Positions 1-56,310 of a DNA stretch of 56,310 nucleotides are shown piece after piece. The notes under the pieces were generated by a model, which saw nothing but the letters and a program-made list of their open reading frames with translations, did not search any database and was not told where the DNA came from. The position numbers were made by a program, and so were the translations under genes. The first letter of the stretch is position 1, and each line of letters begins with the position of its first letter. The DNA lies in NCBI GenBank assembly GCA_947176765.1, contig CAMWRX010000010.1, positions 1-56,310 of the forward strand, written 5' to 3'. This DNA comes from an uncultured bacterium. Lineage in GTDB: Bacteria > Bacillota > Clostridia > Oscillospirales > Oscillospiraceae.

Positions 1-85
1 CGCCGGAGGACAAAATTGAGCGCACAAAAGGGATAAACTAAAAAGCAGAGCGACACCTGCCGTCCGCACCCCAGTGTGCAATGAA

Positions 86-121
86 GCGCCCAGAGTAATC
101 CAATTACTCTGGGCGCTTTTT
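86..121 (+). terminator. Rho-independent terminator
   Basis: A perfect 13-bp stem (86-98 with 104-116, starting GCGCCCAGAG) closes a 5-base loop and is followed by T5 at 117-121. The T run is on the + strand, so it probably ends a transcript entering from left of the window. It also separates that transcript from the convergent gene at 131. Bases 1-85 show no gene. Confidence 0.85.
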
Positions 122-130
122 ATGCTTTGA

Positions 131-2524
131 TTACGACATCAGATCCAGCCGGGGAAGAAGCAGCGCTTTCTCCAGCGGGAACGCCTCCACCAGAATCTTG
201 GCCACAGCGGCCCGGTCAATATTGTTCTTGGGCATCAGCCTCCCGTTGCTTCCCCCCACCACGTCCAGCGACACCAGGGTCTGTACGTGGTCATTCGCCC
301 AACTGCTCACCGAGGCGGCGTCGGAGAACCGGGAGAGATCATAGGGCCGGGAGGCCGCCAGCACCCGGCCCAGGAAGGTCATGGCCTCCTCACGGGTGAT
401 GTAGCTGTTCATATTGGCGTACTGCTTGTTGCCGACCCAAGTGCCCTTGAGCACCTTCATGGAATACATGGCCTTCACGCTGGGCAGCGCCCAACTGGGA
501 ATCGTATTCGTATCGGCAAAGGGCAGCGTAATGGAGTTGTAGGCATCAGCCCGTACCCCCAGCAGATTGGTAAGAAACACCATCATCTCCGCCCGGGTGA
601 CCAGTCCGTTGGGATCATAGACCCGCTGGCCGTTGACAGAGCCTTTGCCGGTAGTCAGCCCCAGCTGGTAGAGCTGGGTGACATACCCCTGGCTCCAGTG
701 GCCCACCACATCCGCAAAGGGACAGCCGCTGTCCACCTTCACAGGGACGGTCACCGTCCTGCCGCCGGCGGAGACGGTGATATTGCCCTCGGCGGTGGAC
801 TGGCCCGCCGTGAAGCTGCCGTCGGCGTCAATGGTTCCAATGGCCGGGTCAGCGCTCCAGGTGATATTCTCCTTGCTCATGGCCACAGGCAGATTCCACC
901 ACGCGCCGGTGGCCGTCAGGTCCACCCGGTCGCCCGGCTTGAGATTCAAGGACGTCACACTGGTGGAGCTGCCCTTCTGAGAAACTGTCAGGCGGGACAG
1001 CTGATCCACCACCCGGACGGACATGGAGCTGTTTTGTCCGGCGGAGACGGTATAGGTGCCCGCCGTCGTTCCGGCGGTGTAGGTGGCCGATCCGCCGCTG
1101 CCGCTGATGAAACCGCCGGTGGCGCTCCAGTTGAGGTACTGCTGGTCGGTAAGCTGTCCCGTACTGTCATAGGCCGCGGCGGTCAGGGGCAGCTGCGCCC
1201 CGGACAGCACCACCCGATGCTGGGCGCTGACATACGCGCCCGGTTCAAAGACGGCGTCCTCCGCCCGACACACCAGAAGAATGGTATTGTTGATCCGCCG
1301 CCCCGCCGTCGACGGCTTGTTTACTACGCTGAATCCGCTGCTGCCCGGGAGGGTGGCGCCCAAGGTGGTAGAACCGCCGCCGTCCAGCGCCACGGCGGAC
1401 ACACAGCCCAGCTCCTGGAGCCGCTCCGCCACCTGGGCGTAGGTGGCGCCGATGGAATAGCCGCTCTGGCGGCCGTCAATGGTGTAGAACACGGCGGTGC
1501 CGTCCGCCTTGATCCCCACGGCGGTGTAGGGGTTGGCGGCGGTGGGCAGGCCGCTGACGATCTCCCCGTTGCGCAGCAGGGTATACAGGCCGCTGATGCC
1601 GTAGGCCGCGTCCGCCCACTGCTTGTCGGCGCCGCTCAGGTTGAGCGTCACCTCCGCCCCCGGAACCAGGGCCCGCAGGGCGGCCAGCAGATCAGCGTTG
1701 TTGTGATCCTCGCCATAGAGCATATAGCAGCCCTCGGGGATGACCCCGTTGAACGCTACCCCCTCCTGGGTGGTGTCGGTCACCGACTCCACCCGGAAGG
1801 TCATGGAGCTGTTCATCTTCAGCCCGTCCGCGCCCACAGGGCGCAGGATGGCGGACACACAGGGGCCGCCGGAATTCACCTTGGAGGAAAAGTCCTTGTT
1901 ATAGAGGAACAGTCCGCTCTGACGGGTGGGGTGGCGGTAGGCGTTGAACCCCGCCATGGGGAAGCTTCTGGGGATGGTAACAGGGGTCGGAACCGTCCAC
2001 AGATCGCCCTCCGGCGGCTGCACCATCTCCGTCCCGATCCAAGAGATTGTGCCGGTGGGGCGGCTCTCGTCAATGAACACCCGCCCGTCGTTGGTGAATC
2101 CCAGCAGAGTGTAGCTTTCCACGTCCAGGGAGCGGACGATCCCGTCCGTCATGAGCATTCCCACGATGGTGCCGTCGGTGTTGAAAAAGCCGCCGTTGAT
2201 GGCCGCCGTCACCCGGTAGCCCTGGGCCTCCCACTGGGACGCGGCGGTGGCCACCGTGTTGGTGCTGGCCACATATGTACCGCTGAACACCACCGGCTTT
2301 ACCCTGGCATTCGGCGTGTAGGTCACGTAGTGCTCGGTGCGCAGGTCGCTTCTGGACGCCGACCACAGGCTCTGGGTGGTGAGCGTTGTTCCCGTCCCCA
2401 GATCCACCGTCTGCTCCACCAGCTCGCTGCCCAGCGCGTAGGACGCCAGGGCCGGCTGGGTCAGGGAAAAGGCCAGCGCCAGCGTTGCAATCAGCGCGGC
2501 GCACCGTCTGCCGTATTTTTTCAT
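131..2524 (-). CDS. SLH-anchored phosphodiester glycosidase (NAGPA/DUF2233 family)
   Basis: 797-residue exported surface protein. The start was set at 2524 because AGGAGG lies just upstream and a clear signal peptide follows (MKKYGRRCAALIATLALAFS). Longer upstream starts would bury that signal. The middle carries hallmarks of the phosphodiester glycosidase family, related to the NAGPA uncovering enzyme: AAINGGFFNTDG near the front and ALDGGGSTTL further on, with NNTILL closing the domain. Bacterial-Ig-like segments follow, then three C-terminal SLH repeats (ADVVGHWS, TRAEMMVFL, TREEAMTFL, DRAAVAKIL) that would bind secondary cell-wall polymer. The family removes N-acetylglucosamine-1-phosphate-type caps; the substrate here is unknown, and a role in processing cell-wall or capsule phosphodiesters is inference. 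It lies downstream of hemW on the same strand, but has its own promoter-like signal. Confidence 0.87.
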   Translation of the reverse strand: MKKYGRRCAALIATLALAFSLTQPALASYALGSELVEQTVDLGTGTTLTTQSLWSASRSDLRTEHYVTYTPNARVKPVVFSGTYVASTNTVATAASQWEAQGYRVTAAINGGFFNTDGTIVGMLMTDGIVRSLDVESYTLLGFTNDGRVFIDESRPTGTISWIGTEMVQPPEGDLWTVPTPVTIPRSFPMAGFNAYRHPTRQSGLFLYNKDFSSKVNSGGPCVSAILRPVGADGLKMNSSMTFRVESVTDTTQEGVAFNGVIPEGCYMLYGEDHNNADLLAALRALVPGAEVTLNLSGADKQWADAAYGISGLYTLLRNGEIVSGLPTAANPYTAVGIKADGTAVFYTIDGRQSGYSIGATYAQVAERLQELGCVSAVALDGGGSTTLGATLPGSSGFSVVNKPSTAGRRINNTILLVCRAEDAVFEPGAYVSAQHRVVLSGAQLPLTAAAYDSTGQLTDQQYLNWSATGGFISGSGGSATYTAGTTAGTYTVSAGQNSSMSVRVVDQLSRLTVSQKGSSTSVTSLNLKPGDRVDLTATGAWWNLPVAMSKENITWSADPAIGTIDADGSFTAGQSTAEGNITVSAGGRTVTVPVKVDSGCPFADVVGHWSQGYVTQLYQLGLTTGKGSVNGQRVYDPNGLVTRAEMMVFLTNLLGVRADAYNSITLPFADTNTIPSWALPSVKAMYSMKVLKGTWVGNKQYANMNSYITREEAMTFLGRVLAASRPYDLSRFSDAASVSSWANDHVQTLVSLDVVGGSNGRLMPKNNIDRAAVAKILVEAFPLEKALLLPRLDLMS

Positions 2525-2570
2525 GGGGTTCCTCCTGTTTCGCGCGGGGCCTCGGCCCCTGAGTGCAATT

Positions 2571-2599
2571 ATGTTAACATAAATTTTGACATTTGTAAA
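2571..2599 (-). promoter_or_regulatory. Possible promoter for the SLH glycosidase
   Basis: On the minus strand, TTTACA (2599-2594) and TAACAT (2576-2571) are separated by exactly 17 bases in a local AT-rich patch, about 47 bases before the start codon. Both boxes are imperfect, so this is a tentative call. Confidence 0.4.
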
Positions 2600-2629
2600 C
2601 GGGATATATTTCCTCGACTGCGCAAAGCG

Positions 2630-2654
2630 AAAGGGCGGCTCTAGCCGCCCTTTT
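2630..2654 (-). terminator. Short hairpin terminator overlapping the hemW stop
   Basis: A 7-bp GC stem (2633-2639 with 2644-2650, GGGCGGC/GCCGCCC) has the 4-base loop TCTA. The hemW stop codon (2643-2641) sits in this loop. On the minus strand the stem is followed by only three T residues, so termination may be weak. Confidence 0.55.
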
Positions 2655-3846
2655 GGGGAAGCCGCCCGCCCCGGATAAGCTCCAGGGTGTTGGCCAGGGT
2701 CTCCACCTCCTGGAGCTCCAGCAGCTCGCCAATGAGGCGGTTGGATAGCAGAAAGCCCTCCGGGGTAAAATGCCAACGGCGGCCTGTGCGCACCGCCCAG
2801 CCCTTCTGCTCATACTCGGAAAGCCTCGCGGCAATGGGGTCAAAGTTCATATAGTACTCCCGGCGGTACTCCCACTCCTCAATGCCGTGGGTGGTGCGCA
2901 TCCGGAGCATCAGATACTCATTGCCCCGCTCCCGCTGGGGGATCTCATCCATATCGTCCAGCAGCTTGCCGTCCCCCAGCACGCCCCGGATATAGCCCTC
3001 CAGATCCCGGACAAAGGAGTACCGGCAGCCGCCGAAATCGGAGTGGGCCCCGGCCCCCAGTCCCACGTAGGGCCGGCCCATCCAATATTTCAAATTATGC
3101 CGGGACTGGCAGCCCGTGCGGGAAAAATTGGAGATCTCATACTGCTCAAAGCCCGCCTTGGCCAGCCGCTCCACCGTCCACAGGTAGCGCTCGGCCTGCT
3201 GGTCGTCATCGGGAAGCTCCTCCCCCTCCGCCACGCGCCGGGCCAAGGGCGTGCCCTCCTCCACCGTCAGACCGTAGCAGGACAGATGCTCCGGCTCCAG
3301 CGCCAGGGCCGCCTCCACCGAGGCCTGCCAGCTCTCCTCCGTCTGACCGGGCAGTCCGTAGATCAGATCCAGGTTGAGGTTGCGGATCTTGGCATTCCGG
3401 GCGGCTTTTACCGCGTCCTCCACCTGTTGAAAGGTGTGGGGGCGGTGTACCGCGGCCAGCTCTCGGTCACAGGCGGACTGCATCCCCATGGACAGCCGGT
3501 TTACCCCCGCCTTACGCAGATGCTTGAGCATCTTCTCATCTACGCTGTCCGGGTTGGCCTCCAGGGTAAACTCCACGTCCTTGGACAGATTGAACCGCTT
3601 TTTCACTGCGGCCAGCAGCTCCAGCAGCCGCTTCTCCCCGTACCAGGTGGGTGTGCCTCCGCCGATGTAGACACTGTTCACCACCTGCTTCTTGGCTCGG
3701 GGGGCGGTCTCCATGACCTGCTGGAGCAGCGCCTTCTGGTACTCATCCATCCGGTCGTCCTGGCCCGCCAGGGAAAAGAAATCGCAGTAGTCGCACTTGC
3801 TGCGGCAGAACGGAATGTGCAGGTACAGCCCCAATGAATTTTCCAT
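2641..3846 (-). CDS. hemW: HemW-type radical SAM protein
   Basis: 401 residues, normal for HemW, formerly annotated as oxygen-independent coproporphyrinogen oxidase. The N-terminus shows the diagnostic radical-SAM cluster site, CRSKCDYC (Cys14, Cys18, Cys21), after LYLHIPF. It continues with the family segments YIGGGTPTW, TLEANPD and NRLSMGMQS, then EQYEISNFSR and the C-terminal HemW region. The family acts as a heme chaperone that hands heme to membrane cytochromes rather than as an oxidase. That may matter here because a cytochrome-b-like protein is encoded at 21.2 kb. The start at 3846 gives the expected N-terminus; only a weak ribosome site is visible. The stop lies in a hairpin loop. Confidence 0.92.
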   Translation of the reverse strand: MENSLGLYLHIPFCRSKCDYCDFFSLAGQDDRMDEYQKALLQQVMETAPRAKKQVVNSVYIGGGTPTWYGEKRLLELLAAVKKRFNLSKDVEFTLEANPDSVDEKMLKHLRKAGVNRLSMGMQSACDRELAAVHRPHTFQQVEDAVKAARNAKIRNLNLDLIYGLPGQTEESWQASVEAALALEPEHLSCYGLTVEEGTPLARRVAEGEELPDDDQQAERYLWTVERLAKAGFEQYEISNFSRTGCQSRHNLKYWMGRPYVGLGAGAHSDFGGCRYSFVRDLEGYIRGVLGDGKLLDDMDEIPQRERGNEYLMLRMRTTHGIEEWEYRREYYMNFDPIAARLSEYEQKGWAVRTGRRWHFTPEGFLLSNRLIGELLELQEVETLANTLELIRGGRLPQKGG

Positions 3847-4021
3847 GGTTGTCTCCCTCAGGCGGCCGCGCTCCGCGAGCCGCCGCGTTTCACTCGTTAA
3901 TTGTTGTTATTATACTCTATTTTGCCAGAATATTCAATCCCCCATATTTCGCCATATTGGCAGGGCACAAGTTTCGCATCGCGCAAAATAATTTTAATAA
4001 TTATATTTCATTATTTTCGAC

Positions 4022-4050
4022 TTGACGTGACAAACTACTTGCATTATACT
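4022..4050 (+). promoter_or_regulatory. Sigma-A-type promoter for the hemolysin III gene
   Basis: TTGACG (4022-4027), a 17-base spacer and TATACT (4045-4050), 28 bases before the ATG at 4079. This is a strong match in an AT-rich patch. Confidence 0.75.
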
Positions 4051-4078
4051 ATAGGTATCAGAAAGGCAGGTGCTCGGA

Positions 4079-4807
4079 ATGGAGCAGGTATTATATCACG
4101 ATCCCTTTGCCAGTCTCCCCCGCCGCCGGGAAAGGCCGGTAGAAAAGGGGCGGAACCCCTACGACGGGCTGCGGCCCTGGTCGGCCATCACCCACGGGGT
4201 GGGCGCGGCGCTGTCCGTGCTGGCCACAGCGGTGCTGACGGCAGGCGCGGCTTTGCATGGCTCGGACGTGTGGAAGCTGGTATCCTTCGCCGTTTATGGG
4301 TTGTCCATGACGGCGCTGTACACCGCCTCCACCCTCTATCATTGCGTGAACACATCGGTGGCCGGGCGGGTAGCCCTGCGCAAGCTGGACCACGCCTCTA
4401 TCTATTTCCTCATCGCCGGGTCGTATACCCCTGTCTGTCTCATCGCTCTGCGGGGGGCCTGGGGCTGGTCGCTTTTCGGCGTTATCTGGGCGCTGGCCAT
4501 TGCTGGGCTGGTGATGTGCCTGACCTGGATCAACTGCCCCAGGGCGCTTACCTCCACCGTCTATATCGCCATGGGCTGGCTGGCGGTCATCGCCATCTAC
4601 CCCATCTGGCAGGTGCTGGGCTTTCGGGGCGTGTTCTGGCTGCTGACCGGCGGCGTACTGTACACCGTGGGCGGCGTGCTGTACGCGCTGAAGTGGCCGG
4701 GGCGGGACAATCCCCAGTTTGGGTGCCACGAGGTGTTCCATGTGTTCATTCTGCTGGGCTCCATCGCCCATTTTGTGATGATGCACAAGGTGCTGCTGCC
4801 GCTGTGA
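4079..4807 (+). CDS. Hemolysin III / PAQR family membrane protein
   Basis: 242 residues with about seven hydrophobic segments. Conserved PAQR/HlyIII features are visible: AITHGVGAALS near the first membrane segment, STLYHC followed by LRKLDHASIYFLIAGSYTP, and CHEVFHVFILLGSIAHF near the end. The histidines and the aspartate would form the zinc site of the family. Despite the family name, most bacterial members are not proven hemolysins; they are membrane hydrolase-like proteins linked to lipid homeostasis. ATG at 4079 was preferred to an in-frame GTG at 4070, because the purine-rich AAGGCAGG only has proper spacing to the ATG. It is a single-gene unit with its own promoter. Confidence 0.87.
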   Translation: MEQVLYHDPFASLPRRRERPVEKGRNPYDGLRPWSAITHGVGAALSVLATAVLTAGAALHGSDVWKLVSFAVYGLSMTALYTASTLYHCVNTSVAGRVALRKLDHASIYFLIAGSYTPVCLIALRGAWGWSLFGVIWALAIAGLVMCLTWINCPRALTSTVYIAMGWLAVIAIYPIWQVLGFRGVFWLLTGGVLYTVGGVLYALKWPGRDNPQFGCHEVFHVFILLGSIAHFVMMHKVLLPL

Positions 4808-4832
4808 TACTTTTTCTCGAGAGAAAAAGTAT
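4807..4832 (+). repeat. Inverted repeat after the hemolysin III gene
   Basis: A 12-bp inverted repeat (ATACTTTTTCTC pairing with GAGAAAAAGTAT) starts at the last base of the stop codon. It lacks a T run outside the stem. It could be a processing hairpin or a small dispersed repeat; I cannot decide from one copy. Confidence 0.5.
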
Positions 4833-4917
4833 CCAAAAAGAGCTTTATACTCGCTGACGTCAACGTTGCGCAAGCTCTCAATTTCCGCCCGGTAACGAGA
4901 CAAGGAAATAAGAAAAG

Positions 4918-4955
4918 CCCCGCCTAGGCTGTCCAGCCTAGGCGGGGTCTTTCTC
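4918..4955. terminator. Bidirectional terminator between convergent genes
   Basis: Perfect 14-bp stem (4918-4931 with 4934-4947, CCCCGCCTAGGCTG), flanked by TCTTTCTCTTTT on the + side and CTTTTCTTATTTC on the minus side. It lies between the hemolysin III gene and the convergent trmB fusion, so it can serve both. Confidence 0.85.
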
Positions 4956-4957
4956 TT

Positions 4958-6121
4958 TTATACCAACCGTTCCATAACCCATACAGGGGCGGCGGTCTCC
5001 CCCAGCAGCTTGTCCTGCCGCAGATCGCCAAAGCCCATGGCCCGCCAGAACGCGTGGCCTGCGGGATTGTTCAGCAAACAAGCCAGCTGGGCCCTGTCCA
5101 TCCCCGCGTCTCCCGCCGCCTGAAGCACCGCGCCCATGATCTCCCGGCCCCTCCCCTGCCGCCGCAGCTCCGGCGCCAGGAAAAGCAGGCCAACATAGAA
5201 AGTGCGCTCCCGGGGATAGCCCTCCACCAGATCCAGCACCGCCTGGGGGGCGCTATCCCGCCAGAGGGCCAGGTAGTGCTTTTGCTCCATGGCGCACCGG
5301 GGCGGGAGATTCGTCAGATCCTCCTGGATGGAGGCAGCGGTAGGCTGCGGGGGATTGAGGGCAAAGAAATCCGGATCGGTCTGGAACAGGGCCAGCACCG
5401 AGGCCACGTCATCTCCGGTTACCGGGCGGATCTCCCAGTCAGCCAGGCGGCGGGTCAGGCCGTCCACCAGCGGCACGTCGGGCAGGGCCTCCATAGTGCC
5501 CACACAGCGGTTGATGGGGGTGCCCAGGGCGTGAAATTTCTCCTCGTAATCGGTCATGACACCCTGGACACCGTGCTCGTGGAGGTTGCGGGTGACCTCA
5601 GACAGGGCGAAGCCCGCCTTGGGGAACTGGAACAGCGACCACTCAAACAGATCGTGGTTGTCCGTTTTGAAGTGGATTTGGCCGCCCTCTTTCAACACAC
5701 GGCGGTAGCCCCGCAGGAAGTTCACATGAGTCAGACGGCGGCGGGAATGCTTCACCGACGGCCAGGGGTCGCAGAAATTGATGTAGATGAGATCCACCTC
5801 GCCGGGTGCAAAGTATTGATCCAGCGCGGCGGCATCGCCGTCGATGAAAAATACGTTGGTCAGGCCCATGGCGCGGCAGCGCTCCATGGCGATAACCATG
5901 GCGTCGGGCACCCGCTCTACGGCCACATATAAATCCTCCGGATGGGCGGCGGCGGTCTCGGCGGTAAAGCGGCCCTTCCCGCAGCCCAGCTCCAGGCGCA
6001 GTTTTGCGGCATCCAGCTTGCGCTCCCGCCAGCGGCCCTTCTCCGCCGCAGGGTCACGCACCAGCAGCTCACCGCAAGCCTCCATTCGGGGAACCAGGTT
6101 TTTCTTTTTCCGCATCCGCAT
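4958..6121 (-). CDS. trmB: tRNA (guanine-N7)-methyltransferase fused to a GNAT acetyltransferase
   Basis: 387 residues, far longer than the usual ~210-240 of TrmB. Residues ~1-225 are TrmB: the SAM loop LELGCGKGRF (43-52), the acidic end of the next strand (VAVERVPDA), and the family motif FCDPWPSVKHSRRRL followed by GGQIHFKTDN. It would make m7G46 in tRNA. Residues ~230-387 are a GNAT domain: IRPVTGDDVASVLALF, then LAPELRRQGRGREIM, which is the acetyl-CoA pyrophosphate loop, and a final AFWRAMGF. The open frame runs through both without a break. A minus-strand GAGGTG site precedes the start. The acetyl acceptor is unknown. Confidence 0.9.
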   Translation of the reverse strand: MRMRKKKNLVPRMEACGELLVRDPAAEKGRWRERKLDAAKLRLELGCGKGRFTAETAAAHPEDLYVAVERVPDAMVIAMERCRAMGLTNVFFIDGDAAALDQYFAPGEVDLIYINFCDPWPSVKHSRRRLTHVNFLRGYRRVLKEGGQIHFKTDNHDLFEWSLFQFPKAGFALSEVTRNLHEHGVQGVMTDYEEKFHALGTPINRCVGTMEALPDVPLVDGLTRRLADWEIRPVTGDDVASVLALFQTDPDFFALNPPQPTAASIQEDLTNLPPRCAMEQKHYLALWRDSAPQAVLDLVEGYPRERTFYVGLLFLAPELRRQGRGREIMGAVLQAAGDAGMDRAQLACLLNNPAGHAFWRAMGFGDLRQDKLLGETAAPVWVMERLV

Positions 6122-6167
6122 TTCCGTTCACCTCATTTGTTTTTCCCGCATATCATATCATAACCTC

Positions 6168-6196
6168 TTGCAAAGCGCAAGAAAATCAGGTATAAT
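6168..6196 (+). promoter_or_regulatory. Promoter of the tRNA-Pro gene
   Basis: TTGCAA (6168-6173), a 17-base spacer and a perfect TATAAT (6191-6196), about 90 bases upstream of tRNA-Pro. No protein gene starts in between. Confidence 0.7.
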
Positions 6197-6289
6197 GATT
6201 TAGTTCGAAGCCTTGCTGTCATCAGAGGGGCAAAGGTGCCGTCTCTCTCGCCTCGGGAGCGTAGGCGGGCTCGGGCAAAAACTTCATAT

Positions 6290-6364
<75 letters not shown>

Positions 6365-6373
6365 AAAAGGACG

Positions 6374-6430
6374 AACGGTTTAGATGCCGTAGGCTGAACG
6401 CCTACGGCATCAACCGTTTCCGGGATTTTT
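6374..6430 (+). terminator. Terminator of the tRNA-Pro transcript
   Basis: Perfect 12-bp stem (6383-6394 with 6400-6411, GATGCCGTAGGC) with loop TGAAC, extended by an imperfect outer AACGGTT/AACCGTT pairing. ATTTTTA follows seven bases later. Confidence 0.7.
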
Positions 6431-6486
6431 ACCCCTCAAATTTTCAGGAGTAAAACGATGGATGCCAACCGCGTTTTTTGAGTGTC

Positions 6487-6502
6487 TGACACGATTTGAA
6501 CG
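6487..6502 (-). repeat. Inverted 16-bp copy of the tRNA-Pro T-arm
   Basis: The minus strand reads CGTTCAAATCGTGTCA, identical to 6340-6355 inside tRNA-Pro. It lies ~130 bases downstream, in inverted orientation. The T-arm of tRNA genes is a common integration core, so this may be a scar. Confidence 0.6.
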
Positions 6503-6602
6503 CGCACAACCAGGAAGCCAAAAAGGGCACTACTTTTTCACCCCCCCAAAATTGATGTAAACTCCAGGGGCTGATTTGATGGACATTCCGAAGGATTCAG
6601 AC

Positions 6603-6634
6603 TGGTGCCCTTTTTCAAATCAAAAAGGGCACCA
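6603..6634 (+). repeat. 13-bp hairpin in the gap between tRNA-Pro and the mobile remnant
   Basis: TGGTGCCCTTTTT (6603-6615) pairs perfectly with 6622-6634. A partial further copy, AAAAAGGGCACTA, occurs at 6522-6534. The gap 6365-6671 otherwise holds the tRNA terminator, the inverted T-arm copy and no convincing gene. Confidence 0.5.
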
Positions 6635-6671
6635 AGTCAGGCAGGTGGTTTTAGGGCTGAGTACGGTTAAT

Positions 6672-8419
<1,748 letters not shown>

Positions 8420-8543
8420 AGGAATTGCCTCCTTTCTGCAATTTTCTAGTCTAATTATAGCTCTGGCGGCCTCTGTTAGCAAGGCGCTCAAGCTAAAGTT
8501 ATCTCTTTGTTTTCAGTTACATAATTTCGTTATATTCTTGAGA

Positions 8544-8577
8544 ACCAGCCCGCCGCATAGGACGGGCTGGTATTTTT
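8544..8577. terminator. Hairpin terminator between recombinase and amidoligase operon
   Basis: Perfect 9-bp stem (8544-8552 with 8563-8571, ACCAGCCCG/CGGGCTGGT), followed on the + strand by ATTTTT. On the minus strand, where the upstream operon ends at 8599, the tail is only TTCTC, so termination there is less certain. Confidence 0.6.
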
Positions 8578-8598
8578 AAGGGGCTCCCACCATAGGTT

Positions 8599-8832
8599 TT
8601 ACAACCGCTTAATTCCATCTACGCCATAGACAACACCGAGGGTGGAACCGTTGTCCCAATGTACGAACACGGTGCCAGTGTCATCCACCAGTTCCACTGT
8701 GCCGCGCTCACCAGGTGTGAACTTACTATAGGGATCATCCAGCCGGACGAGTTCCACGCGACATCCAGCCGGATAGACTTTCCGCACGATGTCTACCACC
8801 CATGGGCTGGGAAATTTGCTGTTACTTTCCAT
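8599..8832 (-). CDS. DUF4314 domain protein
   Basis: 77 residues. The body, PAGCRVELVRLDDPYSKF then GERGTVELVDDTGTVFVHWD and NGSTLGVVYGVD, matches the small DUF4314 family found in conjugative elements and phages of Firmicutes. Its fold looks like a small beta barrel. Its function is unknown. The ATG at 8832 overlaps the end of the preceding gene by 11 bases, so it is the last gene of a four-gene coupled operon. A GGGGG ribosome site precedes it. Confidence 0.75.
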   Translation of the reverse strand: MESNSKFPSPWVVDIVRKVYPAGCRVELVRLDDPYSKFTPGERGTVELVDDTGTVFVHWDNGSTLGVVYGVDGIKRL

Positions 8833-9553
8833 AAAGTATACCCCCGATGTTCTCTTTGATTGACGTCGCAGGATTTTGGTGGCAGCGGTTTCGCTCCACC
8901 CATTCCGGCGGCGGTCCATATTTCCAAGCACTGTTGCCAGTAAGATTCCTGAGCAGGAGTTTCCGAGCGGTTTTATATTCGTCCCCAATGAATCCCAGCC
9001 GGATCAGGAATACACGCATGGAGAATTTTTCGTTGGTAAAGTTCCGCGCTCTGGCGGTGACCCGTTTCTGTTCCTTTGCCATTCTGCACAGGGCAGCGGT
9101 TAGGCGGGTGTAAGCATCGACCTCCCCGTCCAAGTTGTGCAAGGTGAACCAAGGAAACATCAGCTTGTCCGCCGACATTTCTACCACCAGTGTTTCTGTT
9201 TCCAGAGCTTTCCTGAGCAGCGAGGCTTTGCTGGCGATGATTTTCTGGAGGTTTTTGTAGGCTTCCTCGGAGAACCCAGCCCCGGGAATTTCCACAGTAA
9301 GCCGATTGACGTCATCCGCCCCCTCCGGGACAAAGTTCAACTTGCGCAGCGATGTAACCAGCTGCTCCACCTCCTCTCCAGAGGCGCTGTCCGGGCACGT
9401 TACAAGTCCGCTCCGGCTAACCGTGTAACCGTCAACTTTGTAGGCAAATGTTGGCGCTCCCTGATAGATCGCATCTTCGCCCAAAATCTCACTCATGGCC
9501 CGCACTAGAATTTTACGCCGCTCTCCGGTTACATTATAATTGAAGCTACACAT
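8822..9553 (-). CDS. Mobile-element 'virulence-related' family protein with amidoligase-type tail
   Basis: 243 residues. The N-terminal part (SFNYNVTGERRKILVRAMSE, then GAPTFAYKVDGYTV) matches a family I remember as 'virulence-related protein' in conjugative transposons; no activity is established. The C-terminal ~45 residues (NEKFSMRVFLIRLGFIG, EYKTARKLLL, GNSAWKYG) are clearly related to the tail of the amidoligase at 10177-11124 (NEKFAMRVYLNRIGFIG, GNAAWRYG). The gene begins one base after the cyclotransferase stop and overlaps the DUF4314 start, so all are translated together. The shared tail suggests a common binding partner or substrate; that is inference. Confidence 0.7.
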   Translation of the reverse strand: MCSFNYNVTGERRKILVRAMSEILGEDAIYQGAPTFAYKVDGYTVSRSGLVTCPDSASGEEVEQLVTSLRKLNFVPEGADDVNRLTVEIPGAGFSEEAYKNLQKIIASKASLLRKALETETLVVEMSADKLMFPWFTLHNLDGEVDAYTRLTAALCRMAKEQKRVTARARNFTNEKFSMRVFLIRLGFIGDEYKTARKLLLRNLTGNSAWKYGPPPEWVERNRCHQNPATSIKENIGGILYGK

Positions 9554-9554
9554 A

Positions 9555-10184
9555 TTAACCCTCTTTTTCCGTCAGGATGAAGCTGACGTACTCCCGGCGG
9601 TGATCTTCCAGATACACAACCAACTCATAAAATCCCTCGCGGTTGGCGATGCGCTGTACGGCGCGGGTGTCCAGCATGTTGGTCTCGCCGGAGTCCCGGA
9701 TGGCCATGATTTGCTCCCGTACCACTCTGTCCATATGTAAACCTCTTTGGGAAATTTCCGCAGCTTGGTACAAAATTTTGGTGTCAAATCCGGCGCTCTG
9801 GTAGCCTTGGAAGATGGTGTCATAGTAGCTCACCGAGGGTATGCCGTAGGGGTGTCCGGCCTCGTTCATGATGTAGGCCATCGCGCAGACCCTCTTGTCG
9901 TTCACAGCCACCTGTAAAGTCTCTTTGCGATAGAGGAACGGAAAGCCCTCATAGCGATCCAGCGCCAGTTCATCGCTCGGCTGAATCCGCCACGCCAGCA
10001 CAGGCACAGAATAATCCTTGTCCTGCTCAATAGTAGCTACGGCATTGTGCGCTCCACCCCGGAAGCGCAACCTCCAGCCGTCAAGTATAGCTTTGCCTAC
10101 CACCTCCGCTGAGGGACAGCGAAGCCTCATCTGTTCCAGATTGAGGTTAGAGCCGTAGGCGATGTACAGTTTTTCTTTACTCAT
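9555..10184 (-). CDS. Gamma-glutamylcyclotransferase-like (AIG2/GGCT) protein
   Basis: 209 residues. The family signature is at the N-terminus, IAYGSNLNLEQM, and the catalytic acid is Glu79 in DRYEGFP. GGCT enzymes release an amine or amino acid from gamma-glutamyl linkages while forming 5-oxoproline. Here the domain covers about the first 120 residues; the rest (HMDRVVREQIMAIRDSGETN) is an extra C-terminal part. The ATG at 10184 lies in ATGAGTAA, overlapping the amidoligase stop, so translation is coupled. Amidoligase plus GGCT pairs have been described in comparative genomic work on amidoligases as make-and-break partners for an isopeptide-type bond. Confidence 0.82.
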   Translation of the reverse strand: MSKEKLYIAYGSNLNLEQMRLRCPSAEVVGKAILDGWRLRFRGGAHNAVATIEQDKDYSVPVLAWRIQPSDELALDRYEGFPFLYRKETLQVAVNDKRVCAMAYIMNEAGHPYGIPSVSYYDTIFQGYQSAGFDTKILYQAAEISQRGLHMDRVVREQIMAIRDSGETNMLDTRAVQRIANREGFYELVVYLEDHRREYVSFILTEKEG

Positions 10185-11124
10185 GGTCGTGTCCTCCGTT
10201 TCCGATATGACTGCGCACATTTTCCCGGGAGCCATAGCGCCAAGCGGCGTTGCCGCTGAGATGCTGATAAAGATGTTCCCGGCAGTTCTTGAACTCTGGG
10301 CCGATGAACCCGATCCGGTTGAGATAGACCCGCATAGCGAACTTTTCATTTTCCTCCTGTACTTTCCGATAACTGGCACTTTTCTGGGTTATGGCTTGGT
10401 GGTTCAGAGCCAGCGCCAGTACGATATATGCCCGGATTTTCCCGGCATGAAAAGTGCCGTTAAAGCCCCGAAGCTCCACAGTGTGATGCCCGTGGAAAAA
10501 ACTGTGCAGATTGAGAAAATGATAGCGACTGTTGTGGTAGTGCCGACTGCGGTTTCCCCGATAGCCTTCATACCAGATGTTCTCAATCTGGGCGAAGGTG
10601 GCGGGCTTGGCCCGGTTCATACGCTCCACCAGGTATGCGTCCATCTTTTTGCAGTAACGCATCCGCTCTGGCTCAATTTGCAGAGCCTTGTAGAACAGAT
10701 CGTTATGACTGGCGATAATGTTCACAAAATTGCGGATACTCCGAGGGGTGTGGTTGGAGCCGTCCAGGTGGATGTGGATACCGCAGGAGTGATTGGTGAA
10801 TCCGCCCGCTTTGCGTAAGCTGCGCACCAGCTTTTGTAACCGATCGATGTCCTTCCGGTAACGCAGGATGGGGCTGACCAACTCCACGCTATATTCATCG
10901 GTTGCGGTAACAGTCCGCCCCCGTTCTTTGCGCTGGCAGACAATGCTACCGTCGTACATGAACTTCCAGATCCGTCCGTCCAGCGCCGTGACTTCGTAGG
11001 TGTCGTAATGGTCGCCAAGGGTGATAAGCGACACGCTGCCCAGAAACTCTGCGGCGATTTTCGCAGCCTGACACCGGGTAATGCCTGTAAACTCTACCTC
11101 GATGCCGAATTTATTGGTAAACAT
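10177..11124 (-). CDS. Glutamine-synthetase-like amidoligase (Amidoligase_2 family)
   Basis: 315 residues. Conserved amidoligase features appear in order: FGIEVEFTG (Glu9 and Glu11, probable metal/ATP ligands), SVELVSPIL, SCGIHIHLDG, YHFLNLHS and VELRGFNGT. These proteins are predicted to ligate an amine to a carboxylate with ATP. The start at 11124 has GGAGG nine bases upstream; an upstream in-frame ATG at 11145 lacks one. The last ~50 residues (NEKFAMRVYLNRIGFIG, GNAAWRYG) recur in the protein encoded at 8822-9553. It is the first gene of the operon; no promoter is obvious. Substrate unknown. Confidence 0.82.
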   Translation of the reverse strand: MFTNKFGIEVEFTGITRCQAAKIAAEFLGSVSLITLGDHYDTYEVTALDGRIWKFMYDGSIVCQRKERGRTVTATDEYSVELVSPILRYRKDIDRLQKLVRSLRKAGGFTNHSCGIHIHLDGSNHTPRSIRNFVNIIASHNDLFYKALQIEPERMRYCKKMDAYLVERMNRAKPATFAQIENIWYEGYRGNRSRHYHNSRYHFLNLHSFFHGHHTVELRGFNGTFHAGKIRAYIVLALALNHQAITQKSASYRKVQEENEKFAMRVYLNRIGFIGPEFKNCREHLYQHLSGNAAWRYGSRENVRSHIGNGGHDHE

Positions 11125-11400
11125 ATTGACTTGCCCTCCTTCCATTTTTTGTTTGTTCAGAGGGCATCCACAGATGCGCCTCTAAACGAATGCGCACTGT
11201 GGCCGTCTGATTTGTCTACCTTGTGTCTAAATTTTTGCCTCCTTTCTTGCTTCGTATTTCCGCTGGCGGCGGTCGTCCAATGGCGATATGGACAACCACC
11301 GCTTTGCGGAAACACTTTTATAGGGAATGGTCGGCCTGTGCCCGCGGGCAACGACGAACGACCGATCTGTTGCTACCCAGTCTGGATGCGGACGGCGCTA

Positions 11401-11595
11401 TCAGGTCACACCAGCCCCTTCACTGTCACTGGAATCCATCATAGAGGCCTTTTCCTCTGCTTCCTTCTGCTGTGCGATGCTGATCGCAACCGCAATCAAA
11501 GCCCGCCCCAGTTTTTCTATATCGGGGTTGTCCCGGAACTCTGGTGTCACCCGTACATCGTGGGAAGCCATTGGTCGTCCACGTTTTTTATCCAT
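11401..11595 (-). CDS. Small hypothetical protein of a mobile element
   Basis: 64 residues starting MDKKRGRPMASHDVRVTPEF. AAAGGAG precedes the start, at good spacing. A basic RGRP start followed by an amphipathic helix resembles small accessory proteins in conjugative elements; I recognise no function. The stretch 11125-11400 upstream of the amidoligase shows no supported gene, and 11596-11714 holds only the leader of the next operon. Confidence 0.5.
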   Translation of the reverse strand: MDKKRGRPMASHDVRVTPEFRDNPDIEKLGRALIAVAISIAQQKEAEEKASMMDSSDSEGAGVT

Positions 11596-11714
11596 CTGGC
11601 TTCTCCTTTCCTGCCTTTTCTGGCGATTTAAGGAGGTTTTGGATGATTTTCTCTAGCATAATGTCCCTCCATCTCCGCCATGGCAAATGACATTTGAAAT
11701 AGGAGGAGAACATC

Positions 11715-13190
11715 ATGAAAAACATCCCTGATGTCAAGCTGGGCCTCATCGCCGTCTCCCGGGACTGCTTCCCCATCGCCCTGAGCGAGAAACGCCGCGC
11801 CGCCATCGCCGCCGCTTACGAGGGTGAGCTGTACGAGTGCCCCGCTACGGTGGAAAACGAGCTGGATATGCTCAAGGCCGTGGCCGATGTGAAGGCCGCC
11901 GACTGCAATGCCCTGATTGTGTTCCTGGGCAATTTCGGCCCCGAGACCCCCGAGACACTGATTGCTAAAAACTTCGACGGCCCCTGTATGTTCGTGGCCG
12001 CCGCCGAGGGGGACGGCGACCTCATCAACGGCCGGGGCGACGCCTACTGCGGGATGCTCAACTGCTCCTATAACCTGGGGATGCGCCACCTCAAAGGCTA
12101 CATCCCCGAGTACCCCGTGGGTACCGCCCAGGATATTGCTACCATGATCGCGGAATTCGTCCCCATCGCCCGGGCGGTCATCGGCGTGCGGAACTTAAAA
12201 ATCATCACCTTCGGCCCCCGGCCCCAGGACTTCTTCGCCTGCAACGCCCCCATCAAGGGCCTGTACGAGATCGGCGTGGAGATCGAGGAGAATTCCGAGC
12301 TTGATCTGCTGGTGAGCTACAAGGAGCACGCGGGCGATCCCCGCATTCCCGAGGTCTGCGCCGATATGAAGGCGGAAATGGGTGAGGGGCGTTACTACGA
12401 CGACCTTCTGGCCCGGATGGCCCAGTTCGAGCTGACCCTGTTGGACTGGGCGGAGAACCACAAGGGCTCCCGGAAATACGTGGCCTTCGCTGACAAGTGC
12501 TGGCCCGCCTTCCCCAGCCAGTTCGGGTTCGAGCCCTGCTACGTCAACTCCCGTCTGGCCGCCCAAGGCATCCCCGTGGCCTGCGAGGTGGACATCTACG
12601 GCGCACTATCCGAGTATATCGGCGCGTGTGTCAGCGGCGATGCGGTGACCCTGCTGGACATCAATAACTCCGTCCCCACCCAGATGTGGGAGGAGCAGAT
12701 CTGCGGCAAGCACGACTACGCCCTCACCGACACCTTCATGGGTTTCCACTGCGGCAACACCCCCGCCTGCAAGCTGTGCGCCGACCGTGCGGTGAAGTAC
12801 CAGCTCATCCAGCACCGCCTGCTGGAGCCCCAAGACAGCGACCCCGACTTCACACGCGGCACCCTGGAGGCGGACATCGCCCCCTCCGATATCACCTTCT
12901 ACCGTCTTCAGTGCGACAGCGACGGCAATCTGCGCTCCTACATCGCCCAGGGCGAGGTGCTGCCCGTCAAGACCGGCAGCTTCGGCGGCATCGGCGTGTT
13001 CGCCATTCATGAGATGGGCCGGTTCTATCGCCATGTCCTCATCCAGAAGCGTTACCCCCACCACGGGGCGGTGACCTTTGGTCACTACGGCAAGGCGCTG
13101 TTTGAGGTATTCAAGTTCTTGGGCGTCCAGGACATCGCATATAACCAGCCCAAATCCTTGCCCTATCCTACCGAGAACCCCTGGGGTTGA
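11715..13190 (+). CDS. L-fucose/L-arabinose isomerase superfamily protein
   Basis: 491 residues. It has the FucI/AraA layout: an N-terminal part with VKLGLIAVSRDCFP and NALIVFLGNFGPET, then AAAEGDGDLINGRGDAYCG, and a C-terminal catalytic part with VACEVDIYGALSEYI and LLDINNSVP, whose acids would bind Mn2+. It ends with GSFGGIGVFAIHEMGRFYRH. The likely reaction is aldose-ketose isomerisation. Because the next genes are a sugar kinase and a clear AraD, L-arabinose to L-ribulose is more likely than fucose; the neighbours, not the sequence, suggest this. A strong GGAGGAG precedes the ATG. No promoter or regulator is evident nearby. Confidence 0.8.
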   Translation: MKNIPDVKLGLIAVSRDCFPIALSEKRRAAIAAAYEGELYECPATVENELDMLKAVADVKAADCNALIVFLGNFGPETPETLIAKNFDGPCMFVAAAEGDGDLINGRGDAYCGMLNCSYNLGMRHLKGYIPEYPVGTAQDIATMIAEFVPIARAVIGVRNLKIITFGPRPQDFFACNAPIKGLYEIGVEIEENSELDLLVSYKEHAGDPRIPEVCADMKAEMGEGRYYDDLLARMAQFELTLLDWAENHKGSRKYVAFADKCWPAFPSQFGFEPCYVNSRLAAQGIPVACEVDIYGALSEYIGACVSGDAVTLLDINNSVPTQMWEEQICGKHDYALTDTFMGFHCGNTPACKLCADRAVKYQLIQHRLLEPQDSDPDFTRGTLEADIAPSDITFYRLQCDSDGNLRSYIAQGEVLPVKTGSFGGIGVFAIHEMGRFYRHVLIQKRYPHHGAVTFGHYGKALFEVFKFLGVQDIAYNQPKSLPYPTENPWG

Positions 13191-13195
13191 CGGCC

Positions 13196-14725
13196 ATGGA
13201 AAAGCTTTGTCTCGGTATCGAATTGGGCTCTACCCGCATCAAAGCGGTGGTCATCAGCGAACACCACGCCCCCGTATCCTCCGGGGATTACACCTGGGCC
13301 AGCAACTACGAGAACGGCGTGTGGACATACTCCCTGGATGAGGTGTGGGCAGGACTGAAAGCGGCGCTATCCGGGGTAAAAGGACGGAAAAGTATCTGTG
13401 CCATGGGCGTGTCCGCCATGATGCACGGCTACCTGGCCTTCGACAAGGACTGGAACCTGCTCACCCCCTTCCGCACCTGGCAGAACACCATCACCGGGCC
13501 CGCGGCGGCGGAGCTGACCGCCCTGTTCGGTTTCAACATCCCCCAGCGGTGGAGCATTGCCCACCTTTACCAAGCGGTGCTGAACGGGGAGGATCACGTC
13601 CCCCAGATCGCCCACATCACCACGTTGGCGGGGTACGTCCACTATATGCTCACCGGGGTCAACGCCATCGGTGTGGGCGAAGCCTCCGGGATGTTTCCCA
13701 TTGACAGCAAGTCCCTGGACTATGACGGCGAGCTGCTGCAAAAGTTCAACGGCCTGGTGGCGGAACGAGGCCTGCCCTGGACGCTGGCGGATATCCTACC
13801 CGCAGTCCTCCCCGCCGGCGCGGACGCGGGCAGTCTCACCGAAGCGGGCGCGGTCCTGCTGGACAACCTGCTCTCCCCCGGCATCCCTTTCGCCCCCGCA
13901 GAGGGCGATGCGGGCACCGGCATGACCGCCACCAATGCGGTGGCCCCCCGGACGGGCAACGTGTCGGCGGGCACGTCCATCTTCTCCATGGTGGTGCTGG
14001 AACAGCCGCTGTCCAAGGTCTATGAGGAGATCGACTTGGTGACTACCCCCACCGGCGCACCCGTAGCCATGGTACATTGCAATAACTGCACCAATGACAC
14101 CAATGCCTGGATCAAGATATTATATGAGACGGCGGAACTGTTTGGGGCCGAGCCCAGCATAAGCGAGCTGTTCACGCGGCTTTATAAAAAAAGCCTGGAC
14201 GGCGACCCGGACTGCGGCGGCATCACCGTCTGCAACTACTTGGCGGGCGAGGGCGTCACCCACATGGACGAGGGCCGCCCCCTGGTGGTTCGTACCCCGG
14301 AGGCGAAATTCACCCTGGCCAACTTCTTCCGTGCCCAGCTCTACTCCACCATGGCGACCCTGAAAATCGGCATGGACATTCTGGCAGCGGAGGGCGTTGC
14401 CATCGACTCACTCACCGGCCACGGCGGGCTGTTCAAGACCCCAGGGGTGGGGCAGAAATACATGGCCGCGGCCTGTAACGCCCCGGTCACCTGCATGGAC
14501 ACTGCCGGGGAGGGCGGCCCCTACGGCATGGCCCTGCTGGCGGCGTACCGGGCTTGGAAGCCCAACGGCGAGACGCTGGAGGCTTACCTAAACCACCGCG
14601 TGTTTGCCGGGGTATCCGGCGCCACCGTCCAACCGGACGGGGAAACCGTGGCGGGCTTCAACGCCTATATGGGACGGTACAAAGCCCTGTTAGAAGTGGA
14701 ACGCAAAATCGTGGAGGTGCTGTAA
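13196..14725 (+). CDS. FGGY-family carbohydrate kinase (probable ribulokinase role)
   Basis: 509 residues. The actin-like ATPase fold shows in the N-terminal phosphate-binding strand LCLGIELGSTRIKAVV. The substrate-binding region FRTWQNTITGPAAAELTALF follows, then GNVSAGTSIFSMVVLE and the C-terminal DSLTGHGGLFKTPGVGQ. The family phosphorylates ketoses; within this operon L-ribulose is the natural candidate, giving L-ribulose-5-phosphate for AraD. The ATG at 13196 is five bases after the isomerase stop. A TTG at 13187 in the same frame would overlap that stop and is less likely. The stop TAA is directly followed by the araD ATG. Confidence 0.88.
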   Translation: MEKLCLGIELGSTRIKAVVISEHHAPVSSGDYTWASNYENGVWTYSLDEVWAGLKAALSGVKGRKSICAMGVSAMMHGYLAFDKDWNLLTPFRTWQNTITGPAAAELTALFGFNIPQRWSIAHLYQAVLNGEDHVPQIAHITTLAGYVHYMLTGVNAIGVGEASGMFPIDSKSLDYDGELLQKFNGLVAERGLPWTLADILPAVLPAGADAGSLTEAGAVLLDNLLSPGIPFAPAEGDAGTGMTATNAVAPRTGNVSAGTSIFSMVVLEQPLSKVYEEIDLVTTPTGAPVAMVHCNNCTNDTNAWIKILYETAELFGAEPSISELFTRLYKKSLDGDPDCGGITVCNYLAGEGVTHMDEGRPLVVRTPEAKFTLANFFRAQLYSTMATLKIGMDILAAEGVAIDSLTGHGGLFKTPGVGQKYMAAACNAPVTCMDTAGEGGPYGMALLAAYRAWKPNGETLEAYLNHRVFAGVSGATVQPDGETVAGFNAYMGRYKALLEVERKIVEVL

Positions 14726-15424
14726 ATGCTGGAAGAATTGAAACGGCAGGTGCTGGAAGCAAACCTTTTACTGCCGAAACATGGTCTGGTCACCTTCACC
14801 TGGGGCAATGTGTCCGGCGTGGATCGTGAAAAGGGCCTGATGGTCATCAAGCCCTCCGGGGTGGAGTACGACGGCATGACTGCCGAGGACATGGTGGTAG
14901 TCAGCCTGGAAACTGGCGAAGTGGTGGAGGGCAAGTGGAAACCCTCCAGCGACACTAAAACCCACCTGGAGCTGTACAAGGCGTTCCCAGGGATTGGCGG
15001 CATCGTCCACACCCACAGCCCCCATGCGGTGGCCTGGGCCCAAGCGGCAGAGGACATCCCCTGCTTCGGCACCACCCATGCCGACTACTTCTACGGTTCC
15101 ATCCCCTGTACCCGCCAGTTGACCCGAGAGGAGCTGGAGGAGGACTACGAGAAAAACACAGGCGTGGTTATCGTGGAGACCTTCCGGGAGCGGTGCATTG
15201 AGCCGTCTGCCGTTCCCGGCGTGATCTGCGCCAGCCACGGCCCCTTCACCTGGGGCAGGGACGCGGCCCAGGCGGTGTACCATGCAGTGGTGCTGGAGGA
15301 AGTAGCCAAAATGGCCATCCTCACCCGGCAGGTGCGGCCCTCTGCCGTGCCGACCCCCCAGCGTATCCAGGACAAACACTACTTCCGCAAGCATGGCCCC
15401 AGCGCCTACTACGGACAAATGTAA
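14726..15424 (+). CDS. araD: L-ribulose-5-phosphate 4-epimerase
   Basis: 232 residues, the normal length. It resembles E. coli AraD along its whole length: [56 protein letters not shown], the zinc pair in [23 protein letters not shown], and SHGPFTWG with the third zinc histidine, ending AYYGQM. It converts L-ribulose-5-phosphate to D-xylulose-5-phosphate through retro-aldol chemistry, feeding the pentose phosphate or phosphoketolase route. It starts immediately after the kinase stop and is followed by a strong terminator, so it closes the operon. This is the most specific clue to the pathway. Confidence 0.95.
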
Positions 15425-15610
15425 AAATACTTTTTGGGCTTATCTTTCGGTAGACCAGGAAGCAATATTTGTCGTTCTCCGATTTTATTATAATAGCTGC
15501 TATGGCAATAAATGCTTTACTGGGAGCTATCTTTAGCCAAGACGGCTCCACAGTCACTCACTGATATGCCCCCAGATAAACCCTACAATCACTTAGACAT
15601 ATCCCCTCCA

Positions 15611-15650
15611 AAAGGTGTGCAAATGGCAAGGCCATTTGCACACCTTTTTT
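15611..15650 (+). terminator. Terminator of the arabinose-type operon
   Basis: A perfect 17-bp stem (15611-15627 with 15631-15647) with a 3-base loop and a T6 tail at 15645-15650. It is an unusually strong intrinsic terminator. Within the gap 15425-15796, it and the next hairpin are the only structures seen. Confidence 0.92.
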
Positions 15651-15651
15651 A

Positions 15652-15720
15652 TTCGACACCTTTCTTCACGGCCCGACAAAGCATCCCATTGGGCCGTGAA
15701 GAAAGGTGTCGAACCTTTTT
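15652..15720 (+). terminator. Second giant hairpin with T tail
   Basis: A perfect 23-bp stem (15652-15674 with 15691-15713), a 16-base loop and T5 at 15716-15720. It begins one base after the previous terminator's T tail. It may be a second terminator, or an inverted repeat left by an insertion. Confidence 0.75.
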
Positions 15721-15796
15721 ACCCCACTGCCGGGGGCCTCCGCTTCTGAAATCAAGCTTTTCACACCAGATTTCAGAAGAACAGGAGGTCTGCCCT

Positions 15797-16039
15797 ATGG
15801 CAGAAGGAAAAGAATGTTATATCCGGGTGCGTGGTACGCTTGTTGCCGTAACGCCCGACGTTTATCATGTTTGCCACCAAACCAACAACGCCATGAAACA
15901 GGCAAACGCTAACATTGACTTCTGCGGCATCCGCAACCTGCTCCACCTGTTGTCTGGGCAGGGCTTCACTGAGAATGAGCTGAAAAAGATCGCGGACAGG
16001 ATCGCCCGGAGTACAGGGGCGGACATCATTTTTTGTTGA
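15797..16039 (+). CDS. Small conjugative-element protein
   Basis: 80 residues starting MAEGKECYIRVRGTLVAVTP, with AGGAGG eight bases before the ATG. The first half resembles the start of small sigma-like regulators of Tn1549-type elements (the IRV-G-LV-V-VY pattern). The second half, LSGQGFTENELKKIADRIA then TGADIIFC, resembles another small protein of these elements. I can place it as mobile-element DNA, but not give it a function. It is followed at once by a truncated recombinase. Confidence 0.55.
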   Translation: MAEGKECYIRVRGTLVAVTPDVYHVCHQTNNAMKQANANIDFCGIRNLLHLLSGQGFTENELKKIADRIARSTGADIIFC

Positions 16040-16116
16040 CTTTCACCACTTGGTTTTCATAGCTATTGGGGCCAAGATGTGGTAATGTATGTTGCTGACA
16101 GGAGGAGGTGCAGACC

Positions 16117-16587
16117 ATGAGCGGACAGCCCCAAACCAACGGAAATCTGGCCCTGAATGACAAAAAAGTCATCGTGATCGAGGCGGCTCCGAAGCCGGAG
16201 GCAGCAAAGCTCCGGGTTGCGGCGTACTGCCGGGTCAGCTCCGACTCCACCGACCAGCAGAACTCCTTCATGGCTCAGCTCAACTACTACACCACGCTGA
16301 TCGGCTCCAAGGAAAACTGGACGCTGGCGGATCTGTATGCCGATGAGGGCATTTCCGGCACCTCTGCCCAGAAGCGCCCGGACTTCCAGCGGCTCCTCTC
16401 GGACTGCCGCAGGGGGCGGGTGGATAAGGTGCTGGTCAAGTCCATCTCCCGCTTCGCCCGCAACACCAGGGACTGCCTGGAAACCGTCCGGGAGCTAAAG
16501 TCCATCGGTGTAGGTGTGTGCTTCGAGGAACAGCACATCGACACCTCCAACATGAGCGGCGAGCTTCTCACCACGGTAACGCCTTAG
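16117..16587 (+). pseudogene. Truncated serine recombinase (resolvase domain only)
   Basis: 156 residues, where the family needs ~500 or more. The catalytic domain is intact at first: LRVAAYCRVSSDSTDQQNSF (serine in RVSS), DEGISGTSAQKRPDFQRLL, and VKSISRFARNTRDCLETV. The protein then runs HIDTSNMSGELLTTVTP and stops. The downstream sequence is unrelated, and the DNA-binding recombinase and zinc domains are missing. GGAGGAGG precedes the ATG at 16117. This looks like one end of a lost conjugative transposon (TndX/Tn4451-like), deleted at about 16575. Confidence 0.85.
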
Positions 16588-16625
16588 TTCGGCGCATCCT
16601 TTTTGTCTATGTAACACAACCCCAT

Positions 16626-16676
16626 ATAATCCGAACCTTTTCCGATGGGAGGTGGGTTCGGATTATTGGTTTTCTT
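16626..16676 (+). terminator. Hairpin after the truncated recombinase
   Basis: A 12-bp stem (16626-16637 with 16655-16666, ATAATCCGAACC) and a 17-base loop, followed by TGGTTTTCTTT. It is probably a terminator that insulates the TetR promoter downstream. The rest of the gap 16588-16859 holds that promoter and nothing else I can see. Confidence 0.6.
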
Positions 16677-16748
16677 TGAGCAATACGAAAGCATTTGTTT
16701 CTGCAACGGGGTACAGCGCAAACCGATTCAGCATTTCAAAATATGGTA

Positions 16749-16777
16749 TTGACGCAACGTCAGAACGGACGTATACT
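16749..16777 (+). promoter_or_regulatory. Promoter and operator of tetR operon 1
   Basis: TTGACG (16749-16754), a 17-base spacer and TATACT (16772-16777). The palindrome TGACGCAACGTCA (16750-16762) overlaps the -35 box. It has the same form as the three sites before the second TetR gene at 18342-18398, so both operons probably answer to the same or cross-binding TetR proteins, with autorepression. Confidence 0.75.
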
Positions 16778-16859
16778 ATTTTGGCTGGCACCGCGTTAAA
16801 ATAAGATGCCGGTTAAATGATATTTCCGCTGGGAAATAGAGGAATTGAGGCGATATAAT

Positions 16860-17480
16860 ATGCCAAAAGGGTCTGTGGAACTGACAAATGCCCGGAAAGC
16901 AGAGATCATCAATGCCTGTGAAAAGCTGTACCAAACCATGAGTTTCAAAGAGATCACCATCAAAGAGATCGGCGCCGCCACCAGCTTTACCCGGACTTCC
17001 ATCTACAACTATTTCCAGACAAAGGAGGAAATCTTCCTTGCCTTGCTTCAGCGAGAATATGAGTTGTGGATTACCGGCTTGAAGAGTATGATAGAGCGGC
17101 ATAAAAAGCTGTCCGTGGATGAGTTTGCCGGGGAAATGGCACGGCTGCTGGAGGAGCGATCCCAGCTGTTGAAAATTATGTCCATGAACCACTACGACAT
17201 GGAGGAAAACAGCAGGCCGGAGCGTCTTTCCGAGTTCAAAACGGCATATGGGGAAGCCCTCCGGGTGGTAAGGGCGTGTCTGGATCAATACTTCCCCCAA
17301 ATGGCGGACGAGGATAAGCAGAATTTTATCTACACCTTTTTCCCCTTCATGTTCGGCATTTACCCCTATACCGTGGTGACGGAAAAGCAGCGAGCCGCGA
17401 TGGAAGAAGCAAAGGTAAACTACGTGTATATGACAATTTACGAAATATCGGCTTCCTGCATCAGGAAGCTGTTGAAATAA
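16860..17480 (+). CDS. TetR/AcrR family regulator (paralogue 1)
   Basis: 206 residues. The N-terminal helix-turn-helix is clear: IINACEKLYQTMSFKEITIK, then ATSFTRTSIYNYFQTKEEIF. The C-terminal ligand domain is all-helical and ends with a C-terminal part carrying YTVVTEKQRAAMEEA. The ATG at 16860 is preceded by GAGG. An upstream TTG at 16845 is possible but unneeded. It is closely related along its whole length to the regulator at 18422-19048 (SFKEITIKEI, FTRTSIYNYFQTKEEIFLAL, MSMN...DME, EKQR.AME). It leads a two-gene operon with the CMD-cupin protein and probably represses itself. The ligand is unknown. Confidence 0.92.
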   Translation: MPKGSVELTNARKAEIINACEKLYQTMSFKEITIKEIGAATSFTRTSIYNYFQTKEEIFLALLQREYELWITGLKSMIERHKKLSVDEFAGEMARLLEERSQLLKIMSMNHYDMEENSRPERLSEFKTAYGEALRVVRACLDQYFPQMADEDKQNFIYTFFPFMFGIYPYTVVTEKQRAAMEEAKVNYVYMTIYEISASCIRKLLK

Positions 17481-17500
17481 TCATTTTGGAGGTATACGAT

Positions 17501-18250
17501 ATGGCGGTAAAGCAGACGGCGGGCAGGCGTGACTTGGGGGAGTTCGCCCCCAAATTTGCCCAATTGAATGACGATGTACTGTTCGGTGAGGTATGGGGCC
17601 GGGAGGATCAGCTGTCCCTCCGGGACCGCAGCCTGGTCACGGTGGTGGCGTTGATGTCCCAGGGGCTGACCGATTCCTCCTTCCGCTATCACCTTGAGTC
17701 CGCGAAGAAGAACGGAATCACCAAAACGGAGATCGCGGAAATCCTGACCCACGCGGCCTTTTACGCGGGCTGGCCCAAAGCGTGGGCGGCGTTCCGCATG
17801 GCAAAGGAGGTCTGGGCCGGGGAAACCGATGGGAGCGGCAGGGCGGCCCATGAAAACGCCATGGTGTTCCCTATCGGCGAACCCAACGACGCCTTTGCCC
17901 AGTATTTCATCGGCCAAAGCTATCTCGCACCCGTTTCCAAGGATCAGGTGGGCATTTTCAACGTGACCTTTGAACCGGGCTGCCGCAACAACTGGCATAT
18001 CCACCATGCGGACCAGGGCGGCGGGCAGATTCTCATCTGCGTCGCCGGACGGGGCTACTATCAGGAGTGGGGCAGAGAGGCCGTAGAGATGAAGCCGGGC
18101 GACTGCGTCAATATCCCCGCCGGCGTCAAGCATTGGCACGGCGCGGCTCCGGACAGCTGGTTCTCCCATCTGGCTGTAGAAGTCCCAGGCGTGAACGGCT
18201 CCAATGAGTGGCTGGAGCCTGTGACAGACGAGGTCTATGCCGGCCTGTAA
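17501..18250 (+). CDS. Carboxymuconolactone decarboxylase-like / cupin fusion protein
   Basis: 249 residues with two domains. The first ~105 residues are CMD-like: LSLRDRSLVTVVALMSQGLT, then GITKTEIAEILTHAAFYAGW. The CxxC of AhpD-type peroxidase relatives is absent, leaving His and Trp there. Residues ~130-249 are a cupin: GIFNVTFEPGCRNNWHIHH, then GRGYYQEWG and IPAGVKHWHGAA, supplying the metal-binding histidines. Such fusions occur widely in anaerobes beside aldo/keto reductases and flavodoxins, with no firmly known substrate. The ATG at 17501 has GGAGG upstream and follows the TetR gene by 20 bases; it ends at a strong terminator. Confidence 0.88.
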   Translation: MAVKQTAGRRDLGEFAPKFAQLNDDVLFGEVWGREDQLSLRDRSLVTVVALMSQGLTDSSFRYHLESAKKNGITKTEIAEILTHAAFYAGWPKAWAAFRMAKEVWAGETDGSGRAAHENAMVFPIGEPNDAFAQYFIGQSYLAPVSKDQVGIFNVTFEPGCRNNWHIHHADQGGGQILICVAGRGYYQEWGREAVEMKPGDCVNIPAGVKHWHGAAPDSWFSHLAVEVPGVNGSNEWLEPVTDEVYAGL

Positions 18251-18282
18251 GCAGGTTTCGCAAATTTTCATAGAACGAAGGC

Positions 18283-18315
18283 GGCGGTCCCTGTCCAGGA
18301 CCGCCGATTTTTTTA
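18283..18315 (+). terminator. Terminator of tetR operon 1
   Basis: A 9-bp stem (18283-18291 with 18299-18307, CGGCGGTCC/GGACCGCCG) followed by ATTTTTTT. It separates the first TetR operon from the second. Confidence 0.88.
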
Positions 18316-18340
18316 TTTTTTAGAAAAGACAAAAAATGTG

Positions 18341-18398
18341 TTGACATCATGTCAGCTATGTGCTATGATTCTGACATAGCGTCACTGACGCAATGTCA
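18341..18398 (+). promoter_or_regulatory. Promoter and triple operator of tetR operon 2
   Basis: TTGACA (18341-18346), a 17-base spacer and TATGAT (18364-18369). Three 13-bp sites of the form TGAC-N5-GTCA are present: TGACATCATGTCA (18342-18354, over the -35), TGACATAGCGTCA (18372-18384) and TGACGCAATGTCA (18386-18398). The last differs by one base from the site at 16750. Sites over the -35 and just past the start point are typical for TetR repression. Confidence 0.85.
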
Positions 18399-18421
18399 GA
18401 ACAAGGGCAGGAGATGAGGAC

Positions 18422-19048
18422 ATGCCGAAAGACTCTGCGCACTTGACTCAGGCACGGCGGGAGGAAATCATCAGCGCCTGTGCCAAGCTGTATGAAACCA
18501 TGAGCTTCAAAGAGATCACCATCAAAGAGATCGCGGCGTTCACATCCTTTACCCGCACGTCGATTTATAACTATTTCCAGACGAAGGAAGAAATCTTCCT
18601 GGCGCTGCTGCAGCGAGAGTACGAGGCATGGACGGCGGATTTGAACTCGCTCCACCCCAGCGGAAGCGGCCCCCACCGTCTGGAACTGGCCGAGCAGATC
18701 TCCCGCACACTGGAACGGCGGGAGCGCCTGTTGAAGCTTCTCTCCATGAACCTGAACGACATGGAGGCGAACAGCGGCATGGAGCATCTGGTCGAATTCA
18801 AAAGGGCCTATGGGGCGTCGGTCCAAGCCATACAAGACTGCCTGCGGCGATTCTGCCCGGAGATGGAGGCAAAGGAGCGGCGGGAGTTCACGTTTTCATT
18901 CCTGCCCCTGATCTATGGAATATACCCGTATGCGGCTGTGACTGAAAAGCAGAGAGATGCCATGGAGCAGGCGCAAATCGACTTTCAATATCTGTCCATT
19001 TATGAGATCACCTTGATCGGGGCACAAAAATTATTGGGGGTTTTATGA
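18422..19048 (+). CDS. TetR/AcrR family regulator (paralogue 2)
   Basis: 208 residues, closely related to the TetR at 16860. It has the same helix-turn-helix (SFKEITIKEIAAFTSFTRTS, then IYNYFQTKEEIFLALLQREY), a similar core (LSMNLNDMEANSGMEHLVEF) and the same near-C-terminal YAAVTEKQRDAMEQA. Its ATG follows a GGAGATGAGG ribosome site, and its stop overlaps the next gene's start (ATGA). It heads the long flavodoxin operon and likely controls it through the three operators upstream. Confidence 0.92.
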   Translation: MPKDSAHLTQARREEIISACAKLYETMSFKEITIKEIAAFTSFTRTSIYNYFQTKEEIFLALLQREYEAWTADLNSLHPSGSGPHRLELAEQISRTLERRERLLKLLSMNLNDMEANSGMEHLVEFKRAYGASVQAIQDCLRRFCPEMEAKERREFTFSFLPLIYGIYPYAAVTEKQRDAMEQAQIDFQYLSIYEITLIGAQKLLGVL

Positions 19049-20088
19049 TGGAGTACACGAAATTGGGCAATTCCGAATTGTCCGTTTCCCGCATCTGCCT
19101 GGGCTGCATGGGCTTTGGCGACGCCGGGAACGGCCAGCACTCCTGGACCATTGACGAGGAACACTCTCGCGAGATCATCAAGCGGGCGCTGGAGTTGGGT
19201 GTGAACTTCTTCGACACCGCCATCGGCTACCAGAGCGGTACCAGCGAGCAGTATGTGGGCCGGGCCGTCCGAGACTTCGCCAAGCGGGAGGACATGGTGG
19301 TAGCCACCAAGTTCCTTCCCCGCACGCAGGACGAGATTGCGGCGGGCATCAGCGGCCAGCAGCATATCGAGCGGATGCTGAACAAAAGCCTGGAAAACCT
19401 GGGCCTGGACTATGTGGACCTGTATATCTACCATATGTGGGACTACCAGACCCCACTTTATGAGATTATGGACGGGCTGAACAACATGGTCAAGGCGGGC
19501 AAGGCCCGGTATATCGGTATTTCCAACTGCTTCGCGTGGCAGCTTGCCAAGGCCAACGCGTTGGCGGAACAGGAGGGCTTCGCCAAATTCGTGTCCATCC
19601 AGGGCCACTACAACCTGATTTTCCGGGAGGAAGAACGGGAGATGGCAAAACTCTGCGCAGAGGACAACATCGCGATGACGCCCTACAGTGCCCTGGCGGG
19701 CGGACGGCTTTCCAAGCGCCCCGGCGAAACCTCCAAGCGGCTCCAGGAGGACAGCTACGCCAAGCTGAAATATGACGGCACCGCCGAGCAGGACGGCGAG
19801 ATCATCCGCCGGGTGGCGGAGCTGGCGGACAAGCACGGCGTCACTATGACGGAAATCTCCCTGGCGTGGCTGCTGACCAAGGTGGCGTCCCCGGTGGTGG
19901 GGGCCACCAAGCTCCACCATATCGAGGGCGCGGCCAAGGCGGTTGACCTGGCTTTGACGGCGGAGGAGCTGGCCTGGCTGGAGGAACCCTATGTCCCCCA
20001 CGCCCTGGTGGGCGTGATGGCGCAGAACACCGCCGCCACTGCCAAGAAGCCCCATGTTTGGAGCACCGGAAATCAGGAAATCAAGTGA
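19045..20088 (+). CDS. Aldo/keto reductase
   Basis: 347 residues of an NADPH-dependent (beta/alpha)8 oxidoreductase. Motifs seen: MEYTKLGNSELSVSRICLGC, NFFDTAIGYQSGTSEQYVGR (Asp and Tyr of the catalytic tetrad), VVATKF (catalytic Lys), YVDLYIYHMWD (catalytic His), IGISNCF, and a C-terminal VVGATKLHHIEGA that binds the cofactor phosphate. No signal peptide is present, so it is cytosolic. Two adjacent ATGs (19045 and 19048) overlap the TetR stop. The substrate is unknown. It could remove a reactive carbonyl sensed by the TetR, or feed reducing power to the system; both are guesses. Confidence 0.93.
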   Translation: MMEYTKLGNSELSVSRICLGCMGFGDAGNGQHSWTIDEEHSREIIKRALELGVNFFDTAIGYQSGTSEQYVGRAVRDFAKREDMVVATKFLPRTQDEIAAGISGQQHIERMLNKSLENLGLDYVDLYIYHMWDYQTPLYEIMDGLNNMVKAGKARYIGISNCFAWQLAKANALAEQEGFAKFVSIQGHYNLIFREEEREMAKLCAEDNIAMTPYSALAGGRLSKRPGETSKRLQEDSYAKLKYDGTAEQDGEIIRRVAELADKHGVTMTEISLAWLLTKVASPVVGATKLHHIEGAAKAVDLALTAEELAWLEEPYVPHALVGVMAQNTAATAKKPHVWSTGNQEIK

Positions 20089-20106
20089 TTACGGGAGGAA
20101 TTTAAT

Positions 20107-20436
20107 ATGAGCAAAAAATTAGTAGCATACTTCTCGGCCAGCGGCACCACAGCCACGGCGGCAAAAACGTTTGTCGAGGACTACGACACCATCTTCCTGG
20201 GCTTTCCCATCTGGTGGTATGTGGCCCCCACCATCATCAACACCTTCCTGGAAAGCTATGACTTTACCGGCAAGACGATTATCCTGTTCGCAACCTCCGG
20301 CGGCAGTGACTTCGGCGGAACTGTAGCCGCTTTGAAAGACAGCGCCCCTGGAGCGGTGATCCGGGAGGGAAAGCTGCTGAATGGGCGGCAGTCCAAAGAA
20401 TCCCTCGCCGCCTGGATCGACAGCTTGAACGTGTAA
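20107..20436 (+). CDS. Flavodoxin with an internal deletion
   Basis: 109 residues, where flavodoxins of this type have ~155-180. It starts normally with the FMN-phosphate strand (KLVAYFSASGTTATAAKT), then jumps straight to YDTIFLGFPIWWYVAP. It continues normally: IINTFLESYDFTGKTI, TSGGSDFGGTVAALK, and a proper C-terminus. About 50-60 residues, covering the second strand and the segment between it and the third, are missing in frame. It has no signal peptide. The ATG has GGGAGGA upstream. Without the missing part FMN binding is doubtful, so it may be a decaying gene or a dimerising mini-protein. Confidence 0.8.
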   Translation: MSKKLVAYFSASGTTATAAKTFVEDYDTIFLGFPIWWYVAPTIINTFLESYDFTGKTIILFATSGGSDFGGTVAALKDSAPGAVIREGKLLNGRQSKESLAAWIDSLNV

Positions 20437-20449
20437 CAGGAGGCACAAT

Positions 20450-21148
20450 ATGAAACGAACACTTTCCATCTTTTTGACGTTGGCCCTTATGCTCACCCTC
20501 GCCGCCTGTGGCTCTACATCCGGGCAGGGCAGTACCGGCTCCAATCCCACCCCCACCCCAGAGGGAAACACCCTGGCTTCGACCGCACCGGAAGCAACCC
20601 CAGAAAACCAGCCGGAGGATACCACACCGGCGGATAGCGAAACACCCGGAGAAACGAGCGACGGCGGGAAGAAAATCCTGATCGCCTACTTCTCCGCCAC
20701 CAACAACACGGAGCACATTGCGAATCTCTTAAGTGAAATTCTGGATGCCGACCTCTACGAGATCACGCCGGAAACGCCCTATACCAGCGCCGATCTGAAC
20801 TATAACACCGACTGCCGCGCCAACCGGGAACAGAATGATCCAACTGCCCGTCCCGCCATCTCTGGCAGTGTGGACAACATGGAGCAGTACGACGTGATTT
20901 TCCTGGGCTATCCCATTTGGTGGGGCGAGGCCCCCAGGATCATCAACACCTTCCTGGAGAGCTATGACCTGAGTGGGAAAACCATCGCGCCTTTCTGCAC
21001 CTCCGCCAGCAGTCCTTTGGGTTCCAGCGCCAGAAACCTCCAAGGTCTGGCAGGCAATGCGGCCTGGCTGGAGGGACATCGGTTCAGCGGCGGAGCTTCT
21101 TCCGCTGATGTACAGTCCTGGGTGGACAGTCTGAATCTGAACGGATAA
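20450..21148 (+). CDS. Flavodoxin-domain lipoprotein A
   Basis: 232 residues. A lipoprotein signal ends in LAAC (Cys20), followed by a ~50-residue Pro/Thr/Glu-rich linker and a flavodoxin domain from about residue 74 (KILIAYFSATNNTEHIANLL). The domain has YTSADLNYNTDCRANREQN, YDVIFLGYPIWWGEAP and GKTIAPFCTSASSPLG. It would be anchored on the outer face of the membrane, which is unusual because flavodoxins are normally cytosolic electron carriers. It is nearly a duplicate of the flavodoxin domain at 23.3-23.8 kb. AGGAGG precedes the ATG. FMN loading outside the cell is unproven. Confidence 0.92.
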   Translation: MKRTLSIFLTLALMLTLAACGSTSGQGSTGSNPTPTPEGNTLASTAPEATPENQPEDTTPADSETPGETSDGGKKILIAYFSATNNTEHIANLLSEILDADLYEITPETPYTSADLNYNTDCRANREQNDPTARPAISGSVDNMEQYDVIFLGYPIWWGEAPRIINTFLESYDLSGKTIAPFCTSASSPLGSSARNLQGLAGNAAWLEGHRFSGGASSADVQSWVDSLNLNG

Positions 21149-21152
21149 TCAT

Positions 21153-21839
21153 ATGAAAACAAAACAAGCTGTTAAAATCTGCGTAGACGCTGCGATGACC
21201 TTGGGAATGCTGTTCCTGATGGGCTATCACCTGTGGGGAGACACCGCCCACGAATGGGTGGGCGCGGGGCTGTTCGTCCTGTTTATCCTCCACCACATTC
21301 TCAACTGGCGCTGGTGGACGGGGCTGTTTAAGGGCAGATATACCGCCGCCCGTGTGCTGCAAACGGTGGTCAATTTGCTTACCCTGGCGGCGATGGTGGG
21401 ACTGATGGTCAGCGGTGTGATCCTGTCCAGCAAAGTATTTGCGTTTCTTCCAATCAGGGGCCACATGGCCTTTGCCCGGAGACTGCACATGGCCGCCTCC
21501 CACTGGGGCTTTCTCCTGATGACGGCGCACCTGGGACTGCATTGGGGAGCGTTGCTGGGAATGGCACGGAAAGCGGGACAAACGCAGCTTTCGGGCAGGC
21601 CCAGCTCCCCATTGCCGACGATTCTTGGAGCGTTGATTGCGGTCTATGGGGTGGCCGCGATGGTCAAGCGCGATTTTGCCACCTATCTGTTTTTGCGGGC
21701 GGAATTTGTTTTCCTGGATTTCAGTGAATTAAAGGTCCTGTTTTATCTGGACTATCTGGCAATCATGGGGACGTTTATTTTCCTGTCCTACTATGCGATG
21801 AAGCTCTTGAGAAAACGCAAAGGAGGGAAAACGCTGTGA
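21153..21839 (+). CDS. DUF4405 membrane protein, cytochrome-b-like
   Basis: 228 residues with about six hydrophobic segments. Histidines occur where heme ligands would be expected: LMGYHLWGD, LFILHHILNWRWW, FARRLHMAASHWGFLL and MTAHLGLHWG. This fits the DUF4405 family, which resembles diheme cytochrome b subunits. It could carry electrons from the cytosolic or quinone side to exported acceptors; that is inference. The gene starts four bases after lipoprotein A with no clear ribosome site, so it is probably translated by coupling, and its stop overlaps the next gene's GTG. Confidence 0.85.
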   Translation: MKTKQAVKICVDAAMTLGMLFLMGYHLWGDTAHEWVGAGLFVLFILHHILNWRWWTGLFKGRYTAARVLQTVVNLLTLAAMVGLMVSGVILSSKVFAFLPIRGHMAFARRLHMAASHWGFLLMTAHLGLHWGALLGMARKAGQTQLSGRPSSPLPTILGALIAVYGVAAMVKRDFATYLFLRAEFVFLDFSELKVLFYLDYLAIMGTFIFLSYYAMKLLRKRKGGKTL

Positions 21840-22585
21840 AAAGGTGGATCGCACTCTTACTTGCCGCCGCCACTTTGCTGACAACAGCAGGCTGTGGAAG
21901 GCAAGCAAGCCAAGAGCCGACTGCTACACCTGAGAACCCTCCAGCTACCGACAGCCAGCAGACTGCCAATCAGCCGGAAACCGCTTCGTCCCCGGTCAAT
22001 GTTTCAACGACCACACCAGAGCAGGAAACACCCCGCATCCTGATCGCCTACTTCACCTGGGCTGACAACACCATTGTAGAGAATCCAAGCGCCGTGGATG
22101 TGGATGCCACTACCTCGGCCAGCGTTCTCGCCCCAGGCAACGCCGCGAAGATTGCCGGCTGGATTCAGCAGGAAGTGGGCGGCGACCTGTTCTCTATTGT
22201 GGTGTCGGAGCCGTATTCCAGCGACTATGACGAGTGCCTGGACCGGGCGGCGGACGAAAAAGCGGCCAAAGCCCGCCCCGCGCTGGTCAATCATGTGGAT
22301 GGTATGGAGAACTACGACATCGTATTTCTCGGTTTTCCGAATTGGTGGTACACCCTTCCCATGGCGGTCCTCAGCTTCGTGGAGGAATACGACTTTTCCG
22401 GCAAGACCGTCGTTCCCTTCTGCACCCATGGAACCGGCGGATTGGCCGGCACCATCCGCGATCTGACCGCCGCGCTCCCCGAAGATGTGACGATCCTTGA
22501 CCCCATCGGGGTCTATCGGCCGGAGGTAGACAGCTCCCGCCCTGCCGTCCAGGAGTGGGTCGCGGGGCTGAACCTGGATATTTGA
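21836..22585 (+). CDS. Flavodoxin-domain lipoprotein B
   Basis: 249 residues. The lipoprotein signal ends TTAGC (Cys20), then comes a ~45-residue linker rich in Pro, Thr and Gln, then a flavodoxin domain from about residue 67 (RILIAYFTWADNT). The domain continues with IVVSEPYSSDYDECLDRA, YDIVFLGFPNWWYTLP, GKTVVPFCTHGTGGLAGT. It belongs to a different subtype from lipoprotein A: it has the extended loop before the second strand, and PNWW instead of PIWW. The start is GTG at 21836, after AGGAGG and overlapping the previous stop by four bases (GTGA). Confidence 0.92.
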   Translation: MKRWIALLLAAATLLTTAGCGRQASQEPTATPENPPATDSQQTANQPETASSPVNVSTTTPEQETPRILIAYFTWADNTIVENPSAVDVDATTSASVLAPGNAAKIAGWIQQEVGGDLFSIVVSEPYSSDYDECLDRAADEKAAKARPALVNHVDGMENYDIVFLGFPNWWYTLPMAVLSFVEEYDFSGKTVVPFCTHGTGGLAGTIRDLTAALPEDVTILDPIGVYRPEVDSSRPAVQEWVAGLNLDI

Positions 22586-22632
22586 TAAAAAAGCGCAGCA
22601 TGAACGTAATTGTTACTGAGGAGATGTACAAT

Positions 22633-23793
22633 ATGAAAAAATTCAAACAGCTCGGCTCTTTCATTTTTGCGCTGGCCATGGTAGTTGCTTTGGCTGTCCC
22701 AGTTTATGCCGCCGTGGAGGACACCGGGTATTCCGATGTGGACGCCGGGGCTTCCTATGCGGAGGCCGTGATCTATTGCCGGGAGCACGAGCTGATGAAC
22801 GGCGTTGGCAATGGCCGCTTTGACCCGGAGGGGACCCTCACCCGCGCCGAGCTGGCCACCGTCCTGTGGCGGCTGGAGGATAAGCCTGTGGTCAACTACC
22901 TCATGCAGTTTTCCGATGTGGACTCTGATACCTGGTATACCGAGGCGGTGCGCTGGGCCGCATCCGAGAAAGTCATGGGCGGCTATGGCGGCGGTATGTT
23001 CGGACGTAAGGACCCGGTGACCCGCCAGGACATGGTGACCGCTCTCTGGCGCTATGCCGACAGACCCGACACCGAGGCCGGGGAGGACTTCAAGGATGAG
23101 GCCGACATCGCCAGCTATGCCTCCGCTGCCGTGGATTGGGCCGTAGCCAACGGCATCGCGGGCCCGGTATCCGATGGTGTTTTCGCTCCGAGGACCAATG
23201 CTACCCGCGCCCAGATTGCCATTGCGCTGATGAACTACGACCGCACAAAGCAGACCACTCCTACTGCTCCTACCGAGCCTGACCCCACCCCCAGCGAGGG
23301 AGGCCGCGTTCTGATTGCTTACTTCTCCGTTACCAACAATACGGAAGGAATCGCCAACCATCTAAAGGAGATCCTGGGCACCGACCTCTATGAGATCGTG
23401 CCGGAGACGCCCTATACCAGCGCCGACCTGAACTACAACACCGACTGCCGCGCCAACCGGGAACAAAACGACGCCTCCGCCCGTCCCGCCATCTCGGGCG
23501 GCGTGGACAACATGGTGCAGCACGACGTGATCTTCCTGGGTTACCCCATCTGGTGGGGCCAGGCCCCGAAGATCATCAGCACCTTCCTGGAGAACTATGA
23601 TCTCAGCGGGAAAACCATCGTGCCCTTCTGCACCTCCGGCAGCAGCCCCATCGGTTCCAGTGCGATAAATCTCCATTCCCTCGCCCCCGCCGCCACCTGG
23701 CTGGACGGCCAGCGGTTCAGCGGCAGCGCCTCCCGCTCCACGGTGGAGAGTTGGGTAAACAGCTTGGTACAGGTACTCAAACCTGCGGCCTGA
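22633..23793 (+). CDS. SLH-anchored flavodoxin
   Basis: 386 residues. A signal peptide (MKKFKQLGSFIFALAMVVAL ... YAA) is followed by three SLH repeats (TLTRAELATVLWRLED, PVTRQDMVTALWRYAD, NATRAQIAIALMNYD), a short Pro/Thr linker and a complete flavodoxin domain from about residue 224 (RVLIAYFSVTNNTEGIANHL). The flavodoxin part is very close to that of lipoprotein A (YTSADLNYNTDCRANREQN). SLH repeats bind pyruvylated secondary wall polymers, so this flavodoxin should sit in the cell wall or S-layer. I know of no characterised protein with this architecture. The start is at 22633 because GAGGAG precedes it and it gives a clean signal peptide. Confidence 0.93.
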   Translation: MKKFKQLGSFIFALAMVVALAVPVYAAVEDTGYSDVDAGASYAEAVIYCREHELMNGVGNGRFDPEGTLTRAELATVLWRLEDKPVVNYLMQFSDVDSDTWYTEAVRWAASEKVMGGYGGGMFGRKDPVTRQDMVTALWRYADRPDTEAGEDFKDEADIASYASAAVDWAVANGIAGPVSDGVFAPRTNATRAQIAIALMNYDRTKQTTPTAPTEPDPTPSEGGRVLIAYFSVTNNTEGIANHLKEILGTDLYEIVPETPYTSADLNYNTDCRANREQNDASARPAISGGVDNMVQHDVIFLGYPIWWGQAPKIISTFLENYDLSGKTIVPFCTSGSSPIGSSAINLHSLAPAATWLDGQRFSGSASRSTVESWVNSLVQVLKPAA

Positions 23794-23810
23794 ATCCTGG
23801 ACGCCAAAGA

Positions 23811-23840
23811 AGCCCCGTCCCGTTTGGGGTGGGGCTTTTT
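23811..23840 (+). terminator. Internal hairpin with T tail inside the flavodoxin operon
   Basis: GCCCCGTCCC and GGGGTGGGGC form an imperfect 10-bp GC stem around a short loop, followed by TTTTT. It lies between the SLH-flavodoxin and the FGE-flavodoxin genes. It may attenuate expression of the last four genes, or mark where separate modules were joined. Confidence 0.6.
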
Positions 23841-23867
23841 CGTATGAAATTGGAGTTGACAAATACG

Positions 23868-25343
23868 ATGAAACGAATATTTACACTGCTTTTGAGCCTC
23901 CTGCTTGTGCTTCCCTTGGCAAGCTGCGGTGGCACAGAACAACAGAACCTCTCCACTCCCTCTGAACCGGCCCAGATACCGAACCAGATTGCCACTGTAC
24001 CGTCAGACAACACATCCCCCGAGATCGCGCCGCCGGAAGAATTTATTTTGATAAACGGCGGGACCTTCCAGATGGGCAGCCCGGATTCGGAAGCATGGCG
24101 CTCAGAGGATGAAACCGCCCATACTGTCACCGTCAGCGATTTCTACATCAGCAAATTTGAACTCACCCAGGCCGAATATCAAGCGGCCATGGGCAGGGAT
24201 CCCAGCTTCTTCACCGGCGATGACCTCCCGGTGGAAAACATTTCCTGGATGGACGCCATTCACTATTGCAATACTCGCAGCACCCAGGAGGGCCTGACCC
24301 CGGCCTATACGGTGAATGGGCAGAGCGTCTCCTGGGATCAGAGCGCCAATGGTTACCGTCTACCTACGGAAGCCGAGTGGGAATACGCCTGCCGCGCCGG
24401 AACGGAAACGCCTTTCAACACAGAAACTTCCATCAGCGCGGACGAGGCCAACTATTGGGGCCACTACCCCTATTTGATCGAGGACAACTACTTCTCCCAG
24501 GGGAATCTGGAAACCAAGCCCGGCGTATACCGCCAAACCACCGTGGCGGTGGGCAGCTTTGAGCCCAACGCCTGGGGTCTCTACGATATGCACGGGAATG
24601 TGGGCGAATGGGTATGGGATTGGTACGGTAGCTATGATACGGCTGCGCAGACCGACCCTACCGGCCCTGTCAGTGGCACACGGCGGGTATATCGGGGCGG
24701 CGGCTGGAACGACTTCGCCAAAAATCTCCGCTCCGCTTACCGGGCCACCCTGCCCCCAGACAGCGCCAGCTTTAACCTGGGACTGCGGCTGGTACGGAAC
24801 GCGGTCAGCGGCGGCGGGAGTGTGGAATCGTCCTCCGCCCAGGCCGATGGGCAGACGGACGGTAATATCCTGATTGCCTATTTCTCCTGGGGCGGCAACA
24901 CCAGAGGGATCGCCGCAGAGATCCAGCGTCAAACCGGGGCGGAGCTGTTTGAAATTCAGATGGTGACGCCTTACTCCACGGATTACAATACCGTTTTGGA
25001 TCAGGCGCAGCAGGCGCAAAATGCCCAGGACCGCCCGGAACTGTCCACCCATGTGGAGGACATGAGCCAATACGACACGATCATCCTGGGTTATCCCAAC
25101 TGGTGGGCCTCCATTCCCATGCCCATTGCCTCGTTCCTGGAAGAATATGATTTTTCCGGCAAGACCATTGTCCCGTTTTGCAGCCACGGCGGCGGACGCT
25201 TCGGCCAGAGCTTGACGGCAATCACGAAGCTGGTGCCAGATGCCGTTTTAGGCGAGGGCTTGGCGGTTTCCTACTCCGGCGGCTCCGGCCTGTCGGGCGA
25301 TGTGACCGCATGGCTGGAAGAAAATAATATCCCGGCAAATTAA
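23868..25343 (+). CDS. FGE-sulfatase (SUMF1-type) / flavodoxin fusion lipoprotein
   Basis: 491 residues. The lipoprotein signal ends PLASC. Residues ~58-310 are a formylglycine-generating-enzyme/SUMF1-type domain: FILINGGTFQMGSP, YISKFELTQAEYQAAMG, LPVENISWMDAIHYCNTRS, YRLPTEAEWEYACRAG, WGLYDMHGNVGEWVWDW and VYRGGGWNDFAKNLRSAYR. Residues ~332-491 are a flavodoxin (NILIAYFSWGGNTRGIAAEI, YDTIILGYPNWW) of the lipoprotein-B subtype. FGE-fold proteins are often only ligand- or sugar-binding scaffolds; I do not see the usual copper-binding cysteine pair near the C-terminus, so enzymatic activity is doubtful. ATG at 23868 was chosen for the signal peptide; an in-frame ATG at 23844 is an alternative. 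Confidence 0.9.
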   Translation: MKRIFTLLLSLLLVLPLASCGGTEQQNLSTPSEPAQIPNQIATVPSDNTSPEIAPPEEFILINGGTFQMGSPDSEAWRSEDETAHTVTVSDFYISKFELTQAEYQAAMGRDPSFFTGDDLPVENISWMDAIHYCNTRSTQEGLTPAYTVNGQSVSWDQSANGYRLPTEAEWEYACRAGTETPFNTETSISADEANYWGHYPYLIEDNYFSQGNLETKPGVYRQTTVAVGSFEPNAWGLYDMHGNVGEWVWDWYGSYDTAAQTDPTGPVSGTRRVYRGGGWNDFAKNLRSAYRATLPPDSASFNLGLRLVRNAVSGGGSVESSSAQADGQTDGNILIAYFSWGGNTRGIAAEIQRQTGAELFEIQMVTPYSTDYNTVLDQAQQAQNAQDRPELSTHVEDMSQYDTIILGYPNWWASIPMPIASFLEEYDFSGKTIVPFCSHGGGRFGQSLTAITKLVPDAVLGEGLAVSYSGGSGLSGDVTAWLEENNIPAN

Positions 25344-25363
25344 ATTTTTGGAGGTTGACAACA

Positions 25364-25915
25364 ATGAAAAAACAAATCGGCAATATGCTGGCCCTCTATC
25401 CCACTCCCCTTGTCGTTGTGGGCACCATGGTGCAGGGCAAGCCCAACTGGGTGCTGGTGGGCCACATCGGCATCATCGGCCATGACCGGGTGATGGTCAG
25501 TCTTGCCAAGCCCCACTATACCAACCAGGGGATCAAAGCCACCCGCGCCCTGTCCATCAACATCGTTGACGAGGCCATGCTGCCCAAGGCAGACTACACC
25601 GGTTGCGTCAGCGGGAGCAAGGTGGATAAGTCCAAGCTGTTCCAGTACCAGATTGGGGAGAGCGGTGTGCCGATCATCAACGAGGCGCCTGTGTCCATGG
25701 CCTGTACCGTGGAGGACATCTATGAGACGGAGGGCTTCGAGAGCTTCATCTGTAAAATTGCGGCCACCTATGCGGAGGAATCCGTGCTGACGGCGGAAGG
25801 GAAGATCGACTACCGCACCCTCAAACCGGTGCTGTTTGAGTTCCCCACCTACGAATATCTGAAAACCGGCGATGTGATTGGGAAATGCAGGAGCATCGGG
25901 AAACAGGAAGGATGA
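25364..25915 (+). CDS. Flavin reductase / FMN-binding split-barrel protein
   Basis: 183 residues. The FlaRed-type split barrel shows LYPTPLVVVGTMVQGKPN, then MVSLAKPHYTNQGIKATRAL (phosphate contact), SINIVDEAMLPKADYTGCVS, and a conserved Glu-rich C-terminal half. These proteins reduce or bind FMN in the cytosol using NAD(P)H. In this operon it could reduce flavin for export or for the membrane step; that is inference. The ATG at 25364 follows GGAGG; its stop overlaps a possible ATG of the next gene. Confidence 0.85.
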   Translation: MKKQIGNMLALYPTPLVVVGTMVQGKPNWVLVGHIGIIGHDRVMVSLAKPHYTNQGIKATRALSINIVDEAMLPKADYTGCVSGSKVDKSKLFQYQIGESGVPIINEAPVSMACTVEDIYETEGFESFICKIAATYAEESVLTAEGKIDYRTLKPVLFEFPTYEYLKTGDVIGKCRSIGKQEG

Positions 25916-25920
25916 CCACA

Positions 25921-26961
25921 ATGAAAAAATGGATTGCATGGAGTCTCGCCACTGCGCTTTGCTTCAGCCTGGCGGCGTGTGGTTCCAGTGAAGCCCCTGG
26001 CAGCAGTTCCGGTTTGCCAACGGAGAATTCGTCCGCACCCTCACCAAAATTCCCCGCCACGGCAAGCCCTGCGCCCGCAGACAGCGAAGCCGCCAGTGGG
26101 CCCGCGCCTGTGGTTTTTATGACCACGGATCTTTCCTCCGACGGCCTGATTGCAATCTATCAGGCGCTGAACGCCAAACCCAGCGGACGGATTGCCGTCA
26201 AGCTGTCTACCGGCGAGCCCGGGAGCAATTATCTCCGCACCGACCTGATCGGGCCGCTGGTCCAGTCTTTGGATGCTCCCACCATCGTGGAGTGCAACAC
26301 AGCCTACGGCGGCTCTCGCTCAAATACTGCCATGCACTACCAGGTGGCGGAGGACCACGGCTATACCGCCATCGCAGCGGTTGACATTATGGATGAGAAC
26401 GGCTCCATCACCCTGCCGGTGGAGGGCGGCTCCAACCTGACAGAGAACTATGTGGGCGCAAACTTTACCAATTATGATTATTTCATTGTCCTGTCCCACT
26501 TCAAAGGCCACGCCATGGCGGGCTTTGGCGGGGCTATCAAAAATATCTCCATCGGCATTGCGTCCGCGCAAGGAAAAAGCCATATCCACAGCGGCGGCAT
26601 TGGCGGCAGTATGTGGGGCGGCGACCAGGACGCTTTTCTCGAATCTATGGCAGAAGCGGGCAAATCTGTGGTGGACGCGCTGGACGGCAATATTCTTTAC
26701 ATCAACGTGATGAACCGTTTGAGCGTGGACTGCGACTGTGACGGAAATTCCGCTGAGCCGGATATGCACGACATTGGCATCCTGGCCTCCTATGATCCGG
26801 TGGCGCTGGACCAGGCGTGTGTTGATCTGGTCTACGCCGCGGAGGACGGCGGGTCGCTCGTCAAGCGCATGGAATCCCGTAATGGCATTCACACGTTGGA
26901 ACACGCGGAGAAAATTGGCCTGGGCAGCCGCACCTATGAACTGGTAAGCATTGACGGCTGA
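25921..26961 (+). CDS. DUF362-domain lipoprotein
   Basis: 346 residues with a lipoprotein signal ending SLAAC (Cys20) and a ~40-residue low-complexity linker. The body matches DUF362: VVFMTTDLSSDGLIAIYQAL, GEPGSNYLRTDLIGPLVQSL, the central SHFKGHAMAGFGGAIKNISI, and DCDCDGNSAEPDMHDIGILA followed by DPVALDQACVDLVY. DUF362 proteins often accompany ferredoxins and act in redox or metal contexts; no ferredoxin module is present here. The exported form places it beside the flavodoxins. ATG at 25921 (AGGAAGG nine bases upstream) was chosen over 25912. Confidence 0.85.
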   Translation: MKKWIAWSLATALCFSLAACGSSEAPGSSSGLPTENSSAPSPKFPATASPAPADSEAASGPAPVVFMTTDLSSDGLIAIYQALNAKPSGRIAVKLSTGEPGSNYLRTDLIGPLVQSLDAPTIVECNTAYGGSRSNTAMHYQVAEDHGYTAIAAVDIMDENGSITLPVEGGSNLTENYVGANFTNYDYFIVLSHFKGHAMAGFGGAIKNISIGIASAQGKSHIHSGGIGGSMWGGDQDAFLESMAEAGKSVVDALDGNILYINVMNRLSVDCDCDGNSAEPDMHDIGILASYDPVALDQACVDLVYAAEDGGSLVKRMESRNGIHTLEHAEKIGLGSRTYELVSIDG

Positions 26962-26987
26962 GAACGAAACCGCAAAGGAGGTTCCCT

Positions 26988-27890
26988 ATGCTGGATATTC
27001 TACGGCGGGAAACGATCTATCTCTGGTACTATTTCAGCGTCCAGCTGGAGCAGATTTTTGGATATTGGGTGCTGGGCATGGTGCTGGGGTCGGCCATTTC
27101 GGTCTTTGCCAAAGATAAGCTCCATGGACTGTTCCAGGCCCTGTGCGGGAAGCGGCTGGGGGCGCTGGGCGTGATCCCGGCCAGCCTTCTCGGCATTGCA
27201 TCCCCGTTGTGTATGTACGGCACCATCCCCATCGCCGCATCTTTTTCCCGCCAGGGGATGCGTCATGACTGGCTTGCCGCCTTTATGATGTCGTCCATCC
27301 TGCTCAATCCCCAGCTCATTTTATACAGTGCCGCATTAGGCCCGACCGCTCTCTGGGTGCGGATCATTTCCTGCTGTATCTGCGGCGCTGTGGCGGGATG
27401 GCTGGTGGGATGCTTCTTCCCTCAGCAGAGTTTTTTTGACTTCACCGGCTTCGACGATCCCGTCAGCCGCGACGTCGATTCCAACCTGCTGATCCGGTTT
27501 CTCAAAAACCTGGGCCGGAACATAAAAGCCACCGGCCCCATGTTCCTGCTGGGCGTGGCCCTGTCCGCCCTGTTCCAGCGGTATGTTCCGGCAGAGTGGG
27601 TGGGCAGTCTCTTTGGAGAAAACGAGGGCTTTGGCGTACTGCTGGCCGCTACCATCGGCGTTCCCCTTTACGCCTGCGGCGGAGGGACCATCCCGCTGCT
27701 CCAGGCATGGTTGATGGACGGTATGAGCATGGGCAGCGCGGCATCCTTCATGATTACGGGCCCCGCCACAAAAATCACCAATCTGGGCGCGTTAAAAATC
27801 GCGTTGGGCGCGAAGCATTTCGCCTTGTATCTGGCCTTTGTCATTGCTTTTTCTCTTGTGACAGGGCTGGTTGTGAACTGGATCGTCTGA
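26988..27890 (+). CDS. Permease of the YraQ/ArsP-like (DUF318) family
   Basis: 300 residues, about eight membrane segments in two related halves. Each half has the family hallmark of glycine-rich small-residue segments: LGIASPLCMYGTIPIAASFS in the first, and VPLYACGGGTIPLLQAWL in the second. These permeases export metal or metalloid compounds or thiol-type substrates in characterised cases. The ASPLCMYG and ACGGGTIP cysteines recall the metal-binding cysteines of ArsP. As the last gene of the flavodoxin operon, it might export a flavin-related or metal cofactor; that is unproven. AGGAGG precedes the ATG. Confidence 0.82.
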   Translation: MLDILRRETIYLWYYFSVQLEQIFGYWVLGMVLGSAISVFAKDKLHGLFQALCGKRLGALGVIPASLLGIASPLCMYGTIPIAASFSRQGMRHDWLAAFMMSSILLNPQLILYSAALGPTALWVRIISCCICGAVAGWLVGCFFPQQSFFDFTGFDDPVSRDVDSNLLIRFLKNLGRNIKATGPMFLLGVALSALFQRYVPAEWVGSLFGENEGFGVLLAATIGVPLYACGGGTIPLLQAWLMDGMSMGSAASFMITGPATKITNLGALKIALGAKHFALYLAFVIAFSLVTGLVVNWIV

Positions 27891-28068
27891 CGATACCCTA
27901 ATCGTCCTTTGTTATTGCACAGGACTCTGGGGGCAGTACAGTCCCCATGCATTTTGTAGACAACGGCATCCCGCCCCTCCAGTGGAGTTGGCGGCCATTC
28001 AATAACTGGTTCCCAAACCCTTTTGGGGAAAATCAATTCCCCGTGTCTGTATTGATTTTCTACGAGTC

Positions 28069-28105
28069 GAGGGCCCGGAACATTTCGTTCCGGGCCCTCT
28101 CTTCG
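28069..28105. terminator. Hairpin between convergent operons
   Basis: A perfect 13-bp stem (28069-28081 with 28087-28099, GAGGGCCCGGAAC) with loop ATTTC lies between the convergent permease and transporter genes. T content downstream on the + strand is modest (TCTTCGATTCTT). A second weaker repeat, AAAATCAAT/ATTGATTTT, is at 28030-28059. Nothing else is seen in 27891-28109. Confidence 0.65.
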
Positions 28106-28109
28106 ATTC

Positions 28110-29414
28110 TTAGCGGAACAGGTTGAACCAGCCCACCAAAGCCATGACCATGTAGACGGCCATAAAGGCGAAGGCGCAGACAAATTGCTTTGGAAGCAGC
28201 TTTTCCCGCATTTCATCGTCCTTGCAGCCGATGAGGGCCATGCTTCCGCCCTGGGAGAAGGGGCTCATACCGGTGGCGCCGGTACCCGCGAACAGGGCGA
28301 TGGTCATGGACACGGGGCTGATCCCGGTGGCCGCGGCAAGGGCGGGGAACATGGGGATGAACAGGGGGAAGATGACCGCCGGGCCGGTGGTGACAAAGCT
28401 CAAAAGGCCGGAGAGCAGCACGATGATGGGAAGTACCAGCAGCTTGGGGATACTGGTGCCCAGCCAGCCGCCAATGACCTCCGCCACACCCAGATCCACG
28501 GCCAGGCCAATCATGGTGGACATACCGCAGATCATGAGGATCGTAGTCCAGGGGATCTTGTTTTTCACCACATCGGCGGTTTTCGCCAGGTTCAAAGCGG
28601 CGCAGAGAATGATACCGAATACAGACAGAACCTGGATGTCAAACTTGCTGGTGAACCACTTGGTGGCGGGGTTGGGCAGGAACATATTGCAGAAGACGGG
28701 GACAATGATAAGGATCATCATCACCAGAATGATCCCAATGGTGATCTTCTGCGGCCGATCGAAGGGGGCAGGCTTCTCCACGTTGGTATTGGCAACCTTG
28801 TAGCCCTTAAGGGCAAAGTAAACGCACAGGAAGAACAGGGTACAGATGGCGATGAGGGTGATGCTGTAGCCCCAGCTGGCAGAGGAAGCCTCCGCCTCGG
28901 ACAAGGTGTTGGCGGCGATGCCCTTGAACATAACGCCGCTGCCCGTCCAGGCCTGAAGGCCGCCGCCCATGGAGCCCAGATAAACGGCCACCACAGCAAT
29001 GAGGGGGTTAAAGCCCATCTGTATCGCCAGGCCGAAAGCGATGGGGGACATGAACACAGGAGTAGCGGCAGCGCCGGCTCCCATGGTGGATACCACGAAA
29101 GTGGCTACATAGAGGGTAATGGGCAGCGCCCAGGGCTTGTTGCGGGTGGCGTAGATCATCCGGTTGGCAATGCCCTGGATGGCGCCGTTCTCCGACGCGT
29201 AGCCATAGAAGAAGGTGACAATCATCATGGTGAACAGGAGCCGGTAGGGGAAGTAGCCGATAACCTCGGAAATGGATTTGCCCATAAGCATGGTGCCGAT
29301 AAGGAAGGCCATTCCCAGGGCGGCAATGCCGATGTTGCACTTGGTCTTAGTGCCAATGACGACGGCCAAAACGATGGCGGCTAAAAAAACAAGCATACCA
29401 GTGGTAGGCGACAT
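28110..29414 (-). CDS. SLC13/MatC-like anion (dicarboxylate) transporter
   Basis: 434 residues with about 11-12 hydrophobic segments. The N-terminal part (IVLAVVIGTKTKCNIGIAAL, then SEVIGYFPYRLLFTMMIVTF) resembles the MatC dicarboxylate carrier; two repeat-like halves carry SMGGGLQAWTGSGV and GATGMSPFSQGGSMALIG, as in the ion-transporter superfamily. Likely substrates are di- or tricarboxylates or other organic anions. It is the last gene of the regulator-SDR-SDR-transporter operon, so its substrate may be the hydroxy or keto acid used by the two dehydrogenases. AAAGGA lies upstream of the ATG. Confidence 0.82.
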   Translation of the reverse strand: MSPTTGMLVFLAAIVLAVVIGTKTKCNIGIAALGMAFLIGTMLMGKSISEVIGYFPYRLLFTMMIVTFFYGYASENGAIQGIANRMIYATRNKPWALPITLYVATFVVSTMGAGAAATPVFMSPIAFGLAIQMGFNPLIAVVAVYLGSMGGGLQAWTGSGVMFKGIAANTLSEAEASSASWGYSITLIAICTLFFLCVYFALKGYKVANTNVEKPAPFDRPQKITIGIILVMMILIIVPVFCNMFLPNPATKWFTSKFDIQVLSVFGIILCAALNLAKTADVVKNKIPWTTILMICGMSTMIGLAVDLGVAEVIGGWLGTSIPKLLVLPIIVLLSGLLSFVTTGPAVIFPLFIPMFPALAAATGISPVSMTIALFAGTGATGMSPFSQGGSMALIGCKDDEMREKLLPKQFVCAFAFMAVYMVMALVGWFNLFR

Positions 29415-29466
29415 AAATATCAGCTTCCTTTCTATTTTCTCTATGGAATGAGGAACAGGGGCGCGA

Positions 29467-30258
29467 TTATTTGACCCGGGGCGGGATGTTTACGGTCATG
29501 GCAAAGCTGCCACCATCCACGTTGAGCTGGGTGCCGGTCATAAAGCTGGAATCCTCGCTGAGCAGGAAGACCGCCGCGTTAGCGATATCCTCCGCCTCCC
29601 CCAGGCGCTCCAGCATACGGATGCGGGCGGGCTGCGCCTGCTTATAGATGCCCAGGCGGTTGGCCATGATGCCGGTGGGGGTCTTCATGGGGCCGGGACA
29701 GATGCAGTTGACCCGGATGTTATCATCGGCATACTGCATAGCCACCGACTGGGTAAAGGCAATGACTCCCGCCTTGGCCGCGCCGTAGGCGGCGGAGAAA
29801 GCCGGTTTGTGCCCAGCAATGGAGGAGATATTGACGATATTGCCGCCCCCGGCCTTGATCATTTCGGGAATCACGTACTTGCAGCAGAGGAAGGCGCTTT
29901 TCAGGTTCAGATCCATGGTGAAGTCCCAATCCTTCTCCTCCAGATCCACAATGCGGATGGAGTTGCGGGCCTCCAGGCAAATGCCGGTATTGTTGCTGAG
30001 AATATCGATCTTGCCAAAGGCCGCCACACCGGCCTTCACCATGGCGGCGATGCTCTCAGCCTCCAATACGTTGCACTCCACCGCCAGGGCCTCACCACCC
30101 TGTTCACGGATCATGGCGGCGGTTTCCTCCGCAGCCTCCAGCTTCAGGTCGGCAATGATGACTTTTGCCCCCTCGGCGGCAAAGCGGATGCACATCCCCC
30201 GCCCCAGGCCAGAACCGCCGCCGGTGACGACAGCTACACGATTTTCTAATTTTCCCAT
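29467..30258 (-). CDS. Short-chain dehydrogenase/reductase 1
   Basis: 263 residues of a classical SDR with all catalytic parts: TGGGSGLG (12-19) for NAD(P), NNTG (89-92), Ser146 in NISSIAG, and Tyr158/Lys162 in AAYGAAKAG. The acidic end of the second strand (IIADLKLEAAE) favours NAD+. It oxidises or reduces an alcohol/ketone; the substrate is unknown. AAAGGAG precedes the ATG. It is closely related to the next gene upstream, with the same residue numbering for the active site. Confidence 0.92.
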   Translation of the reverse strand: MGKLENRVAVVTGGGSGLGRGMCIRFAAEGAKVIIADLKLEAAEETAAMIREQGGEALAVECNVLEAESIAAMVKAGVAAFGKIDILSNNTGICLEARNSIRIVDLEEKDWDFTMDLNLKSAFLCCKYVIPEMIKAGGGNIVNISSIAGHKPAFSAAYGAAKAGVIAFTQSVAMQYADDNIRVNCICPGPMKTPTGIMANRLGIYKQAQPARIRMLERLGEAEDIANAAVFLLSEDSSFMTGTQLNVDGGSFAMTVNIPPRVK

Positions 30259-30330
30259 AGATATTTCTCCTTTTTATTTATGATTTGTGTCTCCGCGGGC
30301 GCCCTTGGAAACAGAGAGGTGGAACCGTGA

Positions 30331-31164
30331 TCAATGGCCCTTATGCGGGCGTTTGGTGCGCTTTGGAACAGAGTCCAAGGTGCGGGGCGGAATGTTGGAC
30401 ACCAGAGCCAGCATCCCGCCGTCCACCGCCAGAGATGTGGCGGTGATATAGCTGGATTCCTCCGAAGCCAGGAAAATAGCGGCGTTGGCCACATCCTCCG
30501 GGGTGCCGAAGCGCTCGATGAGCCGGACGCGGTCATTGTTAATTCCCGCATAAATGCCCTGCTTGGCGACAGAGATGCCGCCGGGGGTTCGGATAGCGCC
30601 GGGGCAGATACAGTTTGCACGAATGTTGTCGTCAGCGTACTGTACCGCCAGTGACCGGGTGATGGCAATCACTCCCGCCTTCATAGCGGAGAAAGCGGCT
30701 GAAAAGGCGGGGGCTGTTCCCGCAATGGAGGAAATATTGATGATGGCTCCTCCGCCGGAGTCGATCATGCAGGGGATGACACACCGACAGCAGTTGTGGA
30801 TGCTTTTCAGACCCAAGTCAAAGGTTTCGTTCCACTCACTGTCTGTGAGTTCCACAATGCGGATCGATTTTCTGGCTTCCACCGCGTCGCCGGTGTTGTT
30901 GCATAAAATGGTGATCCGTCCAAAGGCTTCCATTGTGGCCTGGGTCATTTGGGCGACGGATTCGGGCCTGGTAACGTCAGTTCTGACGAATATGGCCCGC
31001 CCTCCCTCCTGCTGAATCTCATGAGCGGTGGCTTCTCCCAGAGAGCTGTCGATATCGGCCACCACCACTTCCGCCCCCTCCCGGGCGAAGGCCAAGGCAA
31101 TGCCCTTGCCAATGCCGGAGGCCGCGCCCGTAATGACAGCGGTTTGTTCTCTCAAACGGTTCAT
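30331..31164 (-). CDS. Short-chain dehydrogenase/reductase 2 with Tyr-to-Phe active-site change
   Basis: 277 residues, paralogous to SDR1. The cofactor site TGAASGIG (12-19), NNTG and Ser146 are kept, but the YxxxK motif reads FSAMK: Phe158 replaces the catalytic Tyr (codon TTC), with Lys162 kept. The rest is well conserved, so this is not a decayed gene. A Phe enzyme would lack the proton donor, making dehydrogenase activity unlikely. It may act as a binding partner or regulatory subunit of SDR1. It starts eight bases after the mini-regulator stop. Confidence 0.9.
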   Translation of the reverse strand: MNRLREQTAVITGAASGIGKGIALAFAREGAEVVVADIDSSLGEATAHEIQQEGGRAIFVRTDVTRPESVAQMTQATMEAFGRITILCNNTGDAVEARKSIRIVELTDSEWNETFDLGLKSIHNCCRCVIPCMIDSGGGAIINISSIAGTAPAFSAAFSAMKAGVIAITRSLAVQYADDNIRANCICPGAIRTPGGISVAKQGIYAGINNDRVRLIERFGTPEDVANAAIFLASEESSYITATSLAVDGGMLALVSNIPPRTLDSVPKRTKRPHKGH

Positions 31165-31172
31165 ATACTTCC

Positions 31173-31394
31173 CTACTTTGTATAAATGTCGGTAATAAGA
31201 TAGCTATTACTGATCCGATCAAAGACAAGCTCACTGCAAGTGTAAAGTTCGCTGAGAAAAAGACGGATATCCTCAATGTCCCGGTCAAAGGTGCGTGGAT
31301 TGACTTCATATTCCAGACAAAAATTTTCCTTGTTGATCTTTTCACCCCGGCTGAGCCGGTAAAACAGCATGAGTACACGGGTGACCTTGTCCAT
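31173..31394 (-). CDS. Minimal winged-helix regulator (WYL/DeoR N-terminal type)
   Basis: 73 residues. It reads like the DNA-binding head of WYL-type regulators: VTRVLMLFYRLSRGEKINKE, then YEVNPRTFDRDIEDIRLFL, but the sensor domain is absent. AAGGAGG precedes the ATG. A large inverted repeat lies 13 bases before the start codon, so it is probably an autoregulator of the operon. Small stand-alone members like this exist; truncation of a longer regulator is the alternative, though the clean end and operon position favour a real short gene. Confidence 0.75.
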   Translation of the reverse strand: MDKVTRVLMLFYRLSRGEKINKENFCLEYEVNPRTFDRDIEDIRLFLSELYTCSELVFDRISNSYLITDIYTK

Positions 31395-31406
31395 AGAGGC
31401 CTCCTT

Positions 31407-31490
31407 AACAACGACACATTTTGTCGTTGTTATAAAATTAACAAATCATTATGATGGTATTATAGCATTAGCAAACGACAAAATATGACG
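31407..31490 (-). promoter_or_regulatory. Promoter and operators of the SDR operon
   Basis: On the minus strand an extended -10 (TGCTATAAT, 31467-31459) is followed by an inverted repeat, AACAACGACA-N5-TGTCGTTGTT (31407-31431), just before the regulator. A related pair of half sites (ACGACA and TGACGACA) occurs at 31474-31493, upstream of the -10. The CGACA/TGTCG half sites are likely bound by the mini-regulator. Confidence 0.7.
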
Positions 31491-31549
31491 ACATAAGCAA
31501 AAAGGGCGGGAGAAATATTTTTTATTCTTTCCTACTCGGTGTGTATTAT

Positions 31550-31638
31550 ATATTTCCCGCCAAGGCGGAACAGAAGCCTGTCAATTTCTAGCTGGCGGGA
31601 ATATCTGGGTAGACGAATCCTCTGTATTATGATATAGT
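31550..31638 (+). promoter_or_regulatory. Promoter and inverted repeat before the M24 peptidase
   Basis: TAGACG (31610-31615), a 17-base spacer and TATAGT (31633-31638) form a plausible promoter. Upstream, ATATTTCCCGCCA (31550-31562) is mirrored by TGGCGGGAATAT (31593-31604), separated by 30 bases. The pairing is too wide for a terminator and looks like a two-site operator. Confidence 0.5.
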
Positions 31639-31682
31639 CAGCGCAGTTGAAAAAAACGCGCCGTGCGAAGGGAGAAAGCAAT

Positions 31683-32945
31683 ATGATAAAAGAATTTTTT
31701 CAGGGAAACCGGGCACGAATGTACGCCGAAATGAAGGAAAACTCACTATTAGTCCTATTCTCCGGTATGGAGGTCCGCAAAACCAACGATGAGTACTATC
31801 CCTTTTACACCAGCCGGGATTTTCTCTACCTCACCGGCCTGGACGGCAAGGAGCTGGCCCTGCTAGCCAAAAAGGACAGCCAAGGCAAGGTGACAGAAAA
31901 GGTATTTTTACTGCCCCCCGACCTGATGGCGGAGCGCTGGACGGGCCGGCGTATCAAGCCGGACGAGGCAGCGGATATATCAGGCATTGGGCAGATCGGC
32001 TTCGCTGCTGACTTCGAGGCGGAGCTGCACCGGTTGGCCTCCAGCGGCAATTATGAGCATCTATACCTGGACCTTTACCGGGCGGCCCCCGCCGATCGTG
32101 ACGCTCCCGCCCACCGCCTGCTGAAACGGGTGGCCTCTGACTACCCCTTCCTGAAGATTGAGAATGCCAACGCCATCATCCGCCGCCTGCGCCTCATCAA
32201 GCAGCCCTGTGAAATCGAGGCCATGCGTCGGGCGGAGCAGATCACCCGCGAGGGCATCACCGCCATGATGAAGGCGTCCAAACCCGGTATGTTTGAGTAC
32301 CAGTACAAAGCGGTGTTTGACTACGTCCTGGGCCAGCACGGGCCCCAGGGCCCCGCATTCCCCTCCATCATCTCGGCGGGGAAAAACAACTTCTGTATCC
32401 ACTATAACGCCTATACCGGTCAGGCCCTGGACGGCGATATGGTGCTCAACGACGTGGGGGCGTGGCACGACTATCTCATGACCGACGTGTCCCGGGGATG
32501 GCCCTGCAATGGAAAATACACAGATCGCCAGCGGCTTTTGTACCAGTGCGCCCTGGCCACCTCCAACCATATGTTTGAAACCATCAAGCCGGGTATGCCA
32601 ATGGCAGAGGTAGACGGCGAGATTCGCCGCTATAACGCTGCCATGCTGAAGGATGCCGGGGTGCTGGACGACATGAAAAACGTGGGCAGGTACATGTGGC
32701 ACGGCGGAGCGCACCACGTAGGCTTCGATGTTCACGACATGGTGGCCACGCCAGAGGTCATTGCCCCCAACATGGTGTTTTGTGTGGATGTGGGCATCTA
32801 CCATGAGGAATGGGGCATTGGCTTCCGGCTGGAGGACAACTGCCTGGTCACTGAGACGGGTTGTGAAAATCTGTCCGCCGCCACACCCCGCACGATCGAT
32901 GAGATAGAGGATACCATGCGCCAAAACTTTGTGGCATTTTCATGA
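31683..32945 (+). CDS. M24 family Xaa-Pro aminopeptidase-like protein
   Basis: 420 residues, with an aminopeptidase-P N-terminal domain (FFQGNRARMYAEMKENSLLV, FYTSRDFLYLTGLDG) and a pita-bread catalytic domain. Metal ligands are visible: the two aspartates in VLNDVGAWHDYLMTDVSRGW, the His in WHGGAHHVGFDVHD, and the glutamates in YHEEWGIGFRLEDNCLVT. It should remove N-terminal residues before proline from peptides, in the cytosol. The ATG at 31683 follows GGGAG. It overlaps the eutH-like gene by four bases, so the two form an operon. Confidence 0.9.
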   Translation: MIKEFFQGNRARMYAEMKENSLLVLFSGMEVRKTNDEYYPFYTSRDFLYLTGLDGKELALLAKKDSQGKVTEKVFLLPPDLMAERWTGRRIKPDEAADISGIGQIGFAADFEAELHRLASSGNYEHLYLDLYRAAPADRDAPAHRLLKRVASDYPFLKIENANAIIRRLRLIKQPCEIEAMRRAEQITREGITAMMKASKPGMFEYQYKAVFDYVLGQHGPQGPAFPSIISAGKNNFCIHYNAYTGQALDGDMVLNDVGAWHDYLMTDVSRGWPCNGKYTDRQRLLYQCALATSNHMFETIKPGMPMAEVDGEIRRYNAAMLKDAGVLDDMKNVGRYMWHGGAHHVGFDVHDMVATPEVIAPNMVFCVDVGIYHEEWGIGFRLEDNCLVTETGCENLSAATPRTIDEIEDTMRQNFVAFS

Positions 32946-34030
32946 TGAACCAGGTGCTGATGATTGTCATGGCCGCCGGGGCAGTACTGGGCGGCATCGA
33001 CCGTATCCTGGGCAATCAATTCGGTCTTGGGGAACAATTCGAGAAGGGGTTCATGCTCCTGGGTCCCATGGCGCTGTCCATGACGGGGATGATCTGCCTG
33101 GCCCCAGTGCTGGTGGAGGTGCTGGGACGAGTGGTGGTCCCCTTCTACCGGCTGATCAGCGTGGATCCGGCTATGTTTGGCGCGCTTTTGGCCATTGATA
33201 TGGGCGGCTATCAGTTGGCCAAAGGGCTCGCCGCCGACGCCATCATCGGCAGCTACGCGGGCCTGGTGGTCTCCGCGATTTTCGGCTGCACGCTGGTGTT
33301 TACCATACCCGTGGGTATGGAGATGATCCCTCGGGCCGATCGCCCCCTGTTCGCCCGGGGGATCATGCTGGGCCTGGCCGCCATGCCGGTGGGGCTGATC
33401 GCAGGCGGTCTGCTCTGCGGACTGTCCCTGGCTGCCTGTCTCCACCAGAACCTGCCCGTATTTGCCCTGGCCCTGCTGATGGGGCTGGGCCTGTGGAAAA
33501 TCCCGGACGCTATGGTCAAAGGCTTTTGCCTGTTCGCGGAGTGCGTCAAAGCTGTCATCACCGTAGGGCTGGCGCTGGCTGCGGTGGAGCAGCTCACCAG
33601 CTGGAATCCGGTGCGCGGTATGGCCCCCATCGGGGAGGCCATGGCAGTGGTGGCGTCCATTGGGGTGGTCATGCTGGGGAGTCTGCCGGTAACGGAACTG
33701 CTGCGCCGAGCACTGGCGCGGCCCTTTACCCGATTGGGCGGCAGGCTGGGAATGAAGCCGCAAAGCCTGACTGGGATGCTGATTAGTCTGGCCACCCCCC
33801 TACCCACCATATCCATGTACCCGGAGATGGACAGCCGGGGCAAGGTGGCAGCGGCAGCGTTTCTCGTCAGCGGAACCAGTTTGCTGGCCGCCCACATGGG
33901 CTTTGTATTAAGCGTTGAGCCGGAGATGCTTTCCCCGCTGGTTGTAGGGAAGCTGGGCGGGGCCTTTGCAGCGGTAGTGCTGGCGCTGTGGGTTGAACAA
34001 AGCAGCACGAAACCAGGAATAAGACAATAG
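32942..34030 (+). CDS. eutH: EutH-family ethanolamine transporter
   Basis: 362 residues, about ten membrane segments. EutH features: FEKGFMLLGPMALSMTGMIC, VPFYRLISVDPAMFGALLAI followed by DMGGYQLA, and near the end LATPLPTISMYPEMDSRGKV. EutH is an energy-independent ethanolamine permease or facilitator. No ethanolamine lyase or microcompartment gene is in the window, so it is an orphan. It overlaps the M24 peptidase stop (ATGA), which suggests joint use, for instance uptake of a related amine; that is speculative. Confidence 0.85.
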   Translation: MMNQVLMIVMAAGAVLGGIDRILGNQFGLGEQFEKGFMLLGPMALSMTGMICLAPVLVEVLGRVVVPFYRLISVDPAMFGALLAIDMGGYQLAKGLAADAIIGSYAGLVVSAIFGCTLVFTIPVGMEMIPRADRPLFARGIMLGLAAMPVGLIAGGLLCGLSLAACLHQNLPVFALALLMGLGLWKIPDAMVKGFCLFAECVKAVITVGLALAAVEQLTSWNPVRGMAPIGEAMAVVASIGVVMLGSLPVTELLRRALARPFTRLGGRLGMKPQSLTGMLISLATPLPTISMYPEMDSRGKVAAAAFLVSGTSLLAAHMGFVLSVEPEMLSPLVVGKLGGAFAAVVLALWVEQSSTKPGIRQ

Positions 34031-34038
34031 CGTCTATT

Positions 34039-34155
34039 ATGTGCGTCAAATTAAATATGGACATGCTATTGGAACTGTGGCAGACGGCAACCCCCAAACA
34101 AATCAAAATTATTACGGCCATGGTCAAAAGTGCCCTGGATAATTTCAAAGAATAG
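34039..34155 (+). pseudogene. Short remnant, possibly the tail of an XRE-type regulator
   Basis: A 38-codon frame, MCVKLNMDMLLELWQTATP followed by KQIKIITAMVKSALDNF. The pattern LL..W...TPKQ...I..MV resembles the C-terminal helices of Cro/XRE regulators. No ribosome site or DNA-binding part is present. It lies among other fragments. Confidence 0.35.
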
Positions 34156-34180
34156 CAATTCCCTTTATTATCCCCAATAT

Positions 34181-34238
34181 AAAAAGCGTCTCACGGTAAG
34201 ATTCAATTCGTGCTGCGAATCGCGTCTCACCGTGAGAT
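34181..34238 (-). terminator. Imperfect hairpin with T tail on the minus strand
   Basis: TCTCACGGT and ACCGTGAGA (outer, 9 bp) plus ATTCG/CGAAT (inner) form an interrupted stem. On the minus strand it is followed by CGCTTTTTATATT. It also contains near-direct repeats of GCGTCTCAC-GT-AGATT. It probably ends the transcript that once came from the NlpC/P60 gene. Confidence 0.5.
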
Positions 34239-34245
34239 TTATTTC

Positions 34246-34488
34246 TTAGTCCATAAAGGCCAGCTTGCCCACGGCTGTGAAGCCGGAGGCGGAAAATTCA
34301 GTTATTACGATGTTATTCTGCCCGCTGGCACAATGGCAGATCAGCAGCTTCCCCGCCTCATTCCGGCCCACCACTACGCCGATATGGGAGGCGTCCGGGT
34401 TGAGCGCAAAATCCCCCGGCTTGGCGCTGGCGGCACCAAAATCAAAAGTGATGGCTTTATGGATCGGTATCTCTACTCTGGTTCCCAT
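34246..34488 (-). pseudogene. NlpC/P60 peptidase C-terminal fragment
   Basis: The last ~80 residues of what looks like a conjugative-element NlpC/P60 endopeptidase: AKPGDFALNPDASHIGVVVG, then GKLLICHCASGQNNIVI and a short tail. The His of HIGVVVG and the following VVG strand are the family's second catalytic region. The N-terminal part with the catalytic Cys is missing; upstream the frame continues only ~28 codons to a stop. It is a decayed remnant. The gap 34489-34607 holds nothing else. Confidence 0.6.
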
Positions 34489-34607
34489 AAGGCCATCATT
34501 TCTGATAAGATATTCATGGCAGCACAGCAGGAAAAACTCAGACGCACCAAAAATCCAGAGTATACTGCTGCCATGAGTCTCTCACTCTAAACAAGAAACC
34601 GTTAACA

Positions 34608-34931
34608 TCACGCATTCCTTGCTTTATACTCCTCGCCCCAATTCCACATCGCGTCCAAAATCGGTTTCAAACTGTAGCCCAATTCCGTCAGTGTGTACTC
34701 CACCCGCGGCGGCACTTCGGGATAGACCGTCCGAATCAGCAGGCCGCCCTCTTCCATCTGCCGGAGCTGGGCGGTGAGCACTTTTTGGCTCACGCTGCCA
34801 ATGGATTTCTTCAATTCGCCGAAGCGCTTTGTCCCAGGGAGCAGATCGCGCAAAATCAGCACCTTCCATTTATCGCCGATGAGCATCAATGTTGTTTCCA
34901 CCGGACAGGCAGGCAGAACTTTTGTCTCCAT
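34608..34931 (-). CDS. HxlR-type transcriptional regulator
   Basis: 107 residues, standard for the family. Family signature: CPVETTLMLIGDKWKVLILR, DLLPGTKRFGELKKSIGSVS, QKVLTAQLRQMEEGGLLIRT and VEYTLTELGYSL. The N-terminal Cys9 before the winged helix is the redox/electrophile-sensing cysteine in several HxlR proteins. It is divergent from the FMN split-barrel gene at 35229 and probably regulates that operon. ATG at 34931. Confidence 0.92.
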   Translation of the reverse strand: METKVLPACPVETTLMLIGDKWKVLILRDLLPGTKRFGELKKSIGSVSQKVLTAQLRQMEEGGLLIRTVYPEVPPRVEYTLTELGYSLKPILDAMWNWGEEYKARNA

Positions 34932-35086
34932 GGTCAAATTCTCCAATCTATTGGTTTCTACATCATTAGTACATCCTGATTTTACCCTACCCGCCTGATT
35001 GCCGTCAAGTGTCGCATCGATCTTCTCAAAATTTTTACCCCGGCAGAAAACAGTGAAACCTCTTGAAATCAGCCAACCATTTCCTT

Positions 35087-35111
35087 CAGGTAACTGTCCA
35101 ATCGTTACCTG
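35087..35111. promoter_or_regulatory. Inverted repeat in the HxlR/split-barrel intergenic region
   Basis: CAGGTAAC (35087-35094) and GTTACCTG (35104-35111) form a perfect 8-bp palindrome with a 9-base spacer. A further AGGTAAC lies at 35218-35224, overlapping the ribosome site of the next gene. It is a likely HxlR operator. The remainder of 34932-35228 shows no gene. Confidence 0.55.
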
Positions 35112-35228
35112 GAGGTGCCTATGCCACAATATTGTGCGTACTTCACAAGACCAGAAAGTGCTGATACAATTCAACCATCGAAGGGAAACAGCCCCGCGAA
35201 CAACCACAATATTTTGGAGGTAACTATC

Positions 35229-35630
35229 ATGAACGAAGTCGTAAAATTCCTGACTGAGAACTCTGTCCAGTACCTGGCCACCGTGGGCCGGGACGGGAAG
35301 GCCAAGTGCCGCCCCTTCATGTTCGCCGGTGAAAAGGACAGCAAGCTGTGGTTCTGCACCAACAACCAGAAGGACGTCTACAAGGATATGCAGGCCAATC
35401 CCAACGTGGAGCTGTCCGTGTCCAGCCCTACCTTCGCCTGGATCCGGCTCAACGGCAAGGCCGTGTTTGAGGATAACATGGCCGTCAAAGAGATGTGCAT
35501 CCAGAACCCCATCGTGAAAGGTCAGTACCAGACCGCCGACAACCCCATCTTTGAGGTGTTCTACCTGGCGGATGCCCACGCCGTCATCGCCGACTTCTCC
35601 GGCAATCCGCCCCAGGAGTACAGCCTGTAA
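35229..35630 (+). CDS. Pyridoxamine-5'-phosphate-oxidase-like FMN-binding split-barrel protein
   Basis: 133 residues. MNEVVKFLTENSVQYLATVG, then AKCRPFMFAGEKDSKLWFCT and FAWIRLNGKAVFEDN match the small PPOX-like FMN/F420-type split barrel proteins of anaerobes. The family includes reductases and flavin-binding stress proteins. It is the first gene of a tightly spaced operon running to the SirTM gene. GGAGG precedes the ATG, and the divergent HxlR gene is its probable regulator. Confidence 0.85.
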   Translation: MNEVVKFLTENSVQYLATVGRDGKAKCRPFMFAGEKDSKLWFCTNNQKDVYKDMQANPNVELSVSSPTFAWIRLNGKAVFEDNMAVKEMCIQNPIVKGQYQTADNPIFEVFYLADAHAVIADFSGNPPQEYSL

Positions 35631-35672
35631 CGGGAAAACAGCCGAATACCGATTTTCGGGGCAAGGAGCATT

Positions 35673-36302
35673 ATGAATAGCAGCTATTGTTCTGTACGGC
35701 GCGGTGATGCCCGTGAGGCGGCTTCGATTCGCAATATCCACACCATCACCAGCGTGGCAATCCTGTCAGCGATCTCGTTTGCCCTGGCCTTTTTCGAGTT
35801 TCCCGTTCCGCTGTCCCCTTCCTTTGCCAGGATGGACCTCTCCGATTTCCCCGCGCTGGTTGGTGCTATGACGCTGGGGCCGTGGGCAGGTGTGACGGTA
35901 GAACTGGTCAAAAACCTGCTGGGTCTGCTTTCCACCAGCACAGGGGGCGTGGGGGAACTGGCGAACTTTCTGATGGGCGGCTCCCTTGCTTTTACCGCCG
36001 GAGTAGTTTATTATCAGTGGCATGGCAATGGGTGGCTGGCCTGCGGACTGGGCTCGGCGGCTATGGCGGTGACAGCGGCGCTGACCAACTATTTCATCCT
36101 GCTGCCGCTGTTTGAAGGGTTCATGCCCTTGGATGCCCTGATTGCCTCTTTCGCTGAGTTCATCCCGTTTATCCGCACGAAACTGGACGTTGTTCTCTGG
36201 AACGCCGTACCCTTTAACCTGTTAAAAGGCTTGGGCATTTCTTTGGTGACCATGCTGGCCTATCCAAAGCTGACCCCCATCCTGCGCGGCCGCGCCCGCT
36301 GA
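35673..36302 (+). CDS. RibU-like ECF transporter S component (riboflavin type)
   Basis: 209 residues, about six membrane segments. The segment FFEFPVPLSPSFARMDLSDF and the following GPWAGVTVELVKNLLGLL match the riboflavin-binding S component RibU; its ATPase/T-protein partners are not in the window and may be encoded elsewhere (group II ECF). No FMN riboswitch is visible upstream. It supplies flavin precursor, fitting the flavin proteins on both sides. AAGGAG precedes the ATG. Confidence 0.85.
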   Translation: MNSSYCSVRRGDAREAASIRNIHTITSVAILSAISFALAFFEFPVPLSPSFARMDLSDFPALVGAMTLGPWAGVTVELVKNLLGLLSTSTGGVGELANFLMGGSLAFTAGVVYYQWHGNGWLACGLGSAAMAVTAALTNYFILLPLFEGFMPLDALIASFAEFIPFIRTKLDVVLWNAVPFNLLKGLGISLVTMLAYPKLTPILRGRAR

Positions 36303-36330
36303 CTCTTCCATGCAGAAAAGAGGGATTGCT

Positions 36331-36954
36331 ATGACAACAATGGACATTTTTCACATTTTGCAGGAGGATATCCACTCCACCGTGTTCGCCACCCTGGACG
36401 AAAACGGACTGCCCCAGACCTGCGTGATCGACCTGATGCTGGCGGACGAAAATGGCCTGTATTTTCTGACGGCCAAGGGAAAGTCTTTCTATGAGCGGCT
36501 AACAACCCGTCCCTTCGTGGCGCTCTCCGGCATGAAGGGCAGCGACACCCTCTCCACGGTAGCCGTTTCCGTGCGAGGTGCGGTGCAGAACATCGGTCAG
36601 GAACGGCTTGCCGAGATTTTCGAGAAGAATCCCTACATGGCAAAGATATATCCCACCGAGAAAAGCCGGGAGGCGCTGGCGGTGTTCCAGCTCTACAAAG
36701 GCGAGGGGGAATATTTTGACCTGTCCCAGCTTCCCCCCTATCGTCAGAGCTTTTCCTTCGGCGGCGAGACCGTCCACAAGACGGGTTACCGTATCAATGC
36801 CGAGAAGTGCATCGGCTGTCAGGGTTGCCACAGTGTTTGTCCTCAAGGCTGTATCAGCAATACCATCCCCCGTGTCATCGACGCCAGCCACTGTATCCAC
36901 TGCGGCAACTGCTTCCGCATTTGCCCGGTGAAGGCCGTGGAAAAGCTGAGCTGA
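36331..36954 (+). CDS. FMN split-barrel / 4Fe-4S ferredoxin fusion
   Basis: 207 residues. Residues 1-~140 are a PPOX-type split barrel (STVFATLDENGLPQTCVIDL, FLTAKGKSFYERL). The C-terminal ~55 residues are a two-cluster ferredoxin: CIGCQGCHSVCPQGC (160-174) and CIHCGNCFRICPV (188-200). Together they make a small flavin-ferredoxin electron carrier or reductase. ATG at 36331 was chosen because GAGGG is correctly spaced; an in-frame ATG at 36310 exists. It sits between the RibU-like gene and the macrodomain gene. Confidence 0.88.
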   Translation: MTTMDIFHILQEDIHSTVFATLDENGLPQTCVIDLMLADENGLYFLTAKGKSFYERLTTRPFVALSGMKGSDTLSTVAVSVRGAVQNIGQERLAEIFEKNPYMAKIYPTEKSREALAVFQLYKGEGEYFDLSQLPPYRQSFSFGGETVHKTGYRINAEKCIGCQGCHSVCPQGCISNTIPRVIDASHCIHCGNCFRICPVKAVEKLS

Positions 36955-36967
36955 ACAGGAGGCACCT

Positions 36968-37753
36968 ATGAGCCGACTTGAAAGGATACAAAGCCTGAAC
37001 CGGCTTCTGCTGAATGAGATGCCAGAATACCGTGGGCAGGCGGTACGGTTTCCCGCAGAGGAAACTGCCCAGCGGCGGCTCCTGCGTTCCTTGATGAACG
37101 TCCGCCCGCCCATGCCGCTCCAGGAGGATTTTCTGGCCGCCCAGGATGAGCTGCTGTCGGAAGAACGGGAGGAAAAGGGCGTGGTGGAGGCAGATGCGCT
37201 GCCAGCCACCGCCGCCCATCCCCAAATCGCTGTCTGGCAGGGAGACATCACCCGTCTGCGGACAGACGCCATCGTCAATGCCGCTAACAGTGCCCTGCTG
37301 GGATGTTTCCACCCCTGCCACGGCTGCATTGACAACGCCATCCACTCGGCGGCGGGTATTCAACTCCGAAACGAGTGCAGCCAGATCATGCGGGCTCAGA
37401 ACTGTCCGGAGCCAAATGGCAAAGCCAAGTTGACTCGGGGATACAATCTGCCTGCCCGGTATGTCCTCCACACGGTCGGCCCTATCATCTATGGCAGGGT
37501 GACAGATCAGGACAGAGAGGAATTGGCATCCTGCTACCGCTCCTGCTTGGAGCTTGCGGCGGAAAAGGGGCTGGAGACCGTGGCCTTCTGCTGTATCTCC
37601 ACCGGGGAGTTTCGTTTCCCCAATCGGGAAGCGGCTGAGATTGCCGTAAAAACTGTTATAACGTTCCTGCAAACCCCTACGTCCATCAGGAAGGTGATTT
37701 TCAATGTTTTCAAGGATATTGACGCAGAAATCTACCGGGAACTGCTCGGATAA
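36968..37753 (+). CDS. Zinc-containing macrodomain ADP-ribosyl hydrolase
   Basis: 261 residues with an N-terminal helical part and a macrodomain from about residue 88: QGDITRLRTDAIVNAANSAL (ADP-ribose phosphate contact), then the zinc-loop LGCFHPCHGCIDNAIHSAAG (Cys113, His115, His118, Cys120 as likely metal/catalytic residues), and later FCCISTGEFRFPNREAA. Members of this zinc macrodomain class remove mono-ADP-ribose placed on lipoyl-carrier proteins by SirTM in staphylococci and streptococci. It overlaps the SirTM gene by 50 bases, which supports the pairing. Confidence 0.92.
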   Translation: MSRLERIQSLNRLLLNEMPEYRGQAVRFPAEETAQRRLLRSLMNVRPPMPLQEDFLAAQDELLSEEREEKGVVEADALPATAAHPQIAVWQGDITRLRTDAIVNAANSALLGCFHPCHGCIDNAIHSAAGIQLRNECSQIMRAQNCPEPNGKAKLTRGYNLPARYVLHTVGPIIYGRVTDQDREELASCYRSCLELAAEKGLETVAFCCISTGEFRFPNREAAEIAVKTVITFLQTPTSIRKVIFNVFKDIDAEIYRELLG

Positions 37754-38573
37754 AATCAAGCGGCTGAGAGATGCGCTTGACAACGCCGATGCGGTAATCA
37801 TCGGTGCCGGTGCGGGGCTGTCCACCTCCGCAGGCTTCACCTATTCCGGGGAGCGGTTCGAGAAAAACTTCGGGGATTTCCGGGAAAAATACGGTATCCA
37901 GGATATGTACTCCGGGGGCTTCTATCCTTTCGAGACTTTGGAGGAGTATTGGGCCTGGTGGAGCCGCCACATCATGGTGAACCGCTATGAGCGCGCCCCG
38001 AAACCGGTATATGACGATTTGCTGAAGCTGGTAGAGGGTAAGGACTATTTTGTCCTCACCACCAATGTGGATCACCAATTCCAGCTGGCGGGCTTTGACA
38101 AGAAGCGGCTATTTTACACACAGGGGGACTATGGCCTGTGGCAGTGCTCCAAGCCCTGCCACCAGAAAACCTACGACAATGAAGAAATCGTCCGGCAGAT
38201 GGCGGCGGAGCAGCGGAACATGAAGGTGCCCGCCGAGTTGGTGCCCCGGTGCCCCGTCTGCGGCAGACCCATGACCATGAACCTGCGCTGTGACGGCACC
38301 TTTGTCCAGGACGAGGGCTGGTATGCCGCTCAGGACCGCTATCAAGAGTTTCTCTCGGAGCATGATGGGGCGCACATCCTGTTTCTGGAGCTGGGCGTTG
38401 GCATGAATACGCCGGTCATCATCAAATACCCGTTCTGGGAATATACGCGAAAGAATTCTAACGCGGTTTATGCATGCGTCAACCTTGGCCAAGCTGTATG
38501 CCCAAGGGAAGTCCAAAAGCAGTCGATTTGCATTGACGGCGATATTGAATATGTTGTAAAGCATATCGCCTGA
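37704..38573 (+). CDS. SirTM-class sirtuin, protein ADP-ribosyltransferase
   Basis: 289 residues. NAD-binding GAGAGLSTSAG (34-44), then TTNVDHQF (119-126) and QGDYGLWQC, where ordinary deacetylase sirtuins have a catalytic HG. These are the SirTM signs: an ADP-ribosyl-transferring, not deacetylating, sirtuin. Zinc cysteines are at 148, 152, 183 and 186. AGGAAGG lies 7 bases before the ATG at 37704, so the long overlap with the macrodomain gene is credible. Known partners GcvH-L and LplA2 are not in this window, so its target here is unknown. Confidence 0.9.
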   Translation: MFSRILTQKSTGNCSDKIKRLRDALDNADAVIIGAGAGLSTSAGFTYSGERFEKNFGDFREKYGIQDMYSGGFYPFETLEEYWAWWSRHIMVNRYERAPKPVYDDLLKLVEGKDYFVLTTNVDHQFQLAGFDKKRLFYTQGDYGLWQCSKPCHQKTYDNEEIVRQMAAEQRNMKVPAELVPRCPVCGRPMTMNLRCDGTFVQDEGWYAAQDRYQEFLSEHDGAHILFLELGVGMNTPVIIKYPFWEYTRKNSNAVYACVNLGQAVCPREVQKQSICIDGDIEYVVKHIA

Positions 38574-38619
38574 CATTTGAAAACCGTTGTGCCGCTATGC
38601 TTTCCGGAGCCAATGACAA

Positions 38620-38660
38620 AAATCGACAGGCTTCGACAAAGAAGCCTATCGATTTATTTT
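38620..38660 (+). terminator. Terminator after the SirTM gene
   Basis: A 15-bp stem with one mismatch (38620-38634 with 38641-38655, around loop GACAAA), then ATTTTTGG. Similar CGACA-containing hairpins end other operons at 40183 and 44054. Confidence 0.75.
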
Positions 38661-38740
38661 TGGAGTGTTTTCCACGGGCCTATAATGTTCCAGTCTCAAC
38701 CATTCTCTATGCCAAGTATCAAATTTACTGAGGTTCTAGG

Positions 38741-39715
38741 AGTGAGGAGGCCGTTTGGGAGGCGTTGGTGAAGCGTCATCCCCGCGAGAGCTTCCTGCTG
38801 GCCAGCAAGCTGCCCACCTTCGCCATTACTGCCAAAGAGCAAGTGCAGCAGATGTTTGAGCAATCGCTGGAACGCAGCGGTGCGGGGTATTTCGACTATT
38901 ACCTACTCCACAACCTAAATAACATTCTCTATGACGGCATCGTCCGGGAGTTTGGAATGTTTGAAACGCTGAAGGAGTGGAAAGCTGCCGGAAAGATCAA
39001 ACACATCGGCTTCTCCTTCCACGATGAGGCCGAGACGCTGGATCGGATGCTCCGCGAACATCCTGAAGTGGAGTTCGTTCAGATCTGTGTGAACTATCTG
39101 GACTGGGAGCATTGGTCCGTCCAGGCCAGAAAATGCTATGAGGTCATCCGTAAGCACGGCAGGCAGGTGGTGGTGATGGAGACTGTGAAGGACGGCACTC
39201 TTGCCAGCTTGCCTAACGATGTAATGGCGCTGCTGAAGGCAAAAAATCCGGAGCGTTCTCCGGTAGACTGGTCGCTCCGCTTCGGCGCGAGCCTGGACGG
39301 TGTTCTGGTGGCTCTGAGCGGAATGTCCACTCTGGAACAAGTCGAACAGAATACAAGCTCCATGCAGAATTTCCAGCCGCTTGACACAGAGGAACTGTCC
39401 GTTCTTTCCAAAGCTGCCGCCATGATGGACGGCAGGATGAAGTATCCTCTGACCGATGCGGAGAAGCTAAAGGGCATCTGTCCCAAGGGAATCCGGGCGG
39501 CAGAGCTGATCCGGTATTACAACGAGGCCATCCAGGAGATCAATCCGGCGTTCAGTTCCGAGCTGAACTATTACCGGCTGCTGAAAGCCCGTTCCGCCCC
39601 TGTCTCTGCCTGTGACCGCTGCGGCAAATGTGCAGGACTTTTCCCTGGCGGGGACGTGCCGGACATTCTCAGAGAAGCGGAGGCCTTTTTTGAGAAGTAC
39701 GGTTTTTTCCTGTAA
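38741..39715 (+). pseudogene. 5'-truncated aldo/keto reductase with degenerate ferredoxin tail
   Basis: The homology begins at codons reading SEEAVWEALVKRHPRESFLL and runs on as SKLPTFAIT, YFDYYLLHNLNN and FVQICVNYLDWEH, like COG1453-type aldo/keto reductases. The first ~60 residues, including the N-terminal strand and nicotinamide contacts, are missing: a TGA codon precedes, and the flanking DNA is unrelated. The C-terminal 4Fe-4S motif reads CDRCGKCAGLFPGG; the fourth cysteine of the cluster is Phe. It is probably a pseudogene, once the next gene of the SirTM operon. Confidence 0.75.
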
Positions 39716-39718
39716 CCC

Positions 39719-39922
39719 ATGACGATGTATCGGCACATTGAATTAGATACCCTGTTCGCGGCGCTGGACGAGCTGGTGGCGGCAGATCCGCCGCAGATGG
39801 AGCTGCACTGCGGCATTGGCCGTCTGGTCAGCGGCAGGCGGTCAAAGGGCGCGGCTATATACTGGACAGTTGAACTTTTATCTCTCCGCGGTAGACGGTA
39901 TTTTGAAAAAGGAACAGGATAA
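39719..39922 (+). CDS. Short frame of unknown nature
   Basis: 67 residues: MTMYRHIELDTLFAALDELV, then a segment ELHCGIGRLVSGRRSKGAA, then an end that seems to run over the junction with the YhcG-nuclease remnant. It starts one base after the aldo/keto reductase stop. It may be the head of a small gene whose end was replaced when the nuclease fragment arrived. I cannot name it. Confidence 0.3.
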   Translation: MTMYRHIELDTLFAALDELVAADPPQMELHCGIGRLVSGRRSKGAAIYWTVELLSLRGRRYFEKGTG

Positions 39923-40100
39923 CCCATCTATTGGCCTGCTCCTGTGCAAAAGCAAGAGTGACCTTGTTGCAGAGTATTCGCTAAAAGATATGAGCAAACC
40001 GATTGGCGTCAGCGAATATCAGATCACCAGCAACCTCCCCATTGAATTGGAAAAGCAGCTCCCCTCCATCGAAGATATCCAGAAGCATATCCAGAAATAA
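39855..40100 (+). pseudogene. C-terminal remnant of a YhcG/DUF1016 PDDEXK nuclease
   Basis: The frame from 39855 reads LYTGQLNFYLSAVDGILKK, then IGLLLCKSKSDLVAEYSLKD and GVSEYQITSNLP, ending near a normal family C-terminus. This is the closing part of the YhcG (DUF1016) nuclease domain, with the catalytic core upstream missing. In frame, an ATG exists at 39816, but the residues before YTGQ do not fit the family. It is a scar of a defence-type or mobile gene. Confidence 0.75.
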
Positions 40101-40182
40101 AATTCCTCCACAAAATAATTGGCTGAGCGATTGGTTGATTTGTCTTTCTGGTGGGCATCTAAAGTGTTCGGCCTTGCCATAA

Positions 40183-40218
40183 CTCGACGGATTTCGACAA
40201 ATCCGTCGAGCTATTTTT
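40183..40218 (+). terminator. Strong hairpin terminator
   Basis: Perfect 12-bp stem (40183-40194 with 40199-40210, CTCGACGGATTT) with a 4-base loop and CTATTTTTTG after it. In the 260-base gap 40101-40360 nothing else is seen. Confidence 0.85.
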
Positions 40219-40360
40219 TGCCCTTCTTTCCAAAAGTGCAAAGTGCATGGAGCCTTACTTTCGCCCAGGTTTGGGGCGGCAGAGTAATTTCCATGGGCTT
40301 TTCAGCAGCCTGCTCTGCTCGCAGGATGCTCCCCATAACCGCATCGCCGGAAGGGAGCCA

Positions 40361-41443
40361 TCAAGGCGGCAATTTCAGCCCCAAATACAAAATCACCGCG
40401 TCCTGAAAAGACCGGGGATTATACCCACTTTCTTTCCAAATTCGGTCCAATTGGTATTGCAGCGTGTTCTTATGTATGAATAGCGCATCGCTGGCAGTTT
40501 TCAGGGACATGCCACAACCAAAATAGGTTTTCAAAAGCTCCTGATCCCGCTCAGTGAGGCGCGAAACTGTTTTCTCCAGAAAGCGGCGTTTTGCATCCGC
40601 CGGAATCGTTCCCAAGAGGATTTCCAAATCCAACTGGTCAAAAAACGCCAGATTCTGCCCCTCCATCAGGCTGGCCAGCGCGATTTGAGCTGCCTGATAA
40701 GACCGACTCTGATGCGGCAAGGAGTCGCTGCTCCCGACGCCAATTTTTAGGACCTCCGGGCAGCTCCCGGCCAACTGCCGGAACACATATCCACACTTCT
40801 GAAAGCGCTCCGATTCCATCAACAGGATGTATTCATTGGGATAATTGAACGTGTACAGTCTGGCGTTGGTCTGCTCAAACGCCTGATAGACACCGCTTTC
40901 CGCCAAAGAGCGGCTGGCAGGGACGCACTGGCTGTCAAGGCGCATAACGATGGTGCGGAAGCTGGCCTGCGTATCCACTTGCAGCTTTCCCATGAACTCC
41001 ATGTAGTAGTCATAATTGACCGCATCGCCCATCACCAGAGAGCGGATGATGTGGCTGCGCTGGGCATTCTCGCTGCTGCTCTGCTCGTTCAGCTCCTGCT
41101 CCCTCAGAATCAGCAGGGTGATCCGCTGGGCCAGATAGGCGAACTTGCGGACCTCGTCCGGCGCTCCGCTGATGCCGATGACGGCGAGCAGCTCCCCCTG
41201 ATAGTGAAAGGGAATATTCACACCCTTCTGTGTGCCAAAGAAGCTGCCGTCCGTCTCCACCTCAATGGTTTGACCGGTTTTCACCACCTGACGCCCGATC
41301 TCGTGGAACGCACCCACCCGACCCGGATCGGTGCTGGCAAAAATGACGCCGTTTTGATCAATAAAGTTCACGTCATGCCCGCTGACATCCTTCACGGCCT
41401 CCACAATCTGCTGCGCCACGCTCTTTCTGATCTGTCCTTTCAT
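40361..41443 (-). CDS. cdaR: CdaR-type sugar-diacid regulator
   Basis: 360 residues. The N-terminal sugar-diacid recognition domain (IRKSVAQQIVEAVKDVSGHD, NIPFHYQGELLAVIGISGAP) is followed by a central domain and a C-terminal PucR-type helix-turn-helix (LLKTYFGCGMSLKTASDALF, IHKNTLQYQLDRIWKESGYN). CdaR proteins sense glycerate or diacids and activate glycerate/glucarate genes. It is divergent from a glycerate kinase and GntP permease, the classical target set. ATG at 41443. Confidence 0.9.
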   Translation of the reverse strand: MKGQIRKSVAQQIVEAVKDVSGHDVNFIDQNGVIFASTDPGRVGAFHEIGRQVVKTGQTIEVETDGSFFGTQKGVNIPFHYQGELLAVIGISGAPDEVRKFAYLAQRITLLILREQELNEQSSSENAQRSHIIRSLVMGDAVNYDYYMEFMGKLQVDTQASFRTIVMRLDSQCVPASRSLAESGVYQAFEQTNARLYTFNYPNEYILLMESERFQKCGYVFRQLAGSCPEVLKIGVGSSDSLPHQSRSYQAAQIALASLMEGQNLAFFDQLDLEILLGTIPADAKRRFLEKTVSRLTERDQELLKTYFGCGMSLKTASDALFIHKNTLQYQLDRIWKESGYNPRSFQDAVILYLGLKLPP

Positions 41444-41545
41444 CAAAGCACGCCCCTGTTTTCTGTATATGTTCTTTATACCATATATTCATCTATTTTT
41501 CAATGTTATTCGTCTCTTAGAATATATCTTTGCCTGGGTCAACTT

Positions 41546-41553
41546 GCTATAAT
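41546..41553 (+). promoter_or_regulatory. Extended -10 promoter for glycerate kinase
   Basis: TGCTATAAT (extended -10, perfect TATAAT at 41548-41553) lies ~55 bases before the kinase. The -35 is poor, as expected for an activator-dependent promoter in a CdaR target. Confidence 0.6.
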
Positions 41554-41608
41554 CTATACCATCAAAAGAAACCCACATCACACAAAAAGCAGAAAGGATT
41601 GGATGAGC

Positions 41609-42754
41609 ATGAAAATCGTGGCGGCAATCGACTCTTTAAAGGGCAGTCTCACCTCTCTGGAGGCGGGAGAGGCCATCCGGAAGGGTGTACAGTTGGCCAT
41701 GCCTGACGCAGAGGTCTGCGTCCGTCCCCTTGCAGACGGCGGAGAAGGTACCGTGGAGGCGCTGGCCCTGGGTATGGGCGGCAGGATGGAGAAGGTGGTG
41801 GTCACCGGACCGCTGGGCAGGCCGGTGGAGTGCGCCTATGGCATTCTGGCAGAGAGCGGCACCGCCATTGTGGAGATGTCCGGCGCGGCAGGTATCACCC
41901 TGGTGCCTGACCAGGAACGCAATCCCATGAACACCACTACCTACGGCGTGGGCGAAGTCATCAAAGACGCCATTTCCAAGGGCTGCCGCCGCTTCATCGT
42001 GGGCATCGGCGGCAGCGCCACCAACGACGGCGGCATCGGGATGCTCCAAGCGCTGGGCTATGGGATGTTGAACGCCGGCGGCAGTCAGGTAGCCTTCGGC
42101 GCAAAAGGTCTGGAGGAGCTGACGGAGATCACCAGCGACCACGTTCTGCCCGAGCTGAAAGACTGCACCTTCCGCGTTGCCTGCGATGTAACCAATCCCT
42201 TGTGCGGCGACCGCGGGGCCAGCGCCGTCTACGGGCCCCAGAAGGGCGCGACCCCCGCCATGATCCTCCAGATGGACAAGTGGCTGCACAATTTTGCCGC
42301 TCTGGCGGCAAAGACATTCCCCAGAGCAGACCAGGATCAGCCGGGGACTGGCGCGGCAGGCGGTTTGGGCTTTGCCTTCCTGACATTCACCAACGCGGTG
42401 CTGGAGTCCGGCATTCAAATCGTGCTGGAGGAGACCCGGTTGGAGGACTATGTGAAAGATGCCGACATCGTCGTCACCGGCGAGGGCCGTCTGGACGGCC
42501 AGACCGTCATGGGTAAGGCCCCCATCGGCGTAGCCCATATCGCCAAGAAATACGGCAAGCCGGTGCTGGCTTTCTCCGGCTGCGTCACCCAGGACGCCCG
42601 GGCCTGCAACGGCGGCGGCATCGATGCCTACTTCCCCATTCTCCGGGGCGTGGTCACCCTCCAGGAGGCCATGGAGCACGACAGTGCGGAGCGCAACATG
42701 ATCGACACTGTGGAGCAGGTATTCCGGCTCATCAAGACCTTGCGGAACGCATAA
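41609..42754 (+). CDS. Glycerate kinase (GlxK/GarK type)
   Basis: 381 residues. It starts MKIVAAIDSLKGSLTSLEAG, typical for the family, and carries RPLADGGEGTVEAL, IGGSATNDGGIGMLQALGYG, ACDVTNPLCG, and VTGEGRLDGQT with the closing GKAPIGVAHIAK. It phosphorylates D-glycerate to 2-phosphoglycerate, which enters glycolysis. Two in-frame ATGs (41603 and 41609) share the AGAAAGG site. 41609 was chosen because the family starts MKI. It is followed by the GntP permease gene at 13 bases. Confidence 0.95.
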   Translation: MKIVAAIDSLKGSLTSLEAGEAIRKGVQLAMPDAEVCVRPLADGGEGTVEALALGMGGRMEKVVVTGPLGRPVECAYGILAESGTAIVEMSGAAGITLVPDQERNPMNTTTYGVGEVIKDAISKGCRRFIVGIGGSATNDGGIGMLQALGYGMLNAGGSQVAFGAKGLEELTEITSDHVLPELKDCTFRVACDVTNPLCGDRGASAVYGPQKGATPAMILQMDKWLHNFAALAAKTFPRADQDQPGTGAAGGLGFAFLTFTNAVLESGIQIVLEETRLEDYVKDADIVVTGEGRLDGQTVMGKAPIGVAHIAKKYGKPVLAFSGCVTQDARACNGGGIDAYFPILRGVVTLQEAMEHDSAERNMIDTVEQVFRLIKTLRNA

Positions 42755-42767
42755 GGGGGACTGCAAA

Positions 42768-44024
42768 ATGGATTACAGCTTTAGCACCATCGGGGCCCTG
42801 TTGGGTCTGGCAGTCGCTATCGTACTTATTATTCGAAAAGTCCAGCCCGCCTACAGCCTGATCCTGGGCGCGCTCATCGGCGGTATCCTCGGCGGAGGCG
42901 GGCTGGCCGTCACCGTGGACGCCATGGTTTCCGGATCCCAGAGCATGATGTCCTCCGTTCTGCGGATCCTGACCTCCGGCATCCTGGCCGGAGCGCTGAT
43001 CAAGACCGGCTCCGCGGAAAAAATCGCCGAGACCATCGTGGAAAAGCTGGGGGAAAAGCGGGCAATCGCCGCCATTGCCATTGCCACCATGATTATCTGC
43101 GCGGTGGGCGTGTTTATTGACATCTCCGTCATCACCGTGGCCCCCATCGCCCTGGCCATCGGCAAAAAAGCAGGGCTGTCCAAAAGCGGTGTCTTGCTGG
43201 CCATGATCGGCGGCGGCAAGGCAGGCAATATCATCTCCCCCAACCCCAACACCATCGCCGCCTCCGAGGCGTTTGAGGTGGATTTAACCTCCCTGATGCT
43301 GCAAAATGCCATCCCTGCTGTTTTCGCCCTGGTGGTCACCATCCTGCTGGCCTCCATGCTGGCCAGAAAATCCGGCAACGCCATCAGCCAAAACGATCTG
43401 GAGGCCCAGGAGGGCAAGGCCCTGCCCGGTTTTCTGCAAGCCATCGCCGGCCCTGTTGTGGTCATCCTCCTGCTGGCCCTGCGGCCCATTGCGAACATCA
43501 GCATCGATCCTTTAATTGCCCTGCCTGTGGGCGGCGCAGTCAGTGTTCTGGTCACCGGCAATGCAAAGCGCACGATTTCCATCATGGAGTTCGGTCTGAG
43601 CAAGGTGGTCGGGGTCTCAGTGCTGCTGGTCGGTACCGGCGCCATCGCGGGCATCATCAAGGCATCCGCTCTGCAATATGATGTCATCCGTATGCTGGAG
43701 GCCATGAATATGCCCGCCTTCGTGCTGGCTCCTCTGGCCGGTATTCTGATGGCTGCCGCCACTGCCTCCACCACGGCCGGGGCCACCGTAGCGTCCCAGA
43801 CCTTTGCCGCGCCCCTGATTTCTGCCGGGGTGCCCGCGCTGTCCGCAGCCGCCATGATCCACGCCGGTTCTACTGTGGTAGATTCCCTGCCCCACGGCTC
43901 CTTTTTCCACGCCACCGGCGGTGCGGTGAACATGACCATTGAGGAGCGGATGAAACTGATCCTTTTTGAAGCCTGCATCGGCTTGACCAGCACGATTGTT
44001 TCCATTGTGATATTTCTGATCTAA
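42768..44024 (+). CDS. GntP-family gluconate/glycerate permease
   Basis: 418 residues, about 12 membrane segments. Motifs: IGALLGLAVAIVLIIRKVQP, the GKAGNIISPNPNTIAASEAF segment found in GntP relatives, and LAGILMAAATASTTAGATVA. It takes up gluconate or a related hydroxy acid; beside a glycerate kinase and CdaR, glycerate is the likely substrate. The end is followed by a terminator. Confidence 0.9.
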   Translation: MDYSFSTIGALLGLAVAIVLIIRKVQPAYSLILGALIGGILGGGGLAVTVDAMVSGSQSMMSSVLRILTSGILAGALIKTGSAEKIAETIVEKLGEKRAIAAIAIATMIICAVGVFIDISVITVAPIALAIGKKAGLSKSGVLLAMIGGGKAGNIISPNPNTIAASEAFEVDLTSLMLQNAIPAVFALVVTILLASMLARKSGNAISQNDLEAQEGKALPGFLQAIAGPVVVILLLALRPIANISIDPLIALPVGGAVSVLVTGNAKRTISIMEFGLSKVVGVSVLLVGTGAIAGIIKASALQYDVIRMLEAMNMPAFVLAPLAGILMAAATASTTAGATVASQTFAAPLISAGVPALSAAAMIHAGSTVVDSLPHGSFFHATGGAVNMTIEERMKLILFEACIGLTSTIVSIVIFLI

Positions 44025-44053
44025 TTGGGCAGCACCATAGCGGACGGTTACAG

Positions 44054-44095
44054 ATCGACAGGTTTCGAATAAGGAACCTGTCGATTTTGTTTTTA
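44054..44095 (+). terminator. Terminator of the glycerate operon
   Basis: An 11-bp stem (44054-44064 with 44075-44085, ATCGACAGGTT) is followed by TTTGTTTTTAT. Same style as the hairpins at 38620 and 40183. Confidence 0.8.
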
Positions 44096-44137
44096 TACAG
44101 CAGATACTCTTTGCGGCCCACCCAGTAATTGGAAGCT

Positions 44138-44839
44138 TCAATAAATCTGCCGGCTGCCGCTGATGGCTCGCTCCAAATATTCGTCGATCCATTGGGAGGC
44201 GCCCTGGGCATCTCTGGCGCACAGGAACGAATAGAGCGTCTGGGTGCTGCTTACCAGGGCGGAGACGCCATACAAATTGCAAAACCGCACCCACAGGGCA
44301 ATGACCGCGGGCTTGAAGGAATAGTAGATCAGCGGCACAATGCTGTTGCCGCTCACCAGGGCCAGCTCATGCTGGAAGGCGAAGGCCGCCTCAGACGCCT
44401 GTACGGCACTGTCCGCGCCGGCGAGCTGAGCCAGCGCGTCCCCCAGGTGCTCTAACGCTTCATCCGAAGCGTACAGTATGGCCCGCTCTGTCGCCAAATG
44501 CTCCAGCGCCCGGCGGACTTCCAAAATAGAGCGGATCTCGTCGTGCCCCAGCACGCCCCCCTTGTACTGCATGATGGCGATCAATGTACTTAAGTTTCCC
44601 CGGCGGCGGTAATCAGCCACGCAGGTGCCCTGACGGGGCCGGATCTCCAAAAACCCCTGCTCAGACAGTTCAGACAAGCCGCTGTTCACCACGGTGCGGC
44701 TCACCTGCATCTGCTCGGCCAGCACCCGCTCCGGCGGGAGCTGAGCGCCCACGGGCAGCTGCCCGGACAGGATCATCCCCTGAAGCTGCTGGACAAACAG
44801 GTCCTTCAGGCTGGGGGAGGAGAGCTTTGCAAATTCCAT
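44138..44839 (-). CDS. GntR/FadR-type regulator
   Basis: 233 residues. The N-terminal winged helix is typical (FVQQLQGMILSGQLPVGAQL, PPERVLAEQMQVSRTVVNSG, QGFLEIRPRQGTCVAD) and is followed by a FadR-type helical FCD domain. These sense small carboxylic acids. It is divergent from the hypB operon; two TTTGACAAA sites between them could be its operators. GGAGATGAGG precedes the ATG. Confidence 0.88.
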   Translation of the reverse strand: MEFAKLSSPSLKDLFVQQLQGMILSGQLPVGAQLPPERVLAEQMQVSRTVVNSGLSELSEQGFLEIRPRQGTCVADYRRRGNLSTLIAIMQYKGGVLGHDEIRSILEVRRALEHLATERAILYASDEALEHLGDALAQLAGADSAVQASEAAFAFQHELALVSGNSIVPLIYYSFKPAVIALWVRFCNLYGVSALVSSTQTLYSFLCARDAQGASQWIDEYLERAISGSRQIY

Positions 44840-44885
44840 AACCTCATCTCCTTTTGGTTCTGGTCATACCACAATCACAGAGAAC

Positions 44886-44940
44886 AGTTTATCATACATA
44901 TTTGACAAAAGCAATCCGCAAAAACTGTGGATTTGACAAA
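44886..44940 (-). promoter_or_regulatory. gntR promoter with TTTGACAAA operators
   Basis: On the minus strand, TTGCTT (44914-44909), a 17-base spacer and TAAACT (44891-44886) form a promoter for the GntR gene. TTTGACAAA (a near-palindrome) occurs at 44901-44909, between the boxes, and again at 44932-44940. This is the arrangement of autorepression. Confidence 0.55.
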
Positions 44941-44964
44941 AAGTTCAGAAAGATTTTCGGGCAG

Positions 44965-44993
44965 TTGACGAAATGACAAGGAACTGATAAAAT
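44965..44993 (+). promoter_or_regulatory. hypB operon promoter
   Basis: TTGACG (44965-44970), a 17-base spacer and TAAAAT (44988-44993), about 44 bases upstream of the hypB start. It lies just downstream of the second TTTGACAAA site. Confidence 0.7.
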
Positions 44994-45036
44994 TGTAACG
45001 AAATCTGGTTTAGCCAGAGAGAGGAGAGGATATGCG

Positions 45037-45705
45037 ATGGATCAGGTGCGGATCATTGAGGTAAAGCAGAGCGTTTTTGCCGACAATGACAAGCGTGCGG
45101 CCCAGCTCCGGGATGAGCTGAAAGCGCGGGGTATTTTCCTGCTCAACCTCATGAGCGCCCCCGGCTCGGGCAAGACCACCACCCTGACGCGGACGGTGGA
45201 GCTTTTGAAGGACGAAATGAAGATCGGCGTCATGGAGGCGGATATCGACTCCGACGTGGACGCCCGGACGATGGCTGCGGCGGGAGTGAAGTCCATCCAG
45301 CTCCACACCGGCGGCATGTGCCACCTGGACGCGGACATGACCCGGCAGGGGCTGGACGAGCTGGTGGACGGCGACGTGGAGCTGGCCATTTTGGAGAACG
45401 TGGGCAACCTGGTCTGCCCCGCTGAGTTTGACACGGGGGCTGTGAAGAACGCCGCCATCCTGTCGGTGCCCGAGGGGGATGACAAGCCGCTGAAATACCC
45501 CCTGATGTTCCAGGTCTGCGACGTGGTGCTCATCAATAAAATAGATGTGGCCCCCTATTTCGATTTCGACCTGGAAAAATGCAAAAAGTACATCAAAATG
45601 CGCAACCCCAACGCGAAGGTCATCCCCATCTGCGCCAAGACCGGCCAGGGCGTGGAGGAGTGGGCGGACTGGCTGCGGGAGCAGGTCGCCGCGTGGCGAA
45701 GTTAA
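45037..45705 (+). CDS. hypB: Hydrogenase/urease nickel incorporation GTPase
   Basis: 222 residues. A G3E GTPase: P-loop SAPGSGKTTTL (40-50), EADIDSDVDA, HTGGMCHLDADM, ENVGNLVCPAEFD, and the guanine-specificity INKIDVAPYF. HypB inserts Ni2+ into [NiFe]-hydrogenase precursor, with HypA. No N-terminal His-rich nickel store is present. GGAGAGG precedes the ATG. There is no hydrogenase in the window, so it works on an enzyme elsewhere, or on a different nickel enzyme. Confidence 0.95.
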   Translation: MDQVRIIEVKQSVFADNDKRAAQLRDELKARGIFLLNLMSAPGSGKTTTLTRTVELLKDEMKIGVMEADIDSDVDARTMAAAGVKSIQLHTGGMCHLDADMTRQGLDELVDGDVELAILENVGNLVCPAEFDTGAVKNAAILSVPEGDDKPLKYPLMFQVCDVVLINKIDVAPYFDFDLEKCKKYIKMRNPNAKVIPICAKTGQGVEEWADWLREQVAAWRS

Positions 45706-45722
45706 GAGAGAGGAGATAGCGT

Positions 45723-48512
45723 ATGAGCGAGACAAAATTCCCCCTGGACGAGAGCAAGCTGCCCTTTGAAATCCCCAAAACAGACCAGCCCCGGGAGAAA
45801 ATCCTCAAGCTGGGCAGGATGATCACCGACCGGGTGCCCGCCAAGCTGAAGGGTGTCACGGCGGAAGACCCGGAGTACTGGGGGCTGGCCGGGATGGTCA
45901 CCGACGAGATGGCCGATGTGGCCATGAAGATGAAGGTGCGCAAGCCCAAGACCTTCGCGCAGATCCAGAAACTCACCGGCATGGAGCCGGGGAAGCTCCA
46001 AAAGCTGCTGGACGAGATGAGCCGCATCGGCCTCATCGAGTACCACTGGGAGAACCTGGACGGCAAGAACCCCAACCACGAAAAGCGGTATGTCCTGCCC
46101 ATGTTCGTGCCGGGCAGCGCGGAGTTCTTCAATATGAACCACACTGTGATCGAGGAGCACCCGGAGGTCACCGCCTTCTTTGAGCGCATGACCTTCCTGC
46201 CCTTGGAGAAGATCACCCCCATGGTGCCCCCCGGAGGGGCGGGCATCGGGATGCACGTCATCCCGGTGGAGAAGGCCATTGAAATGGAAAACCAGTCCAT
46301 CTCCATCGAACACATCTCCCACTGGCTGAAAAAGTACGGCAAGTTCGCCGCCTCCCCCTGCTCCTGCCGCATGAGCCGGGCCAAGATGGGCGAGGGCTGC
46401 GGCGACGACCCCGAGGGCTGGTGCGTGGCCGTGGGCGATATGGCCGACTACGTGGTGGAGACCGACAAGGGCGGCCGCTACGTCACCTATGAGGAGGCGC
46501 TGGAGATCTTCCGCAAGGCGGAGGCCAATGGCTTCGTCCACCAGATCACCAACATCGACGGCGAGGAGAAGATCTTCGCCATCTGCAACTGCAACGTCAA
46601 CATCTGCAACGCCCTGCGTACCAGCCAGCTCTTCAACACCCCCAACATGAGCCGCTCGGCCTATGTTGCCAAAGTGGAGGAGGACAAGTGCGTGGCCTGC
46701 GGCGGCTGCGTAGAGGTGTGCCCCGCCGGCGCGGCCAAGCTGGGCCAGAAGCTGTGCACCACCAGCGGCCCCGTCCAGTACCCCCGCCAGGAGCTGCCCG
46801 ACGAGGTGAAGTGGGGTCCGGAGAAGTGGTCTGTCGACTACCGCGACAAGAACCGCATCAACACCCACGAGACAGGCACCGCCCCCTGCAAGACCGCCTG
46901 CCCCGCCCACATCGCCGTCCAGGGCTACTTGAAGCTGGCGGCCCAGGGCAAGTACACCGAGGCGCTGGCGCTCATCAAGAAGGAGAACCCCTTCCCCGCC
47001 GTGTGCGGCCGGGTGTGCAACCGCCGGTGTGAGGACGCCTGCACCAGAGGCACCATCGACCAGGCCGTGGCCATCGACGAGGTGAAGAAGTTTATCGCTC
47101 AGCAGGATTTGAAGTCCGAGCACCGATTTGTGCCGGAGAAGGTGATTCCCAAGCTGCTGGGTGAGTTCAGCCAGAAGATCGCCATCATCGGCGGCGGCCC
47201 GGCGGGCCTGTCCTGCGCCTTCTATCTGGCCCTCAAGGGCTACCAGCCCACCGTGTTTGAGAAAAACAAGGAGCTGGGCGGTATGCTCCGCTACGGCATC
47301 CCCTCCTTCAAGCTGGAGAAGGACGTCATCGACGCAGAAATCGACATCATCCGCGCCCTGGGCGTGGACTTCCGCTGCGGCGTGGAGGTCGGCAAGGACC
47401 TGACCCTGGATGACCTGCGCTCTCAGGGCTACCAGGCGTTTTACATCGCCATCGGCTGCCAGCGGGGCCGTCTGCCCGGCATCCCCGGCGAGGAGTCCGA
47501 AGGCGTGTATTCCGCCGTGGAGTTCCTGCGGGCGGCGGCGGAGGGCAAGGGCCTCCAGGTCCCCGGCAAGACTGTCGTGGTCGGCGGCGGCAACGTGGCC
47601 ATCGACGCCGCCCGCACCGCCCACCGCAGCGGGGCGGAATCCGTCCAGATGTTCTGCCTGGAGCCGAGGGACAAAATGCCCGCCTCCCTGGAGGAGATCG
47701 CCGAGGCGGAGGACGAGGATGTCACCATCCAGTGCGGGTGGGGCCCCAAGGAGATACTTACCGAAGGCGGCAAGGTGTCCGGCGTGGTGTTCATGCGCTG
47801 CACCAGCGTGTGGGACGACCAGGGCCGCTTCGCCCCCCAGTACGATGAAAACGACACCATCACCGTCCCCTGCGACCACGTGGTGCTGTCCATCGGCCAG
47901 AGCGTGGAGTGGGGCGAGCTGCTGGAGGGCAGCCAGGTGGAGCTGGCCCGGGGCGGCTGGGCGAAAGCCGATGCCAAGACCTACCAGACCGCCCAGCCCG
48001 ACGTGTTCGTGGGCGGCGACGTGTACACCGGCCCCAAATTCGCCATTGACGCCATCGCGGCGGGCAAGGAAGCCGCCGTTTCCCTCCACCGCTTCGTCCA
48101 GCCCAACACCAGCATGACCATCGGCCGGGATCCCCGGTACTACGTGGAACTGGACAAGACCAACATCAAGGTGGAGCAGTACGACAACGGCCAGCGCCAG
48201 ATCCCCGGCATGGACGACAGCATTGACTGGAAGCGCTCCTTCCGGGACGCCAAGCGCACCTTTACCGAGGAGCAGGTCAAGGCGGAGACCGCCCGCTGCC
48301 TGGGCTGCGGCGCGTCCATCGTGGATCCCAACAAGTGCATCGGCTGCGGCCTGTGCACCACCCGCTGCGAGTTCGACGCCATCCATCTCCACCGTGACCG
48401 CCCGGAGTGCTCCACCATGATGAAGTCTGAGGACAAGATGAAGGCCATCCTGCCCAACATGATTAAGCGGGAGATCAAGATCAAAAAGGCCGCCCGTAAG
48501 GCCAAAAAGTAA
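45723..48512 (+). CDS. Multi-domain FAD/Fe-S oxidoreductase (GltD/NfnB-like)
   Basis: 929 residues. In order: a helical/winged-helix-like N-terminus (FAQIQKLTGMEPGKLQKLLD), a cysteine cluster CSCRMSRAKMGEGCG (~220), CNCNVNIC (~297), a 4Fe-4S CVACGGCVEVCP (~322), a GltD N-terminal Fe-S domain (CKTACPAHI, CGRVCNRRCEDAC), FAD binding IAIIGGGPAGLSCAFYLALK (~484), NAD(P) binding VVVGGGNVAIDAARTA (~616), and a C-terminal ferredoxin (CLGCGASIVDPNKCIGCGLC). It should pass electrons between NAD(P)H and ferredoxin-type partners, in the style of bifurcating enzymes. It is placed between hypB and hypA with short gaps. Substrate unknown. Confidence 0.82.
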   Translation: MSETKFPLDESKLPFEIPKTDQPREKILKLGRMITDRVPAKLKGVTAEDPEYWGLAGMVTDEMADVAMKMKVRKPKTFAQIQKLTGMEPGKLQKLLDEMSRIGLIEYHWENLDGKNPNHEKRYVLPMFVPGSAEFFNMNHTVIEEHPEVTAFFERMTFLPLEKITPMVPPGGAGIGMHVIPVEKAIEMENQSISIEHISHWLKKYGKFAASPCSCRMSRAKMGEGCGDDPEGWCVAVGDMADYVVETDKGGRYVTYEEALEIFRKAEANGFVHQITNIDGEEKIFAICNCNVNICNALRTSQLFNTPNMSRSAYVAKVEEDKCVACGGCVEVCPAGAAKLGQKLCTTSGPVQYPRQELPDEVKWGPEKWSVDYRDKNRINTHETGTAPCKTACPAHIAVQGYLKLAAQGKYTEALALIKKENPFPAVCGRVCNRRCEDACTRGTIDQAVAIDEVKKFIAQQDLKSEHRFVPEKVIPKLLGEFSQKIAIIGGGPAGLSCAFYLALKGYQPTVFEKNKELGGMLRYGIPSFKLEKDVIDAEIDIIRALGVDFRCGVEVGKDLTLDDLRSQGYQAFYIAIGCQRGRLPGIPGEESEGVYSAVEFLRAAAEGKGLQVPGKTVVVGGGNVAIDAARTAHRSGAESVQMFCLEPRDKMPASLEEIAEAEDEDVTIQCGWGPKEILTEGGKVSGVVFMRCTSVWDDQGRFAPQYDENDTITVPCDHVVLSIGQSVEWGELLEGSQVELARGGWAKADAKTYQTAQPDVFVGGDVYTGPKFAIDAIAAGKEAAVSLHRFVQPNTSMTIGRDPRYYVELDKTNIKVEQYDNGQRQIPGMDDSIDWKRSFRDAKRTFTEEQVKAETARCLGCGASIVDPNKCIGCGLCTTRCEFDAIHLHRDRPECSTMMKSEDKMKAILPNMIKREIKIKKAARKAKK

Positions 48513-48515
48513 GCC

Positions 48516-48860
48516 ATGCACGAACTGGGCATCGTGTTCCACATCATCAAGAGCGTGGAACAAGTGGCGGCGGACAATGAGCTGGAAAAGATAAACGCCG
48601 TGGTGCTGGAGCTGGGGGAGGTGTCCGGGGTCATCCCGGACTACCTCACCGACTGCTGGAAGTGGGCGGCGGCGAAATCGGAGCTGGTCAGCGGCTCGGA
48701 GCTGAAAATCGAGACGCTGCCGGCCGTCACCCACTGCGACGGCTGCGGGCGGGACTATCCCACTGTAGCCCACGGCAAGACCTGCCCCCACTGCCAGAGC
48801 GGAAGCACCTGGCTTTTGACCGGGAACGAGGTCAATATCAAAGAAATAGAAGCGTACTGA
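48516..48860 (+). CDS. hypA: Hydrogenase nickel-insertion protein HypA
   Basis: 114 residues, standard length. MHELG with the nickel-binding His2, and a zinc knuckle HCDGCG (Cys74, Cys77) ... CPHCQS (Cys90, Cys93). It delivers nickel with HypB. It starts three bases after the oxidoreductase stop, confirming the operon. Confidence 0.95.
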   Translation: MHELGIVFHIIKSVEQVAADNELEKINAVVLELGEVSGVIPDYLTDCWKWAAAKSELVSGSELKIETLPAVTHCDGCGRDYPTVAHGKTCPHCQSGSTWLLTGNEVNIKEIEAY

Positions 48861-48911
48861 CCTGCAAAAGAGAGAAAAACGGGGTTAATCCCCACAAAGG
48901 AGGATAAAACA

Positions 48912-49955
48912 ATGTTATTTCAAGTTTATGGCGACGGCGCGGGCTGGCAATTGCTGGGCTGGCTGCTGGTGTTCGTGGGGCTGATCCTGGCCAACGAGTT
49001 CTCCCGCCGCAGCAAACTGGGCGGCATCGTCTGCTTCCTGGCCATTCCCGCTGTGCTCACCGTGTACTTCATCGCCATCTACGTCTGTGCCGCAATGGGC
49101 ATGGACTGGGCGCTGAACAACCAGACCTACACCAACATGAACAGCTGGTTCCACTACGCCAAGCTGTACGCCGCCACGGCGGGATGCATCGGCTTCATGA
49201 TGCTCAAGTACAAGTGGAGCATCGGCAAGACCGAATGGTTCAAGGTGTTCCCCTTCGTCATCGTGGCCATCAACATCCTCATCGCCGTGGTCAGCGACTT
49301 CGAGTCCGGCGTCAGGGGCCTGATGTCCCTGGCCCAGAACGGCGACCGCTGGTGGCTGTCCAGCGAGAACGTGTGGCTGTACGGCGGCTGGTGGAACTGG
49401 GTCAACGGCATCGCGGGCATCCTGAACATCTTCTGCATGACCGGCTGGTGGGGCATCTACAGCTCCAAGAAGCATGACGATATGCTGTGGCCGGACATGA
49501 CTGTCCTGTTTATCGTGGCTTACGACCTGTGGAACTTCGAGTATACCTACAACAACCTGCCCACCCATGCCTGGTACTGCGGCCTGGCCCTGCTGCTGGC
49601 TCCCACCTTTGCCAACGCCCTGTGGAACAAGGGTGGCTGGATTCAGAACCGGGCCAACACCCTGGCCATGTGGTGTATGTTCGCCCAGGTGTTCCCCCTG
49701 TTCCAGGACGCCAGCCGTTTCTCCGTGATCCCCGTGCTGTACACCGACGGCGTGATGAACGCCGCCGTCCGTCCCACCGGCGCCGACCCCACCATGCAGG
49801 GTGTGGTGGCTGTGCTGGCCCTGGCGGCCAACGTGATTGTGCTGGGCATCATCATTAAGCGCTCCATCGAGCAGAAGAAGAACCCGTACAAGAACGAAAT
49901 CTTTACCGATCAGAAGGACTTCCAGCTCGCCATGGCGCGGGCCGACGGCAAGTAA
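48912..49955 (+). CDS. DUF5692-like membrane protein
   Basis: 347 residues, about nine hydrophobic segments with many aromatic residues (WLLVFVGLILANEFSRRSKL, WWLSSENVWLYGGWWNWVNG). Its family appears to be DUF5692, an uncharacterised membrane protein family. Several His and Trp residues lie in the loops, but no heme or metal motif is convincing. It follows hypA by 51 bases after a GGAGG site, so it is probably in the same operon. Its function is unknown; it could be a membrane partner of the oxidoreductase. Confidence 0.6.
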   Translation: MLFQVYGDGAGWQLLGWLLVFVGLILANEFSRRSKLGGIVCFLAIPAVLTVYFIAIYVCAAMGMDWALNNQTYTNMNSWFHYAKLYAATAGCIGFMMLKYKWSIGKTEWFKVFPFVIVAINILIAVVSDFESGVRGLMSLAQNGDRWWLSSENVWLYGGWWNWVNGIAGILNIFCMTGWWGIYSSKKHDDMLWPDMTVLFIVAYDLWNFEYTYNNLPTHAWYCGLALLLAPTFANALWNKGGWIQNRANTLAMWCMFAQVFPLFQDASRFSVIPVLYTDGVMNAAVRPTGADPTMQGVVAVLALAANVIVLGIIIKRSIEQKKNPYKNEIFTDQKDFQLAMARADGK

Positions 49956-50002
49956 TTCTTAGACCAGTGGCCGTTTCGCAAAATACTTTTCCTGCGTTGG
50001 AC

Positions 50003-50039
50003 CAAGATAAAGGACTGCCAAAGGCAGTCCTTTATCTTG
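50003..50039 (+). terminator. Long hairpin ending the hyp operon
   Basis: A perfect 17-bp stem (50003-50019 with 50023-50039) with a loop of only AAA. Its 3' arm is T-rich, as in a terminator. No other gene is convincing in 49956-50244. Confidence 0.7.
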
Positions 50040-50167
50040 CGTTCGACGAGCTGTGGCCTCTTCTGCGTTTCGACATTTCACTACTCGGGCCAGCAAAACC
50101 GCCCCTGCACAATTTTCTGCCGCAATACGGCTCCGATTTTGCGGCGCAGCTGATTAACATTTAAGCC

Positions 50168-50195
50168 CCATACCTGTCTACATCGACAGGTATGG
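50168..50195. terminator. Hairpin after the HD/ATPase gene
   Basis: CCATACCTGTC (50168-50178) pairs with 50185-50195. It lies 50 bases past the stop of the minus-strand gene at 50245. The T tail is weak in both directions, so a processing or repeat function is possible. Confidence 0.45.
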
Positions 50196-50244
50196 CGGAG
50201 TTTCACTATACTGCGGCAGCGTAAGCTCCGCACGGAAAAAAGAG

Positions 50245-53200
50245 TCATTCTTTAGACATCACATCGTAGTATTCCTCAATCAGCTGCTTATAAGCAGCGC
50301 TGACCTCTTTCTTTGAGGCGGATTCCGGCTGACGGGAGTGCTCAAGCACGTAGTTCACCACATTGGGGAAGGTCTTTGACGTCATAATCCGCTGCACAAA
50401 ACGCTCCTTGGACAGCCCAGTCCGCAAAGCGGCTTCTTCCCGGGTGAAGGGGGCCAGGATATAGTAACATCGGCATATTCCTGTTCCTGGATGCGGAATG
50501 ACACTGGGAAGACTCTTTACCGCAAGCGCTTCGTAGCCTTTAAAAGCAATGATAGCACGACGCTTGGCGGAGGGGTGCTTTGGGAGAGCGAACCTGCTGG
50601 ATTCTAGCCACGGAATGTATTTGCTGAGCCCTTGCAGCATAGCAGACCTGGTAACATCGCTGATATGGGGCAGCGTATCTTCCTCGGCCATCGCGTAAAG
50701 GGTTGACTGTTGGTCCGGCAAAAGCTGTATGTCACGCAGGAAAAAATCATTATAGGAAAAAGGAGCGGCTCCATCATGTATAATCTTCAAATTTCCCAGT
50801 CCTGCTTGGGTGAGTTTGGAACAAATGTCGGGATAATTTGTAGACCAGCTGGAAGGATAGTTTGGATCTTTATAGTAGTAAAAGTCAAGCAAGGAAGGAA
50901 TCACATTGCGCAGCAGGTCAGTTCTGTATGCAAAAGATCCGTGTTCATTTTTGGATAAAACAACTATCTCATTGGGAATCAAATCAATCATGCTTTGCGG
51001 AATCTGAGATCGCTCTTTTTGATCACAGCAGCACCAGAAAATATAAGGAGAAAACGCACCACCATCTTGGCACATAGCGATATGCTGTTCCGGTGAGGTG
51101 GAACGCAGGCGCTCAAAGATACATTCTTTGTAAATCTGAAGTAATTCATTGTTAATTTTGTACACTTGTTTCATGCCCGCAGTGGACAAGCGGGATCGAT
51201 CCAGCGACAAGACACTCTTCGTATCCAATCCGTATATATCCAGTAAAATAGTCTGAAAACCTACTGATTGTTTCAACGCAACTCCCTTAAAATAGAGAGT
51301 GCTTGATGAAGGGCCATCCTCATCCTCCATATGAAATTCACCGTAGGAGAAAGTTTTAGTATCCCATATGCGAATCCGACTGCAATCTTCACATAAAGAA
51401 AAATAATACCGATCTTTCCAAAATTGCCATGTCTCTATGTCGACATCACTACAGACAGGAAGCAGTTCCATCTGGTCCGAATTGTCCAGGTAATTTTCTG
51501 TACGGGATACTCGCAAAGGAAACATGGATTTTCCACAGTCGTTGTAGATGGCCTCCCAAATTTGGGCCTCGCCGGAGTAATCCTCGTCTGCCATGGGGTC
51601 ATAATGCTGCTCCATATAGCCGCTGTTAAGGTAAGACACTTTAGGCAGGCGGCAGCGGACGCGGATTGTGGTCCCTCTGGGGAGAGGCGCTTCCGCTCTT
51701 TGCAGCTGGAGGTGGCCGCCGAGGCGGTTGGTGTGGACAACGGCATGGAAGGAGTCGGTGCCAGTGCCGGTGTCGATCTCAAACTGGTTGGACACCAAGA
51801 AGATGGACTGAAGTCCCACCCCAAAGCCGGCAGTGGGACGCAGCCAACTGGGCATGGACCGGATGTCCTCCTGAATCTGCCGGGATCCGGAATTACTGGT
51901 TCCAACGTTGCACATCTGCTTAAAGGTGTCCACTGAGATGCCGGTTCCGCGGTCGATGATTTCTACTTGGATGACCCCGTCCTCCAAGGTAGAGAGCCGG
52001 ACATGGATGGGATAGCACTCGTAAATCTTTCGATCCAGTTCATAGGGCTGGAGGGCGGACAGGTCGGTCTTGTCCACCCAGGCGCGGTAGTTTCCAGAGG
52101 CCAGATCCCGCCAGAGCTGGAGCTTGGAGGCGTCCATGGCGTTCTGGATCAGCTCGCGGACAAACACCATGCGGTCCCTGTAGATGTTGGAGCCCTCAAT
52201 GATCTGAAAGGCCCTTTCCTGAGAAATCTCAAAGCGCAGGCCGGCAACGCCCTCGATATCTGGGGTGCCGTTGATCAGCAGCTCTTTACGGTCAAAGCGT
52301 GGGGCGTAGCCGCCCAGCTGGCTGGGCGCGATTTGGGACCAGTGTTTGGTGAGGAAATCCACCTCCTCCTCCAACCAGGTCACAAAGTTTCTGGTCTCCA
52401 GGTAAGCGCGGGAGTCGGGGCAGTCGCTGCGGAACTGAATCTGGGAAGGGGTCACCAGCAGGTGGGTGGTGGCCTCGTGCTTCTCCCTGTGGGGGACCGA
52501 GGTCTCGGGCAGACCGCCGAAAGCGGCTTCGCAGGCGGTATTGAAGCGCCCGTTATCGATGTCCAGCAGGTCGCCGAGGCGCAGAAAGGCGGCCACAAAT
52601 CTGGGGTGGGCGTAGTCGGAACCCGCGCCGTCCGTTTGGTAATCCAGGTCTAAAAGCTCGGAGCGGGGCGCGGTGTGGATTTCGCAGATGCGGGCCAGGA
52701 GCTTTAAAATGCGGGGCTGAATCAGGCCGCTGTGGCCCAGGTCGAGGCGGAGGTCCGCGGGAGTGGTGTGGATATAAGCTTTGGACATCTGGGCGTGGCG
52801 GCTGCGGAAGTACTCCGCGTTGATTAGATTGACATACCGATGGGTCCTCAGCGGCCACACGGAGGCATCCCCAGGGTTGTCCGGGTCCTGAATAAAAGCG
52901 GCCGCATCGCGCAGCTCGCGGTCGGGAGAGTTGGCCAGCGCAGCCAGGAACTCCTGGAACTCCGGCGACTCCCATACCGTTTTGATCTGTTCCCAGCGGA
53001 TCACCATGCCAAGGTCGTGGGCGTAGGCAGCGTGGAGCAGAAGCCAGGTGTCGGTGGGGGACAGCTGCTGAATCCGGTCGCCCAGCAGCATTTCGATTTT
53101 GGAGACCACGGTCTCAGCGTGACTGGCATCGTGCATGCTGAAATGGGGGTAGTGCACCACAACGCTTTTCAGCTTGTCCGCGCAGGCGTTTCGGTTGAGC

Positions 53201-53283
53201 GACCAGGTGGAGTAGAGACTGGTATACTCCGGGTGCTCACGGCACAGCGCATTTAGATGAGCATCTAGCTTATATTCGTTCAT
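50245..53283 (-). CDS. HD-domain / Hsp90-type (GHKL) ATPase protein
   Basis: 1012 residues. The start at 53283 has AGGAGG eight bases upstream. The N-terminal ~310 residues form an HD-type metal phosphohydrolase: HFSMHDASHAETV (His51, Asp52, His55), HAAYAHDLGM (His84, His89, Asp90), and FLRLGDLLDIDNGR. Then a GHKL ATPase: N-box ELIQNAMDASK (377-387), G1 IIDRGTGIS (442-450), G2 AGFGVGLQSIF, and G3 GTTIRVRCR. About 400 C-terminal residues have no clear domain. This HD plus Hsp90-like ATPase architecture recurs in bacterial conflict and stress proteins, so anti-phage defence is a fair guess but not shown. It is a stand-alone gene. Confidence 0.82.
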   Translation of the reverse strand: MNEYKLDAHLNALCREHPEYTSLYSTWSLNRNACADKLKSVVVHYPHFSMHDASHAETVVSKIEMLLGDRIQQLSPTDTWLLLHAAYAHDLGMVIRWEQIKTVWESPEFQEFLAALANSPDRELRDAAAFIQDPDNPGDASVWPLRTHRYVNLINAEYFRSRHAQMSKAYIHTTPADLRLDLGHSGLIQPRILKLLARICEIHTAPRSELLDLDYQTDGAGSDYAHPRFVAAFLRLGDLLDIDNGRFNTACEAAFGGLPETSVPHREKHEATTHLLVTPSQIQFRSDCPDSRAYLETRNFVTWLEEEVDFLTKHWSQIAPSQLGGYAPRFDRKELLINGTPDIEGVAGLRFEISQERAFQIIEGSNIYRDRMVFVRELIQNAMDASKLQLWRDLASGNYRAWVDKTDLSALQPYELDRKIYECYPIHVRLSTLEDGVIQVEIIDRGTGISVDTFKQMCNVGTSNSGSRQIQEDIRSMPSWLRPTAGFGVGLQSIFLVSNQFEIDTGTGTDSFHAVVHTNRLGGHLQLQRAEAPLPRGTTIRVRCRLPKVSYLNSGYMEQHYDPMADEDYSGEAQIWEAIYNDCGKSMFPLRVSRTENYLDNSDQMELLPVCSDVDIETWQFWKDRYYFSLCEDCSRIRIWDTKTFSYGEFHMEDEDGPSSSTLYFKGVALKQSVGFQTILLDIYGLDTKSVLSLDRSRLSTAGMKQVYKINNELLQIYKECIFERLRSTSPEQHIAMCQDGGAFSPYIFWCCCDQKERSQIPQSMIDLIPNEIVVLSKNEHGSFAYRTDLLRNVIPSLLDFYYYKDPNYPSSWSTNYPDICSKLTQAGLGNLKIIHDGAAPFSYNDFFLRDIQLLPDQQSTLYAMAEEDTLPHISDVTRSAMLQGLSKYIPWLESSRFALPKHPSAKRRAIIAFKGYEALAVKSLPSVIPHPGTGICRCYYILAPFTREEAALRTGLSKERFVQRIMTSKTFPNVVNYVLEHSRQPESASKKEVSAAYKQLIEEYYDVMSKE

Positions 53284-53429
53284 AAAACCATCCTCCTTTG
53301 AACGGCGGGATTTGAACTCACACATCCGCCATTTCCACACCCAAGTCTGAGCAATCTCTCGGAGATGAACTCGCCCATGCGGAACGGCATTTCGCGGGGA
53401 ACAGTTGATGAAGTTATTTTATCCTTTCA

Positions 53430-54470
53430 TCAGATATCCAGCACATAAGCCAAAATCAAATTGGTCGTGTTGACCAGGCCGTCGATGTGGGTCCGCTCCA
53501 TGCCGTGGCTGCAGTAAACGGCCATGCCGAACGCTCCGGCTTTCAGGTTATTGCCGGCCTTTAGGGCAGCGTTTGCGTCTGTGCCGTAGCGATAGAAAAT
53601 ATCCACCGCATAGTCCAGTTCCGCCCGTTTCGCCTGCTCGATCAAGCGGCTGGTCAGCTCATAATCATAAGGCGTTGAATTGTCTTTCGCGCAGATGCTG
53701 ACGGCAAATTCATTTCCGTTATAGTCCGGGCCGATGAGGCCGATATCCACAGCGACAAACTCAGAAACCTCCGGCGGGACATAGGTGCCGCCGAGGCCGA
53801 TTTCCTCATAATGCGGAAACGCCAGGATCGTGCGGTACTTTGGCTTCATCTGATGTTCCGTCAGATATTTCAGCATCGCAAAGGTACAGGCCACCGCCGC
53901 CTTGTCATCAATGAAACGGGATTTCAAAAAGCCGTTCTCCGTATACTGACACCCCGGATCAATGGAGACCATATCCCCGTGCTGAATGCCGAGGGCCAGG
54001 ACATCCTCCCGCTTTTTTATCTTTTCATCCAGAATAATCATCATATTCGTCTCGTCCCGGCTCAGAGTCCTGGCATCGTCAAACACATGAACCGAGTGGG
54101 ACTGGCAGGTCAGAAGCCCCGTGTATTCTTTCCCGTCCCTGGTATGCACCGTTACGGTGGCGCCCTCAGCGCTGCTGAAATTCATGCCGCCAAGCTGACG
54201 GACGCGGATCATGCCGTCAGCGTCAATCCGGCGGACGATCATGCCAATGGTGTCCAGGTGGGCGCCGACCATGACCGTTTTGGAGTTGTCCTCGCCCTCC
54301 AGGGTTATGTAGGCCGTCTGTTTATTGTCGTAAGTGACCTTATGTCCAAACATTCCAGCATAGCGCTCTACCACCGGGTTTACCTTCACATAATATCCCA
54401 CCGGGCTTGGCGCGTTCACAAAGGCTTTAAAGCAATCTACAAGAAATTGTTTATCAATCTCATACTTCAT
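53430..54470 (-). CDS. M42-family metallo-aminopeptidase
   Basis: 346 residues. The M42 zinc/cobalt ligands are in place: GAHLDTIGM, FIDDKAAVACTFAM, HYEEIGLGG, VAVDIG, and SHGMERTHIDG near the end. Members form dodecameric tetrahedral aminopeptidases acting on peptides, or acetyl-lysine deacetylases. The N-terminus (FLVDCFKAFVNAPSPVGYY) fits the family. AGGAGGG precedes the ATG. It is a single-gene unit with its own promoter. Confidence 0.92.
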   Translation of the reverse strand: MKYEIDKQFLVDCFKAFVNAPSPVGYYVKVNPVVERYAGMFGHKVTYDNKQTAYITLEGEDNSKTVMVGAHLDTIGMIVRRIDADGMIRVRQLGGMNFSSAEGATVTVHTRDGKEYTGLLTCQSHSVHVFDDARTLSRDETNMMIILDEKIKKREDVLALGIQHGDMVSIDPGCQYTENGFLKSRFIDDKAAVACTFAMLKYLTEHQMKPKYRTILAFPHYEEIGLGGTYVPPEVSEFVAVDIGLIGPDYNGNEFAVSICAKDNSTPYDYELTSRLIEQAKRAELDYAVDIFYRYGTDANAALKAGNNLKAGAFGMAVYCSHGMERTHIDGLVNTTNLILAYVLDI

Positions 54471-54495
54471 AAAAATCCCTCCTATTTTACCGATA

Positions 54496-54524
54496 GTTTA
54501 ACACAAAGCCTGTTCAAGTACAAG
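54496..54524 (-). promoter_or_regulatory. Promoter of the M42 peptidase
   Basis: On the minus strand, TTGTAC (54524-54519), a 17-base spacer and TAAACT (54501-54496), about 26 bases before the ATG at 54470. It is divergent from the ABC binding protein's promoter. Confidence 0.55.
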
Positions 54525-54670
54525 CAAGGGCCATCTAAAATTTCCAATCAGTTTGGCTGTTTTCCAAACTGACCGGGCGGAAGGCCCGCCGTTATCTGGT
54601 CATATCTTACAAAAACAGACGGCTGCTTTTTTGCAATCTTCCGATTTTTGCGTTTATAACCAGATTTCTC

Positions 54671-54739
54671 TTGCGTCTTAAAAAAAATCTTGTTATGATA
54701 GTTTCAGTTATACTGAAAACGATTCCGATAGCGTTTCCA
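54671..54739 (+). promoter_or_regulatory. Promoter and cre-like operator of the ABC binding protein
   Basis: TTGCGT (54671-54676), a 17-base spacer and TATGAT (54694-54699). Just downstream, TGAAAACG (54714-54721) and CGTTTCCA (54732-54739) form an inverted pair 10 bases apart, each resembling half of a catabolite-responsive element (TGNAANCG). This is typical of LacI/CcpA control of a sugar transporter. The rest of 54471-54785 has a small hairpin at 54549-54571 and no gene. Confidence 0.65.
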
Positions 54740-54785
54740 GTGTAGCTGTTAAGCCTAGCAAAATTTTTATTTGGAGGACAATGAA

Positions 54786-56144
54786 ATGAAAGCATCCAAA
54801 AAGATCCTTGCCCTGGCTCTGAGCGCGATCATGATCCTGGCTCTGTTGGCCGGCTGCAGCAAGAGCGCCGACAAGCCCAGCGACTCCCCCGCGGGCAACA
54901 CCCAGTCCGGCACCGAGGCCAGTGAGCCCGTCGGCGACACCCCCTCCGGTGAGGGCCGCGTCTACTGGCTCAACTTCAAGCCCGAGCTGGAAGAGACCGC
55001 CCAGAAGCTGGCTGAGACCTACACCGCCAAGACCGGCGTGCCCGTGAAGGTCATCACCGCCGCCTCCGGCACCTACAGCCAGACCCTGAACGCCGAGATG
55101 GGCAAGTCCGAGGCCCCCACCATCTTCGTGGTGGGCAACCAGGCCGGCGTGCGCGACTGGGCCGACTACGCCCTGGATCTGCGGGGCACCGCCATCGAGG
55201 CCGAGCTGAACACCGACGCCTACAACCTCTATGACGAGAGTGGCAAGCTGGTTTCCATCGGCTACTGCTATGAGTGCTATGGCATCATCGTCAACCCCGA
55301 CCTGATCGAGGCCGCTGGTCACACCATGGACGAGATCAAGAACTTTGACGGCCTGAAGGCCGTGGCCGAGGACATCCACGCCCGCGCCGCCGAGCTGGGC
55401 TTCGATGCCTTCAGCTCCTCCGACATGGACGACTCCTCCTCCTGGCGCTTCACCGGCCACATGGCCAACCTGGAGTACTACTACGAGCAGGAGGGCAGCA
55501 CCTGGACCGAGTGCCCCGCCACCATCTCCGGCAAGTACATGGACAACTTCAAGAACCTGTATGACCTGTGCATCAACAACAGCCTGACCGCTCCCACCGA
55601 CCTGTCCGTGGGCGGCCACGACGCTGAGGGCGAGTTCAAATCCGGCAAGGCCGCCTTCTTCATCAACGGCTCCTGGGAGTACGCCGCTGTCTCCGGCGAC
55701 GTGCCCAACGCCACCATGATCCCCTACTACTGCGGCGTGTCCGGCGAGGAGAAGGCCGGTCTGAACTGCGGCACTGAGAACTGCTGGGCCATCAACTCCC
55801 AGGTCTCCGAGGCCGACCAGAAGGCCTCCATCGACTTCATGGTGTGGCTGGTCAGCGATCCCGAGGCTGCCGGTCAGATGGTGGAGCAGCTGGGCGTCCT
55901 TCCCTATAAGAACGCCCCCGAGTCCACCAACGGCTTCCTGGCCGATGCTGCCCAGTACACCGCCAACGGCTGCTACGTCATGAACTGGGCCACCAACTAT
56001 CAGCCCAACGTGGACGAGTACCGCGCCGCCCTGGTGTCCGCCCTGAACGCCTACAACGCCGACCAGTCCGACGCCAACTGGGAGAACGTCCGCATCGCCT
56101 TCGTGGACGGCTGGGCCGCCCAGTATCAGGCCGTCAACGGCTAA
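54786..56144 (+). CDS. ABC transporter substrate-binding lipoprotein (carbohydrate type)
   Basis: 452 residues. The lipoprotein signal ends in LLAGCSKS (Cys24), then a ~25-residue linker, then a family-1 solute-binding fold: VYWLNFKPELEETAQKLAET, PTIFVVGNQAGVRDWADYAL, YCYECYGIIVNPDLIEAAGH, AAFFINGSWEYAAVSGDV and the closing VRIAFVDGWAAQYQAVNG. It binds a sugar or oligosaccharide outside the cell for an ABC importer whose membrane and ATPase parts are likely beyond the window's edge. GGAGG precedes the ATG at 54786. Confidence 0.92.
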   Translation: MKASKKILALALSAIMILALLAGCSKSADKPSDSPAGNTQSGTEASEPVGDTPSGEGRVYWLNFKPELEETAQKLAETYTAKTGVPVKVITAASGTYSQTLNAEMGKSEAPTIFVVGNQAGVRDWADYALDLRGTAIEAELNTDAYNLYDESGKLVSIGYCYECYGIIVNPDLIEAAGHTMDEIKNFDGLKAVAEDIHARAAELGFDAFSSSDMDDSSSWRFTGHMANLEYYYEQEGSTWTECPATISGKYMDNFKNLYDLCINNSLTAPTDLSVGGHDAEGEFKSGKAAFFINGSWEYAAVSGDVPNATMIPYYCGVSGEEKAGLNCGTENCWAINSQVSEADQKASIDFMVWLVSDPEAAGQMVEQLGVLPYKNAPESTNGFLADAAQYTANGCYVMNWATNYQPNVDEYRAALVSALNAYNADQSDANWENVRIAFVDGWAAQYQAVNG

Positions 56145-56178
56145 GCATCCTCTCACTCCGGTTTAGACAGATTAATGT

Positions 56179-56310
56179 GGTGGGGGGGGGGGGGGGGGGG
56201 CGCCCCCCCCCTTTTCAGTACGCCCCAAAACGGGGGGGGGGCAGTGGGGGGGGTGGGTGACCGCGCCCCAAAAAAGTAAGGGCTCAGGGTTTACAAGAAA
56301 AAGAAAAAAA
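56179..56310. other. Low-complexity contig end
   Basis: Runs of 20 or more G and 8-10 C or G, then a purine-rich tail ending in A7. This is not plausible genomic sequence and looks like an assembly or sequencing artefact at a contig edge. No gene can be trusted here. Confidence 0.85.

Follow-up and report, generated by a model that had tools for sequence, protein, structure and literature searches.

A TetR-linked DUF4405/Flavodoxin_4 gene cluster with additional exported flavodoxins in an Oscillospiraceae genome

The gene cluster described here is a probable case of DUF4405/Flavodoxin_4 extracytosolic electron transfer, a kind of system known in a basic form since a 2024 publication; the additions reported in this study are extra surface proteins, a natural protein fusion in relatives and a genetic switch. 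The cluster lies in a stretch of 56,310 nucleotides (hereafter the window), all of whose features given below are on the forward (+) strand, and its probable role is that of an extracytosolic electron-transfer module under repressor control. For the published systems we draw on part of the text of Huang, Meheust, Barquera and Light (2024, PMC11334425) and of PMC5676040.

A same-strand run of genes extends from a TetR regulator at 18422 to a permease ending at 27890, with Pfam matches to Flavodoxin_4 in five proteins and to DUF4405, and further matches to Flavin_Reduct, DUF362, aldo/keto reductase and ArsP_1, which bears out the long gene run with these domains described in a first-pass annotation of this DNA. 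Besides the flavodoxins and the DUF4405 protein, the Pfam-assigned products are a cytosolic aldo/keto reductase (AKR, 19045–20088), a cytosolic flavin reductase-like protein (PF01613, 25364–25915), which we take to lie outside the Fre family, a DUF362 lipoprotein (25921–26961) and an ArsP_1 family permease (26988–27890). The run had also been described as a single operon. A terminator-like hairpin followed by T5 at 23812–23835 (ΔG −24.7 kcal/mol, z −2.78) separates the SLH-bearing from the FGE-like flavodoxin, so that the run is probably not one uninterrupted operon; judging from the sequence, it probably consists of two transcription units within a larger two-operon regulon. Upstream there is a TetR-CMD/cupin unit (16845–18250) with the same operator, which the first-pass annotation had missed, together with a flavinylation-type insertion (in 21836–22585) and an FGE-like domain (in 23868–25343). 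The product encoded at 17486–18250 is a CMD-like (carboxymuconolactone-decarboxylase-like) domain fused to a cupin (Pfam), and a terminator-like hairpin at 18282–18306 stands between the two tetR units. Just upstream of the cluster lies a frame that encodes a recombinase N-terminal domain alone. In G+C content the run (0.579) hardly differs from window positions 1–16000 plus 28001–56310 (0.572), which gives no sign of a foreign origin.

The two TetR family regulators (both TetR_C_34 in Pfam), at 16845–17480 (for which a TTG start is listed, although an ATG further on is possible) and 18422–19048, are 56% identical. In front of regulator 2, the stretch 18341–18398 contains a promoter-like site, TTGACA-17-TATGAT (11/12, with TG before the second hexamer), and three operators (18342–18354, 18372–18384 and 18386–18398). 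For the upstream unit (16745–16777), the operator TGACGCAACGTCA (16750–16762) overlaps the −35 hexamer of a promoter-like site (16749–16777). The PF17929 match and the TGAC-N5-GTCA palindromes at the promoter are both present, DNA binding itself being a prediction. The source genome contains the sequence TGACRYNRYGTCA four times, always ahead of one of the two tetR genes. The operator could be recognized upstream of 10 of 14 tetR homologues (one gene being counted twice, via loci L029 and L165) as compared with 107 of 2800 control stretches; the other four are without it in the stretch tested, and at locus L119 the operator pair sits further upstream of the homologue.

The membrane protein encoded at 21153–21839 matches DUF4405 (PF14358) with 42.7 bits over a cut-off of 26.7 and is cytochrome-b-like. 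The published work identifies DUF4405 as a heme-b cytochrome and pairs it with flavinylated Flavodoxin_4 proteins, heme b having been shown for an Oscillospiraceae homologue and flavinylation for two Flavodoxin_4 homologues (PMC11334425). Histidines H33, H47, H112 and H126 are invariant in all 28 aligned sequences, and this quartet presumably corresponds to the published heme ligands. In the AF2 model of a fused homologue (L119), taken as a stand-in for the window protein, the DUF4405 part has six long helices (pLDDT about 90), in agreement with the six transmembrane helices of this cytochrome family, and a seventh helix precedes the FGE-like part, which is poorly modelled. The flavodoxin part (model residues 568–727) dominated the fold search with the whole fused model, and none of the matches is a solved relative of the DUF4405 part.

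The four exported flavodoxins claimed previously are confirmed by the signals read from the sequence, with Flavodoxin_4 domains assigned by Pfam: FldA (20450–21148), FldB (21836–22585) and FldD (23868–25343) are lipoproteins, and FldC (22633–23793) has a Sec signal, three SLH repeats and a Flavodoxin_4 domain 77% identical to FldA. The fifth protein (20107–20436), which had been taken for a short cytosolic flavodoxin, is a remnant: on alignment, this 109-aa protein is an internal-deletion derivative missing 50 columns that hold residues in all ten full-length rows (nine distinct genes), and on account of this gap it is probably not a working flavodoxin. FldB carries an insertion between β1 and α1 (alignment and model) with a predicted ApbE flavinylation site, DATTSAS (D90 to S96, 22103–22123), which the structure model places between strand 68–72 and helix 102–114; D90 and S96 are invariant in 27 aligned sequences, that of the window included. 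The published motif is written as [S/T]GA[S/T]-like (PMC11334425) and the FldB version reads T-S-A-S; covalent attachment of FMN to S96 by the ApbE of this genome is predicted. The flavodoxin domains of FldA, FldC and FldD contain neither [ST]GA[ST] nor D..[ST].A[ST]. A single FldC pattern hit falls in the SLH part, outside the flavodoxin domain. The covalent site is thus missing in three of the four exported flavodoxins, which counts against the electron-transfer module; we infer that these three hold FMN as well. In the best 80 of at least 588 confirmed relatives (79 loci, the best-scoring part only), the flavinylation-type motif is present in 43 of 140 flavodoxin domains, excluding those above E 1e-10 or with no recognizable first strand. 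One at least of the 43 (DYIAAAT in L074) looks like a chance hit. The lipobox pattern, by which alone export was judged in this survey, accompanies 37 of the 43 motif-bearing and 33 of the 97 motif-less flavodoxins.

With regard to the ligand, the FldB model matches the Flavodoxin_4 structures 4ici, 4j8p, 3klb and 3edo, the last two being FMN complexes. It is highly improbable that the exported flavodoxins serve outside redox chemistry, with a ligand that is not FMN but, for example, scavenged heme or a substrate. Such a role could be suggested by the heme-bound flavodoxin 8g64, one of the structures matched by the flavodoxin part of the fused protein, by the loss of extracellular FMN raised as a problem in print (PMC11334425), and by the lack of a ferrochelatase match in this genome, which also counts against the electron-transfer module and implies that heme has to be imported or made by another route. 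However, FMN complexes are among the closest structures, and the flavinylation insertion of FldB makes sense only with a flavin.

FldD, from about residue 60 to 312, is matched by PF03781 and by the structures 2y3c and 1y1e. It resembles the formylglycine-generating enzyme (FGE) and the TvpA surface fold, but is without the catalytic cysteine pair. In the human enzyme this active-site pair is C336/C341, close to the C-terminus of the domain; it is absent from the window protein (GGGWNDFAKNLRSAYR, as aligned to the human enzyme), and likewise from eight full relatives, and FldD was rejected as a formylglycine-generating enzyme. In relatives, on four named contigs, DUF4405 and an FGE-like-flavodoxin protein form one natural chain. 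This fusion is one of at least 19 FGE-flavodoxin matches in a class sample of 391 genomes and, among 247 genomes belonging to one family, is present in at least 5, including the fusion-bearing genome of the class sample; both counts are lower bounds, as at most four candidates per genome were scored. Successive loops of the L119 fusion contain 1, 0, 3, 0, 4, 1, 6 and 1 K+R residues (with helix ends taken from the AF2 model and that of helix 6 set by hand), an alternation that puts the flavodoxin part outside the membrane. Some lipoprotein and S-layer flavodoxins carry two or three flavodoxin domains per chain, and in relative L172 there is an apparent deleted fusion gene. At four of the seven longer FGE-flavodoxin loci that were read (L189 to L192, two of them short whole contigs), no DUF4405 is seen.

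Flavodoxin_4 occurs within 6 kb of DUF4405 at 30 of 43 places in family genomes, whereas about 0.3 of 43 would be expected according to our own estimate from 189 matches in 150 genomes, so that the arrangement is not due to chance. A chance flavodoxin count and a neighbourhood peculiar to this strain were both rejected, since the set recurs in relatives. No Flavodoxin_4 was found within 6 kb at the other 13 places; L054, L056 and L057 have strong DUF4405 matches well inside their contigs, yet no Flavodoxin_4 nearby. Conservation of gene order beyond the strain, on which the first-pass annotation had made its reading depend, therefore applies to the set, but not to the exact order, which varies; the DUF4405 gene is absent from all five other same-genus genomes sampled. 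In the neighbour profiles, built from the window and loci L038 to L057, AKR is near DUF4405 at 22 of 43 places, CMD/cupin at 12 and flavin reductase at only 8. DUF362 is present in 8 of 43 DUF4405 loci by a strict count over whole loci, for which L190 and L192, collected for FGE-flavodoxin, were left out of a list of 10; an earlier count of 16/43 was inflated by signal-peptide matches and was set aside.

The recurrence of TetR, AKR, CMD/cupin and flavin reductase genes near DUF4405/Flavodoxin_4 would also suit a detoxification operon, in which the exported flavodoxins work independently as surface reductases of quinone, azo or nitro compounds, with a diffusible reduced flavin or an exported reductant as their electron source, and DUF4405 has some other partner. 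The FGE-flavodoxin loci with no visible DUF4405 point in the same direction. We consider this explanation unlikely, because the two families are bound together by the fusions and by the neighbourhood at 30 of 43 places. It is highly improbable that the cluster is in decay, or is cargo of recent arrival, and functions less well in this strain: the deletion in the cytosolic flavodoxin, the frame with the recombinase N-terminal domain, the five same-genus genomes lacking DUF4405 and the L172 fusion gene could be so interpreted, but the remaining frames of the run are uninterrupted and match their families, the regulatory sites are present and the G+C content is close to that of the rest of the window.

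The genes of the Listeria-type flavin-based extracellular electron transfer system are Ndh2, PplA, FmnB and EetA/EetB. The likeness lies in surface flavoproteins of a Gram-positive cell that are supplied from the cytosol and in an ApbE-family enzyme in the genome; in the present cluster, however, the carriers are flavodoxins, with a cytochrome-type protein at the membrane step, and the window contains no FMN_bind protein. The reported lack of a PplA-like gene at the locus holds, as the two FMN_bind matches of the genome are on other contigs. One of them is RnfG-like by our reading. The reported lack of an FmnB-like gene needs correction: a single ApbE (FmnB-family) match, with a lipoprotein-type signal, is found outside the cluster on contig C34. 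The absence of apbE and of a flavin exporter from the Pfam domains of the cluster also counts against the electron-transfer module. In relatives L043 and L051 apbE is close by, and in L043 an insertion-flavodoxin, DUF4405 and ApbE are side by side. UbiA has no match in the genome (control, 14/14); this suggests that there is probably no quinone and argues against a quinol donor, which was set aside on an absence that is strong but, with the genome 96.1% complete, not final.

Compared with the published DUF4405/flavinylated Flavodoxin_4/apbE clusters (PMC11334425), which include an Oscillospiraceae example, the cytochrome and flavodoxin families are the same and the β1-α1 flavinylation insertion matches that of FldB, but the present cluster is without apbE, is under putative TetR control and has three more exported flavodoxins that lack the insertion, of which one is S-layer anchored and another fused to an FGE-like domain. 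The DUF4405-FGE-flavodoxin fusions of relatives are not mentioned in the available part of that paper, and, among the titles and abstracts listed in one literature library, none describes the present cluster or the fusion beyond the core pair. DUF4405 is structurally like MsrQ (PMC11334425), for which the flavin reductase Fre is reported as a potential donor (PMC5676040), but no molybdopterin MsrP-type domain is among the Pfam matches of the cluster.

In the electron-transfer module that we favor, cytosolic NAD(P)H would reduce a donor, either the PF01613 flavin reductase or one like it, and the DUF4405 cytochrome would carry electrons across the membrane to flavodoxins at growing distance from it. 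FldB, with FMN predicted to be attached covalently by the ApbE of the genome, FldD, whose FGE-like and flavodoxin parts are fused to DUF4405 in relatives, and FldA would be lipoprotein carriers, and FldC would present a domain nearly identical to that of FldA, held in the wall through its SLH repeats. Small molecules outside the cell, for instance electrophiles of the quinone-like, nitro or another type, may be reduced by the outer flavodoxins; an intracellular compound related to them would release the TetR repressors, and AKR and CMD/cupin would handle the same or related compounds in the cytosol. The donor, direction of flow, final acceptor and inducer are those that we infer. Further points against the module are the DUF4405 places without nearby Flavodoxin_4, the FGE-flavodoxin loci without visible DUF4405, the small share of DUF4405 places with a flavin reductase close by, the lack of DUF4405 in the sampled same-genus genomes and the poor model of the FGE-like part. 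A flow from the cytosol through a cytochrome-b-like protein to outer FMN proteins had been proposed in the first-pass annotation; it is supported by the published heme b of DUF4405, the fusions, the histidine quartet and the neighbourhood, but this kind of system was already in print (PMC11334425).

More tentatively, and with somewhat greater doubt than confidence, we propose that electrons pass without an intermediate from DUF4405 to a tethered flavodoxin with non-covalent FMN, as in the DUF4405-FGE-flavodoxin chain, and from there to the lipoprotein and S-layer flavodoxins, in an ApbE-optional relay of quinone-less anaerobic Clostridia. According to the available text of PMC11334425, extracytosolic flavodoxins show signs of flavinylation and cytosolic ones do not, a remark that such a relay would qualify. 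The fusion unites the heme protein and an outside flavodoxin in one polypeptide, on which electron transfer between the two can be measured directly, and the operator is a handle on the inducer and hence on the likely substrate. If the proposal is correct, quinone-less gut-type anaerobes would own a dedicated, ligand-switched electron route to surface flavoproteins, part of which would operate without the covalent flavin attachment that is thought to prevent flavin loss.

The genes lie on contig C10 of an Oscillospiraceae draft genome (2.67 Mb, 96.1% complete), where they form two units back to back, both on the + strand. The first consists of a TetR_C_34 protein (regulator 1, 16845-17480) and a CMD-cupin protein (17486-18250), with a hairpin (18282-18306) 3' of the latter gene. 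The second starts with a + strand promoter match (11/12 positions, 18341-18369) and encodes in order a second TetR_C_34 protein (regulator 2), an aldo/keto reductase (AKR), a short Flavodoxin_4, FldA (20450-21148), DUF4405 (21153-21839), FldB (21836-22585), FldC (22633-23793), FldD (23868-25343), a flavin reductase, a DUF362 lipoprotein and an ArsP_1 permease, with neighbours either overlapping by 4 bases or separated by 4 to 74 bases. FldC and FldD are separated by a hairpin with T5 behind it (23812-23835; dG −24.7 kcal/mol, z −2.78, equal stability being reached by 2 of 200 shuffles), so that the last four genes (FldD to ArsP_1) may form a unit of their own or depend on partial read-through of the hairpin. 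Directly upstream of the first tetR, a 159-residue frame (16108-16587) matches a serine recombinase in its N-terminal resolvase domain alone and may be the trace of an old insertion event.

The genome contains the palindromic pattern TGACRYNRYGTCA four times, each time in front of one of the two tetR genes, and its reversed control not at all; the pattern was derived from these four sites, and the test is the absence of further ones. Three of the four share a 57-base stretch across the second promoter. Since the operator precedes both tetR genes, the predicted regulon comprises at least two adjacent operons, and is wider than the 18341..27890 of the first-pass annotation. Among relatives, TGAC-N5-GTCA was found in the 230 bases tested for 10 of 14 tetR homologues (one gene counted twice), usually as two or three copies spaced 32-37 bases apart, against 107 of 2800 stretches drawn at random from these loci; at locus L119 the operator pair sits further upstream of tetR than the stretch tested.

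FldA to FldD are flavodoxin-domain proteins, and FldD has an FGE-like domain as well. Read by eye and pattern, FldA, FldB and FldD appear to carry lipoprotein-type signals, and FldC a Sec-type signal with three SLH repeats. The flavodoxin domains of FldC and FldA are 77% identical, so that two near-copies of one domain would sit in different places, the first at the membrane and the second in the wall. FldA matches the Flavodoxin_4 structures 4ici and 3klb, the latter an FMN complex. In the short Flavodoxin_4 (109 aa) the first strand is retained, after which 50 residues are missing that 10/10 aligned full-length rows (nine distinct genes) have; this protein is regarded as a putative remnant. 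In FldB, strand 1 and helix 1 are separated by an insertion that contains DATTSAS; neither D90 nor S96 varies in alignments of 8 and of 27 sequences, window included, the others being 33-62% identical to FldB. Huang and colleagues showed for two homologues that ApbE flavinylates an insertion in this position (PMC11334425). The AF2 model of FldB (pLDDT 83, pTM 0.72) has a predicted fold matching the FMN complexes 3klb and 3edo, and also 4ici and 4j8p. A pattern search found no FldB-type motif in the flavodoxin domains of FldA, FldC and FldD.

The motif is present in 43 of 140 flavodoxin domains counted at 79 loci (from the best 80 of 588 relatives), with a lipobox pattern upstream of 37/43 domains that have it versus 33/97 that do not. 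Judging by these 33, export of Flavodoxin_4 that lacks the insertion seems to be common, as far as a pattern test on a sample of best-scoring relatives can tell. One relative (L043, 8817-12894) has in a row an insertion-type flavodoxin lipoprotein, DUF4405, ApbE (a frame that also matches alpha/beta hydrolase) and a further flavodoxin lipoprotein, resembling the published DUF4405/flavinylated Flavodoxin_4/apbE cluster type.

Histidines 33, 47, 112 and 126 of DUF4405 are invariant in 28 aligned sequences, the others being 31-51% identical to the window protein. DUF4405 had earlier been assigned to the cytochrome b family (PMC5898192), and experiments on a homologue from Oscillospiraceae identify it as a heme-b cytochrome (PMC11334425). 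It has matches in 39 of 300 genomes of the family, and in none of the five other same-genus genomes of that sample. Once the window's own match is removed, along with two rows that are further fragments of genes in the count, 46 match rows leave 43 places, 30 of which have Flavodoxin_4 within 6 kb. The density of Flavodoxin_4 is 189 matches in 150 family genomes (0 in the two other same-genus genomes included), and the chance expectation is estimated at about 0.3 of 43 for a 2.2 Mb mean genome. The remaining 13 places are mostly weak matches or contig ends; the exceptions, L054, L056 and L057, are strong matches well inside contigs. Within 6 kb of the 43 places we also found AKR (22), CMD/cupin (12), flavin reductase (8), TetR_C_34 (7), ArsP (5), SLH (5), FGE (2) and ApbE (2). 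The L119 cluster contains a flavin reductase, TetR, AKR, cytosolic flavodoxin, AKR, lipoprotein flavodoxin and DUF4405-FGE-flavodoxin; clusters of this kind are close to the window's gene set, in an order that is not identical. Contig C2 of the window's own genome (6585-11868) holds another Flavodoxin_4 lipoprotein-DUF4405 pair; nearby are LysR regulators, an aldo/keto reductase with a ferredoxin domain, and one frame that matches aldo/keto reductase, DUF362 and hexapeptide.

A natural fusion provides the strongest of the new evidence: at L062, L100, L102 (a record titled Bacteroides MAG, possibly wrongly binned) and L119, one open frame joins DUF4405, an extra hydrophobic helix, an FGE-like domain and Flavodoxin_4, with no flavinylation motif found by pattern search in these four proteins. 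The AF2 model of the L119 chain has six long helices for DUF4405 and a seventh at residues 239-257 (whole-model pTM 0.43, FGE part poor); since positive charges alternate along the chain, the FGE-flavodoxin part is predicted to lie outside. The fusion is recurrent but uncommon. With 2 to 4 candidates scored per genome, so that counts are lower bounds, it accounts for 1 of the 19 FGE-flavodoxin matches that 391 sampled genomes of the class yielded (15 genomes had a match, the window's among them); full-length matches occur in at least 5 of 247 genomes of the family of that fusion-bearing genome (itself counted), and a phylum sample of 398 genomes (E 1e-60) gave matches only in our genome (unfused) and in that same genome. 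In the window's family, a DUF4405-FGE frame (L172, 8059-9414) jumps from the FGE part to the final flavodoxin residues, apparently through internal deletion.

The other 18 matches are plain lipoproteins (3, window included), flavodoxin-FGE-flavodoxin (5), FGE-flavodoxin-flavodoxin (1), SLH-flavodoxin-FGE-flavodoxin-flavodoxin (1; 1058 residues, L156, 1009-4182), and proteins with about 150 residues before FGE-flavodoxin (8), a region that we take to resemble the copper-amine-oxidase-N wall domain. Chains with two or three flavodoxin domains are consistent with a surface relay. The catalytic cysteine pair of formylglycine-generating enzyme is missing from the FGE-like domain in the window and in eight full relatives; among solved structures, the surface protein TvpA of Treponema (2y3c) matches this domain best.

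The core pair of DUF4405 and flavinylated Flavodoxin_4 in Oscillospiraceae-type bacteria is already published. As far as we searched the literature, the novelty lies in the non-flavinylated exported set, with partners of the SLH and FGE-like kinds, in the TetR operator, in the natural fusion and in chains with more than one flavodoxin.

The genome has one ApbE-family gene, with a lipoprotein-type signal (contig C34), whose other likely substrates, named by reading, are an RnfG-like protein and a second FMN_bind protein. On contig C46 (82-1704), a TetR-like and an NADPH-dependent-FMN-reductase-like protein (both labelled by reading) and a small FMN_bind protein with DAISGATNSS stand in a row, possibly another small flavinylation system. 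Ferrochelatase has no match in this genome (control 8/14), which has two cytochrome-type DUF4405 genes; this suggests that the heme of DUF4405 would have to come from outside or from a pathway that does without ferrochelatase. Because the UbiA family has no match either (control 14/14), the organism probably lacks both menaquinone and ubiquinone, and the donor is more likely to be a flavin or NAD(P)H of the cytosol. By analogy with Fre, reported in PMC5676040 as a potential donor to MsrQ, the cluster's PF01613 flavin reductase is the candidate. Electrons would then pass from NAD(P)H through this reductase to the DUF4405 hemes, on to FldB and FldD, and from these to FldA and FldC; as a guess from gene content, the final acceptor would be an extracellular small molecule, and the inducer a compound related to it.
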